A stretch of 42,030 bases of DNA from a virus. The stretch is from the IMG/VR virus record IMGVR_UViG_3300028556_000018, positions 1 to 42,030 of that record. The stretch is one strand, 5' to 3'. The position numbers and the translations under genes were made by a program. How positions within the stretch are numbered: the first letter of the stretch is position 1; every line of letters starts with the position of its first letter. The notes under the pieces are model-generated. The model searched no databases. It was not told the origin of the DNA and was given only the letters and a program-made list of their open reading frames with translations. Positions 1 to 42,030 of this stretch are shown here, piece by piece.

Positions 1-49
1 AGCCGAGGTTATCCTTCGTCCCCGGGTCGATCGCTAGTAGTCGAATCAT
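1..49 (-). CDS. RuvC-like Holliday junction resolvase, N-terminal fragment (runs off window)
   Basis: Only 16 codons are visible, beginning M-I-R-L-L-A-I-D-P-G-T-K. The IDPGT motif after a short hydrophobic strand is the first catalytic signature of RuvC-type resolvases; the Asp at residue 8 would bind metal. The ATG (49-47) overlaps the TGA stop of the upstream gene (48-46) as ATGA and has a good GGAGG site about 7 nt before it. It is the last visible gene of the minus-strand run that starts near 3653. In phages such enzymes resolve branched replication DNA before packaging. The fragment is short, so other RNase H-fold proteins remain possible. Confidence 0.6.
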   Translation of the reverse strand, partial: MIRLLAIDPGTKDNLG

Positions 50-282
50 TGCCAACCTCCCGCCTGCGCATCCCGCAAGCAAAAATCCGCGATCGACCCC
101 GGCCATCCGATCCATTCGCTATCGTATTGCTCAGGCGCGCCCGGTTGCCATAAACACTCACCTCTTTTGGACACAAGTACGATCGCGTCCCCTCGTCGAG
201 TCAAGTATGTCCCCTTCGGCCACCGGGGGAGCCACACCACGCCATCGAACTTGACCATTTTCATCGCTTCGGTAAAAGTCAT
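46..282 (-). CDS. Tad2/DUF2829-like small protein (possible anti-Thoeris)
   Basis: A 78-residue protein. The N-terminus (MTFTEAMKMVK, then PRWPKGTYL) and the later segment LWQPG...D...W resemble the DUF2829 family pattern (M-x-F-x-E-A-L..., G-W-x-G-K-G-M, W-x-P-S-x-x-D-x-x-x-x-D-W) in order and spacing. In DUF2829, phage Tad2 proteins bind the cyclic nucleotide made by the Thoeris defence system. Here the Trp-Asn of the central motif is replaced by R-W-P, so the match is not perfect. The ATG overlaps the stop of the terminase small-subunit candidate (ATGA). Family assignment is inferred from memory of the pattern; the anti-defence role is a hypothesis. Confidence 0.5.
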   Translation of the reverse strand: MTFTEAMKMVKFDGVVWLPRWPKGTYLTRRGDAIVLVSKRGECLWQPGAPEQYDSEWIGWPGSIADFCLRDAQAGGWQ

Positions 283-848
283 TTGTTTTTTGCCTCTATT
301 TCCATAATGATTTTCAGGTCTTCCGTCGACATCTTGCTGTAATCGACCGGGGTCTTTTCAACTCTCTCGGTCGGGAGCCCCGCGATCAGGTTGGTGAACT
401 TCATCAAGAGTTCCGCCAGCTTGATCACGTTCTTCTCCTGCATAATCGGCATTTTCTCCCATTGGGGATCGTTCGCCTTCTCGAGCATGAGCTGGATTTC
501 TCGCCGAACTACCTGAAAGCCCTCGTTTATCGTCGCGACAGAGTGCGCCGCCGACTCGCGCATGAGTTTTCCGACGGTCTCTTTCTTGATCTCGACGGCG
601 TGCTCTTCGAGCATGCGGTCGTAAGCCTCGCAGCGCTGGACCCACTTGTGCTCACTCGACCACTTCGCGATCTGGGCCGTGTCTTTGCCGTGTAGACGCT
701 GCAAGCGCCTCGGCCAGGAGAGCTCGCGGTACGCGCGGAAGAACCGAAAGGCTTCGTCCGGCTCGTTCAGTTGCTGGAGCCAAGGCTCGGGCGCCTTCGC
801 CAGGTCCTTCGGATCATAAACCGCGAGCTCGCGGTCGGTGCGGTTCAC
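279..848 (-). CDS. Terminase small subunit candidate
   Basis: A 189-residue protein if started at GTG 848, which overlaps the upstream stop as GTGA and has GGAAAGG 8 nt before it; an ATG at 911 is in frame but would overlap the cupin gene by 67 nt. The N-terminal third has the pattern P-x-E-A-F-x-x-F-x-x-Y-R-E-L, then I-x-K-W-S-x-x-x-x-W-x-x-R-x-x-A-Y-D, seen in phage small terminase-like proteins: a small helical DNA-binding module followed by a W-x-x-R-x-x-A-Y-D helix. The rest is helical and charged. It would recognise packaging DNA and feed it to the large subunit. The large subunit lies about 12 kb away on the other strand, so the pairing is inferred. Confidence 0.6.
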   Translation of the reverse strand: MNRTDRELAVYDPKDLAKAPEPWLQQLNEPDEAFRFFRAYRELSWPRRLQRLHGKDTAQIAKWSSEHKWVQRCEAYDRMLEEHAVEIKKETVGKLMRESAAHSVATINEGFQVVRREIQLMLEKANDPQWEKMPIMQEKNVIKLAELLMKFTNLIAGLPTERVEKTPVDYSKMSTEDLKIIMEIEAKNK

Positions 849-1333
849 GACCGGCACCTTTCCAGGAACACCCGCCAGGGGTAGAACATCCCGTCGAAGA
901 AAAAGTGCCACGATTTCCCTGTCTTGCCCCCGGTGAAAAACAGCGTGTAGGCCGGCTTGCCGTCGATGAGATCGATCCGGTGGTAATCGTTGCCTCGGAT
1001 GAAGTTGAACGTGAAGGACCGCACTCGACGGCGCTTGATCGTAAGGTCAGGCTGGAGTCGATCCTCCCAGTACCCGCGCCAGAGCACGAATGAAAACGCC
1101 CACTTCCACGGGTGGGAGTGCAAGGCGCTGGAGTCATCGCTTCGGTGAAACTTGTGCAGGTACGCGGCGACGCCGAACAACCTGCGCTCTTTGATCGGGA
1201 CCTTGCGATAGTTCCCGTGCGCGTCGAAAGGGTCTAGACCGTCGGCCGCCTTAGGGCGCCCGATCAGGTAAATTCGCGTTAGGTACGCCGTCCCTTTGCC
1301 GCGGTGATCTTCGATGACGCGAGGCTTGAACAT
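845..1333 (-). CDS. Cupin-like phage protein
   Basis: A 162-residue protein with the pattern Y-L-H-K-F-x-R-S-D, then L-H-S-H-P-W-K-W-A-F-S, a second strand set with R-G-N-D-Y-H-R-I-D-L, and a late W-H-F-F. The H-x-H-P-W and Y-H-R motifs are the metal-binding halves of a small beta-barrel (cupin) protein that is frequent in phages and has no settled role. The start codon is preceded by a near-perfect promoter (TTGACT, 16 bp, TATAAT) whose -10 box ends only 6 nt before the ATG, so the message is probably leaderless. The next gene starts on its stop codon. Confidence 0.6.
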   Translation of the reverse strand: MFKPRVIEDHRGKGTAYLTRIYLIGRPKAADGLDPFDAHGNYRKVPIKERRLFGVAAYLHKFHRSDDSSALHSHPWKWAFSFVLWRGYWEDRLQPDLTIKRRRVRSFTFNFIRGNDYHRIDLIDGKPAYTLFFTGGKTGKSWHFFFDGMFYPWRVFLERCRS

Positions 1334-1339
1334 GGGGCT

Positions 1340-1367
1340 ATTATATAGCTCGGAAGTTTTCAGTCAA
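1340..1367 (-). promoter_or_regulatory. Sigma70-type promoter for a leaderless mRNA (cupin gene)
   Basis: On the minus strand, -35 TTGACT (1367-1362), 16-bp spacer, -10 TATAAT (1345-1340), then AGCCCC and ATG at 1333. The expected start of transcription falls on or next to the ATG and there is no Shine-Dalgarno site. The -10 box overlaps the stop codon of the helicase fragment upstream. Confidence 0.8.
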
Positions 1368-2303
1368 GGTATTGGACGAATACCAGCGGCCCGGCCAGGC
1401 TAGCCCGTAGTGCAAGTGCAGCGCGGGTTTCGTGCGTCGGCAATCGCGCGCGCGACCGTGAGCTTGTTCGAGCTCGCACGCGAGTTTCTGTCGCCCGAGC
1501 TCGTTCGCGTCGACCCCGAAGAACTCCGCTTCGATGTCGACGGATAGCAGGTTTTGATAGTGATCTCCTATGGTTGCAAAGACGTCGCACCCTTGCCAAG
1601 TGTCTAGCCCTTCGATCGCGCCGAAGTGACTGACTTCGAAGGTCTCGGCATATTCCTTGACCTTGTGCGTTAGCTTCTTCGGGCAGCACACGAACACGCG
1701 AGACCCCGGCCGACGCCGGTAGACGTCGTCACAAATCGCACGAAGGCGTTCCGGGTCTTGTGCAAGCGCGCTCGTCGATGCCTGCGACACCAGCACGCGC
1801 ACCCGCTCGATAGCCACGCCCGGCGAGTCTTCGACGTTGTGCTGCCGGTAGATCACATCCGGGCGCAAGGCCTGAAGGATCAACCGTGGGAGCCCCGCGG
1901 CGAGAATCGTGCCGCCTTGCGACTTCAGATGCGCGGCGGCGGTGCTCAGGCGCACGACGTCGACGCGCCCCTCAGAGAACGTGAGCTTGCTGCTTTCGTG
2001 GGCCGCCCGGCGCACGTCCCCCGCGACCTTCACCGGGGCAAAAGACAGGGCGATAAGCTTGGCGTTGAAACCCCCAGAGCTCTCGAACCCGGGGATTTTG
2101 AACGAGTCGGGGATTTCTGGCACTTCGCAAGCTCGGGCTCGGGCCGAGAGGTCATCCGTCCCCGCCATCAAAGCCTTGGCCCAGGGCTCGACCGCCTTGC
2201 GCCACGCCGCCCCCGTCGAGTCGAGAGCGGTCGGGATATCGGCCAAGGCTATGGAGAATTGATCCAGAACTTCGGGCCATTCGTCGATGATGATATTTTT
2301 CAT
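1341..2303 (-). CDS. Primase/helicase, C-terminal helicase part (split gene)
   Basis: A 320-residue protein that begins right at a DExx motif (M-K-N-I-I-I-D-E-W-P-E) and ends with helicase motif VI (Q-A-H-G-R-A-R-D, residues 280-287), preceded by a motif V-like W-Q-G-C-D segment. It has no Walker A motif. That motif is at the end of the upstream gene 2388-3653, in the same reading frame and 28 codons away. The two pieces together make one superfamily 2-like helicase. The separating stretch has stop codons TGA, TAG, TAG and a hairpin. No good ribosome binding site precedes ATG 2303. It may be made by reinitiation or another recoding event, or be a degraded half. Confidence 0.6.
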   Translation of the reverse strand: MKNIIIDEWPEVLDQFSIALADIPTALDSTGAAWRKAVEPWAKALMAGTDDLSARARACEVPEIPDSFKIPGFESSGGFNAKLIALSFAPVKVAGDVRRAAHESSKLTFSEGRVDVVRLSTAAAHLKSQGGTILAAGLPRLILQALRPDVIYRQHNVEDSPGVAIERVRVLVSQASTSALAQDPERLRAICDDVYRRRPGSRVFVCCPKKLTHKVKEYAETFEVSHFGAIEGLDTWQGCDVFATIGDHYQNLLSVDIEAEFFGVDANELGRQKLACELEQAHGRARDCRRTKPALHLHYGLAWPGRWYSSNTLTENFRAI

Positions 2304-2321
2304 GGGCTAGCTCTGCCGTTT

Positions 2322-2397
2322 CAAGTCAGTGTCCCTTATGATCTAAGATCTTCTTCTCTTGAAGGGGACACTGACTTGGGACACACCTCATCCGTAG
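2322..2397. repeat. Palindromic element, copy A, inside the split primase/helicase gene
   Basis: Arms CAAGTCAGTGTCCCTT (2322-2337) and its near-complement (2362-2378, one extra G) form a 16-bp stem around a 24-nt loop that itself contains GATCTAAGATC. The homology to copy B near 38.75 kb runs outward to about 2397, into the last codons of the primase gene, so the TGA stop of that gene (2390-2388) belongs to the repeated block. Reading on the minus strand, this 33-nt block matches 38749-38781 at 32 positions. The loop, however, has the same orientation on the plus strand in both copies, so loop and arm are flipped relative to each other. Confidence 0.85.
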
Positions 2398-3653
2398 CGA
2401 TGTAGCATAGCATGAGAGCTTACCTCACCTTTCAACTTGTCGCCGACGCCCTCGGCCACCGTGCAGCCCTCTCTGGTAGGGCAGTTCATGCAGGCATATT
2501 TGCTCGAAACTCCCGCATCCCTCAAAGCTTTTACGGTTTTTGGTTGAACGCATCCCCCCCGCTCGGGTAGGGGGACGTCGACCCCGGCCGCCTGGTGCGC
2601 GCCGCAGGCGAGGCGGTGCTGGGTCGCTAGGTCATTGGTCTTACTCAAGAGCACGTTCTTGATGCCTTCGTGAATCGCGCCGGGGGGTAGGTGTCGGCGG
2701 GTTTCGTGGCTCTTGCCCGCGCCCGTCGTCAGGTCGACGGCGCTAAGCTGTCCCCGGATCCCCCCGGCCTTGAGGGTCTCGAGCAGGGCCCGAGGCGTCG
2801 CGGTGACGGGCTGGGCCGGGGGGATAATCGTCGCGGCCCAATCGGAATATGTTACGTGGCCGCAAGAGGCCTTCATGCACTTGAACCGGCCATCGGGCAG
2901 GATCGCCGTGGTCGACGTGAGGGCGCCCCCGTTGTGCCTTTCGGTCGGGCAATAGACGGCATAGACCCCCCGGCCTACGTGACACGCCTTGCCTTCCGAG
3001 ATAGCTATGGCCAGTACCGGGTCGTCCGGGCCCCAAGACGCGCTCACGCTTTTCGTAGCGCGAGGGCGGGCCTTTCTAGGAGCCCTAGGGGTGAACGGTC
3101 CGGGGTCGAAGTCGAGGGGGGCAAGGGCGCCTTCGAGTACAGGGGTCTCGTCTTTGCCGTCACGCTTCACGAACGGAAGGCGCATGTGCCGACCAAAGGA
3201 CCCCGCGGTGTGATCGACCCCGAGAAACCCCCGGCGCTCGAGTTCGAGGTACCAAGCCTTGGCGGTGAACTCATAAAATGCGCTGCCTAATATTTCGACC
3301 TGCCAGACTAACCTAACCCCCGAGCGTGTCTTGTAAATCAAGCATCCCCCCATGACCCGAGCGCGAGCCGCTTCGGTCTCCTTCCAGGCGTCGAGCGCGT
3401 CGCCCGTGAGCTTGTGCGCGTCGAGGTCTGCGAAGAGTAGAACGTACGTTAGTTCACCGGGGTAGTCCTTCGTGAGCCGGTAGGCCGGCAAGCCCTCGGG
3501 GATGGCGTGCGCGAGAGCGAACGCATCGTAGTCGTAACGGCGCGTGAAGACATCGGAAATAGACACACATTCCCCGGGCCTAGCGAGGGGCCATTTGGGG
3601 TAACCGAGCTGCTTCGTCCCGTTCATCACGGCGACGTGGACAATAGCCGGCAA
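2388..3653 (-). CDS. AEP-type primase/helicase, N-terminal part (split gene)
   Basis: About 421 residues from TTG 3653 (423 from GTG 3659). Numbered from 3659: F-A-D-L-D at 77-80 looks like the primase catalytic Asp pair, K-T-R-S-G at 110-114 and R-H-M-R-L-P-F at 157-163 fit archaeo-eukaryotic primase folds, a Cys/His zinc-type segment spans 237-268, and T-T-G-A-G-K-S at 311-317 is a Walker A motif. A second Cys cluster (C390, C393, C399) follows. Translation ends S-H-A-M-L-H-R-Y-G, just where helicases continue to the DExx strand, which instead opens the next gene. TTG 3653 sits 7 nt after a TAAGGT box with TTGCGC at -35, favouring a leaderless start there. Confidence 0.75.
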   Translation of the reverse strand: MPAIVHVAVMNGTKQLGYPKWPLARPGECVSISDVFTRRYDYDAFALAHAIPEGLPAYRLTKDYPGELTYVLLFADLDAHKLTGDALDAWKETEAARARVMGGCLIYKTRSGVRLVWQVEILGSAFYEFTAKAWYLELERRGFLGVDHTAGSFGRHMRLPFVKRDGKDETPVLEGALAPLDFDPGPFTPRAPRKARPRATKSVSASWGPDDPVLAIAISEGKACHVGRGVYAVYCPTERHNGGALTSTTAILPDGRFKCMKASCGHVTYSDWAATIIPPAQPVTATPRALLETLKAGGIRGQLSAVDLTTGAGKSHETRRHLPPGAIHEGIKNVLLSKTNDLATQHRLACGAHQAAGVDVPLPERGGCVQPKTVKALRDAGVSSKYACMNCPTREGCTVAEGVGDKLKGEVSSHAMLHRYG

Positions 3654-3689
3654 TAGCACTACCTTACTGAGCTATGCAGTTTCGCGCAA
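3637..3689. promoter_or_regulatory. Divergent overlapping promoters between primase and Cas4-like nuclease
   Basis: Plus strand: TGGACA (3637-3642), 17 bp, TACCTT (3660-3665), 8 nt, ATG 3674. Minus strand: TTGCGC (3689-3684), 17 bp, TAAGGT (3666-3661), 7 nt, TTG 3653. The -10 boxes lie on top of each other, so only one polymerase could bind at a time. Neither start has a correctly spaced Shine-Dalgarno site. The plus-strand -10 is weak, so this pair is less certain than the one at 21.1 kb. Confidence 0.5.
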
Positions 3690-4354
3690 CCATGCTCACG
3701 ACAGGGCTCCAATGCAAACGCGCCTGGTCATTCCGTTATTTGGCCGGAATGGAGGCCCCGGACACGGCGGCGTTCCAGGACGGTAGGGCGGGACACAAGT
3801 ACATGGAAGACCTCGTCTCTCACGGCACGTTGCCGGACACGTCTACGAAGATGGGGCGCGTCGCAGCGGTGCTAGAACCTTACGTTCGCCCCTGGGTAAA
3901 AAACAAGCTGGCGCAGGTCGAGGTCGAGTTCGACTTTCGGGGCGCGAAGCATTCTTGGGGTGGGCGAAAGGACCTTGAAGTTCCCGGAATGCTGATTGAT
4001 TACAAGTTCATAGCTGACCTCAAGTACGCAATGACCCCGAGTCAGCTACTGACCAACCCGCAGGCATTACTTTACGGGCACGAGATTTTGCAGCGGACGG
4101 AGGTAGAGACGATCACGCTCCAGTGGCTCTACGCGGAAAAGAAGAAGCCTCACCGGCACCTTCCGGTCGTGACTGAGATGTCGCGGACGCACGCGGCACT
4201 CGGATTTCAGGTGCTAGAAAACGTCGCTGAAGAGCTCGCGGCATTGACAGAAACAACGGTCGACGCTATTGTTGCAAACGTACCTGGGAATTACTCCCAC
4301 TGCGGCGCCTACGGCGGTTGTCCCTACCGAGCGCAATGCAAGCGCTATTTCTAA
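3674..4354 (+). CDS. Cas4/RecB-like PD-(D/E)XK nuclease with Fe-S cysteines
   Basis: A 226-residue protein with an N-terminal Cys (L-Q-C-K-R-A-W), a nuclease core (V-E-V-E-F-D-F..., M-L-I-D-Y-K-F, then Q-L-L-T-N-P-Q-A-L-L-Y) and a C-terminal C-G-A-Y-G-G-C-P-Y-R-A-Q-C cluster. One early and three late cysteines around an I-D-Y-K motif is the Cas4/AddB arrangement, in which a 4Fe-4S cluster staples the nuclease. It would trim or resect DNA ends in replication or recombination. It is divergent from the primase gene and leads the plus-strand run; the next gene starts 11 nt after its stop behind AAGGAG. Confidence 0.75.
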   Translation: MQFRATMLTTGLQCKRAWSFRYLAGMEAPDTAAFQDGRAGHKYMEDLVSHGTLPDTSTKMGRVAAVLEPYVRPWVKNKLAQVEVEFDFRGAKHSWGGRKDLEVPGMLIDYKFIADLKYAMTPSQLLTNPQALLYGHEILQRTEVETITLQWLYAEKKKPHRHLPVVTEMSRTHAALGFQVLENVAEELAALTETTVDAIVANVPGNYSHCGAYGGCPYRAQCKRYF

Positions 4355-4364
4355 GGAGCTAAAA

Positions 4365-5030
4365 ATGACTGACGTGTCCGATGACATTTTCGCACGTATG
4401 AAACAGCTCGCGTCTTCGGGGGGTGCGACCGTCGCGCCGCCGGCACCGGAGACCTTGGCTCCACCGGAGAATCCGACGCCCGGGGGCAACCCGCACCCCG
4501 CGGCCAGCTTGCCTATCGAGCCCACCGAGGCGACCCCTACTGTCAACCGCAAGCCAGGACGGCCGCCGGGGGCGAAGAACAAGCCTAAGGCGCCGAAGGT
4601 AGAAGATGCCAACGGCACGTTCACCGTCAACCCCGAGACGGCCACTAGCACGTTCACCGTCAACCCCGAGCCGTGGTCGCTTGACGCCACGGTGGGCGAA
4701 GCCGGCGCGCCCGCCGACGCCGTAGAGGTCGACCCCAAGGTCCCCGCCATTCGCACGCTTTACGTCAACTGCATCCCAATCGGCCGCGATCCTGCCGCAC
4801 TTTTCTCTGACATTTTGGCGGCGGCCAAGAAGACACTCCCTTGCGACTACCGACTCGGCGAGGATCACTCTTTCGGGATGGGGCCGGCTAAGTTGCTTGA
4901 GGCGGTAGGCCGCGAGATCGAAAAAAGGCCCGGGGTGAGCATCATCATCGATACGTGTAGCCCCGAGGCCTATATCTGCATCGAAATGCTAAGGAGCCTA
5001 GCTCACGAAGTTATCATCGGTACGCGCTAA
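4365..5030 (+). CDS. Hypothetical protein with AT-hook-like linker
   Basis: A 221-residue protein, start set by AAGGAG 7 nt before ATG 4365. Residues 1-100 are low complexity, rich in Pro, Ala and Thr, with an AT-hook-like R-K-P-G-R-P-P-G at 62-69 followed by Lys-rich residues, and a duplicated T-F-T-V-N-P-E segment. The last 90 residues look like a folded alpha/beta domain. The layout, a disordered DNA-touching arm plus a small domain between a nuclease and a helicase, suggests a replication or recombination helper, but the family is not recognised. The TAA stop overlaps the next ATG (TAATG). Confidence 0.65.
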   Translation: MTDVSDDIFARMKQLASSGGATVAPPAPETLAPPENPTPGGNPHPAASLPIEPTEATPTVNRKPGRPPGAKNKPKAPKVEDANGTFTVNPETATSTFTVNPEPWSLDATVGEAGAPADAVEVDPKVPAIRTLYVNCIPIGRDPAALFSDILAAAKKTLPCDYRLGEDHSFGMGPAKLLEAVGREIEKRPGVSIIIDTCSPEAYICIEMLRSLAHEVIIGTR

Positions 5031-6697
5031 TGGCATTCGGCGGGAGCCACAACCCGATCAAGACCTCGGAGGATCTTCGGCGAGTGCTGGACCTTCCCGG
5101 GCGCGGGCCACTGCCGCCGTTGCCAGCCGTAGCCGACAACCCCCTTTGCAAGCTGAAGCCCGTTCAGGAGCAAGCGCTTCGCGAGTTCATAGCTTGCAAA
5201 GGGGGCGCGGGGCCGATCGCGGTCGGGGGCGGGAAGACGCTCATCTCCTTGCTTTTACCCCCACTGCTCGGTAACCCGAGGTCCGTGCTTCTGCTGCCTG
5301 GAGGTCTCATCGAAAAGACCGAGGTCGAGCGCATCAGGTACCGCCGGCAGGGGTGGAACGTGTCGATGTCGATGCGCATGATCGGGTACGAAGCCCTCGG
5401 CCGCAAGGCCATGCACGGCGAGCTCGAGTTCATTGGGCCGGAGTTGATCATCGGCGACGAAATACACAAGTTGAAACACCGCAAATCCGCGGTCACCCGA
5501 CGTGTCGACCGCTACATGGACGCGCACCCTGAGACGATCTTCGTTGGGCTGGGCGGAACCTTCATCGAAAAAGAGTTGGAGCTCTTCGCGCACATCCTGA
5601 TCTGGGCGCTGAAAGAGCGAGCCCCGGTGCCATTCGCGCGCGACATCCTGCGCGAATGGGGAGAAGCTTTGAACCCCAACGTGGACGACTTCAAGCGCCG
5701 TGCGCCAGGGGCGCTTCTGGAGCTATCCCCGGGGGCGGAAGATGGCCCGACGGCGTTCCGAGACAAGCTCCGGGATACCCCCGGGATCGTGTTCAGCACC
5801 AACGATCAGGATTGCAAGAGTTCCATCATCCTGCGCCGGATTACCTACGAACACGCGAAGGTCACGGACGACAACTTCAAGACCTTGCGCATGTTGAACG
5901 AAACCCCTGACGGGTGGGCTTTGACCGAGGCCATGGAGGTCTCGGCCTGCGCGCGCCAACTAGCTCTCGGGCTGCACTATATTTGGGCCCCTCGCCCGCC
6001 GGATCCTTGGTACGCGGCCCGCAAGGCTTGGGGGAAGTTCGTGCGCGATGTGCTGTCCCGCTCGAGTACGGTCGACTCGGAATCGCAAGTTGTGAGCGCC
6101 GTGGACGCGGGGGAGATCGATGATCTAGGGCTCTTGGCCGCGTGGAGGAAAGAGGCTCCGACGTTCGAGATCAACGTGCAGGCCGTCTGGCATGACGATG
6201 CCGCGCTGAAGGTCGCAGAGGCTTGGATTCATAAGGAGGACGAGCCGGGCATCGTCTGGACGCAGCATTCGTTTTTCGGTCGCGAGCTCGCGCGACGTAC
6301 AGGTCTTGATTACTTCGGGGCCGGCGGAATGAACTCGCGCAAGGAGCGCATCGACGACGAATCGCGGGCGGGTTACGGGAAACCCTGCATCGCATCGGTG
6401 AAGGCGAACGCGACGGGGCGCAACCTCCAACCCTGGTCGAGGGGGCTCATCACGTGCCCGCTCCCCGATGCCGGGCTCTGGGAGCAACTAATCGGCCGTC
6501 ACCACCGCACGGGGCAACAGGCCGACACTATCCAGATAGACGTCTTTTATACCTGCAAAGAACACATGGACGCCTTCGATCGGGCCCTCGACGTCGCCGC
6601 GTCGAACTTCGCGCTGAACGGGCAGACGAGCAAGCTCCTCATCGCGGACATACTGCCGCCCCCGAAAAAACACCGCGGTAACGCCTGGTCTGCTTGA
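5030..6697 (+). CDS. SNF2-like DEAD/H-box helicase
   Basis: A 555-residue protein with superfamily 2 motifs in order: Q-x-x-A-L near 47-50, Walker A A-V-G-G-G-K-T (64-70), DExH as G-D-E-I-H (142-146), G-L-G-G-T-F as motif III, and Q-L-I-G-R-H-H-R-T-G-Q near 485, the SNF2 form of motif VI. It likely uses ATP to move along or remodel DNA during replication or recombination. ATG 5030 overlaps the previous stop, so it is translationally coupled to the AT-hook protein. The middle (about 200-340) has no motifs I can name. Confidence 0.8.
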   Translation: MAFGGSHNPIKTSEDLRRVLDLPGRGPLPPLPAVADNPLCKLKPVQEQALREFIACKGGAGPIAVGGGKTLISLLLPPLLGNPRSVLLLPGGLIEKTEVERIRYRRQGWNVSMSMRMIGYEALGRKAMHGELEFIGPELIIGDEIHKLKHRKSAVTRRVDRYMDAHPETIFVGLGGTFIEKELELFAHILIWALKERAPVPFARDILREWGEALNPNVDDFKRRAPGALLELSPGAEDGPTAFRDKLRDTPGIVFSTNDQDCKSSIILRRITYEHAKVTDDNFKTLRMLNETPDGWALTEAMEVSACARQLALGLHYIWAPRPPDPWYAARKAWGKFVRDVLSRSSTVDSESQVVSAVDAGEIDDLGLLAAWRKEAPTFEINVQAVWHDDAALKVAEAWIHKEDEPGIVWTQHSFFGRELARRTGLDYFGAGGMNSRKERIDDESRAGYGKPCIASVKANATGRNLQPWSRGLITCPLPDAGLWEQLIGRHHRTGQQADTIQIDVFYTCKEHMDAFDRALDVAASNFALNGQTSKLLIADILPPPKKHRGNAWSA

Positions 6698-6722
6698 CCT
6701 TATCCGATTCGCTTCGTATAGT
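6694..6722 (+). promoter_or_regulatory. Sigma70-type promoter with leader (6744 operon)
   Basis: TTGACC (6694-6699), 17-bp spacer, TATAGT (6717-6722). The -35 box overlaps the end of the helicase gene. The start of transcription would be near 6729, leaving a short leader that contains AAGGAG before ATG 6744. Unlike many promoters here it drives a message with a normal ribosome binding site. Confidence 0.8.
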
Positions 6723-6743
6723 GACAATCCAAGGAGATAGGAC

Positions 6744-6917
6744 ATGACCTTCAACTCTTTCATGGCAGAATACAAGGGGCAGTCCCCGGAAATCCTCTCG
6801 GTCCAGAACGCTTTTCAACCGCGCAAGGGCCGAGTCACGGAAAACAGCCTGGTCAAAGACTACGGCCCCGAGGCGCATTTCGCTTGGGCGGCCTTCGTCA
6901 AGGCCGGCGGACACTAA
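6744..6917 (+). CDS. Small hypothetical protein (57 aa)
   Basis: A 57-residue protein starting at ATG 6744 with AAGGAG 7 nt upstream, so the reading frame is well supported despite its size. It begins MTFNSFMAEYKG and ends in a Phe/Trp-containing helix and A-G-G-H. No family recognised. It is the first gene after a strong promoter and is followed 30 nt later by a gene with its own ribosome binding site, so it probably belongs to the replication operon. Confidence 0.65.
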   Translation: MTFNSFMAEYKGQSPEILSVQNAFQPRKGRVTENSLVKDYGPEAHFAWAAFVKAGGH

Positions 6918-6947
6918 CCTAACAACGAACGCACGAAGAGGTAGAAC

Positions 6948-7379
6948 ATGATTCCCGATATCGGCAACGCAAAAGACCTTTCATTCAAGACACCTTACTT
7001 CCCGGACGGGTTCCAAGGTCGATGTGTCATCGACGAGATGCGAGAGCTCAGTGGCTTTGCCGGCCACGCTCTTGTAATCACCTTGACACCAGAAACTAGC
7101 AATCTGCCCGATGTAGCCGTCGGCGCTCAACACTCGTGGTATGTGTCCTTCGCTACGCCGAAGCAGATCGAATGGAACGCCCCCGTCGTGAAGCAATTCA
7201 TGATGGCCGCCGTTGGGGCAAAGACGGAGGAGGCTCGGAATAAGGTAGCCCCGAGCATTACCGCCCTGACCAACGCCGCCGTCCAGCCCAACCAGCCGAT
7301 GAAAGGCACGAAGATCAACCTTCGGACTCAGAAGAACCAGAGCGGTTCGTTCACGAAGCACTTTTTTTCTCCGGTCTGA
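6948..7379 (+). CDS. Putative ssDNA-binding/DUF669-like protein
   Basis: A 143-residue protein with a single beta-rich domain: G-R-C-V-I-D-E-M-R-E-L, then H-A-L-V-I-T-L-T-P-E, W-Y-V-S-F and V-V-K-Q-F-M-M-A-A-V-G. The tail (about 105-143) is rich in Gln, Asn and Lys and ends in aromatic residues. The order of strands, the short helix K-x-F-x-x-A-x-x-G and the position just before DNA polymerase resemble phage DUF669-type proteins thought to bind single-stranded DNA. The similarity is weak. Start at ATG 6948 behind AGAGG. Confidence 0.45.
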   Translation: MIPDIGNAKDLSFKTPYFPDGFQGRCVIDEMRELSGFAGHALVITLTPETSNLPDVAVGAQHSWYVSFATPKQIEWNAPVVKQFMMAAVGAKTEEARNKVAPSITALTNAAVQPNQPMKGTKINLRTQKNQSGSFTKHFFSPV

Positions 7380-7389
7380 GCTTAGCTTT

Positions 7390-7409
7390 ACCCCGCTTGG
7401 TAGCGGGGT
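7390..7409 (+). terminator. GC-rich hairpin after the 6948 gene
   Basis: ACCCCGCT (7390-7397) pairs with AGCGGGGT (7402-7409) around a TGGT loop, starting 10 nt after the stop codon at 7379. Only two Ts follow before C and G, so it is a weak terminator at best. It could equally be a processing or stabilising hairpin in front of the tRNA-like element. Confidence 0.45.
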
Positions 7410-7411
7410 TT

Positions 7412-7483
7412 CGGGTGGCTAAGGCTAAGTCTGGCGGCGACCACGTTGCCGTTGGAGAGTAGGTTCGATTCCTACCCACCCAC
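7412..7483 (+). tRNA. tRNA-like element, atypical or degenerate
   Basis: The 3' half is a clean T arm: GTAGG (7459-7463), loop TTCGATT, CCTAC (7471-7475). It joins directly to CCACCC (7476-7481), which pairs with GGGTGG (7413-7418) as an acceptor stem; the outermost pair would be a C-A mismatch. An anticodon-like arm CGGCG/TGCCG (7435-7451) has the loop ACCACGT, giving CAC with C instead of U at position 33. The D region is only 13 nt, lacks the GG of a D loop, and no CCA is encoded. It ends 10 nt before the polymerase start. It may be a decayed tRNA or a tRNA mimic in the leader. Confidence 0.4.
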
Positions 7484-7493
7484 TGAGGTTTCC

Positions 7494-9368
7494 ATGCCGA
7501 TTGCATTCGACTTTGAAACCTTCTTGTTCGGTCCAGGCAACATGGCCCCCAAGGCCGTGTGCTTGTCGATCTACCCGAACCGGGAGTTGCATCACGCCAA
7601 AGGGGCCGAGCCTCGCATTGTAGAACTCTTTGGGGGTAATGACCTTCTGGTCGGGCAGAACGTGGCCTACGATTGTCAGGTGATCTGCGCCAACTGGCCC
7701 CATCTGATCCCGACGGTGTTTGCCAAGTACGATCGCAACCAGATCACCTGCACGAAAATTAGAGAACAACTCATAGACACGGCGCTCGGCAGGTTCCGCG
7801 GGGCGCGCGGCCTGGATGGCGAGTGGGTACAGCGCGGTTACTCACTGGACGACATGGCGTCTCGGTACCTGAAGCGCCGGCTAGACAAGGACACCTGGCG
7901 CCTGAAGTACGGCGAGCTTTACGACGTGCCACTAGACCAATGGCCCGAAGGCGCGCGGCTCTACCCCCTAGAAGATGCCGTGGCGACGTACGAGGTTTTT
8001 CAGTGCCAAGAGCAGGCCGGCGTCGCGCTACTGGTGGATCAGTTCAACCAGACCCGGTACCAGTTCGCCCTTGCGCTCACGTCCTGCTACGGCCTGCGCA
8101 CGGACCCGTCGCGGGTGGAGGAGTTCGCGCGGCTCGCGGAAGAGGATTACACCGACTTGAAGAAGACGCTCGTCGCGGCGGGTCTGGTTCGCCCCGATGT
8201 GGTGAATCGCAAAGGCGTCGTCGTCCCCGGTGCGGCCGACACGAAGGCGGCGCAAGCCGCGATGGCTCGCGCGTGCGAGGCGGAAGGCATCCAGCCCGTA
8301 CTTACCAAAGGCGGCCAAATCTCGCTCGGGGCCGACGCTTGCGACCGAGTAGACGACCCGATCATTCAGGACTACAGCGAATTTCAGACCGCGCGCAAGG
8401 TGCTATCGAATGACGTGGAGATGCTCAAGGGCGCGCTCCAGATTTGCCACCCGAGATACGACCTGACGAAGACGGGGCGAACTACGTGCGCGGGGCCGAA
8501 CATTCAGGCGCTTCGCAAGAAGGCGGGCATCCGGGATTGCTTCATGCCCGAAGAGGGTAACGTCTATATCCAGTGCGACTACCCTTCGCTGGAGCTTTAC
8601 ACCCGAGCCGAGTGGTGCATCCGTGTCTTGGGCTCCTCGTCGCTCGCGGCGACGCTCAATGCCGGGATGGACGCGCACCTTAGCGTCGCGGCGGTCATGC
8701 TGGGGATAACGTACGAAGAGGCCTTGCGGCGTAAAAAAGACAAGGACGTCAAGGAAGCGCGCCAGGCCGCAAAGCCTATAAACTTTGGCGTGCCGGGGGG
8801 TCTCGGCATCGCGCGCACGTGCGACTACTCGAAGAAACAATACGGCGTCGACATGACGCCCGAGCAAGCCAAGACCTGGATCCGCGATTGGAAGCGAGCG
8901 CAGCCCGAGGTAGAGCCCTTCTTTCGACTTGCAGCGGAGCTCACCGCCGAGACGGGGACCGGGGGCGAGATCAGCCCTTTCACCGGACAGATTACGAGCG
9001 GGAAGAAATACAGCGAGCTCTGCAACGAGCGCTTTCAGCGCTTGGGGGCGGACATCGCCAAGATGGCCATGTGGTACGTGGCTCGCGAGTGCTTCACGGG
9101 TTCGATGATAGGTTGGCACCCGGTCGCGTTCATTCACGACGAGATTATCTGCGAGGGCCCTGCCGAGGACGCGGCCCGCGCGGCGGGGCTTCTGGCCAAG
9201 CTCATGAAGGACGCGGCGAACGTCTACCTGCAAAACGTGCCGATGCACGACGAAAAAGACTGGCCGCTAAAGCTTGAACCCCTTATTATGACTTGCTGGG
9301 CGAAAGAGGCCGAGCCTACCTACAACGAGCAAGGAGTTCTGATTCCATGGGAACCTACGATCAAGTGA
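7494..9368 (+). CDS. Family A DNA polymerase with 3'-5' exonuclease
   Basis: A 624-residue protein from ATG 7494, behind GAGG. Exonuclease motifs: D-F-E-T (6-9), N-V-A-Y-D (56-60) and Y-P-L-E-D (157-161). Polymerase motifs: A as Q-C-D-Y-P-S-L-E-L (D362), B as R-Q-A-A-K-P-I-N-F-G (R423, K427, F431) and C as H-D-E (548-550). All metal ligands and the motif B Phe are present, so the enzyme should be active in both synthesis and proofreading. There is no 5' nuclease domain, as usual for phage PolA-type replicases. The next gene begins 22 nt before its stop. Confidence 0.95.
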   Translation: MPIAFDFETFLFGPGNMAPKAVCLSIYPNRELHHAKGAEPRIVELFGGNDLLVGQNVAYDCQVICANWPHLIPTVFAKYDRNQITCTKIREQLIDTALGRFRGARGLDGEWVQRGYSLDDMASRYLKRRLDKDTWRLKYGELYDVPLDQWPEGARLYPLEDAVATYEVFQCQEQAGVALLVDQFNQTRYQFALALTSCYGLRTDPSRVEEFARLAEEDYTDLKKTLVAAGLVRPDVVNRKGVVVPGAADTKAAQAAMARACEAEGIQPVLTKGGQISLGADACDRVDDPIIQDYSEFQTARKVLSNDVEMLKGALQICHPRYDLTKTGRTTCAGPNIQALRKKAGIRDCFMPEEGNVYIQCDYPSLELYTRAEWCIRVLGSSSLAATLNAGMDAHLSVAAVMLGITYEEALRRKKDKDVKEARQAAKPINFGVPGGLGIARTCDYSKKQYGVDMTPEQAKTWIRDWKRAQPEVEPFFRLAAELTAETGTGGEISPFTGQITSGKKYSELCNERFQRLGADIAKMAMWYVARECFTGSMIGWHPVAFIHDEIICEGPAEDAARAAGLLAKLMKDAANVYLQNVPMHDEKDWPLKLEPLIMTCWAKEAEPTYNEQGVLIPWEPTIK

Positions 9369-9718
9369 ACGATGACGGGACGCCGCCGCAGGTCTTCGCG
9401 ACCGGGGGCGTGCGGAGCAAGGCGAGTGGCAAGGGTAGATTCGACCTAATCCCCGCACACCCAATGCTGCGATTGGCGCGCCATTACGAGAACGGTGCCA
9501 TCAAGTACGAGGATCGAAACTGGGAGAAGGGCCTGCCCCTTAGCCGGTTCGTCGACTCGGCGCAGCGACACATGAACGCTTTCATGTCAAACGACCGGAC
9601 GGAAGACCACTTGGCCGCCGTGCTTTGGAACGTCATGGGGTACCTCTGGACGGAGAACGAGATCGACAAGGGTCGCCTGCCCGCCGAGTTGGCCGACGTA
9701 CCTTGGAGCCCGTCATGA
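9347..9718 (+). CDS. dATP/dGTP diphosphohydrolase-like (DUF5664)
   Basis: A 123-residue protein with G-G-V-R-S-K, G-K-G-R-F-D-L-I-P, H-Y-E-N-G-A-I-K-Y, D-R-N-W-E-K-G, S-A-x-R-H and E-D-H-L-A-A-V-x-W-N. This is the phage DUF5664/dGTP_diPhyd_N pattern; E-x-x-x-K and E-D-H resemble the metal sites of MazG-like all-helical NTP pyrophosphohydrolases. It would act on dNTP pools during phage replication. ATG 9347 overlaps the polymerase gene by 22 nt and has AAGGAG about 10 nt upstream. It ends in an ATGA overlap with the next gene. Confidence 0.7.
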   Translation: MGTYDQVNDDGTPPQVFATGGVRSKASGKGRFDLIPAHPMLRLARHYENGAIKYEDRNWEKGLPLSRFVDSAQRHMNAFMSNDRTEDHLAAVLWNVMGYLWTENEIDKGRLPAELADVPWSPS

Positions 9719-9978
9719 GACTGCTAGAAGAAGTGCAAAGAGACCTGGGGATCGCTCAGCACAAGTTGGATGAATTACACGACGAGCAACAGGCGATCCT
9801 GAAGGTCGGTAGTACGGCGCACCTGACAACGGAGTTCTTCCACCTTATAGGCAAGCTCCAGTCGGGCGACGCCTGGCTAGTGGACAACGTGGCTTCTGCG
9901 GAGAGAACCGTCAAAGCTGTAATTTACGACAGGGACGGTAACGTTTACTACTTCATTAGAGACGCCGAAAACACCTAG
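9715..9978 (+). CDS. Small hypothetical protein (87 aa)
   Basis: An 87-residue protein whose ATG overlaps the previous stop (ATGA), implying translational coupling. The first 35 residues form an amphipathic, charged helix (M-R-L-L-E-E-V-Q-R-D-L...), followed by a mixed region and a C-terminal strand pair (V-K-A-V-I-Y-D-R-D-G-N-V-Y-Y-F). No family recognised; the coupling suggests a partner of the pyrophosphohydrolase-like protein or a small replication accessory. Confidence 0.6.
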   Translation: MRLLEEVQRDLGIAQHKLDELHDEQQAILKVGSTAHLTTEFFHLIGKLQSGDAWLVDNVASAERTVKAVIYDRDGNVYYFIRDAENT

Positions 9979-9983
9979 AAGCC

Positions 9984-10292
9984 ATGCCTTATAAAGACCC
10001 TGAAGCTAGGAGGGCCTGGCATAAGGCCTACAAGAAGGCCCGCTACGAAGCAAAAAAAGCGCGACTGGCTGCTCAACGCACTACGATTCATTATGAACGA
10101 ACCGACGATCTGATGAATCTAGAGTGGTATCAGGCCTATCAAAAGGCCTACCGGCAGACCCCCGAGTATAAGGCCCGCCTGAAGGCCTACCGGCAGACCC
10201 CCGAGTATAAGGCCCGCCATGCGGTCCACAATAAGGTCTATTATGCAAGAAAGAAACAGGAGAGGCTAAATGCCGAATCATCAAAGACCTGA
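9984..10292 (+). CDS. Basic Tyr/Lys/Arg-rich repeat protein (102 aa)
   Basis: A 102-residue, strongly basic protein starting at ATG 9984, 5 nt after the previous stop. It opens M-P-Y-K-D-P-E-A-R-R-A-W, a start often seen in phage HNH-type and related basic proteins, but no HNH core follows. A 13-residue unit (A-Y-R-Q-T-P-E-Y-K-A-R-L-K) occurs twice in tandem, and looser Y-x-K-A-Y/R units precede and follow it. It is probably a helical nucleic-acid-binding protein. The 3' end overlaps the next gene by 23 nt. Confidence 0.55.
   Translation: MPYKDPEARRAWHKAYKKARYEAKKARLAAQRTTIHYERTDDLMNLEWYQAYQKAYRQTPEYKARLKAYRQTPEYKARHAVHNKVYYARKKQERLNAESSKT
10143..10218 (+). repeat. 39-bp tandem repeat within the basic protein gene
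   Basis: Two direct copies of a 39-bp unit start at 10143 and 10182; the second copy matches for 37 bp before it diverges. The near-identity at DNA level, including third codon positions, points to a recent in-frame duplication. Confidence 0.85.
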
Positions 10293-11544
10293 ACTACCCT
10301 ACAAGCTGCACCCTGAGTGCGCGGCGTGGGATTACGACCCTGCGCGCGTGGCTAAGTACGAAGCTCGCCTGCGCGATGGCGAAGACCCCCCGCCCATTAC
10401 GATGCACGAGGGTATGGTGCTCGACGGCGCTCACCGCCTCGAAGCTTGGATTCGCGTCTGGCCGCACGCCCTGCCGCCCCTCGAACATCTGCCGGCGGGC
10501 GTCGACCCAGCGGTGTTCGTACACCTGAGACACCTAGGCACTAGGGAATCCTCGTTGAAACAGAAGGTCGAACACATTCACGCCAGGATGGCGGCCACCG
10601 GGGCGACCCTGGAAGCTTGCCTGGCGTTGTTCCCCGTGGAGCATCGCGCCGCGTTGAAAGGTCGCTATTACCTGGCGTACCCCGCGGCGGCCCCGCCGAA
10701 GCCGCCGAAGGTGGCCAAGATTCACATGTCCCCCGGCGCGGCCCCGGCGGTCGACACGATCGTGCGCGCCATCATTCCAGATTCGCACGGAGAACACATC
10801 GACCTCGGCGCGCGCGACGCTTTCCTGTCCGATCTACAGGCGCTCGACGTCCACGAGATTGTGATGCTCGGGGATCACTTGGATGCAGGCGGCACCATGT
10901 CGACGCATCAAAAATCCTACTCCCACGAAAAGACCGAGAGCTACCAAGACGACGTGACGGCGGCCAACGTTTTTCTCGACAAGATCCAGCGCGCCTCGCC
11001 GCGCGCCGTCATTCACTATCTCGAAGGCAATCACGAACAACACGTAGAGCGCTGGGCGGTGCGCGAGTTCGAGCGCAAGAAGGACGCCGACATGGTACTC
11101 GAGGCCATCGGTCCGGCAGCGGTGTTGAACCTGAAGAAGCGAGGCATCGCGTATTACCAGCGCTCGACGGCCTACATGAACTTGAGCATCCCCGGGGCCA
11201 TCAAGCTTGGAGAGTGCTACTTCGTGCATGGGGTCTCACACGCCAAGAACGCCGACCAGGCCCACCTTGAACGCTTCGGCGCGAACGTCGTCTTTGGGCA
11301 CGTCCACCGGGTCCAGGGGATGAACTCGCGCACGGTGACGAGCTCGGGCTTCGGGTCCTGGTGCCCGGGCACGCTGGCAAAGCTCCAGCCCCTTTACGCG
11401 CACACGGCCCCCACGACTTGGAACCACGGCTACGGGCTTCAGTTCGTGGCGAAGTCTGGAGCCTTCTTGCACATCAACGTCCCGATCCACAAGGGCGAAT
11501 CGCTCCTGCGGTTGACCGGCATGTTCGCCAAGATGAAGAGCTGA
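10270..11544 (+). CDS. ParB/Srx-like domain fused to metallophosphoesterase
   Basis: A 424-residue protein. Residues 10-90 fit the ParB/sulfiredoxin fold: Y-D-P-A-R-V..., D-P-P-P-I, and M-V-L-D-G-A-H-R-L-E-A-W at 49-60. Residues 165-400 carry all calcineurin-type metallophosphoesterase motifs: D-S-H-G (171), G-D-H-L-D (201-205), G-N-H-E (253-256), H320 and G-H-V-H (343-346). The linker has a helical part and a Pro/Ala stretch. The ParB-like half suggests binding or action on DNA or nucleotides, and the phosphoesterase half cleaves phosphate esters. The fusion hints at DNA or nucleotide processing; the substrate is unknown. Start at ATG 10270 behind AGGAG. Confidence 0.8.
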   Translation: MPNHQRPELPYKLHPECAAWDYDPARVAKYEARLRDGEDPPPITMHEGMVLDGAHRLEAWIRVWPHALPPLEHLPAGVDPAVFVHLRHLGTRESSLKQKVEHIHARMAATGATLEACLALFPVEHRAALKGRYYLAYPAAAPPKPPKVAKIHMSPGAAPAVDTIVRAIIPDSHGEHIDLGARDAFLSDLQALDVHEIVMLGDHLDAGGTMSTHQKSYSHEKTESYQDDVTAANVFLDKIQRASPRAVIHYLEGNHEQHVERWAVREFERKKDADMVLEAIGPAAVLNLKKRGIAYYQRSTAYMNLSIPGAIKLGECYFVHGVSHAKNADQAHLERFGANVVFGHVHRVQGMNSRTVTSSGFGSWCPGTLAKLQPLYAHTAPTTWNHGYGLQFVAKSGAFLHINVPIHKGESLLRLTGMFAKMKS

Positions 11545-11561
11545 AAACATTCAGAAGCAAC

Positions 11562-11590
11562 TTGCATGCCAGCTACCCGGGGGGTAAGCT
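11562..11590 (+). promoter_or_regulatory. Promoter for leaderless mRNA (sigma/terminase operon)
   Basis: TTGCAT (11562-11567), 17 bp, TAAGCT (11585-11590), then CATGGC and ATG at 11597. It lies in the 52-bp gap after the phosphoesterase gene and would drive the small protein, the sigma-like gene and the terminase large subunit. No convincing Shine-Dalgarno site precedes ATG 11597. Confidence 0.65.
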
Positions 11591-11596
11591 CATGGC

Positions 11597-11908
11597 ATGG
11601 ATATTGAAAAGCTTCTTCTTGCTTGGCCGAAGACTCCCGAAGGCAAGGCCTGCGTCGCAGACGCCGCGCTCAGGATACAGGATCCGGCCTTTTTCTTTTA
11701 CCTCAATGCTGACGACGATATAGTCGGTGTCGTACTGCCTCGCGAGCGTGTTCAAAAGCTCGTCGGCGATCTACTCGGCCCCAGTTCGAAGACGGCGCTC
11801 CTGCTCGGGGAGTCTCGCCCGACGTTCTACTGGGCCGTATACGTCGGGATAGAAGACTCGATACTCCTGGCCTACGCGGCGGCGCCCGCTAAAGCGGTGC
11901 TCAATTGA
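11597..11908 (+). CDS. Hypothetical protein (103 aa)
   Basis: A 103-residue protein of mixed alpha/beta composition with two hydrophobic strands late in the sequence (T-F-Y-W-A-V-Y-V and S-I-L-L-A-Y). No family recognised. ATG 11597 lies 6 nt after a -10 box, so it is likely the leaderless first gene of the packaging operon. Its TGA stop overlaps the TTG start of the sigma-like gene. Confidence 0.65.
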   Translation: MDIEKLLLAWPKTPEGKACVADAALRIQDPAFFFYLNADDDIVGVVLPRERVQKLVGDLLGPSSKTALLLGESRPTFYWAVYVGIEDSILLAYAAAPAKAVLN

Positions 11909-12534
11909 CCCCGCGAGACACCGCGTTCTGGGCTCAGGTCCAGGCGTGGCGAGCGGGGAAAGGACCCGCACGAGAGCGCCTCTTTCGAACGATGTACGAA
12001 AGCCAGCAAAAAGTCTTGGCTTTTTACTGCTACCGATTCGCTTCCTTATCGATAGAGGTCCCCAAGGATGACTTGAACCAGGCAGCGGCGATCGGGATGA
12101 TCCAAGCGTTGAACCGATGGGACCCCCAGCGGGGCTCCTGGATCACGTGCCTATTCGTCTGGGTCCGAAGGGAGATCCAGAACTACACCATTCTCCAACC
12201 AATCGTTTATCGCCCGCATGGATCGGGAAAGCCCTACAAGGTTCTTCGGGCGCAGGAAGCAATCGAGGCACGCACCGGCCGACCGGCCAAGGCGGAAGAG
12301 CTTGGACTGACGGAACGCAAGTGGAACAATATGAAGAGCCACGAGTGCGGAGGAGTTGTACACAAGCAGGACATCGAAATCAACGATTACGGGTGCGACC
12401 CGGAGACTTTGCTGATCGCGGCCCAGTTCGAGCACGCCTTCGAGATGCTGTCGGCCGCAGAGACGACCGTCTTGCTCGGCCCCCCGTGCGAGGCCAAGGA
12501 GGCCCTACGTGCCCGTTTCGAGCCGGCGAGTTGA
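11905..12534 (+). CDS. Sigma70-family factor-like protein
   Basis: A 209-residue protein. Residues 30-95 resemble sigma region 2: D-D-L-N-Q-A-A-A-I-G-M-I-Q-A-L-N-R-W-D-P-Q-R-G-S-W-I-T and then W-V-R-R-E-I-Q. Residues 110-145 resemble region 3 (R-T-G-R-P-A-K-A-E-E-L-G-L-T-E). The last 60 residues do not show a clear region 4 helix-turn-helix, so -35 recognition may be missing. It probably redirects host RNA polymerase to phage promoters or is a decayed form. Start is TTG 11905, overlapping the previous stop; the first alternative ATG is near 11992. It overlaps the terminase start by 26 nt. Confidence 0.7.
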   Translation: MTPRDTAFWAQVQAWRAGKGPARERLFRTMYESQQKVLAFYCYRFASLSIEVPKDDLNQAAAIGMIQALNRWDPQRGSWITCLFVWVRREIQNYTILQPIVYRPHGSGKPYKVLRAQEAIEARTGRPAKAEELGLTERKWNNMKSHECGGVVHKQDIEINDYGCDPETLLIAAQFEHAFEMLSAAETTVLLGPPCEAKEALRARFEPAS

Positions 12535-13975
12535 GGCCGAGCGCCAGCTTGGCGAGCGTTCGCTAGCCGAGTTCGTTCGCATCTGCTGGCCGTGGATCGT
12601 CAACGAACCCCTCGAATGGAACTGGCACCTGGATCTCAAGTGCGCTGCGTACGAAGCGGCGTTGCTCGGGGCGTTCAATAGCCTGGTCGTCAACGAGCCC
12701 CCGGGGTGTTCGAAGAGTATTTTGACGAGCGTGTTCTTCCCCGCGTGGGCCTGGATCAAGCAACCGGGCCTGCGTTGGATCTTCGCGAGCCACGACCAGA
12801 CGCTGGTCAATCGCGACGCCCGGCAATGCCTCGACCTCATGACGAGCGAGCCCTATCAAGCCCGGTGGGGACATCGCGTCTCCTTCCCCAGGCGCGTGCA
12901 GGCCATCGAAGAGATCCATAATAACGCCCACGGGTTTCGCATCGGCACGACCCCGGGGGGTAAGGGCATCGGCTGGCACGCGCACATCCAGGTCTTCGAC
13001 GATCTCATCAAGCCCAGCGAGCTCACCAGCGTTGAGCTGGCGCGGGTCGAGAACTGGCGAACGCAGACCATGGCTACCCGGTGGGTCCCAGCTGCGCTCA
13101 ACGTGCGCATCATGATCGCCCAGCGCTTGCACGTGGACGACCCCCCGGCGCACGAACTCGAAGAGGGGGCCATGCACATCATGCTCCCGATGGAGTTCGA
13201 TCCAGAGCGCAGGTGCCAGACGCCTTACGGGTGCGACCCGCGGCAGGTCGAGGGCGAGCTCTTGCACCCGAAGCGTTTTTCGCGTGAACGGGTCGACCAG
13301 TTGAAGAGGGCGTTGGGCGCGCTCGACGCCGCCGCCCAGCTCGACCAACTCCCGACGCCCAAGAGCGGGCTCATCTTCACCGATGACGACCTGGCGCAAA
13401 CGTACACCGTCGCCCCTGACTTTCACCAGATCATCTTTTCGTGGGATTGCGCCTTCAAAGCGACGACGGATTCGGACTTCGTGGTCGGCCAGGTCTGGGG
13501 GCGTCACGGACCGAACTTTTACCTTATCGACCAGGTGCGAGGTCGCATGACCTTCAGCGAGACCTGTCAGGCCATCATCGGTCTAAAGGTTCGCTACCCG
13601 CGCGCGGTCGGGGTGCTTATCGAAGACAAGGCCAACGGAGCGGCTGTTATCGACACGCTCCAGAAGACCATTCCCGGCATCATCTCTGTCAACCCGGCCG
13701 GAGGCAAGGAGGCCCGCGCGAACGCCGTGCAGCCCCTGTTTCGTGCCAGGAACGTATTCCTGCCGGCGAACGCCGAATGGCTCGGGGCTTACCGCATGGA
13801 AATGAAGCGTTTCCCCCGGGCGAAGCACGACGATCAGGTCGACGCGACGACGCAAGCGCTCTACTACCTTCAGCAGAACACGCACTACCTTTCCGGCCTG
13901 ACGGCGGCCCTGAAGGCCGGGGCGGACAAGATGGACGTCCAGACGGCCTTGCGCATTGGAGCCTATGTATTATAG
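12509..13975 (+). CDS. terL: Terminase large subunit (packaging ATPase/nuclease)
   Basis: A 488-residue protein. ATPase: Walker A E-P-P-G-C-S-K-S (63-70), Walker B Q-V-F-D-D-L-I-K (161-168, D164/D165). Nuclease: D313 in S-W-D-C-A-F-K, E372-D373 in V-L-I-E-D-K-A-N-G, and D441-D442 in K-H-D-D-Q-V-D-A. The first catalytic position of Walker B is followed by D where many families have E. It pumps DNA into proheads and cuts it. GTG 12509 has AAGGAGG about 7 nt upstream, which fixes the start despite overlap with the sigma-like gene. Length is normal. Confidence 0.95.
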   Translation: MPVSSRRVEAERQLGERSLAEFVRICWPWIVNEPLEWNWHLDLKCAAYEAALLGAFNSLVVNEPPGCSKSILTSVFFPAWAWIKQPGLRWIFASHDQTLVNRDARQCLDLMTSEPYQARWGHRVSFPRRVQAIEEIHNNAHGFRIGTTPGGKGIGWHAHIQVFDDLIKPSELTSVELARVENWRTQTMATRWVPAALNVRIMIAQRLHVDDPPAHELEEGAMHIMLPMEFDPERRCQTPYGCDPRQVEGELLHPKRFSRERVDQLKRALGALDAAAQLDQLPTPKSGLIFTDDDLAQTYTVAPDFHQIIFSWDCAFKATTDSDFVVGQVWGRHGPNFYLIDQVRGRMTFSETCQAIIGLKVRYPRAVGVLIEDKANGAAVIDTLQKTIPGIISVNPAGGKEARANAVQPLFRARNVFLPANAEWLGAYRMEMKRFPRAKHDDQVDATTQALYYLQQNTHYLSGLTAALKAGADKMDVQTALRIGAYVL

Positions 13976-13976
13976 T
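13949..13976 (+). promoter_or_regulatory. Promoter for leaderless mRNA (gene 13983)
   Basis: TTGCGC (13949-13954), 16 bp, TATAGT (13971-13976), CGGGCG, ATG 13983. It overlaps the last codons of the terminase gene. The TATAGT-N6-ATG spacing is identical to the one at 37897. Confidence 0.65.
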
Positions 13977-13982
13977 CGGGCG

Positions 13983-14186
13983 ATGGCATCGACATTTCGC
14001 ACCGAAGAGCAATACACGATCCAGCAACTAATCCTATGTCGCGGGGGAAACTTCACCCTCGCGCTCTTCAAGGGCACGGGGATCGGAATGAAGGATATCG
14101 GGGATGTCTATAATGGGCACCCCGTCAGCGATTCTACGTTCAGGGTGATTCAGCACGTTCTAAAAGAGCGCATGACTTCAGACTGA
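13983..14186 (+). CDS. Small hypothetical protein (67 aa)
   Basis: A 67-residue protein from ATG 13983; in-frame starts at 13956 and 13965 would lie inside the promoter and terminase gene. The sequence T-I-Q-Q-L-I-L-C-R...L-A-L-F-K...G-I-G-M-K-D-I-G-D-V-Y-N-G could hold a small helix-turn-helix, which would fit a regulator, but the match is weak. It ends 9 nt inside the convergent baseplate gene, so the two transcripts meet here. Confidence 0.55.
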   Translation: MASTFRTEEQYTIQQLILCRGGNFTLALFKGTGIGMKDIGDVYNGHPVSDSTFRVIQHVLKERMTSD

Positions 14187-14786
14187 CTGGAGCGACACCG
14201 GAGCGTTCGGGAACGTCCCGCCGACCGAATCCTTTAGCCCCGTGCCCGCCGGTACGGGCTGACCCAAGGTCGACGAGCTCCAGATCCAGATGTTAGCCAC
14301 GGGGGCATAGCGCACGTTGCCCTGCGTCCCAGCGCTCTTCGCCTGGTGCAAGTACGCTACCAGCGCCGAGTAGACGCTGGACACCGCGAACCCCAAGTAG
14401 ATCTCCCACGCCGCGGGGGGCCATTCGTAGTACACCGCCCCGGTCGTGACGAGGTTGGTGATCTGAATGATATCCTCGGCGAACCCGTGGGAGTTGTTCG
14501 CCCGTATCTGAATCTTCAGAGCCGGCAAGTATTGGGCATCGGTGAGGCCGTTACGCGGTAGGCCGACGAGCGCCCCGTACTTGTCGAGGATATCCCAGTT
14601 CCCGCCCCCGAGGGGTTGGGCCGTCAGTAGCATCCCGTTGAGGTAGCTCCAGAACGCCGTCTCTAGATTCTGGACCTCGCCAACGAACACCTTCAGAAGG
14701 TTGGATATGTTCGGCAGGGGCGCGTACTGGGCTATCAGCAGCGCCTGCGCCTCGGCCGCCATCGTCAGGTCTTGGGTCGGAATCAT
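14178..14786 (-). CDS. DUF2612-type baseplate protein
   Basis: A 202-residue protein. The pattern N-W-D-I-L-D-K-Y-G-A-L-V-G-L-P-R, then Q-Y-L-P-A-L-K-I-Q-I-R-A-N-N-S-H-G and I-I-Q-I-T, matches phage DUF2612 proteins (Tail protein I-like) that cap the baseplate wedge and link it to fibres. It is the last gene of the minus-strand baseplate run W-J-DUF2612 and its ATG overlaps the stop of the J protein (ATGA). Confidence 0.8.
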   Translation of the reverse strand: MIPTQDLTMAAEAQALLIAQYAPLPNISNLLKVFVGEVQNLETAFWSYLNGMLLTAQPLGGGNWDILDKYGALVGLPRNGLTDAQYLPALKIQIRANNSHGFAEDIIQITNLVTTGAVYYEWPPAAWEIYLGFAVSSVYSALVAYLHQAKSAGTQGNVRYAPVANIWIWSSSTLGQPVPAGTGLKDSVGGTFPNAPVSLQSV

Positions 14787-16030
14787 ACGCCGTTGACCAG
14801 GAAGTTAGCAGTCGCGAAGGTGGCGATCTGCGTCGTGCCTACGGTGAGGTTCGCCGTGTTCGTAGGGCTCGGGATGAAGTCGAGCGCGAACGTCGGGACA
14901 TCGACCAAGGAGCCCGGGAACATTTGCTGTAGAGCGGTGAAGACCGCCCCGCGCAAGGCCAGGGCGACGACGTTCTGCCCGAGTACGATGTTGGCCTGCG
15001 TGAGAGTCAGGCCGTTCGCGTCGTACGTGCCGATGGCGTAATTGACGATGGCCTGCTTGAGCGCGGCGATTTGGACCGACGTCAGGGCGACGGGGCTAGT
15101 CGTCGTCAGCGAGACATAAACCGGGAGTTGAGTTGCGCGATCGAACAAGACCGTGTGGGGGTTGCCGATCGAATCCGTCGCGGTGCCGGCCGTGACCCCG
15201 AAGGAGAAGATGCCCGAAGGCTTCACGTTCCAGATCGCCTGCGCCACGGCGTTGCTGAGCGCCATGCCGTTATCCCAAATGATGACGTGGAAGCTCTTGC
15301 CCGGCGTGCCGTCGGTCGCGGTGACCAGAGTCGTGTTCTCCGTGACGACCACGGAGTTTAGCCCGGGCTGGATGCCGGGGACCTTGAGCACTGCGGCGCG
15401 GATCGCGTCGACGTCGCCCGAGCCTTGGCCTAGTAGCTCCTGGGCGCGTCGAGCGCGCAGCGTGGCATCAGAGTCAGCGGCGTTACCCAAGGTCGCGGCG
15501 GCGGGGTTGGTGACGCTATTCCAGCCTGGCGTCGAGACCTGGATGGTAGTCAGCGAGCCCGCAGGGGCCGCGAAGGGGCCTGGGTTCAGGCTTCGAAAGA
15601 CGCCTTGATAGACGCCGGCCGTCGAGGAAACCACCGGGGCCGTCAAATACCAAAGCGACACGGGGGTCAGACCCGTGACCGAGATGAGGCTCCCCGTGTT
15701 GATCGTCGTCGAGGCGTTTAGGTTCAGGTTGCACGTAACGGTCGAGTAGGTCGCTGCCTGAGGGGCCGTCCCCGAGAGGGCACAAGCGTTGACAAGCAGA
15801 GCCCCGTCCGCCGCGTTGGGATTCAGGCTGTTGTAGACCGTCGCGCCCAATTGGTATGCCTCGGCGAGCTTCTCAGATAAGATGCCGATGATCTGCCCCA
15901 GGGGCTGACTAGGAGACAGGTCTAGGCCCGAGTTCACTTGAGCCAAGATCGCGGCGTTGATGTCGTTCACGATTTGCGTGAACGTGGGGGCGACGAAGCC
16001 CGACGGGGTAAGTCCGGCCAAGAGGGTCAT
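14783..16030 (-). CDS. Baseplate J-like protein (wedge)
   Basis: A 415-residue protein with the J-protein layout: N-terminal I-N-A-A-I-L-A-Q... and P-L-G-Q-I-I-G-I-L-S-E-K-L-A-E-A-Y helices, a beta-rich middle with P-A-G-S-L-T-T-I, then D-S-D-A-T-L-R-A-R-R-A-Q-E-L, the hallmark D-x-x-L-R-x-R segment, and a C-terminal wedge domain. It builds the baseplate arms that trigger sheath contraction. Overlaps at both ends (ATGA) show a tightly coupled operon. Confidence 0.85.
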   Translation of the reverse strand: MTLLAGLTPSGFVAPTFTQIVNDINAAILAQVNSGLDLSPSQPLGQIIGILSEKLAEAYQLGATVYNSLNPNAADGALLVNACALSGTAPQAATYSTVTCNLNLNASTTINTGSLISVTGLTPVSLWYLTAPVVSSTAGVYQGVFRSLNPGPFAAPAGSLTTIQVSTPGWNSVTNPAAATLGNAADSDATLRARRAQELLGQGSGDVDAIRAAVLKVPGIQPGLNSVVVTENTTLVTATDGTPGKSFHVIIWDNGMALSNAVAQAIWNVKPSGIFSFGVTAGTATDSIGNPHTVLFDRATQLPVYVSLTTTSPVALTSVQIAALKQAIVNYAIGTYDANGLTLTQANIVLGQNVVALALRGAVFTALQQMFPGSLVDVPTFALDFIPSPTNTANLTVGTTQIATFATANFLVNGV

Positions 16031-16422
16031 ACGGGGTTACCGCCTATGCCTTGGATGATGAAGGGGACGCCTACGCCCCCCGCGAGCAGGACGCCGCCTT
16101 TCGTGCGCACCACGAACGTACACGACGCCTTGCGAAGGTTAGAGTAGTATTGCAAATCGGCGGATACAATTCCTGTTACCTCCGGCACCGACTCGATTAC
16201 GGCGGTAAGAACTTGCCGCACGATTGCGAGGTTCGGGTTCTTGACAAGGACGTAGCGGAAGTAGGGTACCCCCAGGCGCGTGTCCGCGAACCACTCCCCC
16301 AAGAAGAACTTGAATAGGGCGTTCAGCTTCTGAGCCGCGATCGTAGGGATGTCCGTGACGACCTGGAGATTCCCAGACGCGAGGTTCAGATCCCCGTTCG
16401 ATTGGGTCAGCAGATCGGACAC
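16027..16422 (-). CDS. Baseplate wedge protein, gp25/W-like
   Basis: A 131-residue protein with G-N-L-Q-V-V, F-F-L-G-E-W-F-A-D-T-R-L-G-V-P-Y and V-L-V-K-N-P-N, the signature of small lysozyme-like-fold wedge proteins (T4 gp25/P2 W group and related DUFs). It starts at GTG 16422, 6 nt after a TAAAAT box with TTGCGG at -35, which makes it the probable leaderless first gene of the baseplate run. Confidence 0.75.
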   Translation of the reverse strand: MSDLLTQSNGDLNLASGNLQVVTDIPTIAAQKLNALFKFFLGEWFADTRLGVPYFRYVLVKNPNLAIVRQVLTAVIESVPEVTGIVSADLQYYSNLRKASCTFVVRTKGGVLLAGGVGVPFIIQGIGGNPV

Positions 16423-16428
16423 GCCCCT

Positions 16429-16457
16429 ATTTTAGGTGGGGCTAGACACTTCCGCAA
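16429..16457 (-). promoter_or_regulatory. Promoter for leaderless mRNA (baseplate W-J-DUF2612)
   Basis: TTGCGG (16457-16452), 17 bp, TAAAAT (16434-16429), AGGGGC, GTG 16422, all on the minus strand. It overlaps the end of gene 16432-16695. AGGGG could serve as a ribosome binding site only if the transcript started further upstream, as would happen by read-through. Confidence 0.65.
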
Positions 16458-16695
16458 GAATCGTCTCGAGCAGGTTCCGCAAAGAGTTCATGTCGTATCG
16501 GGTCAAGAGGCCGCCGAAGTTCGCGCCGGACTTGACCAGGCCGCAGAGCCCCGTCTTGCTGTTGATCGTGAGGCCCCAGCCTCGCCCGTCGCTCGCGTAG
16601 AACGAGCCGGGAAGCATGCTCGCGCCGCTCGCCGGAGAAGCGTTCTTGCCGCTAGAAGTTGCGAGGGCCGTGCCCGTAAAGTTTTCCGCCGCCAT
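16432..16695 (-). CDS. Hypothetical virion-region protein (87 aa)
   Basis: An 87-residue protein, rich in Ser, Gly and Ala in the first 40 residues and ending in a Leu-rich helix (M-N-S-L-R-N-L-L-E-T-I-L-A-E-V). ATG 16695 abuts the previous stop (TAAATG). No family recognised. Its place between the His-rich protein and the baseplate genes suggests a minor structural or assembly role. Confidence 0.6.
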   Translation of the reverse strand: MAAENFTGTALATSSGKNASPASGASMLPGSFYASDGRGWGLTINSKTGLCGLVKSGANFGGLLTRYDMNSLRNLLETILAEVSSPT

Positions 16696-16953
16696 TTAGA
16701 CCTTCGCCGATCCCGAGGCCATGCAGTCATGATGTTCTGCCATGGCCTTGTGTTCGTCTTGCATGTAACCGTGACCCGCGTCCTTGTGCATGCGAGCCGC
16801 GTCCTTGTGAGCGTCGGATGCGTTCTTATGCGAGTCGGGGGTGTTCGACAGCATCGCGGCCCGCGTCGCCTCCATCGCGCGCGCGGTGCCGCCCTTGAAG
16901 TCGTGCATGTGCGAATCGCCGCGAGTGTCCGGGCGAAAGATGGAGACCGGCAT
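16696..16953 (-). CDS. Histidine-rich small protein (85 aa)
   Basis: An 85-residue protein with nine His and one Cys: H-M-H near 15-17, then a run of short repeats D-A-H-K-D-A-A-R-M-H-K-D-A-G-H, and E-H-K-A-M-A-E-H-H-D-C. The H-K-D and A-H-K units recur about every 6-8 residues, so one helix face would be lined with His, a plausible site for zinc, nickel or copper. The ATG overlaps the stop of the upstream structural gene (TAATG). No family recognised; a metal-binding virion or assembly factor is a guess. Confidence 0.65.
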   Translation of the reverse strand: MPVSIFRPDTRGDSHMHDFKGGTARAMEATRAAMLSNTPDSHKNASDAHKDAARMHKDAGHGYMQDEHKAMAEHHDCMASGSAKV

Positions 16954-17381
16954 TACTGCACCGTCAGCGTTAGCGTGCTCGCGTTGAAGGTTGGCGTTTG
17001 CGTGCTGGCGACCGACTGGGGTGTCCCGACGGGACCGTACATCAAAAGGTTTCCGCTGGTGAGGGCGTCGAAAATGCCCCAGGCCACAACAGGGAGGGTC
17101 GAGTTGCCCGTCGCCGTGGCGAAGGTGACCGTGGTCTGGTTCTGGATGAACTTCGGAATGCCCGCCGGAGCAACCGAAAAGATCGTCGCAGCGGCGACCG
17201 TCGCGCGGGCGTAGGAGGTGTAATCCGTTTCGGTGCCGGTAACCGTCGCGCTCCCGTCCACGGGGCTCACGGCGAAGAGCGCGACGAAGACGTTCGTTGG
17301 GGCGGCGGGGAAGGCCGTACCCGACATCCAAGAAAGGACTTTGCCTTCGAGGTAGGCCGAAAGGCCGGAAAGAGCTGCCAT
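16953..17381 (-). CDS. Putative virion structural protein (142 aa)
   Basis: A 142-residue protein: L-S-A-Y-L-E-G-K-V-L-S-W, P-x-N-V-F-V-A-L-F-A-V-S-P-x-D, Y-T-S-Y-A-R-A-T-V, V-A-W-G-I-F-D and a G-N-L-L-M-Y-G-P strand. This N-V-x-V-A-L-F-x-x-x-P form is common among phage fibre or decoration proteins downstream of capsid genes. It has AAGGAG 5 nt before ATG 17381. Beta-rich and Ala/Thr-rich, it probably sits on the virion surface; the exact role is open. Confidence 0.6.
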   Translation of the reverse strand: MAALSGLSAYLEGKVLSWMSGTAFPAAPTNVFVALFAVSPVDGSATVTGTETDYTSYARATVAAATIFSVAPAGIPKFIQNQTTVTFATATGNSTLPVVAWGIFDALTSGNLLMYGPVGTPQSVASTQTPTFNASTLTLTVQ

Positions 17382-17390
17382 GATGACTCC

Positions 17391-18482
17391 TTAGCCTGCC
17401 GCGCCGTCGAGGTAGCACACCGACTTCGGGTAAGGCATTTTCACGCCACCGCAACGCATGTGGCAGGGGACCTTGAAGGCGTAGTTCAACATCTGCGGGG
17501 GGAATTGCTCGAACTCCTGGCTGATAATCAGTTGGAAGTTCGTCGGGGTGTTTTCCGCCATCATGATCCTGGGGCCTGCGGTGGCGTTGTCTTGCTTGAG
17601 GCCCGCGGTATCGAGCGACGGCCAGAGCACGATCTTCTTGAGCCAGGGGCTTTGCGTCTGGATGTATTGCAGGACCGAATCGGTCGTGAACGTCGAGCTG
17701 CGCGCCTGCGTGCCGAGCTTGCTGTAAATCGGCGTGGGGAGGTAGAGCTCGTTGGGCTTGTGCGCGCCTTGCGTGATATTGACGATCGCCTTCTGCATGG
17801 CGTTGACGTCCGCCAGGATGGCCGCAACCGGCGTAGAGTCGAGGGTCCAGTTTAGGCCCGTCTGCAACGTCGATCCGCTGACCGAGGAAAGGCCGGCGTA
17901 CAGCGTGCCGACAGGGACGGCCGCGTTCGTGATGTTGGGCTGGTTGGCGAACCCGTAGAAGCGGATCGGGTCTGAAGCGAAGCCAGTTCCAGAGCCCACA
18001 AATCCGACTCGGCTCTGAACGTCGCTGTACGAAGCAGCCGCGTCGCCGAGTACCGCGAGAGCTTCGATGCCTTGCTCGAAGGCCCGTCGGCAAGCCTCGG
18101 CCTTGCGAGTCTCGAGCGGGAGACCGGCCATCTGCGCTTCGCGGATATCTTGGTAGGTGTACTGGTACGAACCGAGGATCGAAGTGATCCGGGTTTCGAA
18201 CTCGACACCGCCGATCTCAACGTTCGGAGCGTCTTCGGCCGACATATCACCAAACTTCACCGTTCCGAAGCGATCGAACTGGCGCCAGGCTGCCGTAGCA
18301 GCCCCGGGGCCAGGCCGACCGTCGACCGAGAGAATCGTCCGGGCCAACAGATCGGTGTAGATGATATCGTACGTCTGTTCATAGATGTACGTCAGATCTC
18401 GCAGGAAGGTAGCCGTCGACGCGGCGTCCGTGCGGCACTGCGCTTGTGCGAGAATTTGGCGACAGATTGAATCGAGGCGCAT
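17391..18482 (-). CDS. Major capsid protein, DUF2184 family (HK97 fold)
   Basis: A 363-residue protein. F-L-R-D-L-T-Y-I-Y-E-Q, then L-L-A-R-T-I-L-S-V-D, F-G-D-M-S-A-E-D-A-P, Y-x-Y-T-Y-Q-D-I-R-E-A, G-L-P-L-E-T-R-K-A-E-A and G-I-E-A-L-A-V-L-G-D follow the DUF2184 capsid pattern. Typical length for the family. It lies directly after the cement protein and the DUF2213 protein, the usual order protease/scaffold, cement, capsid. GGAG lies 9 nt before the ATG. Confidence 0.85.
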   Translation of the reverse strand: MRLDSICRQILAQAQCRTDAASTATFLRDLTYIYEQTYDIIYTDLLARTILSVDGRPGPGAATAAWRQFDRFGTVKFGDMSAEDAPNVEIGGVEFETRITSILGSYQYTYQDIREAQMAGLPLETRKAEACRRAFEQGIEALAVLGDAAASYSDVQSRVGFVGSGTGFASDPIRFYGFANQPNITNAAVPVGTLYAGLSSVSGSTLQTGLNWTLDSTPVAAILADVNAMQKAIVNITQGAHKPNELYLPTPIYSKLGTQARSSTFTTDSVLQYIQTQSPWLKKIVLWPSLDTAGLKQDNATAGPRIMMAENTPTNFQLIISQEFEQFPPQMLNYAFKVPCHMRCGGVKMPYPKSVCYLDGAAG

Positions 18483-18483
18483 C

Positions 18484-19071
18484 TTAGAAGGCTCCAGTGA
18501 AGCCAGGGCTGCCGGGCATGTTGAGATCCAGAAGGATGATCGGGCCGCTGTTGGACAGGGTGTATCGGACCTGGACGTATTGGCCGATGTTGCTGACTTC
18601 GCTGCCGGCGACCTGGCTCAAGGCCGCATCGGTCACCGTGCCGCGAAGGGTCGCAACGGTGCTCGAGTGATTGATTTTCATCGCCTGCGAGAAGGCCACT
18701 TGCGTAGTGCCCGACCAAGCCGCGAAGATGCGCCCACGGCTCATGACCGGAACCATGTCGCCGATCTGGTAGGCTGCCCCGCCGACGCCGTAGCCCGTGA
18801 CGCCGATGGCGCCCGAACCTTGACGAGTCGTGCGAAGGACCGACCAACCCAAGATGCGCTTGTAGATGTGCGTGCCGGCGTCTTCCGCGGCGCTCGTCCC
18901 TTGGACCTGGCGCACCGAAAGATTGTCCGATGCAATCTCGACAGCGACGCCGGGCTGAATCACTTCGAACGCGGGGAAGGTCGTAATGACGTTGTAGGCA
19001 AGGTCGGCGTACTGGCCCACTTGGGCCGTCGCCTGAAACATGCCGTAGGATTGCTGACCGATAGAGGGCAT
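18484..19071 (-). CDS. Capsid cement/decoration protein
   Basis: A 195-residue beta-rich protein that starts M-P-S-I-G-Q-Q-S-Y-G-M and has A-D-L-A-Y-N-V-I, then P-G-V-A-V-E-I and G-D-M-V-P-V-M-S-R-G-R-I-F, as in gp24-like structural cement proteins of phages. These clamp capsomers after expansion. It lies between the DUF2213 gene and the capsid gene and starts 4 nt after the previous stop. Confidence 0.7.
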   Translation of the reverse strand: MPSIGQQSYGMFQATAQVGQYADLAYNVITTFPAFEVIQPGVAVEIASDNLSVRQVQGTSAAEDAGTHIYKRILGWSVLRTTRQGSGAIGVTGYGVGGAAYQIGDMVPVMSRGRIFAAWSGTTQVAFSQAMKINHSSTVATLRGTVTDAALSQVAGSEVSNIGQYVQVRYTLSNSGPIILLDLNMPGSPGFTGAF

Positions 19072-19074
19072 GGC

Positions 19075-20094
19075 TTATTTCCCGCCGAAGTGTGGAGTGG
19101 TGCCGTACGCTTTTCGGGCTGCTTCGGCCCCTCGCTTTTTCGCAGCCTCGAGCGGGTCGCCGCCGTCATCGCGTCCGCCTTGGGTCACGTCGACCTGGGC
19201 CAGCGCGGGGTGGGGCAAAGCCACCGTCACCGCGAAGGCGCCATGCAGGGCGTCGTCGCTGAGACCGTCGGCCCGGAACCCGGGGACGCGCTTCTCGAGA
19301 ATCGCGACGCGAATCACTCGAAGCGAAGCCTTTGCGTCAACCGTCACGCCGTCTTTGCGCGCCTGGTCGAGCAATTCAACGCGCTCGGTCACCGCGGCAT
19401 CCAGACGCTTGGGGTCGTTCGCGGTCGCGAGCTGCGTAGTGAGCACCGCGACTCGGCCGTCGGCCTCATCGGCGCGCTTCTGCGCGGCCTTCAGGTCGGC
19501 CTGCAATTGTGCCAATTGTTCGGGAGTCATCGGAAGAATTTTACTCGGGATTTCCAAAACCTCGTCCCCGAGTGAATCCAACCGCAGCGAGCAGCGCGAT
19601 CCGCCGCGTGCTTCCCCCTTCGGCAACAGGGCAACGTGATTACCACGGATGTTCGTTTGCACCCCGTCGTACCGCTCGCCTTCGGGGGTTACCCCGGGCG
19701 TCGCGTCGTAATCGATGTCATATCCGCAAGAGAGCTCGACGAGCTCCTTGTTTTCGACGCGGGTAATCGTCGCGGCGTCGCGCACCGTGATCGGGGCAAC
19801 CATGAACGCATCCTTGCGCTTGGCTTCTCCCGTCTCTCCTACCGCAACAGCCTTCCAATTATCCGCGTTGACGCCGTTCGGGGGGTGCCCCACGGTGACC
19901 GCGACATCGGAAAAACCCGCCAAGGCCTTCGTATCGAAAACGCTGGAATCGGGGCGATACTCTCGCCTCTCGGTACCGTCAGCGTTTCGGTAGGTGAAGA
20001 TCCCTGTGCGAGTTAGGGCGCCTTCGACACGGAGCGCACCGCCGGGCGTGCGCTCCAAAGCGTCAATTGTAAAAACGTCGTATCGTCTGGCCAC
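19075..20094 (-). CDS. DUF2213 prohead protease/scaffold protein
   Basis: A 339-residue protein. Residues 1-155 match DUF2213: A-R-R-Y-D, T-P-x-G-x-L-R-V-E-G, Y-R-P-x-x-S-V-F-D, G-H-P-P, E-L-S-C-G-Y and H-V-A-L-L-P-K-G-E-A-R, the form of phage prohead proteases with H and S candidates. Residues 170-235 are a charged coiled coil that fits a built-in scaffold. It starts at GTG 20094, 5 nt after a TAAAAT box without a ribosome binding site. It leads the capsid run. Confidence 0.8.
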   Translation of the reverse strand: MARRYDVFTIDALERTPGGALRVEGALTRTGIFTYRNADGTERREYRPDSSVFDTKALAGFSDVAVTVGHPPNGVNADNWKAVAVGETGEAKRKDAFMVAPITVRDAATITRVENKELVELSCGYDIDYDATPGVTPEGERYDGVQTNIRGNHVALLPKGEARGGSRCSLRLDSLGDEVLEIPSKILPMTPEQLAQLQADLKAAQKRADEADGRVAVLTTQLATANDPKRLDAAVTERVELLDQARKDGVTVDAKASLRVIRVAILEKRVPGFRADGLSDDALHGAFAVTVALPHPALAQVDVTQGGRDDGGDPLEAAKKRGAEAARKAYGTTPHFGGK

Positions 20095-20099
20095 TCACC

Positions 20100-20105
20100 A
20101 TTTTA
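20100..20105 (-). promoter_or_regulatory. -10 box for leaderless capsid operon start
   Basis: TAAAAT (20105-20100) then GGTGA and GTG 20094. A -35 is less clear: TTGTTC lies 15 bp upstream and TTCTTG 18 bp upstream. There is no Shine-Dalgarno site. Confidence 0.5.
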
Positions 20106-20180
20106 GGGGACCCACCAGACGAACAAGAACGCCCAGCAAAGCATTTCTATGAACGTCCAGAGCACGTTGATATCATGCAT
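20103..20180 (-). CDS. Tiny hydrophobic membrane peptide (25 aa)
   Basis: A 25-residue open frame from ATG 20180, overlapping the end of the preceding gene by 8 nt. After a short polar start it is almost entirely hydrophobic and aromatic (four Trp, three Phe) and ends W-W-V-P, so it would span the membrane once. No ribosome binding site; expression would rely on coupling to the upstream gene. It resembles no known family, and its stop overlaps the -10 box for the capsid run. It could be chance, but the composition is striking. Confidence 0.35.
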   Translation of the reverse strand: MHDINVLWTFIEMLCWAFLFVWWVP

Positions 20181-20346
20181 GGCGCTTTGGAGGGGGCGAG
20201 ACGGCGGGGTCTACAGTGAACACGCCCTTCGCATCGTAAACCGAGAAGGTCCGGCCGGTCTCGTTCGCCAGGCGCTTCGCCTCCCCTACGGCATCGGCGT
20301 ACTCCCGTTCGATCAACCCGCCCAGCGCGACTACGATGTAGGCCAT
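20173..20346 (-). CDS. Small hypothetical protein (57 aa)
   Basis: A 57-residue protein from ATG 20346 with AAGGAG 8 nt upstream; the ATG overlaps the stop of the methyltransferase gene. It begins with a hydrophobic strand (M-A-Y-I-V-V-A-L-G-G-L) followed by an amphipathic helix (E-A-K-R-L-A-N-E-T-G-R) and a strand (T-F-S-V-Y-D). The beta-alpha-beta outline is like small phage proteins of unknown role that sit beside modification genes. Confidence 0.6.
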   Translation of the reverse strand: MAYIVVALGGLIEREYADAVGEAKRLANETGRTFSVYDAKGVFTVDPAVSPPPKRHA

Positions 20347-21074
20347 TACACGAGCTCCTTCATGGTGCAAAGTTTCAAGGCGTCTGCATCCGTCCGGGCC
20401 GTATAGGTAGCCGGGGGGGACGTCAATCGGGCACTGGCCTTGTCGACCCAGTTAGGGTCGAAGTCCAGGCCGACGTAGTTTCGGCTCAGGGATATAGCAG
20501 CCTCGCCAATGGCCGCCGACCCGCAGAAGGGATCGAAGATAGTCTCGCCTGGGTCGCTAAATAGAGCCGTTAGCTTCGAGCAAAGGGCCACGGGCTTCTC
20601 GTTCGGGTGCCGGTCCTTCTTACCCCGCGTGCCGTTGCATTGCCAAATGCCGTAAGAGCCTCGTCCGTTCCAGCGCTTCTTCGGCGCCTGGGGGTGGAAT
20701 AGCGCGATGAACTCGTAGGACGTCGCCGGGCGATCGGCCGTGAGCTGCCCCATCGAATTGGGCTTGTACCACACGCACCCCCGCACGTACTCCGGGACGA
20801 CATAGCTAATACGGCCGAGATCTTCGAGGCAGCAGAACACGACGACCCAACGTTTCGTTATACGTAACAGGTCGGTAATAAAGGCGAAATCACCGATTGG
20901 ATCGAACTCGAGTTCGTACTTCGGGACGGACTTCTTACCGACGAGCGAACCCGAGCAAAGATTTTCATGCACGTGCTTCGAATAGGGCGGGTCGGTAATA
21001 GTCACATCCACGCACTTATCGGGAAGCGTTTTCAAATAGGCGAACGTGTCAGGTACGAACTGAACGGCGTGCAT
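20346..21074 (-). CDS. DNA methyltransferase (DPPY, N4/N6 type)
   Basis: A 242-residue protein from ATG 21074. Motif IV T-D-P-P-Y is at 27-31, near the N-terminus, and the SAM-binding I-F-D-P-F-C-G-S lies near the C-terminus, the beta-class order. H-P-N-E-K-P-V-A-L precedes it as usual. It methylates adenine N6 or cytosine N4 in DNA, probably to protect phage DNA from host restriction. An ATG at 21113 is in frame but lies inside the promoter region; 21074 sits 6 nt after TATAAG with TGGACA 17 bp further up. No restriction endonuclease partner is visible. Confidence 0.85.
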   Translation of the reverse strand: MHAVQFVPDTFAYLKTLPDKCVDVTITDPPYSKHVHENLCSGSLVGKKSVPKYELEFDPIGDFAFITDLLRITKRWVVVFCCLEDLGRISYVVPEYVRGCVWYKPNSMGQLTADRPATSYEFIALFHPQAPKKRWNGRGSYGIWQCNGTRGKKDRHPNEKPVALCSKLTALFSDPGETIFDPFCGSAAIGEAAISLSRNYVGLDFDPNWVDKASARLTSPPATYTARTDADALKLCTMKELV

Positions 21075-21076
21075 TC

Positions 21077-21109
21077 TTGACTTATACGGCCTAGACCCTA
21101 AAATGTCCA
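21077..21109. promoter_or_regulatory. Divergent overlapping leaderless promoters (methyltransferase / connector run)
   Basis: Plus: TTGACT (21077-21082), 16 bp, TAAAAT (21099-21104), 7 nt, ATG 21112. Minus: TGGACA (21109-21104), 17 bp, TATAAG (21086-21081), 6 nt, ATG 21074. The two promoters occupy the same 33 bp on opposite strands, so they should compete for polymerase. Neither has a Shine-Dalgarno site. Confidence 0.75.
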
Positions 21110-21111
21110 GC

Positions 21112-21327
21112 ATGAGAACGCTCGTTGAACGACTCGAGATTGCGGCACACCGGAACGTTCAACAGGCGCTAAGGGACTTGCGCCGCGCGCGCGAGGTTAG
21201 GCTCCTGATCAAGGAGGTCATCGCGCTCGGAGACGAACCCCAACAGCTTCACCTGATCGGCATCTTGCAGCGCGAGCGCCCCGAGATCGTTCCCCCGCTC
21301 GTCGACCTTCCGCCCACCGTCCAGTAA
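21112..21327 (+). CDS. Small hypothetical protein (71 aa), leaderless
   Basis: A 71-residue, Arg/Leu-rich helical protein (M-R-T-L-V-E-R-L-E-I-A-A...R-D-L-R-R-A-R-E-V). The ATG at 21103 is in frame but overlaps the -10 box, so ATG 21112 is preferred. It opens the plus-strand run of head-tail connector genes and abuts the next gene (TAAATG). No family recognised; it could be a small assembly or regulatory protein. Confidence 0.55.
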   Translation: MRTLVERLEIAAHRNVQQALRDLRRAREVRLLIKEVIALGDEPQQLHLIGILQRERPEIVPPLVDLPPTVQ

Positions 21328-21687
21328 ATGCCCGCCCTGAACTTCACCGGATCCAGCACGGCGACGTCTACCTCGTCGCTGACGGCCTTCTATTATCCGC
21401 TGCTCGGTCAGTTCTTGGGCCAGTTTCCAGAGTTCGTCGGCGTCGGATCGGGGCAGCTAATCGCCGCGCTGAACGCCGCCGCGCTCGAGATAGACACTGT
21501 CATCTGGGGCCCTACGGCCCAGGAAGGCTTGTTCTTCTTGACCGCGCACCGTCTCGCGGCATCGCCCTTCGGGCAGAACGCCAAGATGATCACGTCCCCG
21601 CTCGCGCGCGGGTACATGCGCACGACCTACGGCCAGACCTACAAGGAGCTCCAGATCCAGGCGAGCTCGGGTTACCGGGTATGCTGA
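21328..21687 (+). CDS. Head-tail connector, DUF4054-like
   Basis: A 119-residue protein with F-L-G-Q-F-P-E-F-V-G-V-G-S-G-Q-L-I-A-A-L-N-A-A-A-L-E-I-D and then G-L-F-F-L-T-A-H-R-L-A. F-P-E-F followed by an E-I-D or similar helix and an L-x-A-H-x-L-A helix is the DUF4054 pattern of phage head completion proteins. ATG 21328 directly follows the previous stop; it overlaps the next gene by 7 nt. Confidence 0.75.
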   Translation: MPALNFTGSSTATSTSSLTAFYYPLLGQFLGQFPEFVGVGSGQLIAALNAAALEIDTVIWGPTAQEGLFFLTAHRLAASPFGQNAKMITSPLARGYMRTTYGQTYKELQIQASSGYRVC

Positions 21688-22130
21688 AAGACACCGACCA
21701 CGGCTTTGCCTCGCTCTTGAAGGCGCTCGACGGTCGCAAGATTCCGAACCTCGAAGTGGGGGTCTTCGGTGCCGCCGCGGAGGCCCCGCACGGCTCGGGG
21801 CGAGCGACGGTCGGCGACGTGTGCGCTTGGATGGAGCACGGCACCCCGACCGTGCCCGAGCGCCCTTTCATCTCGGGCTGGATGGATCGCCATGAGGCCG
21901 ACATGGCCGAGGTCTTGAAGGGAGGTCTCATCAAAGCGATTCGAACCGTGATGCCCCTGACCGACGCGCTTCGCTCGGCCGGTAGGTTCGCGGTCGCGGG
22001 GATCAAGGAGGAGATGATCGACACGCCCCCGCCTCTTTCGATCACGACCTTTCAGAAGAAGGGCCACGACCAGACGCTTGTCGAGACCGGACAACTACGA
22101 GACGCCCTAGCCTACAGGTTGACGCCGTGA
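21681..22130 (+). CDS. Tail completion/gp10-like minor tail protein
   Basis: A 149-residue protein with L-E-V-G-V-F-G, T-V-G-D-V-C-A-W-M-E-H-G-T-P-T-V-P-E-R-P-F-I, and T-L-V-E-T-G-Q-L-R-D-A-L-A-Y near the end. The E-H/Y-G-T...I/V-P-E-R-P-F segment and the closing L-x-x-T-G-x-L pattern define the HK97 gp10-like and Mu-like head-tail joining proteins. Order after DUF4054 is as expected. It overlaps the following GTG start (GTGA). Confidence 0.8.
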   Translation: MLKDTDHGFASLLKALDGRKIPNLEVGVFGAAAEAPHGSGRATVGDVCAWMEHGTPTVPERPFISGWMDRHEADMAEVLKGGLIKAIRTVMPLTDALRSAGRFAVAGIKEEMIDTPPPLSITTFQKKGHDQTLVETGQLRDALAYRLTP

Positions 22131-22303
22131 CCCCCGAGCGCCAGCTAGAGCACTTCAAGATGATTGCCTCGAACAAGACCTACCGGGCGCACTTCTCTTG
22201 GGGGCACACCGCGCTTCGCCGCGTCCTACTGCCCGACTTCGACCTTCGATTTTGCATTCGCTGCCTCCAGACGCACACGGGGCTGAAGTGTGATCACAAG
22301 TGA
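22127..22303 (+). CDS. Small zinc-binding-like protein (58 aa)
   Basis: A 58-residue protein from GTG 22127, which overlaps the previous stop; its own stop overlaps the next GTG in the same way. The C-terminus has C-I-R-C...T-H-T-G-L-K-C-D-H-K, a Cys/His set that could hold one zinc. The N-terminal half is a basic helix. The double overlap is strong support for a real gene. Function unknown. Confidence 0.6.
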   Translation: MTPERQLEHFKMIASNKTYRAHFSWGHTALRRVLLPDFDLRFCIRCLQTHTGLKCDHK

Positions 22304-23277
22304 GCGCGCTCAACTTCACCGGCACGGGCTTAGCGTCGTCGCAAGCCTTCATGGACCTGCTCCTGGCGGGCGGGCCGACCCTAAATAAGACCCCGTTCCT
22401 TTCGCTGATCTTTAGTCTCTCGGGCCTGACTACGCCCGGCAACGTTCTCTGGACCCTAGACCCTAACCCCTTCATCGGTCCGGCCGACGCCGCGTGCGTG
22501 AAGCTTCGCGTGAAGCGGTTGACGACCAAGGGCCGTGACGACTATCGGGACAACGCCCTGGCAGGCTGGCGCGAAATCACCATCTCGTTTCGCTGCGAGA
22601 CCTACAACCGATCGATCGAGTCGTCCGAAATCTTGAACCGGATCGTGTCGCTGTTGCAGCTCCCGTCGAGCTCTACGGCGCTGAACTACCTCGGCCTGGC
22701 GTACTCGAGCAACGCGGGCTCCAACGCGATGGACTACGTGTCGAACGAACGCGCGGTGAACGTCTCGCTGATCGATATCACATTCAACGCTGCAAACAAC
22801 ATCGTACTTGACCCCTACGGCGGCGCGGGCTTTATCCAGACCGCCGATGTGTCCGGCACGCTCCTTTCTGACGGCAACCCCGTCAACACCCCCTCCACCA
22901 ATGGCGGCCAATTGATCACCATCATAAACCCCCCGGCCAAGCCCTTTATCGGCGGGACAGTCTTCGTCCCGGCCAATGTGGGGCTCTCGGTCGCCGCGAT
23001 TCAGACCATTTACATAGTCGACTCCACGGGATCGTCGGCCCAAATCCTACCACTTCCGCCGATCGTCGCCGGGTACGATGGTTCAGAGATCATCTTCCAG
23101 TTTAGCGGCACCTCGTTCCCGGTGCCTGCTCAAATTGTACCCTCGGGTGGCGCTTCGATCAGCGACCCGCAAAACCCCGGCGCGACGACGACGGGAACGG
23201 TGTACGTGAGCGACGTGGGCAAGGTGCTTTCGCTGACGGCTTCGTATTCACTAAACCGCTGGTTGCAACTCTCATGA
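22300..23277 (+). CDS. Tail terminator/neck protein-like
   Basis: A 325-residue protein. Residues 70-150 (R-D-D-Y-R-D-N-A-L-A-G-W-R-E-I-T-I-S-F-R..., I-L-N-R-I-V-S-L-L) and V-N-V-S-L-I-D-I-T-F-N near 155-165 resemble neck or tail-terminator proteins of myoviruses; the rest is a long beta-rich Thr/Ser/Pro extension that may be a surface domain. It follows the gp10-like gene as a terminator should. GTG start overlaps the previous stop. Assignment is tentative. Confidence 0.5.
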   Translation: MSALNFTGTGLASSQAFMDLLLAGGPTLNKTPFLSLIFSLSGLTTPGNVLWTLDPNPFIGPADAACVKLRVKRLTTKGRDDYRDNALAGWREITISFRCETYNRSIESSEILNRIVSLLQLPSSSTALNYLGLAYSSNAGSNAMDYVSNERAVNVSLIDITFNAANNIVLDPYGGAGFIQTADVSGTLLSDGNPVNTPSTNGGQLITIINPPAKPFIGGTVFVPANVGLSVAAIQTIYIVDSTGSSAQILPLPPIVAGYDGSEIIFQFSGTSFPVPAQIVPSGGASISDPQNPGATTTGTVYVSDVGKVLSLTASYSLNRWLQLS

Positions 23278-24671
23278 AAAAGCGAATACCTTTTTTCTTG
23301 CTGCTGTTTTTGGCGATCATGATGATCGCGGCCATCCCGGCTCGCAAGCCTCGGGTCGAATACTGGTGGGGTCAAGCCAACTGGTACGTCGATCCGGCCA
23401 ACGTTACGGGGTTGGCAAACGACGCGAACACGGGGGCCGACGCAACCCACCCGCTGCGCCATTTCGACGAGATTCACCAGCGTTGGGGTACGTGGCAACC
23501 GCTTCTGACCTGCCCCAACGGCGCGACCACGATTTGGGTAATGTCGGGTCAAGCTCCCGAAGTGGATCAGGTCTACATCGAGCCGCGCGTCGAAAACGGG
23601 TGTCAATTCGCGGTGCGCGGGCTCCTCAATGCGTCTAACACGATTCAAACCGGCACTCTCAGCGGCGTTACGCAGATCTCTAAATCCGGTGGCGGGACGT
23701 TAGCTCAGGCTACGTTCGGCGTGGGGCTCACCGTGGGCCCGGAGATCGTCTACAACAATACTCGGGCAACGACCGCATGGCTAAACACGTTGTCAAGCGG
23801 AACAACGTTCAACGTTTCAAATCCCGTACCCACTGCGCAAGTCCCGTATGTGCCTGGTCTAACGGGTAACGCCTGGGCTAACGGTGATTCGTACACAGTT
23901 TATCAGGTGCCTTGCATCAACCTGAAAACGTGGCATCCGGTATGGGGCGATCTGAGAGACACTCCTGATACGCGCGCTACCCTTGTGGATGTTTGCATTG
24001 ACCAGGGAATAGACGGAGCCTTTGGCAATGGCGACCAGGGTGAGGCGCAAGTTACTCTGGACGGTTCGGCCATCCAAGAGGTTTACGTTCTCGGTTCCGG
24101 TTCGTTCGTGCAGGTGGTTGGGACGCATGGATCCAGGGCGGGCGGGATCGTAAGCAACGTCTCGACGTTCCCCTTTGCGGCGCGGTTCAACATCAACGGA
24201 TTAGAATCATTACCGGCCAAAGAAATAGTCGTAGTAGCGGGCCAGTTCATTCAACCCAGTATGACGAACGTGTTTTTGCAGGGGGACACCATCGTAACTA
24301 ACGCCCAGTTCAGCGGACTTGTGCAGTTCACTTCGGTGTACTGGGGCGGTGCGTTGGACAAGATAATAAACGGATCGGTTTTTGCCAATTCGGCCGCATC
24401 CACAATATGGGGACCGGGAGCGCTCGCAGCCGGCGCGAACGGAACGATCATCTACCCATCGGGCGCCGGCCAGGCAGCGATCACATTTCCCGGGGGCTGG
24501 ACATACCTGACGGCCGTGCAATTCAATCACGGATGTCTGGAGACCGCGACTGGGGGCGCCGTATCCTGCAACGTGTCGACTCAGGCGAGCAATCTTGACA
24601 CGGTGCTTGGCGCAACGATCGGATGCGTTAGGCTTGGTACTTCGGCCGTGTGCAACACCAACGCCCCCTAA
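23274..24671 (+). CDS. Exported or membrane-anchored beta-rich protein (465 aa)
   Basis: A 465-residue protein with a classic signal sequence (M-K-K-R, then about 18 hydrophobic residues, A-I-P-A-R). The body starts W-Y-V-D-P...D-A-N-T-G-x-D-A-T-H-P-L-R, a pattern common at the start of right-handed beta-helix proteins, and continues with many short Gly/Asn/Thr strands. Such proteins are often tailspikes or polysaccharide-acting surface proteins, but phage spikes rarely carry a signal peptide. The ATG overlaps the previous stop (ATGA). It ends 4 nt inside the convergent fibre gene. Confidence 0.55.
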   Translation: MKKRIPFFLLLFLAIMMIAAIPARKPRVEYWWGQANWYVDPANVTGLANDANTGADATHPLRHFDEIHQRWGTWQPLLTCPNGATTIWVMSGQAPEVDQVYIEPRVENGCQFAVRGLLNASNTIQTGTLSGVTQISKSGGGTLAQATFGVGLTVGPEIVYNNTRATTAWLNTLSSGTTFNVSNPVPTAQVPYVPGLTGNAWANGDSYTVYQVPCINLKTWHPVWGDLRDTPDTRATLVDVCIDQGIDGAFGNGDQGEAQVTLDGSAIQEVYVLGSGSFVQVVGTHGSRAGGIVSNVSTFPFAARFNINGLESLPAKEIVVVAGQFIQPSMTNVFLQGDTIVTNAQFSGLVQFTSVYWGGALDKIINGSVFANSAASTIWGPGALAAGANGTIIYPSGAGQAAITFPGGWTYLTAVQFNHGCLETATGGAVSCNVSTQASNLDTVLGATIGCVRLGTSAVCNTNAP

Positions 24672-25921
24672 TCTCTATGATCGTCTACGAATATGACGAC
24701 CCGGAAAGGTTCTACGCGGGCGAACTTGCCGGCCCCTAAGGCCTCGGTAGACTCGACCCCGAACGGGAAGATGCCTGCCATCCCCGCGACGGCGACTCCG
24801 GCCCCGAAAGTCTCGGTCGATGGGATGCCGGTGACGGCGATCTTCCACACGGCGGCCCCCGCGCCTGACCCCTCGCTCGAAGGGATGCCGGAAAGCGCGC
24901 CCTGAGCTAGCATCGTCCCCGCGCCTACGGCCTCGGTCGAAGGTATACCAGACGGCGAGATGGTGCTAATCGCGAGCGCGGACCCCGCGCCGAAAGCCTC
25001 GGTCGAAGGGATACCCGTGACCTTGAACTGCCAGACCGTCGCGGGGGCTCCAAGTGCTTCGCTCGAAGGGATGCCCGCGAGCGTACCCAGGGCTAGCGTC
25101 GTCCCTGAGCCGAAGGCCTCGGTCGAAGGGATGCCCGCAGGAGAGATAGAGCTAATAGCGAGCGAGACCCCCGCGCCGAAGGCTTCGGTCGAAGGCACGC
25201 CAGCGGGCTTTACCTGCCACACGGTGGCCGAGGCGCCGAAGACCTCGTTGGTATATATACCTGACGGGGCGAGCACGCCAGACGGCGCCCCCGCGCCGAA
25301 GACCTCGTTGGTATATATACCTGCCGGGGCGAGCACGCCAGACGGCGCCCCCGCGCCGAAGGCCTCGGTCGAAGGTGCCCCCGAAGGCGCGAGCACGCCA
25401 GAGGGCGCCCCTGCGCCGAAGGCCTCGGTAGAGGTAAGACCGAAGGGGGCTACGTTCTGCACGGCCTTGGTGCGGGTGCCTAGTTGGTCCTCGGCGAAAG
25501 GGATTCCCGTGAGCGTGCCGGCGGGCAGTGTCGACCCGGCCCCGAAGGCCTCGGTCGAGGGGATGCCGGAGGGGGCGACGACGAGGATCGGCAGCGCCGC
25601 GCCCGCACCGAAGGCCTCGGTCGATGGAACGCTCGTGAGGGTGCCGGAGGGCAACGTCGCCCCGGCCCCGAGGGCTTCGGCTGAGGGGATTCCCGTGAGG
25701 GTGCCGGAGGGCAGTGCGGTGGGGGCCGTCCCGTAGGGTGTGACTTCTACCCCCGAAGGAATGAGCACGCCCAGCAGCAGCACCGCGCCGAAGACCTCGG
25801 TCGTGTCGATCCCCGTGCCTAGAATGACGGGAACGACCGGGGCCGCGTCCGGCGTGAGTACCCCGGTGCCGAGTAAAACCGGGATCGGTTTCCCCGGAGC
25901 GACCGGCCCGATACGGGGCAT
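24668..25921 (-). CDS. Repeat fibre protein (G-I-P-S-T-E-A-F-G-A-G repeats)
   Basis: A 417-residue protein made of about 18 copies of a roughly 20-residue unit whose core is G-I-P-S-T-E-A-F-G-A-G, with variants such as G-I-Y-T-N-E-V-F-G-A. Between cores lie short Leu/Pro/Val strands. Such repeats are found in phage and bacterial surface proteins and probably form a long beta-structured rod. The N- and C-terminal ends are unique, likely the virion attachment point and tip. It starts on the previous stop (TAAATG) and ends in a 4-nt overlap with a convergent gene. Confidence 0.7.
   Translation of the reverse strand: MPRIGPVAPGKPIPVLLGTGVLTPDAAPVVPVILGTGIDTTEVFGAVLLLGVLIPSGVEVTPYGTAPTALPSGTLTGIPSAEALGAGATLPSGTLTSVPSTEAFGAGAALPILVVAPSGIPSTEAFGAGSTLPAGTLTGIPFAEDQLGTRTKAVQNVAPFGLTSTEAFGAGAPSGVLAPSGAPSTEAFGAGAPSGVLAPAGIYTNEVFGAGAPSGVLAPSGIYTNEVFGASATVWQVKPAGVPSTEAFGAGVSLAISSISPAGIPSTEAFGSGTTLALGTLAGIPSSEALGAPATVWQFKVTGIPSTEAFGAGSALAISTISPSGIPSTEAVGAGTMLAQGALSGIPSSEGSGAGAAVWKIAVTGIPSTETFGAGVAVAGMAGIFPFGVESTEALGAGKFARVEPFRVVIFVDDHRD
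25233..25352. repeat. 60-bp tandem repeat within the fibre gene
   Basis: Two nearly identical 60-bp units (25233-25292 and 25293-25352) encode the two G-I-Y-T-N-E-V-F-G-A units. They differ by a single base in the part compared (GACGG versus GCCGG). The surrounding units have the same 20-codon length family but are more diverged. Confidence 0.85.
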
Positions 25922-26494
25922 TTACGCCGCTAGCTGCTCGACTTCGTAGTTGTAGATCTGGACGCCGTTGCCAGCGTTCGAGATCGAGAAGCCGACGAAG
26001 AAATCGAGTACCTGTTGCGTCGTCGAGTCGTATCCGGTACCAGCGGCCGGCGCACCTGCTGGCGCGGCCAGAACACCGTTAGTCAAGGTAGGATTGGCTC
26101 CAGCCGAGAGCGAAAGATTCAGGGCCGACACGATGCCGCCCCCAAGCCACGTCGCCGTCGTGCTGCTGCCTACCGTCGCCATTCGCAACGTCGCTTCGAG
26201 CATGAACGGCGAAAGCGTGTTTGCTGTCGTCGTCATTTGAAGCGCGCCGGTCGAATAGATCGCGACGGCCCCCATCATGACTTGAAACGTCACGGTGCCA
26301 GGGGTCGTCACGATGTTTGACAGACCGCCCCACGCGCGCACCCGGATCTTGGAGCCTACTTGGAAATAGTTTCCGGGGATCGGCGTCAAATCCTGGACGT
26401 TGATAACTGACTTGGCCGTCGTATACGTATTGAATAGCGTCCCGCTCGCCCGCGCCGAAACGAGCGTTTGCACGTAGAAAGGGGGCTGGGCCAT
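25922..26494 (-). CDS. Putative virion structural protein (190 aa)
   Basis: A 190-residue, Thr/Ala/Gly-rich, beta-type protein starting at ATG 26494, which overlaps the previous stop (TGATG). N-terminal Q-T-L-V-S-A-R-A-S-G-T-L-F-N and a G-S-K-I-R-V-R-A-W-G-G-L-S-N strand pair are typical of small phage surface proteins with a jelly-roll outline. Its C-terminal V-G-F-S-I-S-N-A-G-N-G-V-Q-I-Y-N-Y-E is another strand pair. It lies between another structural gene and the repeat fibre, fitting a tail or capsid fibre component. Confidence 0.6.
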   Translation of the reverse strand: MAQPPFYVQTLVSARASGTLFNTYTTAKSVINVQDLTPIPGNYFQVGSKIRVRAWGGLSNIVTTPGTVTFQVMMGAVAIYSTGALQMTTTANTLSPFMLEATLRMATVGSSTTATWLGGGIVSALNLSLSAGANPTLTNGVLAAPAGAPAAGTGYDSTTQQVLDFFVGFSISNAGNGVQIYNYEVEQLAA

Positions 26495-27354
26495 CAAATC
26501 ACCAGGACTTTATTGACGCCTGAATCAGGTGTGAATTGCAGCGATCCGCCCGCGCCAGGTGTCATCGGAAGACCGATGCCTTGCGTGTAGACGTCCGCCG
26601 TCGCCTGCCGCGTGACCGTGCCGCCGAGCGACGAGACGGTCAGCGACGTGTCGCCCACGTTCGCTTGAGCCGTGAGGGTCGCGCTCTGCCCGTTCGAGAA
26701 GACAACCACCGTGCCGTTTGGGATGATGGCCGGCAGGCGCGCGACCGCGATCGAAGTGTTCGTGGCGACGGCCTGCGTGATGACGTACACCTGGATACGC
26801 CCGTCGATGAAGGCGATCAGGTCGTTCGAGGCGGTGTTGTCGTAAATCGCCAGCGCGCTTACCTGGGTCGCCGACAAGCTCGTGTACGTCCAGGCCGCCG
26901 CGTTGAAGACGTCGCCGGTCATGGTCTGACTGCTCAGGGTGGCATCCGTGCCGTTCGTGTTCGCCGAGATGTCGCTAAGCACCGCCGCCGTCGTAATGTC
27001 GATGCACCAGCCCGTGGTGGCCCCTACGCCGTTGCCAGTCGAGTTCACGCTATCCAGAAGGGTCGTCAGAGAAAAGACGCTGCCGGAGGCGGCGGCGATC
27101 CTCCAAGTGCCATTGGCGGCCGTGTTCGTCGTGTGGCCGGCTATGACAACTATGTCCCCCGTGTTGTAACCGTGCGCCCCCGTGGTCGTAACGACGATGG
27201 GGCTGGCGTTGGTCGAACTCGAGATGAGCGCGATCTTGCCGCCCGCCGTCGACATGTTCAGCAGCGTCGACTTGAGGGTGTCCCCTCCCGAGGCAAGATT
27301 TAGGAGCTTGCTCCCTAGATTCTGCTTGCCCGTTTTGAATAGAATGTTACTCAC
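26494..27354 (-). CDS. Putative virion structural protein (286 aa)
   Basis: A 286-residue protein. The middle has I-V-V-T-T-T-G-A-H-G-Y-N-T-G-D-I-V-V-I-A-G-H and N-G-T-W-R-I-A, a ubiquitin-activating-like strand pattern found in phage tail and fibre proteins. The rest is Thr/Ser/Ala-rich beta. GTG 27354 is 6 nt after TAAAAT and lies inside the end of the lipoprotein gene, so it is probably leaderless. It probably forms part of the fibre or surface set with the next two genes. Confidence 0.6.
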   Translation of the reverse strand: MSNILFKTGKQNLGSKLLNLASGGDTLKSTLLNMSTAGGKIALISSSTNASPIVVTTTGAHGYNTGDIVVIAGHTTNTAANGTWRIAAASGSVFSLTTLLDSVNSTGNGVGATTGWCIDITTAAVLSDISANTNGTDATLSSQTMTGDVFNAAAWTYTSLSATQVSALAIYDNTASNDLIAFIDGRIQVYVITQAVATNTSIAVARLPAIIPNGTVVVFSNGQSATLTAQANVGDTSLTVSSLGGTVTRQATADVYTQGIGLPMTPGAGGSLQFTPDSGVNKVLVI

Positions 27355-28003
27355 AAGCCAATTTTACCTGGCTCCAAACTTGCTCGACGGTCACGCCCCC
27401 TATGATCTCCAGATCACCTTCGCACATGTCCGCCAGTTCTTCGAGAGACGGCCAATTGCGCCACGACGCCGCGTCTGGGTCCGTCGCCGCTTCGTAAATC
27501 TCGTGGGAGGCCACGACGTCTTCTTGCAGCCGGGGGCCGCTTTGCACCATCGCGTAATAGTAAGGTGTGGCGTTGTGCGTCGTCGCAGCGTGATAGCCCG
27601 AGGCGTGTTCGGCCGTCAAGATCACACTCGTCCCCGCGGGGGGTAGAAATAGGACGTAGATATCCTGGCCGCCCGCCAGCGGCGTCTCCACTAGGCCGCT
27701 GTCCATCTCCTTGCCCAACTCCTGAAGCAGCGCCAAGTCATCGTAGGGCGCAGGAAACGATACGTCTGCGTAATGGGTCGCGACGAACTCCCCGGGGCCG
27801 ACGCCGTACTCGGCCAAGCGGTCAAGCATCCCCCCGGCCAACGCCGCTTGTATATCGCCTGAAATAGTATCGGCTAGCGGATCGCTCCAGAAGACCAAAT
27901 GTATCCTAGGGTTAGCGATAACTCCACCAGGTCCTTTGAAGACCCCGGTGTGCCCGCATCCTACGATAAACCAGAGAAGCAACCAGAAAAGTGCCCTTTT
28001 CAT
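27347..28003 (-). CDS. Lipoprotein with HExxE metalloprotease-like motif
   Basis: A 218-residue protein. The N-terminus M-K-R-A-L-F-W-L-L-L-W-F-I-V-G-C is a lipoprotein signal with its Cys at 16, so it would be lipid-anchored after export. Near residue 165 is V-V-A-S-H-E-I-Y-E-A-A-T-D-P, followed after a gap by a Trp and L-A-D-M-C. S-H-E-x-x-E-A-x-T-D-P with a later D-x-C is known from secreted exordium-like and related zinc-site proteins. ATG overlaps the portal stop (ATGA) and AGGGG precedes it. It could be a surface or superinfection protein. Confidence 0.65.
   Translation of the reverse strand: MKRALFWLLLWFIVGCGHTGVFKGPGGVIANPRIHLVFWSDPLADTISGDIQAALAGGMLDRLAEYGVGPGEFVATHYADVSFPAPYDDLALLQELGKEMDSGLVETPLAGGQDIYVLFLPPAGTSVILTAEHASGYHAATTHNATPYYYAMVQSGPRLQEDVVASHEIYEAATDPDAASWRNWPSLEELADMCEGDLEIIGGVTVEQVWSQVKLACE
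27361..27366 (-). promoter_or_regulatory. -10 box for leaderless start at 27354
   Basis: TAAAAT (27366-27361) on the minus strand, then TGGCTT and GTG 27354. No good -35 is visible at 15-19 bp, so this site rests on the -10 spacing alone. Confidence 0.4.
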
Positions 28004-29595
28004 GACCCCTGACCTCGCCCTGAACTCGGATCGCGCGTTGCGCCATATTGCGGTGTGTGTGGCATCCCTACAGCGGGAACCTGTTGGTTCGGCGCCTGGC
28101 CCGGAACGGTGTCCGGGATAGGGGGCATCTTAGCCGTAGTCAGGAGGTTATTCAAGGCGTGCTGCAAAATCTCCTGCCTGGACTTGACATCGATCTCCGT
28201 TTCCAGCGACAATTGCCCGCCGCGGAACCTGCTCAGCGCGACCTCTGCCGGGGTGAGAGTTAGGTTCTGGATATAGAAGTCGTCCGCCTGAGCTTGGGCT
28301 AGGTGGATCTTGGCGAGCTCGCTTTCGTTGGGCTCCCAGAGCTTGTGCCAGCAGAACTCGAGATCCCCGGGTGGCGCCTGGCCTCCGGTCGGGCCATCCT
28401 TCGCTAGGCAGATGAGGTTGTACAGCCGGCGCAGCTTAGGCTCCAGCACGCTTTTCTGCTCGCCCGCGACCGTGTCATAAAACGATCTGAAGTCGGCCTC
28501 TCCCGTGGCGTTCAGGCCCGCGGGGCTTTGCCCGAAGAGCACCGTGACGGGCATTTCAGCGGCGCTCGCCATGCGGATCATGAAGCGGTCCAGCGTTTCG
28601 GGGACAGCGCTCATCGGCGTAGGCTTGCGCTCGAACTCCTCCCCATCGGCATCGAGCAAGAGCATGCGCGCCGACGACCGCATCATGTCGACCATGCCCA
28701 TTCGGGTCATGACCTCGGTCGATCGCCCGCTGGTGATTTGTTCGATAAGGCCCTTCATCTTGAACACGGCTTGCGCCATGTCGGTCATCAAGTTCGCTAC
28801 GGCCTGAAAGCTCGAGTCGAACATCCTTAGGGCGTCGTAAGGGGCCTGCAAAACGGATAGGGTCCAGCCCGCGAGTTGCCGGCGCAGCAAGATTTCGACC
28901 GGCGCGCCGTCGAAGCGCAGCACGCGCGACTCGTGAATCACGTTGAATTGCTGGTCGCCGAACATATTCGTGACTTGGTACGTCTCGACCTCGCCGAAGT
29001 TTGGGGCGAAGGGGTTGCCGTAATACGTCCGTGCGAACAAGAACCGACGATCCGTAAAGTTCAAGTATTTGATAGAACGGATGTTTTTCTCGTTCAGCGG
29101 CAGCGACGGGTCGAGGCCGTCGTCACACCCCATGATCATAAGCCCGCCCCCGAAGAGGCGCCCAAACGTCAAGCTCTCCTTTATCTTCGTGTCGGCCCCG
29201 AGCGCGGTGGCGTATTTGGTGACGTCTTTGGCGAGCTCGCTTTGCGTCGGCTGTCCCCCGGTCGCCACCCCCTTCGGGTCAGTGATAGTCAAGGTGTAGC
29301 CGCGTCGAAACATCTCCTTAGGGCGCAGGGCGACGATGCGATGCGCCAGATCGTTGCCGTTGAAGAGCGCGCTCAGCTCGGGGTCCGGAATACGAACGGG
29401 CTGGATATAGCTGCCTTGCAGCACCTTGTCGCGGGAGAAGGTGCCCAAGCCGGTCAGGGGGTTTTGAAACCCCCCACCGGAGCCCGAGAGTTGAACCTGC
29501 GAATTACCTATGAGCCCGTCGGTGAAGTTATCGGCGCGGGCCTGGCTAAGTCCCGAATACTTCCCGCCCGCTTTCGTCTTCGCTTTTCTGGGCAC
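28000..29595 (-). CDS. Portal protein (DUF1073-like)
   Basis: A 531-residue protein from GTG 29595. L-A-H-R-I-V-A-L-R-P-K-E-M-F-R-R-G-Y, then F-G-G-G-L-M-I-M-G, and F-D-S-S-F-Q-A-V-A-N-L-M, E-M-P-V-T-V-L-F-G-Q-S-P-A-G-L-N-A-T-G-E-A-D are the DUF1073 portal pattern. It forms the ring through which DNA enters the head. An in-frame extension to 29973 would run antisense through the sheath gene and is unlikely. The GTG lies 5 nt after a TAAAAT box without ribosome binding site. Normal length. Confidence 0.85.
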   Translation of the reverse strand: MPRKAKTKAGGKYSGLSQARADNFTDGLIGNSQVQLSGSGGGFQNPLTGLGTFSRDKVLQGSYIQPVRIPDPELSALFNGNDLAHRIVALRPKEMFRRGYTLTITDPKGVATGGQPTQSELAKDVTKYATALGADTKIKESLTFGRLFGGGLMIMGCDDGLDPSLPLNEKNIRSIKYLNFTDRRFLFARTYYGNPFAPNFGEVETYQVTNMFGDQQFNVIHESRVLRFDGAPVEILLRRQLAGWTLSVLQAPYDALRMFDSSFQAVANLMTDMAQAVFKMKGLIEQITSGRSTEVMTRMGMVDMMRSSARMLLLDADGEEFERKPTPMSAVPETLDRFMIRMASAAEMPVTVLFGQSPAGLNATGEADFRSFYDTVAGEQKSVLEPKLRRLYNLICLAKDGPTGGQAPPGDLEFCWHKLWEPNESELAKIHLAQAQADDFYIQNLTLTPAEVALSRFRGGQLSLETEIDVKSRQEILQHALNNLLTTAKMPPIPDTVPGQAPNQQVPAVGMPHTPQYGATRDPSSGRGQGS

Positions 29596-29600
29596 GCCGC

Positions 29601-29619
29601 ATTTTAGTGCTCGTAAAAT
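29601..29619. promoter_or_regulatory. Divergent -10 boxes between portal and sheath
   Basis: Minus: TAAAAT (29606-29601), 5 nt, GTG 29595. Plus: TAAAAT (29614-29619), 7 nt, ATG 29627. The two start codons are only 31 bp apart. No clear -35 is seen on either strand, so a relaxed or phage-modified polymerase may be needed. Confidence 0.5.
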
Positions 29620-29626
29620 AGCTGCG

Positions 29627-30961
29627 ATGCCTCTTTCCGATATCGCCAACGTCTCCATCTCGGTCAGCGCTCGCGGGCCGACGCAGCAAGGGTTCGGCGA
29701 ACCGTTGATTGCGGCGATTGCCTCTTGGCAGACTACGCTGGTTGCGGAGTATTCGGCCCTGAGTGACCTCACGGCGGCGGGTTGCCCCGTCACGGACCCT
29801 GTATACCTCTGCGCGCAAGTCCTGCTCTCGCAGCAACCTACGGTCCCGTTCTTCAAGGTCGGCCGGCGCGCGAACAAGACCGCCCCGGTGGTCAAGCTCA
29901 CGCTGCACTCGACGTCGACGTCGGACATGTACAACTTCTCGTTGTCCACCCCCGGCGGCGTTTTGCACCCCATCGCCTACCAATCTACGGGTGTGCCCAC
30001 GACGGACGCCGCGTCTATCAATACCCTGATCACGGCCTTCGCCCTGACGGGCGTGACGACCACGAACGCTACCGGCACCCTGACGATGACTTGCACGGCG
30101 GGCAGTTTCGTCAACGTCGTCTTCCCCGCGGCCGGCCCTTGCCAACTAGGTGCTCTGGTCACCTACCAAGATACGACGGCCGATCCCGGACTCGCGGCCG
30201 ACCTCGCGGCGATCAACCTTTACGACACCAATTGGTACGGCCTGCTGCTCGACTGGAACTCCCCCGCCGAGGCTGCCTTGGCTTCGGTCTTCGCCGAGGC
30301 AAACAAGAAGCTGTACGGATCGACCGTTTCGGATTCTGCTTGCACGGATCCGGCGTCGACCACGGACGTTATGTACCTGGCAAAGACGGCCGCGTACACG
30401 CACACGTATCACGTTTTCTCTGGCACGCAAAATATGAGCTACTCGGCCGCCGGCCTCATGGCGGTCAACTTCCCGTCGAACCCGGGCTCGGAAAACTGGG
30501 CCTTCAAGACGATCGCGAGCGTTCCCGCCGACAACCTCAACACCAACGCTATTCACGCGGTAGAGGCCAAGAACGGCAACGTCTACACCCCGGTCGCAGG
30601 CCTAAATTTGACCCAGTTCGGGATGGTGTCGTTCGGCGAAGGCGTCGACATCCCGCGCCTGGTCGACTGGCTCACCAACCAGATCCAGGTCCAGCTCCTC
30701 TTCCTGCTCGCGAACTCGAACAAGGTCCCATTCACCGATGCAGGCATCGACGCGGTGCGAGGGGTCATCGGCGGCGTGCTACAAGCAGGAGTGCTCGTCG
30801 GAGGTCTTTCCGCGAACCCCGCGCCCTACGTCAGCGCGCCGCTGGCGGCTTCGGTCAACGCGATCAACAGGGCCGCGCGTAACCTGCCCAACGTGACCTT
30901 CTCGGCCAAGCTCGCCGGGGCTATCAACTCGATTACCATCTCGGGCGTTGTGACGTCCTAA
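29627..30961 (+). CDS. Tail sheath protein, DUF3383 family
   Basis: A 444-residue protein from ATG 29627. It begins M-P-L-S-D-I-A-N-V-S-I-S and G-P-T-Q-Q-G-F-G-E-P-L-I-A, as in DUF3383 sheath proteins, and has N-W-Y-G-L-L-L-D-W-N, A-V-N-F-P-S-N-P-G-S-E-N-W-A-F-K and V-D-W-L-T-N-Q-I-Q-V further on. It forms the contractile outer tube. A longer in-frame reading from 29510 would cross the portal start and both promoters. It is followed 13 nt later by the tail tube gene, the usual partner. Confidence 0.85.
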   Translation: MPLSDIANVSISVSARGPTQQGFGEPLIAAIASWQTTLVAEYSALSDLTAAGCPVTDPVYLCAQVLLSQQPTVPFFKVGRRANKTAPVVKLTLHSTSTSDMYNFSLSTPGGVLHPIAYQSTGVPTTDAASINTLITAFALTGVTTTNATGTLTMTCTAGSFVNVVFPAAGPCQLGALVTYQDTTADPGLAADLAAINLYDTNWYGLLLDWNSPAEAALASVFAEANKKLYGSTVSDSACTDPASTTDVMYLAKTAAYTHTYHVFSGTQNMSYSAAGLMAVNFPSNPGSENWAFKTIASVPADNLNTNAIHAVEAKNGNVYTPVAGLNLTQFGMVSFGEGVDIPRLVDWLTNQIQVQLLFLLANSNKVPFTDAGIDAVRGVIGGVLQAGVLVGGLSANPAPYVSAPLAASVNAINRAARNLPNVTFSAKLAGAINSITISGVVTS

Positions 30962-30974
30962 CAGGAGCCTCTAA

Positions 30975-31412
30975 GTGTCCCAAACGACTCGAGTTTACGA
31001 CGCCTCGCAGGTCTCCATGATCTTCATGGGGGCAATCATTGATTCAGGTTTCGCCGATGGGGCGTTCCTGAAGATTGAGCAGACGCACCCGGACTATAAT
31101 ACCTACATCGGGGCGGACGGTGAGGTCACGCGCGCGCCCAGTCTGACCCGGCACGCCAAGATTACGGTCATGCTCGGCCAATCGTCCTCAGGGAATGCTA
31201 AGCTGAGCGGAATCAATAACATTGACATTCTCGCTCACAACGGCGCTGGCATCGGGATCATGTTCGTGAAAGATCGCCTCGGCACGTCGCTTTACACGGC
31301 GCAGCACTGCTGGATAGCCCAGGCCCCGGATGTCCAGTTCGCTAACGAGCCCGGCCCGCGCGAGTGGCACCTGGAGTGCTCTGACCTAATCCGATTCGAT
31401 GGCGGCAACTAA
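30975..31412 (+). CDS. Tail tube protein, DUF3277-like
   Basis: A 145-residue protein. D-A-S-Q-V-S-M-I-F-M-G near the start, then P-D-Y-N-T-Y-I-G-A-D-G-E-V-T-R-A and H-A-K-I-T-V-M-L-G-Q-S-S, matching the DUF3277 pattern with I-G-A-D-G-E. It builds the inner tube within the sheath. GTG 30975 has AGGAG 9 nt upstream. Its last 27 nt overlap a minus-strand gene. Confidence 0.8.
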   Translation: MSQTTRVYDASQVSMIFMGAIIDSGFADGAFLKIEQTHPDYNTYIGADGEVTRAPSLTRHAKITVMLGQSSSGNAKLSGINNIDILAHNGAGIGIMFVKDRLGTSLYTAQHCWIAQAPDVQFANEPGPREWHLECSDLIRFDGGN

Positions 31413-31526
31413 CCAGCCCGGCTCGGAATACTTGAAGCGGTAATACCCGTCGGAGGTCTTTTCCACGAACCCGAGGTCCTCCAAGATCTCTAGGTCCTCT
31501 TGCGTGAGTTCTTCTTCGCGTACCAT
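31386..31526 (-). CDS. Small acidic protein (46 aa), antisense to tube gene end
   Basis: A 46-residue protein with 13 acidic residues in its first 26 (M-V-R-E-E-E-L-T-Q-E-D-L-E-I-L), then a Tyr/Phe/Trp strand (G-Y-Y-R-F-K-Y-S). The gene fills an otherwise empty 166-bp gap. It is supported by a full promoter on the minus strand (TTGCAC, 17 bp, TAAGCT, 6 nt, ATG). It overlaps the tube gene by 27 bp tail to tail. A one-gene, opposite-strand unit inside the tail run is the usual position of a moron or a small regulator. No family recognised. Confidence 0.6.
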   Translation of the reverse strand: MVREEELTQEDLEILEDLGFVEKTSDGYYRFKYSEPGWLVAAIESD

Positions 31527-31532
31527 TACGAT

Positions 31533-31571
31533 AGCTTAGCGCTTGCATTTTTCGGGTGCAAGCCCTAAAAT
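31533..31571. promoter_or_regulatory. Divergent overlapping leaderless promoters (small acidic gene / tail chaperone)
   Basis: Plus: TTGCAT (31543-31548), 17 bp, TAAAAT (31566-31571), 7 nt, ATG 31579. Minus: TTGCAC (31561-31556), 17 bp, TAAGCT (31538-31533), 6 nt, ATG 31526. The promoters interlock in 39 bp. Neither start has a Shine-Dalgarno site. Confidence 0.75.
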
Positions 31572-31578
31572 CAGACGT

Positions 31579-31983
31579 ATGAAAGAGCCTCAGACCCGAG
31601 AAATCAACGGCGTCACGTACACCTGCACCCCCCTTGGAACCACGCAGGGCCTGGGCGTCACGGCCCGTCTGGTGAACATGTTCAAGGGCATGGCCCCGGA
31701 CAGCGCTTCGCTGGCCAAACTGGACGAAAAGGATCTCCTGTTTCTTTGCCAGACCTTCGGCAAGCTCTCGACCCTCGACACCGGGAACGGAAAGACTCCC
31801 CTCGTCGCCAACGTTTTCGAGTCGCATTTCGAGGCCAACTACGGGGAGCTTCTGCTCTGGGTACTATTCTGCGTGGAGGTGAACTTTGGTTCACTTTTTT
31901 TAGCGATAGTGAGCGATCTGCCGGCGATACTAGCCCGATTTGGCGTGTCGTCGCCGCAGGTTTCGGAACCCTCTACGAAGTAG
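31579..31983 (+). CDS. Tail assembly chaperone, short form
   Basis: A 134-residue protein from ATG 31579, 7 nt after a TAAAAT box. T-R-E-I-N-G-V-T-Y-T-C-T-P-L-G is the usual first strand pair of myophage tail-assembly chaperones and is followed by helices. Position between tube and tape measure is diagnostic. Near its end the mRNA reads CTT TTT TTA (31894-31902), giving the -1 slippery heptamer T-TTT-TTA; the long form is listed separately. The short form stops at 31983. Confidence 0.75.
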   Translation: MKEPQTREINGVTYTCTPLGTTQGLGVTARLVNMFKGMAPDSASLAKLDEKDLLFLCQTFGKLSTLDTGNGKTPLVANVFESHFEANYGELLLWVLFCVEVNFGSLFLAIVSDLPAILARFGVSSPQVSEPSTK

Positions 31984-32063
31984 AGACCTACTGGTCTCTT
32001 GACGACCTACGCCAAGCCCTACGCATCCTAGACCAGCAGACCCCTAAAAATGGCCCTACGTGA
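31579..32063 (+). CDS. Tail assembly chaperone, -1 frameshift long form
   Basis: Slipping back one base at T-TTT-TTA (31896-31902) joins the first 108 codons to an open frame that ends at 32063, giving about 161 residues. The added 53 residues, with S-P-I-W-R-V-V-A-A-G and then W-S-L-D-D-L-R-Q-A-L-R-I-L-D, look like a real domain typical of G/T-type chaperone C-termini. Long and short forms bind tape measure protein during tail assembly. The long form overlaps the tape measure start by 14 nt. Confidence 0.7.
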
Positions 32064-33807
32064 CGTTCTAGCAATCTTCCAGGTCCAGGTACAGGGCGCT
32101 GGAAAGATCAAGGACGTCAATGCGGCGTTGCGGGCGGCCAGCCTCGAAGCCAAGAAGCTGGAAGCGGCTCTGCGCTTCGACATCAAATCAGCTCAGCTTG
32201 ACGCTCTGAAGGGCAAGCTAGACTCGATTCGCAACCCGATCAAGGAAATGGCCGGGGGGACGGACACGAATGATAGTGGCGCGGGTCTGGCGAAGATCCT
32301 GCGAGGGCTCCAGGACTTTGGTCAGGCCCTAACCGGGGGCTTCATCATCGAAGGCATAAAAAACTTCGTGGCAGGGCAGATGGACATGGCCCTGACCCTC
32401 GACCGAACCAGCCGAATCTTAGGCGTTTCTACCGACCGATTGCAACAGTTCCACCTAGCTGCTCAGGAGAGCAATACCGAAATCGGGGCTGTCGACAGCG
32501 CCTTGCGCTTCCTGAATCGCACCATCGGATCGCTCGGTACGAAGGGTATTGGGGCCAAAGGCGCGAAGGAGCTCGTAGGTCTGGGCATCAACCTCAAGGA
32601 CGCTGCCGGCAAGTCTCGCCCCGTGGTCGACGTCTTCGTGGACCTGGCCGACAAGCTCAAGGCTGTAGGCGACCAGGGCAAGGCCACGGAGATTGCGATG
32701 CAGGTCTTGGGGCGCGGGGGCGCGCGCTCCTTGCCGATGCTCCTGCAAGGCGGCGACGTGCTGCGAAAGCAATTCGCTGACCTGGCCCGGCTCGGGGGAG
32801 GCATCGCGCCTGAGTTCATCAAAGGAGCGCGCGAGCTCCAGGTCGAAGAGGTGCGGCTAAAGACCGTGGGCGAAGGGCTCTTGAGCCGACTGGCGAACGG
32901 GTTCATCCCAGGCCTGAAGCGCACGGCGGTCATGTTTACCGACTTGGGGATCAAAGTCCTCGACGTGAACAAGCACCTGACGGCCTTCGATTCGCTGCCC
33001 GTATTCACGACCCTGGCGGGGATCGTCGTCGGGATCGCCTCGGTTACCAAAGCTTGGGGCATACTCCAAGGCCTGCTCGGTGTCTCGAATCCGGTCATTC
33101 TCGGCATCGTTGCAAGCGCGACGGCGCTGTACGGCATTTTCGATGATATCTTTGCGCTATTCCAGGGGGACGAGTCTGTCATTGGTGACGTTCTTGATCA
33201 GATGTACGGTAAGGGTGGATCTACCGCATTTGTCGATTCCCTCAAAGCTTCGTGGGATCGGGTGCGAGACGCCATCTTTGGGTCAAGCGCCGCGGGAGAA
33301 TCCTTCGGGCAGACGATGGCCAAGCACGTGTTGCCGACGCTGGAAAAAGGCGTGGTACACATTATCGAGCTGCTTCAAAGCCTGACGGATACTCTGATCT
33401 CTACTCCTAAGCTTCTTCAAGATGTCGCGATGTTGGCGCAGACCACCGATAAGCCCGCGTGGGAGCGTCTCAAAGGCGACTACATGAAATTGGGCAATCG
33501 CATCGCTGAAACCCTCCATCTTCCCGGCACGGGGGCTGCCGCGCAAGACGATCAGCGCAAGGCGTTCGACGCCGCCGCCGCTGCGCCCGGGGTCATGCAG
33601 ATAGGCCAGCAGACGATCGCAGGCTCGCAACGTCCCGACGCCGGGGCGACGGCTATCCCCCCCGTCGTGATCAACGCCCACTTCTACGGCGATCACCCGA
33701 GCCCGAAGAAGATCGCATCGGACCTTGACCCCGTTGTTCAAAGGGCGCTCAAGAACCACGCGGCCACGCAGTCGCGCAACGCCATGGGCGCGGTGGGCGG
33801 GCTATGA
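32050..33807 (+). CDS. Tail tape measure protein
   Basis: A 585-residue protein. The N-terminal 80 residues are a charged coiled coil, with V-N-A-A-L-R-A-A-S-L-E-A-K-K-L-E. Around residues 315-375 are two hydrophobic segments (T-L-A-G-I-V-V-G-I-A and V-I-L-G-I-V-A-S-A-T-A-L), as usual for tape measures that enter the host membrane. It is short, which predicts a short tail, roughly 90 nm by the common 0.15 nm per residue rule. ATG 32050 has no clear ribosome binding site; it may be coupled to the chaperone long form. Confidence 0.8.
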   Translation: MALRDVLAIFQVQVQGAGKIKDVNAALRAASLEAKKLEAALRFDIKSAQLDALKGKLDSIRNPIKEMAGGTDTNDSGAGLAKILRGLQDFGQALTGGFIIEGIKNFVAGQMDMALTLDRTSRILGVSTDRLQQFHLAAQESNTEIGAVDSALRFLNRTIGSLGTKGIGAKGAKELVGLGINLKDAAGKSRPVVDVFVDLADKLKAVGDQGKATEIAMQVLGRGGARSLPMLLQGGDVLRKQFADLARLGGGIAPEFIKGARELQVEEVRLKTVGEGLLSRLANGFIPGLKRTAVMFTDLGIKVLDVNKHLTAFDSLPVFTTLAGIVVGIASVTKAWGILQGLLGVSNPVILGIVASATALYGIFDDIFALFQGDESVIGDVLDQMYGKGGSTAFVDSLKASWDRVRDAIFGSSAAGESFGQTMAKHVLPTLEKGVVHIIELLQSLTDTLISTPKLLQDVAMLAQTTDKPAWERLKGDYMKLGNRIAETLHLPGTGAAAQDDQRKAFDAAAAAPGVMQIGQQTIAGSQRPDAGATAIPPVVINAHFYGDHPSPKKIASDLDPVVQRALKNHAATQSRNAMGAVGGL

Positions 33808-34727
33808 CCGTCGAGGATCGCAGCGTACCTATTTACCTCACCTGGGGCGAGCCGATCGTTTTCGGCAACACGGCCTTCTCCGAGCTCACGTTCGATGCGG
33901 TCTTGCACGAAGGGCACGACATCTCCTCCGAGGTGACCGTCCATCCGGTCGAGAGCGGGATAAACGTTGCCGACCATGTTCGCCCCAACCCGATCCACAT
34001 CTCCATCCAAGGGATCATCTCCGACACCCCCATCGGGCGCACTGACCCTAACTTCTCGTCTAATGGGGCGCTCATAAGCCAGCAAGACGCCTTCACGCGC
34101 TCGCCGCTCACTCTCCAGCCCTACGCCGACCCCGGCAACATGAAGCCTCGCCCGGACCCTCCCGGGAGCCTCCCGCCCGTCATCTACCCCCCGACGCCCG
34201 CGCTCGCCCCACTGCTCTCGCCGGCCGGGGTGCTCGACGCCGCGACGGACGTGCTCTTCGGGTCAGGCCCGTTCACGATTCAATACCCTGCGGATCGCAA
34301 CTTTCTGGACCCGACGAACTATTCGGTCACCGTAGACCAGATCGCAGGGGGCAATCCGCGCAAGTTCGTTGCCGAGGCTTTGCAAGTCCTGACGTCGCTC
34401 CGTGATCAGGCCACGCTTATCACGGTCATTGCGCCTCACAAGGGGCCGTACAAGAACATGGTCCTCCGGTCGATTCACTTCGACCGCACGACTGCGCAGG
34501 GGGGGAGTGCCAACTTCTCTCTCGAGCTCCAGGAGATTAGAATAGTGCAATCGGCCTCGGTGGCCGCCCCCGTGCCAGCGCCCCCGCAGGTTCACGCGAC
34601 GCCCCCGGTGAACGACGGCGCTCAGGCCCCGGTGGTGCCCGCAAAGCAGAGCATCTTCCACGCCGCCGTGAACGGCGTTCCAACCACCTCCGTCGGCCCC
34701 GCGCCGTCTACCTTGGGGACGCCATGA
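33804..34727 (+). CDS. Dit-like distal tail/baseplate protein
   Basis: A 307-residue protein. D-A-V-L-H-E-G-H-D-I-S-S-E-V-T-V-H-P-V-E-S-G-I and D-H-V-R-P-N-P-I-H-I-S-I-Q-G match the N-terminal domain of Dit-like phage tail proteins. Residues 110-155 are a Pro-rich insert, and the last 55 are Pro/Ala/Val-rich and probably disordered. It links tube end and hub. ATG overlaps the previous stop (ATGA) and the next ATG does the same. Confidence 0.7.
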   Translation: MTVEDRSVPIYLTWGEPIVFGNTAFSELTFDAVLHEGHDISSEVTVHPVESGINVADHVRPNPIHISIQGIISDTPIGRTDPNFSSNGALISQQDAFTRSPLTLQPYADPGNMKPRPDPPGSLPPVIYPPTPALAPLLSPAGVLDAATDVLFGSGPFTIQYPADRNFLDPTNYSVTVDQIAGGNPRKFVAEALQVLTSLRDQATLITVIAPHKGPYKNMVLRSIHFDRTTAQGGSANFSLELQEIRIVQSASVAAPVPAPPQVHATPPVNDGAQAPVVPAKQSIFHAAVNGVPTTSVGPAPSTLGTP

Positions 34728-35104
34728 CCATAGTCGCCATCCCCACGCGCACGGACACGCCGCACTGGGATCAAGTAACGACGCTAGACGGAGTCGACTA
34801 CACGCTCGGATTTCGTTACAACCAGCGCGAAAATGTATATTATCTGATCGTTGCCGACGCTCTCGGCACCGTGCTCAACGGCGGGATCAAGCTCGTCTCG
34901 AACTTGCTGCTGCTTCAAAACGTTATTGATACCCGCATGCCTCCAGGCGAGCTCATTGCCCAGACCTACGGGGCGAACGATGCCTCCCCGGGCCTCGGAG
35001 AGCTAGGCATTGGCCAGCGCGCCACTCTCTGGTACATTCCGCAAGTCGATATGCAAGCGGCCAACCTCGACGCCAACCGCGATCCGCTCGCGCTGCTGCC
35101 GTGA
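34724..35104 (+). CDS. Baseplate plug-like protein
   Basis: A 126-residue protein with V-T-T-L-D-G-V-D-Y-T-L-G-F-R-Y-N-Q-R-E-N-V-Y-Y-L-I-V-A-D, matching small phage baseplate plug proteins (F-x-x-x-L-D/G-x-x-Y-x-L-x-x-x-W/Y-N-x-R). It would sit in the centre of the baseplate between tube and spike. Coupled by overlap to the genes on each side (ATGA and GTGA). Confidence 0.7.
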   Translation: MTIVAIPTRTDTPHWDQVTTLDGVDYTLGFRYNQRENVYYLIVADALGTVLNGGIKLVSNLLLLQNVIDTRMPPGELIAQTYGANDASPGLGELGIGQRATLWYIPQVDMQAANLDANRDPLALLP

Positions 35105-35982
35105 GCTCCCCCGGCGCGTCGCTCTTCGGGCGCAAAGTCGAGCTCGTCGTCAGCGCCCCCGGCTCGCCCCCGGCGGTCAAAGCGGCCTTCAACGATACCC
35201 CCGGCCTGGACGTCTCGGGTTTTGACATCGATTTCTCGGTCCGGCGCTCGCTGGCGATGAAGCACCCAAACGTGTGCAAAATCGAGGTGTACAACCTATC
35301 GGAAAGCAGTCGCAAGGCGCTCGACGGCGGTCCGAAGACCAACCTCGTCGTGTCGCTCTCGGCCGGCTACCAGGGGGGTCTCGAGCAAATCTATTTCTCG
35401 GAATGCCGCGCCGCGTGGACCGAGCGCGTTGGCCCCGATTGGGTTACGCATCTCGAGGCGGGCGACGGGGACAAGGCTATGAAGGCCCGCTGCGCCACGG
35501 GGCCCGGCGGTTACATTCCCGTGGCCTCTGCCCTGACCTACATCGCCCAGGCTCTTGGCGTGGGTACTGGGAACCTGCAAGCGGCCCAGACGGCCATCGC
35601 CCAGAGCGGGATCTACAACTTTTCAGCCTCGGCCGTGTCGGGCAGCGCCGCTCGCCGCCTGACGGATTTTTGCCGATCGGCCGGGCTCGAGTGGTCCATC
35701 CAGAACGGTAACCTGCAAATCATCAAGCAAGGTGCCCTTACTCGCACCAACGCCGTGCTATGCTCCGTCGACACGGGCATGATAGATTCCCCCACCGTGG
35801 ACTCCCACGGCTTGCTTAGCGCCAAGATGCTTATTACCCCGGGGCTGGTTCCGGGGGGTCTGGTGCATGTAGACAGCGAGTTCTATAGCGGCGACTACCG
35901 GATCAACCGTTGCCACTGGGACGGATCCGTGCGCGGGCTAAATTGGTACGTGCAATTTGAAGGTGAGAAATATGCCTCTTGA
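35101..35982 (+). CDS. Baseplate hub protein
   Basis: A 293-residue protein from GTG 35101. D-I-D-F-S-V-R-R-S-L-A-M-K-H-P-N-V-C-K-I-E-V-Y-N-L-S at 45-70 is the usual N-terminal pattern of phage hub proteins, and W-S-I-Q-N-G-N-L-Q-I-I-K near 205-215 is the tell-tale strand pair of gp27-like hubs. It holds the spike at the tail tip. It overlaps the spike gene by 11 nt. Confidence 0.75.
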   Translation: MSSPGASLFGRKVELVVSAPGSPPAVKAAFNDTPGLDVSGFDIDFSVRRSLAMKHPNVCKIEVYNLSESSRKALDGGPKTNLVVSLSAGYQGGLEQIYFSECRAAWTERVGPDWVTHLEAGDGDKAMKARCATGPGGYIPVASALTYIAQALGVGTGNLQAAQTAIAQSGIYNFSASAVSGSAARRLTDFCRSAGLEWSIQNGNLQIIKQGALTRTNAVLCSVDTGMIDSPTVDSHGLLSAKMLITPGLVPGGLVHVDSEFYSGDYRINRCHWDGSVRGLNWYVQFEGEKYAS

Positions 35983-36649
35983 ACGTGACCTCGGCGAAGT
36001 ATGCAACCATCTCCAGGACGCGATCCTTGAAGATATCCGCAAAATTGCCGTGGGTTGGGTCACGGCGGTCAAGGGGCAGTTTGTCGACGTCCAACTAGCT
36101 ACCTCGGTCCCGCTCTTCGACGAGTCGACTGGGACGACGTTCGAGTCTCCCCTGGCGCTTGGGTCTATCCCGTTCTGCTCCATCAAGGCCGGGGGGTTCA
36201 TCGTCTGGGTTCCGCCGGCCGTGAACGACACAGTGCTGGTGTGTTTCACCGATCTGAGCTATGACACGTGGCGTCAAAGCAACGGGAATACGGTGGTCAA
36301 CCCCAACTGGACCGGCCGGCACACGGGGGATTCGGCATTCGCGATTCCCGTATGCGCCCCCGACACCGCGCCGATCGCCTCGGCCGACGCGGGCAAGCTC
36401 GTTATCGGCAAGGACGGGTCGAGCGCCCTCATCAAGATCTCGGGTTCGGAGATTGACCTGGGCAACCCTGCTTCGGATGCGGTGGCGCTGGCGAGTAAGG
36501 TCGCGACCGAGCTAGCCAATATCGCTACCGCTCTGACCCATATAGTAGTCTCTGTCCCTATTACCGGACCCGCCGGGGTGACGGCCGGCACGGGTACCGC
36601 CACCTACACCCCCGGTTCGGTCGCCTCGACCCTCGTCAAGTGCGGCTAG
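35972..36649 (+). CDS. Baseplate central spike, gp138/V-like
   Basis: A 225-residue protein from ATG 35972 behind GAAGGTGAG. V-G-W-V-T-A-V-K-G-Q-F-V-D-V-Q-L-A is the OB-like start of gp138/V spike proteins, with G-G-F-I-V-W-V-P-P-A-V-N-D-T-V-L-V-C-F following. The C-terminal half has strand repeats and ends T-L-V-K-C-G. It pierces the host envelope. Next to hub and plug, as expected. Confidence 0.75.
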   Translation: MPLERDLGEVCNHLQDAILEDIRKIAVGWVTAVKGQFVDVQLATSVPLFDESTGTTFESPLALGSIPFCSIKAGGFIVWVPPAVNDTVLVCFTDLSYDTWRQSNGNTVVNPNWTGRHTGDSAFAIPVCAPDTAPIASADAGKLVIGKDGSSALIKISGSEIDLGNPASDAVALASKVATELANIATALTHIVVSVPITGPAGVTAGTGTATYTPGSVASTLVKCG

Positions 36650-36654
36650 AAGGA

Positions 36655-36660
36655 TAAAAT
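36655..36660 (+). promoter_or_regulatory. -10 box for leaderless fibre gene
   Basis: TAAAAT (36655-36660), AGGCCC, ATG 36667, in the 17-bp gap after the spike gene. The -35 region is weak. Confidence 0.45.
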
Positions 36661-36666
36661 AGGCCC

Positions 36667-37884
36667 ATGCCCGTATTGTGGTCGCAGACGGCAAATTACC
36701 CGGTCAGTGGCAACCCTTGGAGCGCCACGCCGACGAAAGTCTCCCCTGGGTACGCTTTTTTCACGCCTGGCGTGCCGATCGCGGCTCAGGAGATGAATTG
36801 GCTCTTGAACCAAAAGGATCTCGCTTCGGTCGCCGGGGTCTCGGTGCCAGGGGTGTCGTGGGCCGCCGCGGGCCCCCTCATGCCTAATACGCTGGGGGGT
36901 ACTGCCTACGTGGCTTACACGGGCGGGGGTTACGACCCGTGGATCCGAAAATGGCTCGTCTGCGCCGTAAACAACGTCTCAGCCTCGGATGTGCTCTCGA
37001 CGTCGGGATTTGGCGAAAGCGATTTCGCTTCGGTCTCGACGGGCAACACCGCGGGCGTTCAGTTCGTCTCGGCGACGGACGACGCCTCGCACTACTTCGG
37101 GGCTTCTATTCGCTTTTCCGATGGGGCGCTCCTGATCCAGCGCTGCACGGCCGGCGGCGCGTGGTCGGCGGTCGTTACCGATGCGGGCTCCGGCACCTAC
37201 AAGGACTCACAAATCTTTACCTACCAGGGGACTTACATCGTTTGCACGGCCGTGACCAACTCGACCATGATCGGGTTCTATGCCCCCTTCGGCGGCGGCG
37301 CAGGTGGTACGTGGACCTCGTTTCTAGGCCCCGCGATTGCCGGCACGGCGCTCATGACCGCGAATAACGGGTCCGTGATCGTCTGCATCCCCCGAGCTTC
37401 TCTGCCGGCATCCTACGCGACTTCGGCGACGGGCACGTCCTTTACCACGCGATCCGCCACCCCGTTCACCGGGCACACGACCGAAACCCCCTCAGGGCTT
37501 TGCTACTCTCCGGCGGACGGGCTCTTCGTGCTCATGACGATCTCCGGCGGTTCGAACGCCTTCATCTACACGTCGCCGGACGGGATAAACTGGCAGCAAG
37601 TCACGTCTTTCTCCGCGACGAACGTCTACGGCCTAGCCGCGACGGCCGCGGGTTGCATCTGCGCCTTGAACGTCGAGCAAGGAGGCCCTTTCGCAGGGCA
37701 ATACCAGGCGATCTTCTCGGTCGATGCGGGGGCGACTTGGCACACGTCGCAAAATACTTTGCCGACGGGCCTCGCAAATACTTTCCCGCAAGTGCTCGCA
37801 AGTCCTTCGGGTTTCCTCTCGACGGCGAACAACCAGATACGCTTCTCGCACAATAGCGGGTTGCCGGCGCTCTACGGTCCGTGA
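36667..37884 (+). CDS. BNR-repeat fibre or receptor-binding protein
   Basis: A 405-residue protein. Repeats such as F-I-Y-T-S-P-D-G-I-N-W-Q-Q-V and A-I-F-S-V-D-A-G-A-T-W-H-T-S are BNR/Asp-box units (S-x-D-x-G-x-x-W), which form beta-propellers in sialidases and adhesins. The N-terminal 50 residues (Q-T-A-N-Y..., E-M-N-W-L-L-N-Q) likely attach to the baseplate. It probably recognises a host surface sugar. Start is leaderless-like. It is the last large gene of the tail run. Confidence 0.65.
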   Translation: MPVLWSQTANYPVSGNPWSATPTKVSPGYAFFTPGVPIAAQEMNWLLNQKDLASVAGVSVPGVSWAAAGPLMPNTLGGTAYVAYTGGGYDPWIRKWLVCAVNNVSASDVLSTSGFGESDFASVSTGNTAGVQFVSATDDASHYFGASIRFSDGALLIQRCTAGGAWSAVVTDAGSGTYKDSQIFTYQGTYIVCTAVTNSTMIGFYAPFGGGAGGTWTSFLGPAIAGTALMTANNGSVIVCIPRASLPASYATSATGTSFTTRSATPFTGHTTETPSGLCYSPADGLFVLMTISGGSNAFIYTSPDGINWQQVTSFSATNVYGLAATAAGCICALNVEQGGPFAGQYQAIFSVDAGATWHTSQNTLPTGLANTFPQVLASPSGFLSTANNQIRFSHNSGLPALYGP

Positions 37885-37890
37885 TATAGT
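37861..37890 (+). promoter_or_regulatory. Promoter for leaderless mRNA (gene 37897)
   Basis: TTGCCG (37861-37866), 18 bp, TATAGT (37885-37890), CTGGGC, ATG 37897. The promoter lies within the last codons of the fibre gene. Confidence 0.6.
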
Positions 37891-37896
37891 CTGGGC

Positions 37897-38136
37897 ATGC
37901 GGTACCTCCGAAATTTCAATCAATTCTGCTGGGCTGGGCGAAATGTTTTATGGCTCGCCCGTGCTTGGGCCACGCCTAGTCGTCCACGTACCGTCTGGGA
38001 AAATCTCGTCGTTTGGTTCGGGTCAATATCCTTGGCGATGAGTATTTTCGGGGCGGTAGGGGCCTTCACCTTGTTTCTAAAGGTAGCCGCATCGGTCTGG
38101 GTTGTGCGGACGTTGTTCGGGATGGTGCCCGCATGA
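37897..38136 (+). CDS. Small membrane protein (79 aa), possible lysis gene
   Basis: A 79-residue protein. The first 35 residues are basic and aromatic; residues 38-75 are strongly hydrophobic (S-I-S-L-A-M-S-I-F-G-A-V-G-A-F-T-L-F-L and V-W-V-V-R-T-L-F-G-M), enough for one long or two short membrane segments. A small membrane protein after the fibre gene is a usual place for a holin, but no endolysin is visible, so the assignment is only a suggestion. It overlaps the next gene (ATGA). Confidence 0.55.
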   Translation: MRYLRNFNQFCWAGRNVLWLARAWATPSRPRTVWENLVVWFGSISLAMSIFGAVGAFTLFLKVAASVWVVRTLFGMVPA

Positions 38137-38306
38137 GTGAAACCGACCTCGTGCTGGAAAATTACCTTTTCGCTAAGGCCGAATTGTACAACCTTGTCGA
38201 GAGGATAAAGGCCGATCGGGGGCAGGGTGCATATCTCCCTCGTAAGATGGCCGCTTGCGCGCCGCGCAAATGCGAATGCGGGTCTTGCCGAGGAGTAAAG
38301 CGGTGA
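38133..38306 (+). CDS. Small protein with Cys-rich tail (57 aa)
   Basis: A 57-residue protein, ATG 38133 overlapping the previous stop. A charged N-terminal helix (L-E-N-Y-L-F-A-K-A-E-L-Y-N-L-V-E-R-I-K) is followed by A-A-C-A-P-R-K-C-E-C-G-S-C-R, four Cys that could hold a zinc. No family recognised. Its stop overlaps the next start (GTGA), so the three small genes form one unit. Confidence 0.55.
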   Translation: MSETDLVLENYLFAKAELYNLVERIKADRGQGAYLPRKMAACAPRKCECGSCRGVKR

Positions 38307-38374
38307 GCGATTTTCTGGTCGGCATGTTATGCACGGGGGTCATTATTATAGCCCTTCTTATCGCCGATAAATAA
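38303..38374 (+). CDS. Tiny membrane peptide (23 aa)
   Basis: A 23-residue peptide from GTG 38303, overlapping the previous stop, with AGGAG 7 nt upstream. Most of it is one hydrophobic segment (M-L-C-T-G-V-I-I-I-A-L-L-I-A) followed by D-K. The good ribosome binding site and coupling support expression. It may be part of a lysis or membrane unit with the 79-residue protein. Confidence 0.5.
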   Translation: MSDFLVGMLCTGVIIIALLIADK

Positions 38375-38419
38375 ATTTTGATCTGGCGTGGGATTATCAG
38401 GGGCCGATAAAGTTATCGG
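38358..38419. promoter_or_regulatory. Paired CCGATAA/TTATCGG palindromes
   Basis: TTATCGCCGATAA (38358-38370) and CCGATAAAGTTATCGG (38404-38419) share the half-site CCGATAA in mirror orientation. They sit at the end of the tail transcript and the start of the regulatory region. They could be operators or small hairpins; the first overlaps the stop of the 23-residue peptide. Confidence 0.5.
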
Positions 38420-38494
38420 AGAATCTATAAATTTGGTCCAGGCAGGTGCTGATCGTCGCGCCGGCCGCGAGATGGGACCCAAAACTTCGATCGC

Positions 38495-38509
38495 TGGCAC
38501 GTTCCTTGC
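38495..38509 (+). promoter_or_regulatory. Sigma54-like -24/-12 element
   Basis: TGGCAC, 5 nt, TTGC (38495-38509) fits the -24/-12 consensus TGGCAC-N5-TTGC. The operator-like site at 38540 lies about 30 bp downstream. No enhancer-binding protein gene is visible and the next sure gene is over 1 kb away, so chance is possible. Confidence 0.3.
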
Positions 38510-38539
38510 CCAGCGTGCGCTATGCATGTCTTGCGTAGC

Positions 38540-38557
38540 TATGACACGCCGATCGTA
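38540..38557. promoter_or_regulatory. 18-bp operator-like site 1 (TATGA-N8-TCGTA)
   Basis: TATGACACGCCGATCGTA is the same size and form as the two sites beside the two-HTH gene, with one half-site mismatch. It is preceded by TCTTGCGTAGC, a string that also precedes the site at 39546. Confidence 0.5.
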
Positions 38558-38657
38558 GCTCTAAGTTCACACCCCCGGGTCACACCCCCGTCCCACGCGC
38601 CCCGCACGCGAAGGGGTCAAGGACGCGCTCGACTATCGCTAGGCTAGGTAGGTGGCC

Positions 38658-38792
38658 ATGTGCCCCTGCCAGACGCGTGGCGACTACTTGCAACGCAAGG
38701 AATCGATATCCCTGCCTGGTAGCACCGCCCCTCTCAGAGGAGACGGTACTACGGTTGAGGTGTGTCCCAAGTCAGTGTCCCTTGTGATCTAA
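38658..38792 (+). CDS. Possible small Cys-containing peptide (44 aa)
   Basis: A 44-codon frame from ATG 38658, beginning M-C-P-C-Q-T-R-G-D-Y-L and running into palindromic element copy B, which supplies its last 14 codons. AGG strings lie 5-10 nt upstream but spacing is loose. No family. It may be chance. Confidence 0.25.
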   Translation: MCPCQTRGDYLQRKESISLPGSTAPLRGDGTTVEVCPKSVSLVI

Positions 38793-38828
38793 GATCTTCT
38801 TCTCTTGACTAGGACACTGACTTGGGAC
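38749..38828. repeat. Palindromic element, copy B
   Basis: Perfect 17-bp arms GTCCCAAGTCAGTGTCC (38764-38780) and its complement (38812-38828) around a 31-nt loop. The left flank back to 38749 and left arm match copy A's minus strand (2397-2365) at 32 of 33 positions. The loop, in contrast, matches copy A's loop on the plus strand. It lies between gene ends, not inside a large gene. Confidence 0.9.
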
Positions 38829-38850
38829 GATACTTGACTACGCAAGTATC
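38829..38850 (-). terminator. Inverted repeat after the two-HTH gene
   Basis: GATACTTG (38829-38836) and CAAGTATC (38843-38850) with a 6-nt loop lie 10 nt beyond the stop of the minus-strand gene, followed in that direction by palindromic copy B. No T-run, so it may be a structured 3' end rather than a simple terminator. Confidence 0.4.
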
Positions 38851-38859
38851 TCCCTACAT

Positions 38860-39411
38860 CTACCTACCAGCTTTGATGGCCCGGTCGACCGTCGACTTTG
38901 ACGCGCCGCATTCTTTGGCGATGTAACGCAGCGGATATCCGGCCTGATGCAAAGCGAGTATCTTTGCGTTTTTATTCGCTTTTTGCTCGATTTTCGCGGG
39001 ATCGTGAGAGGGGAGAGCTCGGCGGGCATGCTTCAAATACCTTCGGATATTGAGCGCGCTGGCCCCCGTTTGGGATGCTATATCCCGCACCGTCGCCCCC
39101 TCACGCCACGCTGCCCGCACCAGGTCACCTTCGGCACGCTTGAGGGCGTCTAGTGCTCTGCGCACGACTACGGCGCCGTTGGGCGCGTGCTCATCGTGCC
39201 ATTGCAGCTCGGCATCGCTATCAGGGGTCGCGAGCTCGGGTCGCGCCTTGAACGCCTCGGGGTATGGGTGCGCTGCGATCCAAGCGAGCCAAGTATCTCG
39301 TGTGCGCCCATTCCGCACATTAGCGTAGTCCTCAAACTCTATCCGACCTTCGCGGTCGTGCCAGTCGATGTACTCGAGCAAGTCCTCAGCCCATTTTGAT
39401 AGTTCGCCCAT
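38860..39411 (-). CDS. DNA-binding protein with two helix-turn-helix segments
   Basis: A 183-residue protein from ATG 39411 (GGGGGG upstream). The middle has T-V-R-D-I-A-S-Q-T-G-A-S-A-L-N-I-R-R-Y-L, and the C-terminus I-L-A-L-H-Q-A-G-Y-P-L-R-Y-I-A-K-E-C-G-A-S-K then S-T-V-D-R-A-I-K, both helix-turn-helix patterns; the second is like resolvase/invertase DNA-binding tails. No catalytic domain seen. An earlier ATG at 39468 lies inside the promoter and operator. A TTGAGT/TAAAAT promoter with an operator over the -35 suggests autoregulation. A phage regulator is likely. Confidence 0.65.
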   Translation of the reverse strand: MGELSKWAEDLLEYIDWHDREGRIEFEDYANVRNGRTRDTWLAWIAAHPYPEAFKARPELATPDSDAELQWHDEHAPNGAVVVRRALDALKRAEGDLVRAAWREGATVRDIASQTGASALNIRRYLKHARRALPSHDPAKIEQKANKNAKILALHQAGYPLRYIAKECGASKSTVDRAIKAGR

Positions 39412-39439
39412 GCCCCCCAATCTAGCACGCCTTATACCG

Positions 39440-39476
39440 ATTTTAGTTTCTTGGGCCGTATGACTCAAGGATCATA
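39440..39476 (-). promoter_or_regulatory. Promoter and operator 2 of the two-HTH gene
   Basis: Minus strand: TTGAGT (39468-39463), 17 bp, TAAAAT (39445-39440). The operator TATGACTCAAGGATCATA (39459-39476) covers the -35 box. Transcription should start near 39433, giving a leader of about 22 nt to ATG 39411. Confidence 0.7.
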
Positions 39477-39545
39477 CCTTAGCCAACGAGATATCAAGCA
39501 CTTAGCACCTATAACTACATGTGTTTTACCTTCTTGCGTAGCTAG

Positions 39546-39563
39546 TATGACTCGATTGTCATA
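39546..39563. promoter_or_regulatory. 18-bp operator-like site 3 (TATGAC-N6-GTCATA)
   Basis: TATGACTCGATTGTCATA is a perfect inverted repeat of the same size as sites 1 and 2 and shares TATGACTC with site 2. It lies 71 bp before the plus-strand gene 39634, so it may control that gene. No clear promoter with good spacing is seen around it. Confidence 0.6.
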
Positions 39564-39633
39564 GCTAGGCGCTGGGCGCGGGGTTATTAGGTAGGCACGT
39601 GGCGTGCAATAGCCCCTAGACGGAGGTTAGACC

Positions 39634-39900
39634 ATGAGCCAACACTACCTATACGAAAGCGACGAAGACTCTCCTACGCGACTGCCATCACTCGAGGTAT
39701 TTTGGATGAGCGCCGAAGAGATAGCCGGATTTGATTGGATAGATGGCGACGGCGAACTTATGGGGCCGGGATGGTATTGGTGGACGTGCTTGCCCGGTTG
39801 CCTACCTGATAGCGACCCATTCGGGCCCTACGATAGCGAAGATGCCGCCCTACTCGACGCGCGCGAAGGCCTCGAAGACCTAGAAGACGATGGCACATAA
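39634..39900 (+). CDS. Highly acidic small protein (88 aa)
   Basis: An 88-residue protein with about 23 Asp/Glu and only two Arg and no Lys, so its net charge is near -20. W-Y-W-W-T-C-L-P-G-C-L-P-D-S-D-P-F-G-P-Y-D is a motif shared by small early phage proteins as I recall them. Strong acidity may mean DNA mimicry, as in anti-restriction proteins, but the fold is unknown. GGAGG lies 7-9 nt before ATG. First gene of the early-type plus-strand run. Confidence 0.65.
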   Translation: MSQHYLYESDEDSPTRLPSLEVFWMSAEEIAGFDWIDGDGELMGPGWYWWTCLPGCLPDSDPFGPYDSEDAALLDAREGLEDLEDDGT

Positions 39901-39924
39901 CCTGCATTATCCTAAAACATCAAC

Positions 39925-40116
39925 ATGACGCAAAACGAGCAAACGGCCGTGACGATTCACCCGGTGATTTCGACCGACCTTCTGGACAAGATGATCGTCG
40001 GCATGAGCCTTGCAAATGTGCTGGCTTACGTGGTCGCCTTGCACGACAACGCCGCGTGCGTGGACGTCACGGCTCGATCGTTAGAAGCATGGGACACGGT
40101 AATTCCAGGTAAATAA
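39925..40116 (+). CDS. Small hypothetical protein (63 aa)
   Basis: A 63-residue protein with a hydrophobic centre (M-S-L-A-N-V-L-A-Y-V-V-A-L) that could be a helix in a small fold or a weak membrane segment. ATG 39925 lies 6 nt after TAAAAC (39913-39918), so a leaderless start is possible; no ribosome binding site is seen. No family recognised. Confidence 0.5.
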   Translation: MTQNEQTAVTIHPVISTDLLDKMIVGMSLANVLAYVVALHDNAACVDVTARSLEAWDTVIPGK

Positions 40117-40147
40117 CCCTCGAACAACGCGAAAGAAGGATAAAAAC

Positions 40148-40957
40148 ATGTACGATTTCACCCCGGTGACACAAGCGACCTACTGGCTAAACGTTACCCC
40201 ACGAGATTTCGTCCCGACTGAGAATCGAGCCGAATGGCTCTCAGAATATGGCGTGCCCCCGGAAAAGGCCACGGTCGAAATCACGGCGTCCCTAGACGTA
40301 TGGGCAAGCGTGGACGCAACGATCAATTCGGATGGCACTGTCGTACCGAGCTACCTATTGCGCGAAGCGATTACCGAGATCGTGTGTGCCGAGGTGCAAA
40401 AGTGGGGCACGCTGCCTGAACGCCTTACGGACTATGCAGTTTGGAACGCGGATCTCAAGGTCAAAGAGGACGAAGCGAAGCGCGAGGCGACGCGCTTGGA
40501 GGCCATCGCGCGAAACGCCAAGGATGAAGCGTTTCGTCAAGAGCTTGACAGGCAGGAACGTCAACGCCGTGACGAGAAGGAGGCGAGAGATCGCGCCGAA
40601 GAGATGGCGATTTGCGCCTACGTGCGAGCGAATTGCCCTGACCTCGTGCCAGCGCTAGACGCGGGTTATGGGGTCATTCAAGAGGCCTTGAATACCATGG
40701 CGGCATTCGCGCTCGCGCAAATCATCGAAGCTACTGGCCTTTTCGCGGAAGAGCTGAAGGCCAAGCCCTACGCAAAGACCGAGTGCTCTGCGCCTTGCCC
40801 GAAATTGATCCATGCGAATGACAAGATCGGCGACCTGGCTATCGACCTATCCAAAACGTTCGGCCTAGGGGTCCACGTCTCGCGTATCTACGGAGACGGG
40901 TATTTTCTTGTGACGATCAATTCTGCCTTCGGGAATCGATACCTCGAGGTCGGCTAG
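40148..40957 (+). CDS. Coiled-coil hypothetical protein (269 aa)
   Basis: A 269-residue protein behind AAGGA. Residues 1-90 are beta-rich (Y-D-F-T-P-V-T-Q..., V-E-I-T-A-S-L-D-V-W), residues 100-155 are a highly charged coiled coil (D-E-A-K-R-E-A-T-R-L-E...R-Q-E-R-Q-R-R-D-E-K-E), and a C-terminal domain has several Cys and ends with strands. It fits an early phage protein that dimerises through the coil. No family recognised. Confidence 0.65.
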   Translation: MYDFTPVTQATYWLNVTPRDFVPTENRAEWLSEYGVPPEKATVEITASLDVWASVDATINSDGTVVPSYLLREAITEIVCAEVQKWGTLPERLTDYAVWNADLKVKEDEAKREATRLEAIARNAKDEAFRQELDRQERQRRDEKEARDRAEEMAICAYVRANCPDLVPALDAGYGVIQEALNTMAAFALAQIIEATGLFAEELKAKPYAKTECSAPCPKLIHANDKIGDLAIDLSKTFGLGVHVSRIYGDGYFLVTINSAFGNRYLEVG

Positions 40958-41035
40958 GCACCCTTGGCACGGCAACTGCAATACTCATAAACGTAACGCG
41001 CAAACGAAACAACGAAAAGAAAGACGGATAGCAAA

Positions 41036-41281
41036 ATGACCAAAATGATGATCGCCCTCCTCGCCGCCGCAAACCTCCTCGTGCTCGCAGGTATCGCTCG
41101 CGCCGATGACACTGAGGTCACGACGTTCACCCCCGCAGTCGTGCGTCACGCTGCGCCGCTGGCCCACGTCTCGTTTGACATGGTACAAGTGTGCGACGCT
41201 TCCTTGACCCATTGCACGGTGCGCACGTTGGGCGCGACGGCCGACCGTTCGCCGAAGGCTTCGCTCAAGGGGACACCGTGA
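41036..41281 (+). CDS. Small secreted protein (81 aa)
   Basis: An 81-residue protein with a signal peptide: M-T-K-M-M-I-A-L-L-A-A-A-N-L-L-V-L-A-G-I-A-R-A then D-D, with cleavage likely after A-R-A. The mature part has two Cys (V-C-D-A-S-L-T-H-C) that may pair outside the membrane. Export of a small early phage protein suggests action at the host envelope, such as superinfection control. Its stop overlaps the next GTG (GTGA). Confidence 0.6.
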   Translation: MTKMMIALLAAANLLVLAGIARADDTEVTTFTPAVVRHAAPLAHVSFDMVQVCDASLTHCTVRTLGATADRSPKASLKGTP

Positions 41282-41466
41282 AAGCGTTTCCGCGCGGCGC
41301 GCGTGTCTACGTCGACGGCAAGGATCCCGCCTACGTTTGGGAAGCCTTCCCCAAAGGAAGCACGTCATACGCCTTCCCCCACTACATCCTAGTGCATGAC
41401 ATGGGTAGGGCCCGATGCGCACGTTTCGCAGTCGCGTGGGCGCGCGTGGGCGTTTGGCTCGGATGA
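41278..41466 (+). CDS. Small hypothetical protein (62 aa), tail possibly altered
   Basis: A 62-residue protein from GTG 41278, with AAGGGG 6 nt upstream and overlap with the previous stop. A-R-V-Y-V-D-G-K-D-P-A-Y-V-W-E-A-F-P-K-G-S-T-S-Y-A-F-P-H-Y looks like an SH3-like small beta-barrel. The last 22 residues (after H-D-M-G) are basic and low in structure and lie over a repeat found again at 41776, so recombination may have replaced the original end. Confidence 0.55.
   Translation: MKAFPRGARVYVDGKDPAYVWEAFPKGSTSYAFPHYILVHDMGRARCARFAVAWARVGVWLG
41403..41420 (+). repeat. 18-bp direct repeat, copy 1 (also at 41776-41793)
   Basis: GGGTAGGGCCCGATGCGC occurs here inside a gene and again at 41776-41793 just before the last gene. 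Each copy is followed, after different distances, by a CGGGAGG...ACGAAAATG leader, which suggests past recombination between small-gene cassettes. Confidence 0.8.
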
Positions 41467-41487
41467 GGCTGCACACTTCGCTAGTTC

Positions 41488-41513
41488 CCGTGTGCGCGCT
41501 TGCGCGCACGGGA
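41488..41513 (+). promoter_or_regulatory. Hairpin that may cover a ribosome binding site
   Basis: GTGCGCGC (41493-41500 after a CCCGT lead) pairs with GCGCGCAC (41502-41509), and the arm can extend so that CCCG pairs with CGGG of the CGGGAGG site before ATG 41524. The structure is very stable and could lower translation of that gene unless opened by a passing ribosome or factor. Confidence 0.45.
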
Positions 41514-41523
41514 GGTAACGAAA

Positions 41524-41751
41524 ATGTCGAAATTGGAAGATTACACGGTTGTGGGGTGCATTTACTTCGATCCCGAGAGCTATAAAGCTCACGTCTTGAC
41601 GATAGCTGTAAGTCAAAGTGGCCAGGAACATCATGTGTTAGACTCGAGGCTTATGCATTTTGAGCCTACCTCCGCAGAAGCCTTGAAAATCCTGTCAGAA
41701 AGAATTTTCGGCGAAGGGAACGTTTCCGTTTTTACTGTCACTCGACTCTGA
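41524..41751 (+). CDS. Small hypothetical protein (75 aa)
   Basis: A 75-residue protein from ATG 41524, behind GGGAGG with 8-nt spacing. It begins M-S-K-L-E-D-Y-T-V-V-G-C-I-Y-F-D-P-E and has alternating strands and one helix (S-A-E-A-L-K-I-L-S-E-R-I-F-G). Compact alpha/beta fold likely. No family recognised. Same leader type as the next gene. Confidence 0.6.
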   Translation: MSKLEDYTVVGCIYFDPESYKAHVLTIAVSQSGQEHHVLDSRLMHFEPTSAEALKILSERIFGEGNVSVFTVTRL

Positions 41752-41775
41752 GCTTTCGCGGCTTGGCGCGTGCAC

Positions 41776-41793
41776 GGGTAGGGCCCGATGCGC
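41776..41793 (+). repeat. 18-bp direct repeat, copy 2
   Basis: Second copy of GGGTAGGGCCCGATGCGC, directly joined to GCGGGAGGCTACGAAAATG of the last gene. Compared with the first copy it looks like a version in which the sequence between repeat and leader has been lost. Confidence 0.8.
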
Positions 41794-41809
41794 GCGGGAG
41801 GCTACGAAA

Positions 41810-42030
41810 ATGAATCCTCAAACGAAAAAGCGTCTAGCCGAGTGGGCCAAGAATTATCGAGCCGAGCATATCGACGCTGAGACGCAAAGGCTAATCAATT
41901 TATGCACTTACGATCTCTACTTCGGACCTTTGGGACCGTTCGACGATGACGGAGTGGAATGGCCCGGTTTCCAGGCCAGCTGCATTCTCATTCGGGAAGC
42001 CTTGGAGGCTGTGCCGCACGAGATTTACGT
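41810..42030 (+). CDS. Hypothetical early protein, 3' end outside window
   Basis: Seventy-three codons are visible from ATG 41810, with GGGAGG 8 nt upstream. N-terminal helix M-N-P-Q-T-K-K-R-L-A-E-W-A, then Y-D-L-Y-F-G-P-L-G-P-F-D-D-D-G, then I-L-I-R-E-A-L-E-A-V-P. The G-P-F-D segment recalls the acidic protein at 39634. Incomplete; no family recognised. Confidence 0.65.
   Translation, partial: MNPQTKKRLAEWAKNYRAEHIDAETQRLINLCTYDLYFGPLGPFDDDGVEWPGFQASCILIREALEAVPHEIY

Follow-up and report, generated by a model that had tools for sequence, protein, structure and literature searches.

The question raised by this locus is whether a primase-helicase gene that is interrupted by a palindromic spacer still yields a working enzyme as two subunits, is rejoined by recoding or splicing, or is simply broken. 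The DNA analysed (hereafter the window, 42,030 nucleotides of IMG/VR record IMGVR_UViG_3300028556_000018) comes from an uncultured environmental phage, and all parts of the locus lie on its minus strand: an upstream ORF (N, 2388-3659, 423 aa), which ends in SSHAMLHRYG at the TGA 2390-2388, a spacer (2304-2390, 87 nt counting that TGA) and a downstream ORF (C, 1341-2303, 320 aa), which begins with MKNIIIDEWP. As the original prediction had stated, N and C share one reading frame, and three in-frame stops could be located between them, namely the TGA at the end of N, a TAG at 2345-2343 and a second TAG at 2309-2307. Judged by codon statistics, the true frame is preferred in N as well as in C, and none of the six frames of the spacer is coding.

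The motifs of the two halves hold up against shuffled proteins. In N, an AEP-type primase domain occupies about residues 10-169, as judged by a pairwise match (E 6e-5) to the AEP primase region of the protein that another phage (L051) encodes in the same genomic slot, and is accompanied by a zinc-like CxxxxCGH motif, a Walker A motif (GAGKS, residue 313) and, from residue 370, a cysteine cluster of the form C-x19-C-x2-C-P-x4-C. C corresponds to the RecA2 half of an SF2 helicase and carries, in this order, a DExx motif (IIIDEWP), a SAT-like motif (ILAAGLP), a motif IV/V region and motif VI (EQAHGRAR). The chance frequencies are 2.5% for G.GK[ST] and 0.6% for a loose four-cysteine pattern in N, and 0.09% for hhhDE within the first 20 residues and 0.3% for QxxGRxR in C. 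Searches of Pfam, PHROGs, NCBIfam and PDB returned nothing usable for either ORF, and AlphaFold2 models computed without an alignment were of low confidence (mean pLDDT 34 and 39). A near-perfect sigma-70 promoter (TTGACT-16-TATAAT, 1340-1367, minus strand) has its -35 box within the end of C; since 6 nt separate the end of this promoter from the start codon (ATG) of the following gene (1333-845), that gene may be transcribed leaderless.

Homologues were reached via weak tblastn matches of C to plasmids (E about 1-10), which prove nothing alone; the homology is supported by the profile score obtained afterwards and by the motifs in common. They form one family, primase-linked SF2 helicases encoded on plasmids (mostly alphaproteobacterial), with members in Bradyrhizobium (WP_283043598, whose gene adjoins a Toprim gene), Roseomonas (WP_207420042), Rhodovastum (WP_150041075), Tolypothrix (WP_045875042, with PriCT-2), Bosea, Acetobacter and others, and several of them are either joined in one ORF with a primase or encoded beside one (AEP, Prim-Pol or Toprim). 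The plasmid loci on which this four-cysteine helicase family was seen, often joined to such primases (L118:1519-3975, L119-L134), form an observation in their own right, as the members scanned have no Pfam model of their own and give weak DEAD and DEAD_2 matches only. A family HMM built from eleven homologues scored C best of 366 sequences (E 5.4e-7; next ORF of the window, 0.35), so that by profile similarity of its RecA2 half C belongs to the plasmid helicase family (around P0005). A profile of the Walker A/cysteine region alone did not score N, and the helicase half of N is assigned to the family by motifs only. Its cysteine layout differs from that of the family (C-x20-C-x2..13-C-P-x4-C) in having x19 for x20 and is closest to that of a Roseivivax protein (C-x20-C-x2-C-P-x4-C), and across N and C together the family order of Walker A, cysteine cluster, xHxxL and DExx is preserved. 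The plasmid proteins resemble the phage halves in the order of Walker A, four-cysteine cluster, xHxxL, DExx and motif VI, whereas they differ from them in being single ORFs, and identity to the phage halves is about 23-32% over short stretches only. Closer homologues of N, of C or of the joined protein, for which phages and plasmids were searched with tblastn and viral contigs with peptide patterns, came solely from a near-identical strain; one further candidate (L006) proved to be a spurious match, and a motif VI DNA pattern brought up no relatives among the viral contig loci scored.

The single-ORF homologues allow the junction to be measured. From the histidine of xHxxL to the DE of DExx they have 18-20 residues (23 in one case) in all 14 homologues compared, a few of these distances being counted by eye from the sequences, and the stretch is uninterrupted in each of them. 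In the phage the same interval comprises 42 codons with three stops, and the family's one continuous ORF is therefore absent. The excess of 57-72 nt compares with a block of 76 nt that recurs elsewhere in the phage genome, and removal of 75 nt would leave 17 codons. This agreement between the excess and the length of the repeat suggests that the linker was of ordinary length when the repeat inserted into it. Had the homologues normally been two genes with the same gap, the prediction of one ancestral gene, into which a palindromic insert has brought a break and a stop codon immediately ahead of the DExx motif, would have lost its ground; those found are single ORFs, and the insert turned out to be a repeat. 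As far as sequence comparison can tell, the intact homologue that a once continuous gene implies is thus present.

Newly recognised here, and missed in the first reading of the sequence, is that the core of the spacer belongs to a dispersed repeat, whose second copy lies at 38749-38828. Copy A (2322-2397, minus strand, 76 bp; CTACGGATGAGGTGTGTCCC) consists of two 14-bp arms (2322-2335 and 2365-2378) and a 20-nt side tail that extends to 2397, and it contains two of the three stops, namely the TGA at which N terminates and the first TAG, with the TAG 2309-2307 lying outside. Copy B (listed on the plus strand) has 17-bp arms (38764-38780 and 38812-38828). The 61-bp core at 2322-2382 recurs at 38768-38828 with 93% identity as a direct repeat, and the 20-nt tail recurs at 38749-38768, but on the opposite side of the core. 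The DNA that flanks the two copies is unrelated, and the inner stem pairs of the hairpin are not conserved in copy B. As a candidate target duplication, copy A has only a 4-nt ACGG at its flanks, which does not keep the phase of the reading frame, and the left tail is common to both copies. The exact-arm palindrome pattern occurred in none of 84,980 species genomes and, among viral contigs, in this phage only; copy A had no real match among named phages or plasmids, and the relatives read yielded no second case. Judging from these collections, the repeat is phage-specific and dispersed.

The hairpin of the predicted insert is real, its perfect stem being 14 bp rather than the 16 bp first given (2322-2335 / 2365-2378, with a 29-nt loop). 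Folded as RNA, the region reaches -41.7 kcal/mol compared to -25.6 kcal/mol for shuffles (z -4.65). Between the repeat and the start of C remain 18 nt (2304-2321) in which the TAG 2309-2307 stands directly before CCC ATG, and this stretch is best read, from its position and length, as what may be left of the old linker. It holds an in-frame stop, and about 743 codons of the flanking ORFs hold none. If there were no selection at all, a single nonsense change would land in those six codons in less than 1% of cases, an argument that weakens if the inserted piece reached further to the right; the right border of the insert is uncertain by a few nucleotides, and the TAG at 2309 might have arrived with it.

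A sequencing error at the junction, named beforehand as a finding that would overturn the prediction, can be excluded by a second strain. Two IMG/VR contigs of this strain (33,318 and 18,869 bases, 3300028558) share nearly all overlapping sequence with the window, the differences being a 228-bp block, an indel of 3 nt and substitutions at scattered positions. The junction and both repeat copies are unchanged in this independently assembled genome, and N and C are open in both strains, with no difference in N and three in C (two synonymous and V194I). Since the two contigs overlap at their ends (120 bases, 99%), the phage genome may be circular or circularly permuted, with a size of about 52 kb. 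The 228-bp block (window 46-283), which the second strain lacks (L013, near 8353), contains a small minus-strand ORF, adjoins the terminase small subunit gene and has a 5-nt sequence repeated at both of its edges. Towards the right end of the window, most substitutions between the strains fall into a variable region at 39630-41730. Elsewhere, at 24668-25921, the window encodes a protein of 417 aa that is composed of repeats of about 20 residues (GIPSTEAFGAG...), with a 60-nt periodicity in the DNA.

The surroundings of the locus speak to the need for its function. A PD-(D/E)XK nuclease gene (3674-4354, plus strand) lies next to the primase-helicase slot and is part of a conserved replication module (window 3674-9368; L035-L071) together with an SNF2-like helicase and a DNA polymerase A. 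Relatives found via the DNA polymerase share the order of slot, PD-(D/E)XK nuclease, SNF2-like helicase and polymerase A, and every relative with a readable slot has a primase-helicase there, mostly as one ORF of 716-882 aa and sometimes as two genes. As a primase-helicase occupies the slot throughout, its function seems to be needed, and a working split is accordingly more likely than a dead gene. The helicases in the slot of the relatives are of SF3/VapE or DnaB type and thus of quite different families, so that the junction cannot be aligned with them.

Taken together, we consider it very probable, on comparative sequence grounds, that a phage-specific palindromic repeat inserted into a once continuous primase-helicase gene. 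The ancestor would have been one gene that encoded a primase and an SF2 helicase with a cysteine-cluster insert (Fe-S- or zinc-like), and a repeat copy of about 75 nt would have entered the linker of 18-20 residues between the conserved xHxxL and the DExx strand. Whether function survived this event is a separate matter, and here we lean, with a good deal less assurance, towards retention as two chains. N and C would then be translated separately from one transcript, translation of C would restart at the ATG at 2303 just past the hairpin, and the two chains would assemble into one primase-helicase. Assembly is proposed on the grounds that the break spares the motifs, lying in a linker between them. 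The start of C has a weak Shine-Dalgarno match (-2.8 kcal/mol), and several other genes of the phage score no better. The reading as a whole, a gene in pieces with two polypeptides that form one helicase, is the best explanation in our opinion, held on balance and no more firmly than the retention of function that it includes.

The main rival is that the gene is broken, i.e., that the repeat inserted recently and killed the helicase, with N perhaps still serving as a primase, C being a relic and the phage either borrowing a host helicase or declining. A recent insertion into a dying gene would give a similar picture, as the insert brings stops and a strong hairpin 10 nt past the end of N, C lacks a good ribosome-binding site and only two very similar strains are known. 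We nevertheless favour two subunits over a dead gene and regard the latter as rather unlikely, since N and C are preserved intact in two strains and look like coding sequence, relatives with a readable slot all keep a primase-helicase or a primase plus a helicase, and the sole nonsense codon outside the repeat sits in the six codons of the former linker. One could also imagine that N and C have existed as separate, ordinary genes for a long time and that the palindrome is a regulatory hairpin between cistrons or in a 3'-UTR, used twice for RNA stability, attenuation or protein binding. Both copies indeed lie in the same sense past the stop of a minus-strand gene, 10 nt after N and about 32 nt after an HTH gene that ends at 38860, a TAG directly precedes the start of C, and C shares the CTAR (CTAA/CTAG) that is enriched in the 18 nt before starts of this phage (14/48 versus 13/413 for internal codons), an enrichment that arises partly because stop triplets are allowed before starts. 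This explanation appears improbable to us, however, given that the homologues are single ORFs whose linker length equals that of the phage once the repeat is subtracted, that the stop of N is located inside the tail of the repeat and that the inner stem pairs are lost in copy B.

Least compatible with the sequence are explanations in which the halves are joined again, whether by bypassing, stop readthrough or RNA-level excision with the palindrome as a signal. The agreement of the two frames and the resemblance of GGA-TGA followed by a strong hairpin to T4 gene 60 speak for such joining, but the hint at bypassing or splicing in the original prediction found no support. There is no in-frame GGN codon from the last stop to codon 31 of C, three in-frame stops would have to be passed, and excision of the repeat alone would leave the TAG 2309-2307, which is outside the repeat, in frame. 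With regard to splicing, neither an Rfam intron nor any other RNA family was detected in the window at the gathering threshold, and the spacer of only 87 nt contains no intein or homing endonuclease gene. We hence judge such joining to be highly improbable. Still less credence is given to the idea that the palindrome might be a new kind of mobile element, devoid of genes and confined to this phage, that spreads by copying within the genome and that coding genes tolerate via a skipping at the level of the RNA or the ribosome unlike known introns or bypassing of the T4 type.

The closest precedents for the gene in pieces that we prefer come from other phages. In Aeromonas phages 44RR and 25, the DNA polymerase gene 43 is split into 43A and 43B, in 44RR by an intercistronic untranslated sequence (IC-UTS); for phage 25, co-purification of the two parts and polymerase activity are documented (PMC2988022). 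As in the present case, a phage replication gene is divided into two ORFs by a short non-coding sequence; 43A/43B, however, encode a B-type polymerase of unrelated phages, whereas the spacer of our phage is a repeat that occurs a second time in the genome, and the chains are proposed to assemble. In Aeh1, an insertion splits the catalytic gene of ribonucleotide reductase (nrdA), and the two chains still work (PMC2988022). This again parallels our locus in that an insertion splits a catalytic gene, but the insert in nrdA is a homing endonuclease gene (mobE) and that of the present phage about 75 nt without a gene. In T4 gene 60, bypassing uses a matched GGA as landing codon (PMC5009743). The present junction shares with it a GGA and a stop, followed by a hairpin, inside a phage replication gene, and differs in having no matched landing codon into the downstream frame, more in-frame stops and a downstream half with its own ATG, so that programmed bypassing of this type is unlikely. 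Likewise, REP/RAYT elements and MITEs are short dispersed palindromes without a gene, but they would imply many copies in host or related genomes and a transposase acting in trans. The present repeat has two copies only, with none outside the phage in the collections searched, and no transposase was recognised in the window, which speaks against either class; nor is a clear target duplication seen.

Overall, the locus indicates that a phage-specific palindromic repeat can insert into a gene that looks essential. Should both chains be produced and assemble, they would represent an SF2 helicase that is split inside RecA1, between Walker A and Walker B, and it would be a tiny repeat without a gene, and not a homing endonuclease, that created a gene in pieces. 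As such, it would provide a testable route by which multi-subunit replication proteins may arise.
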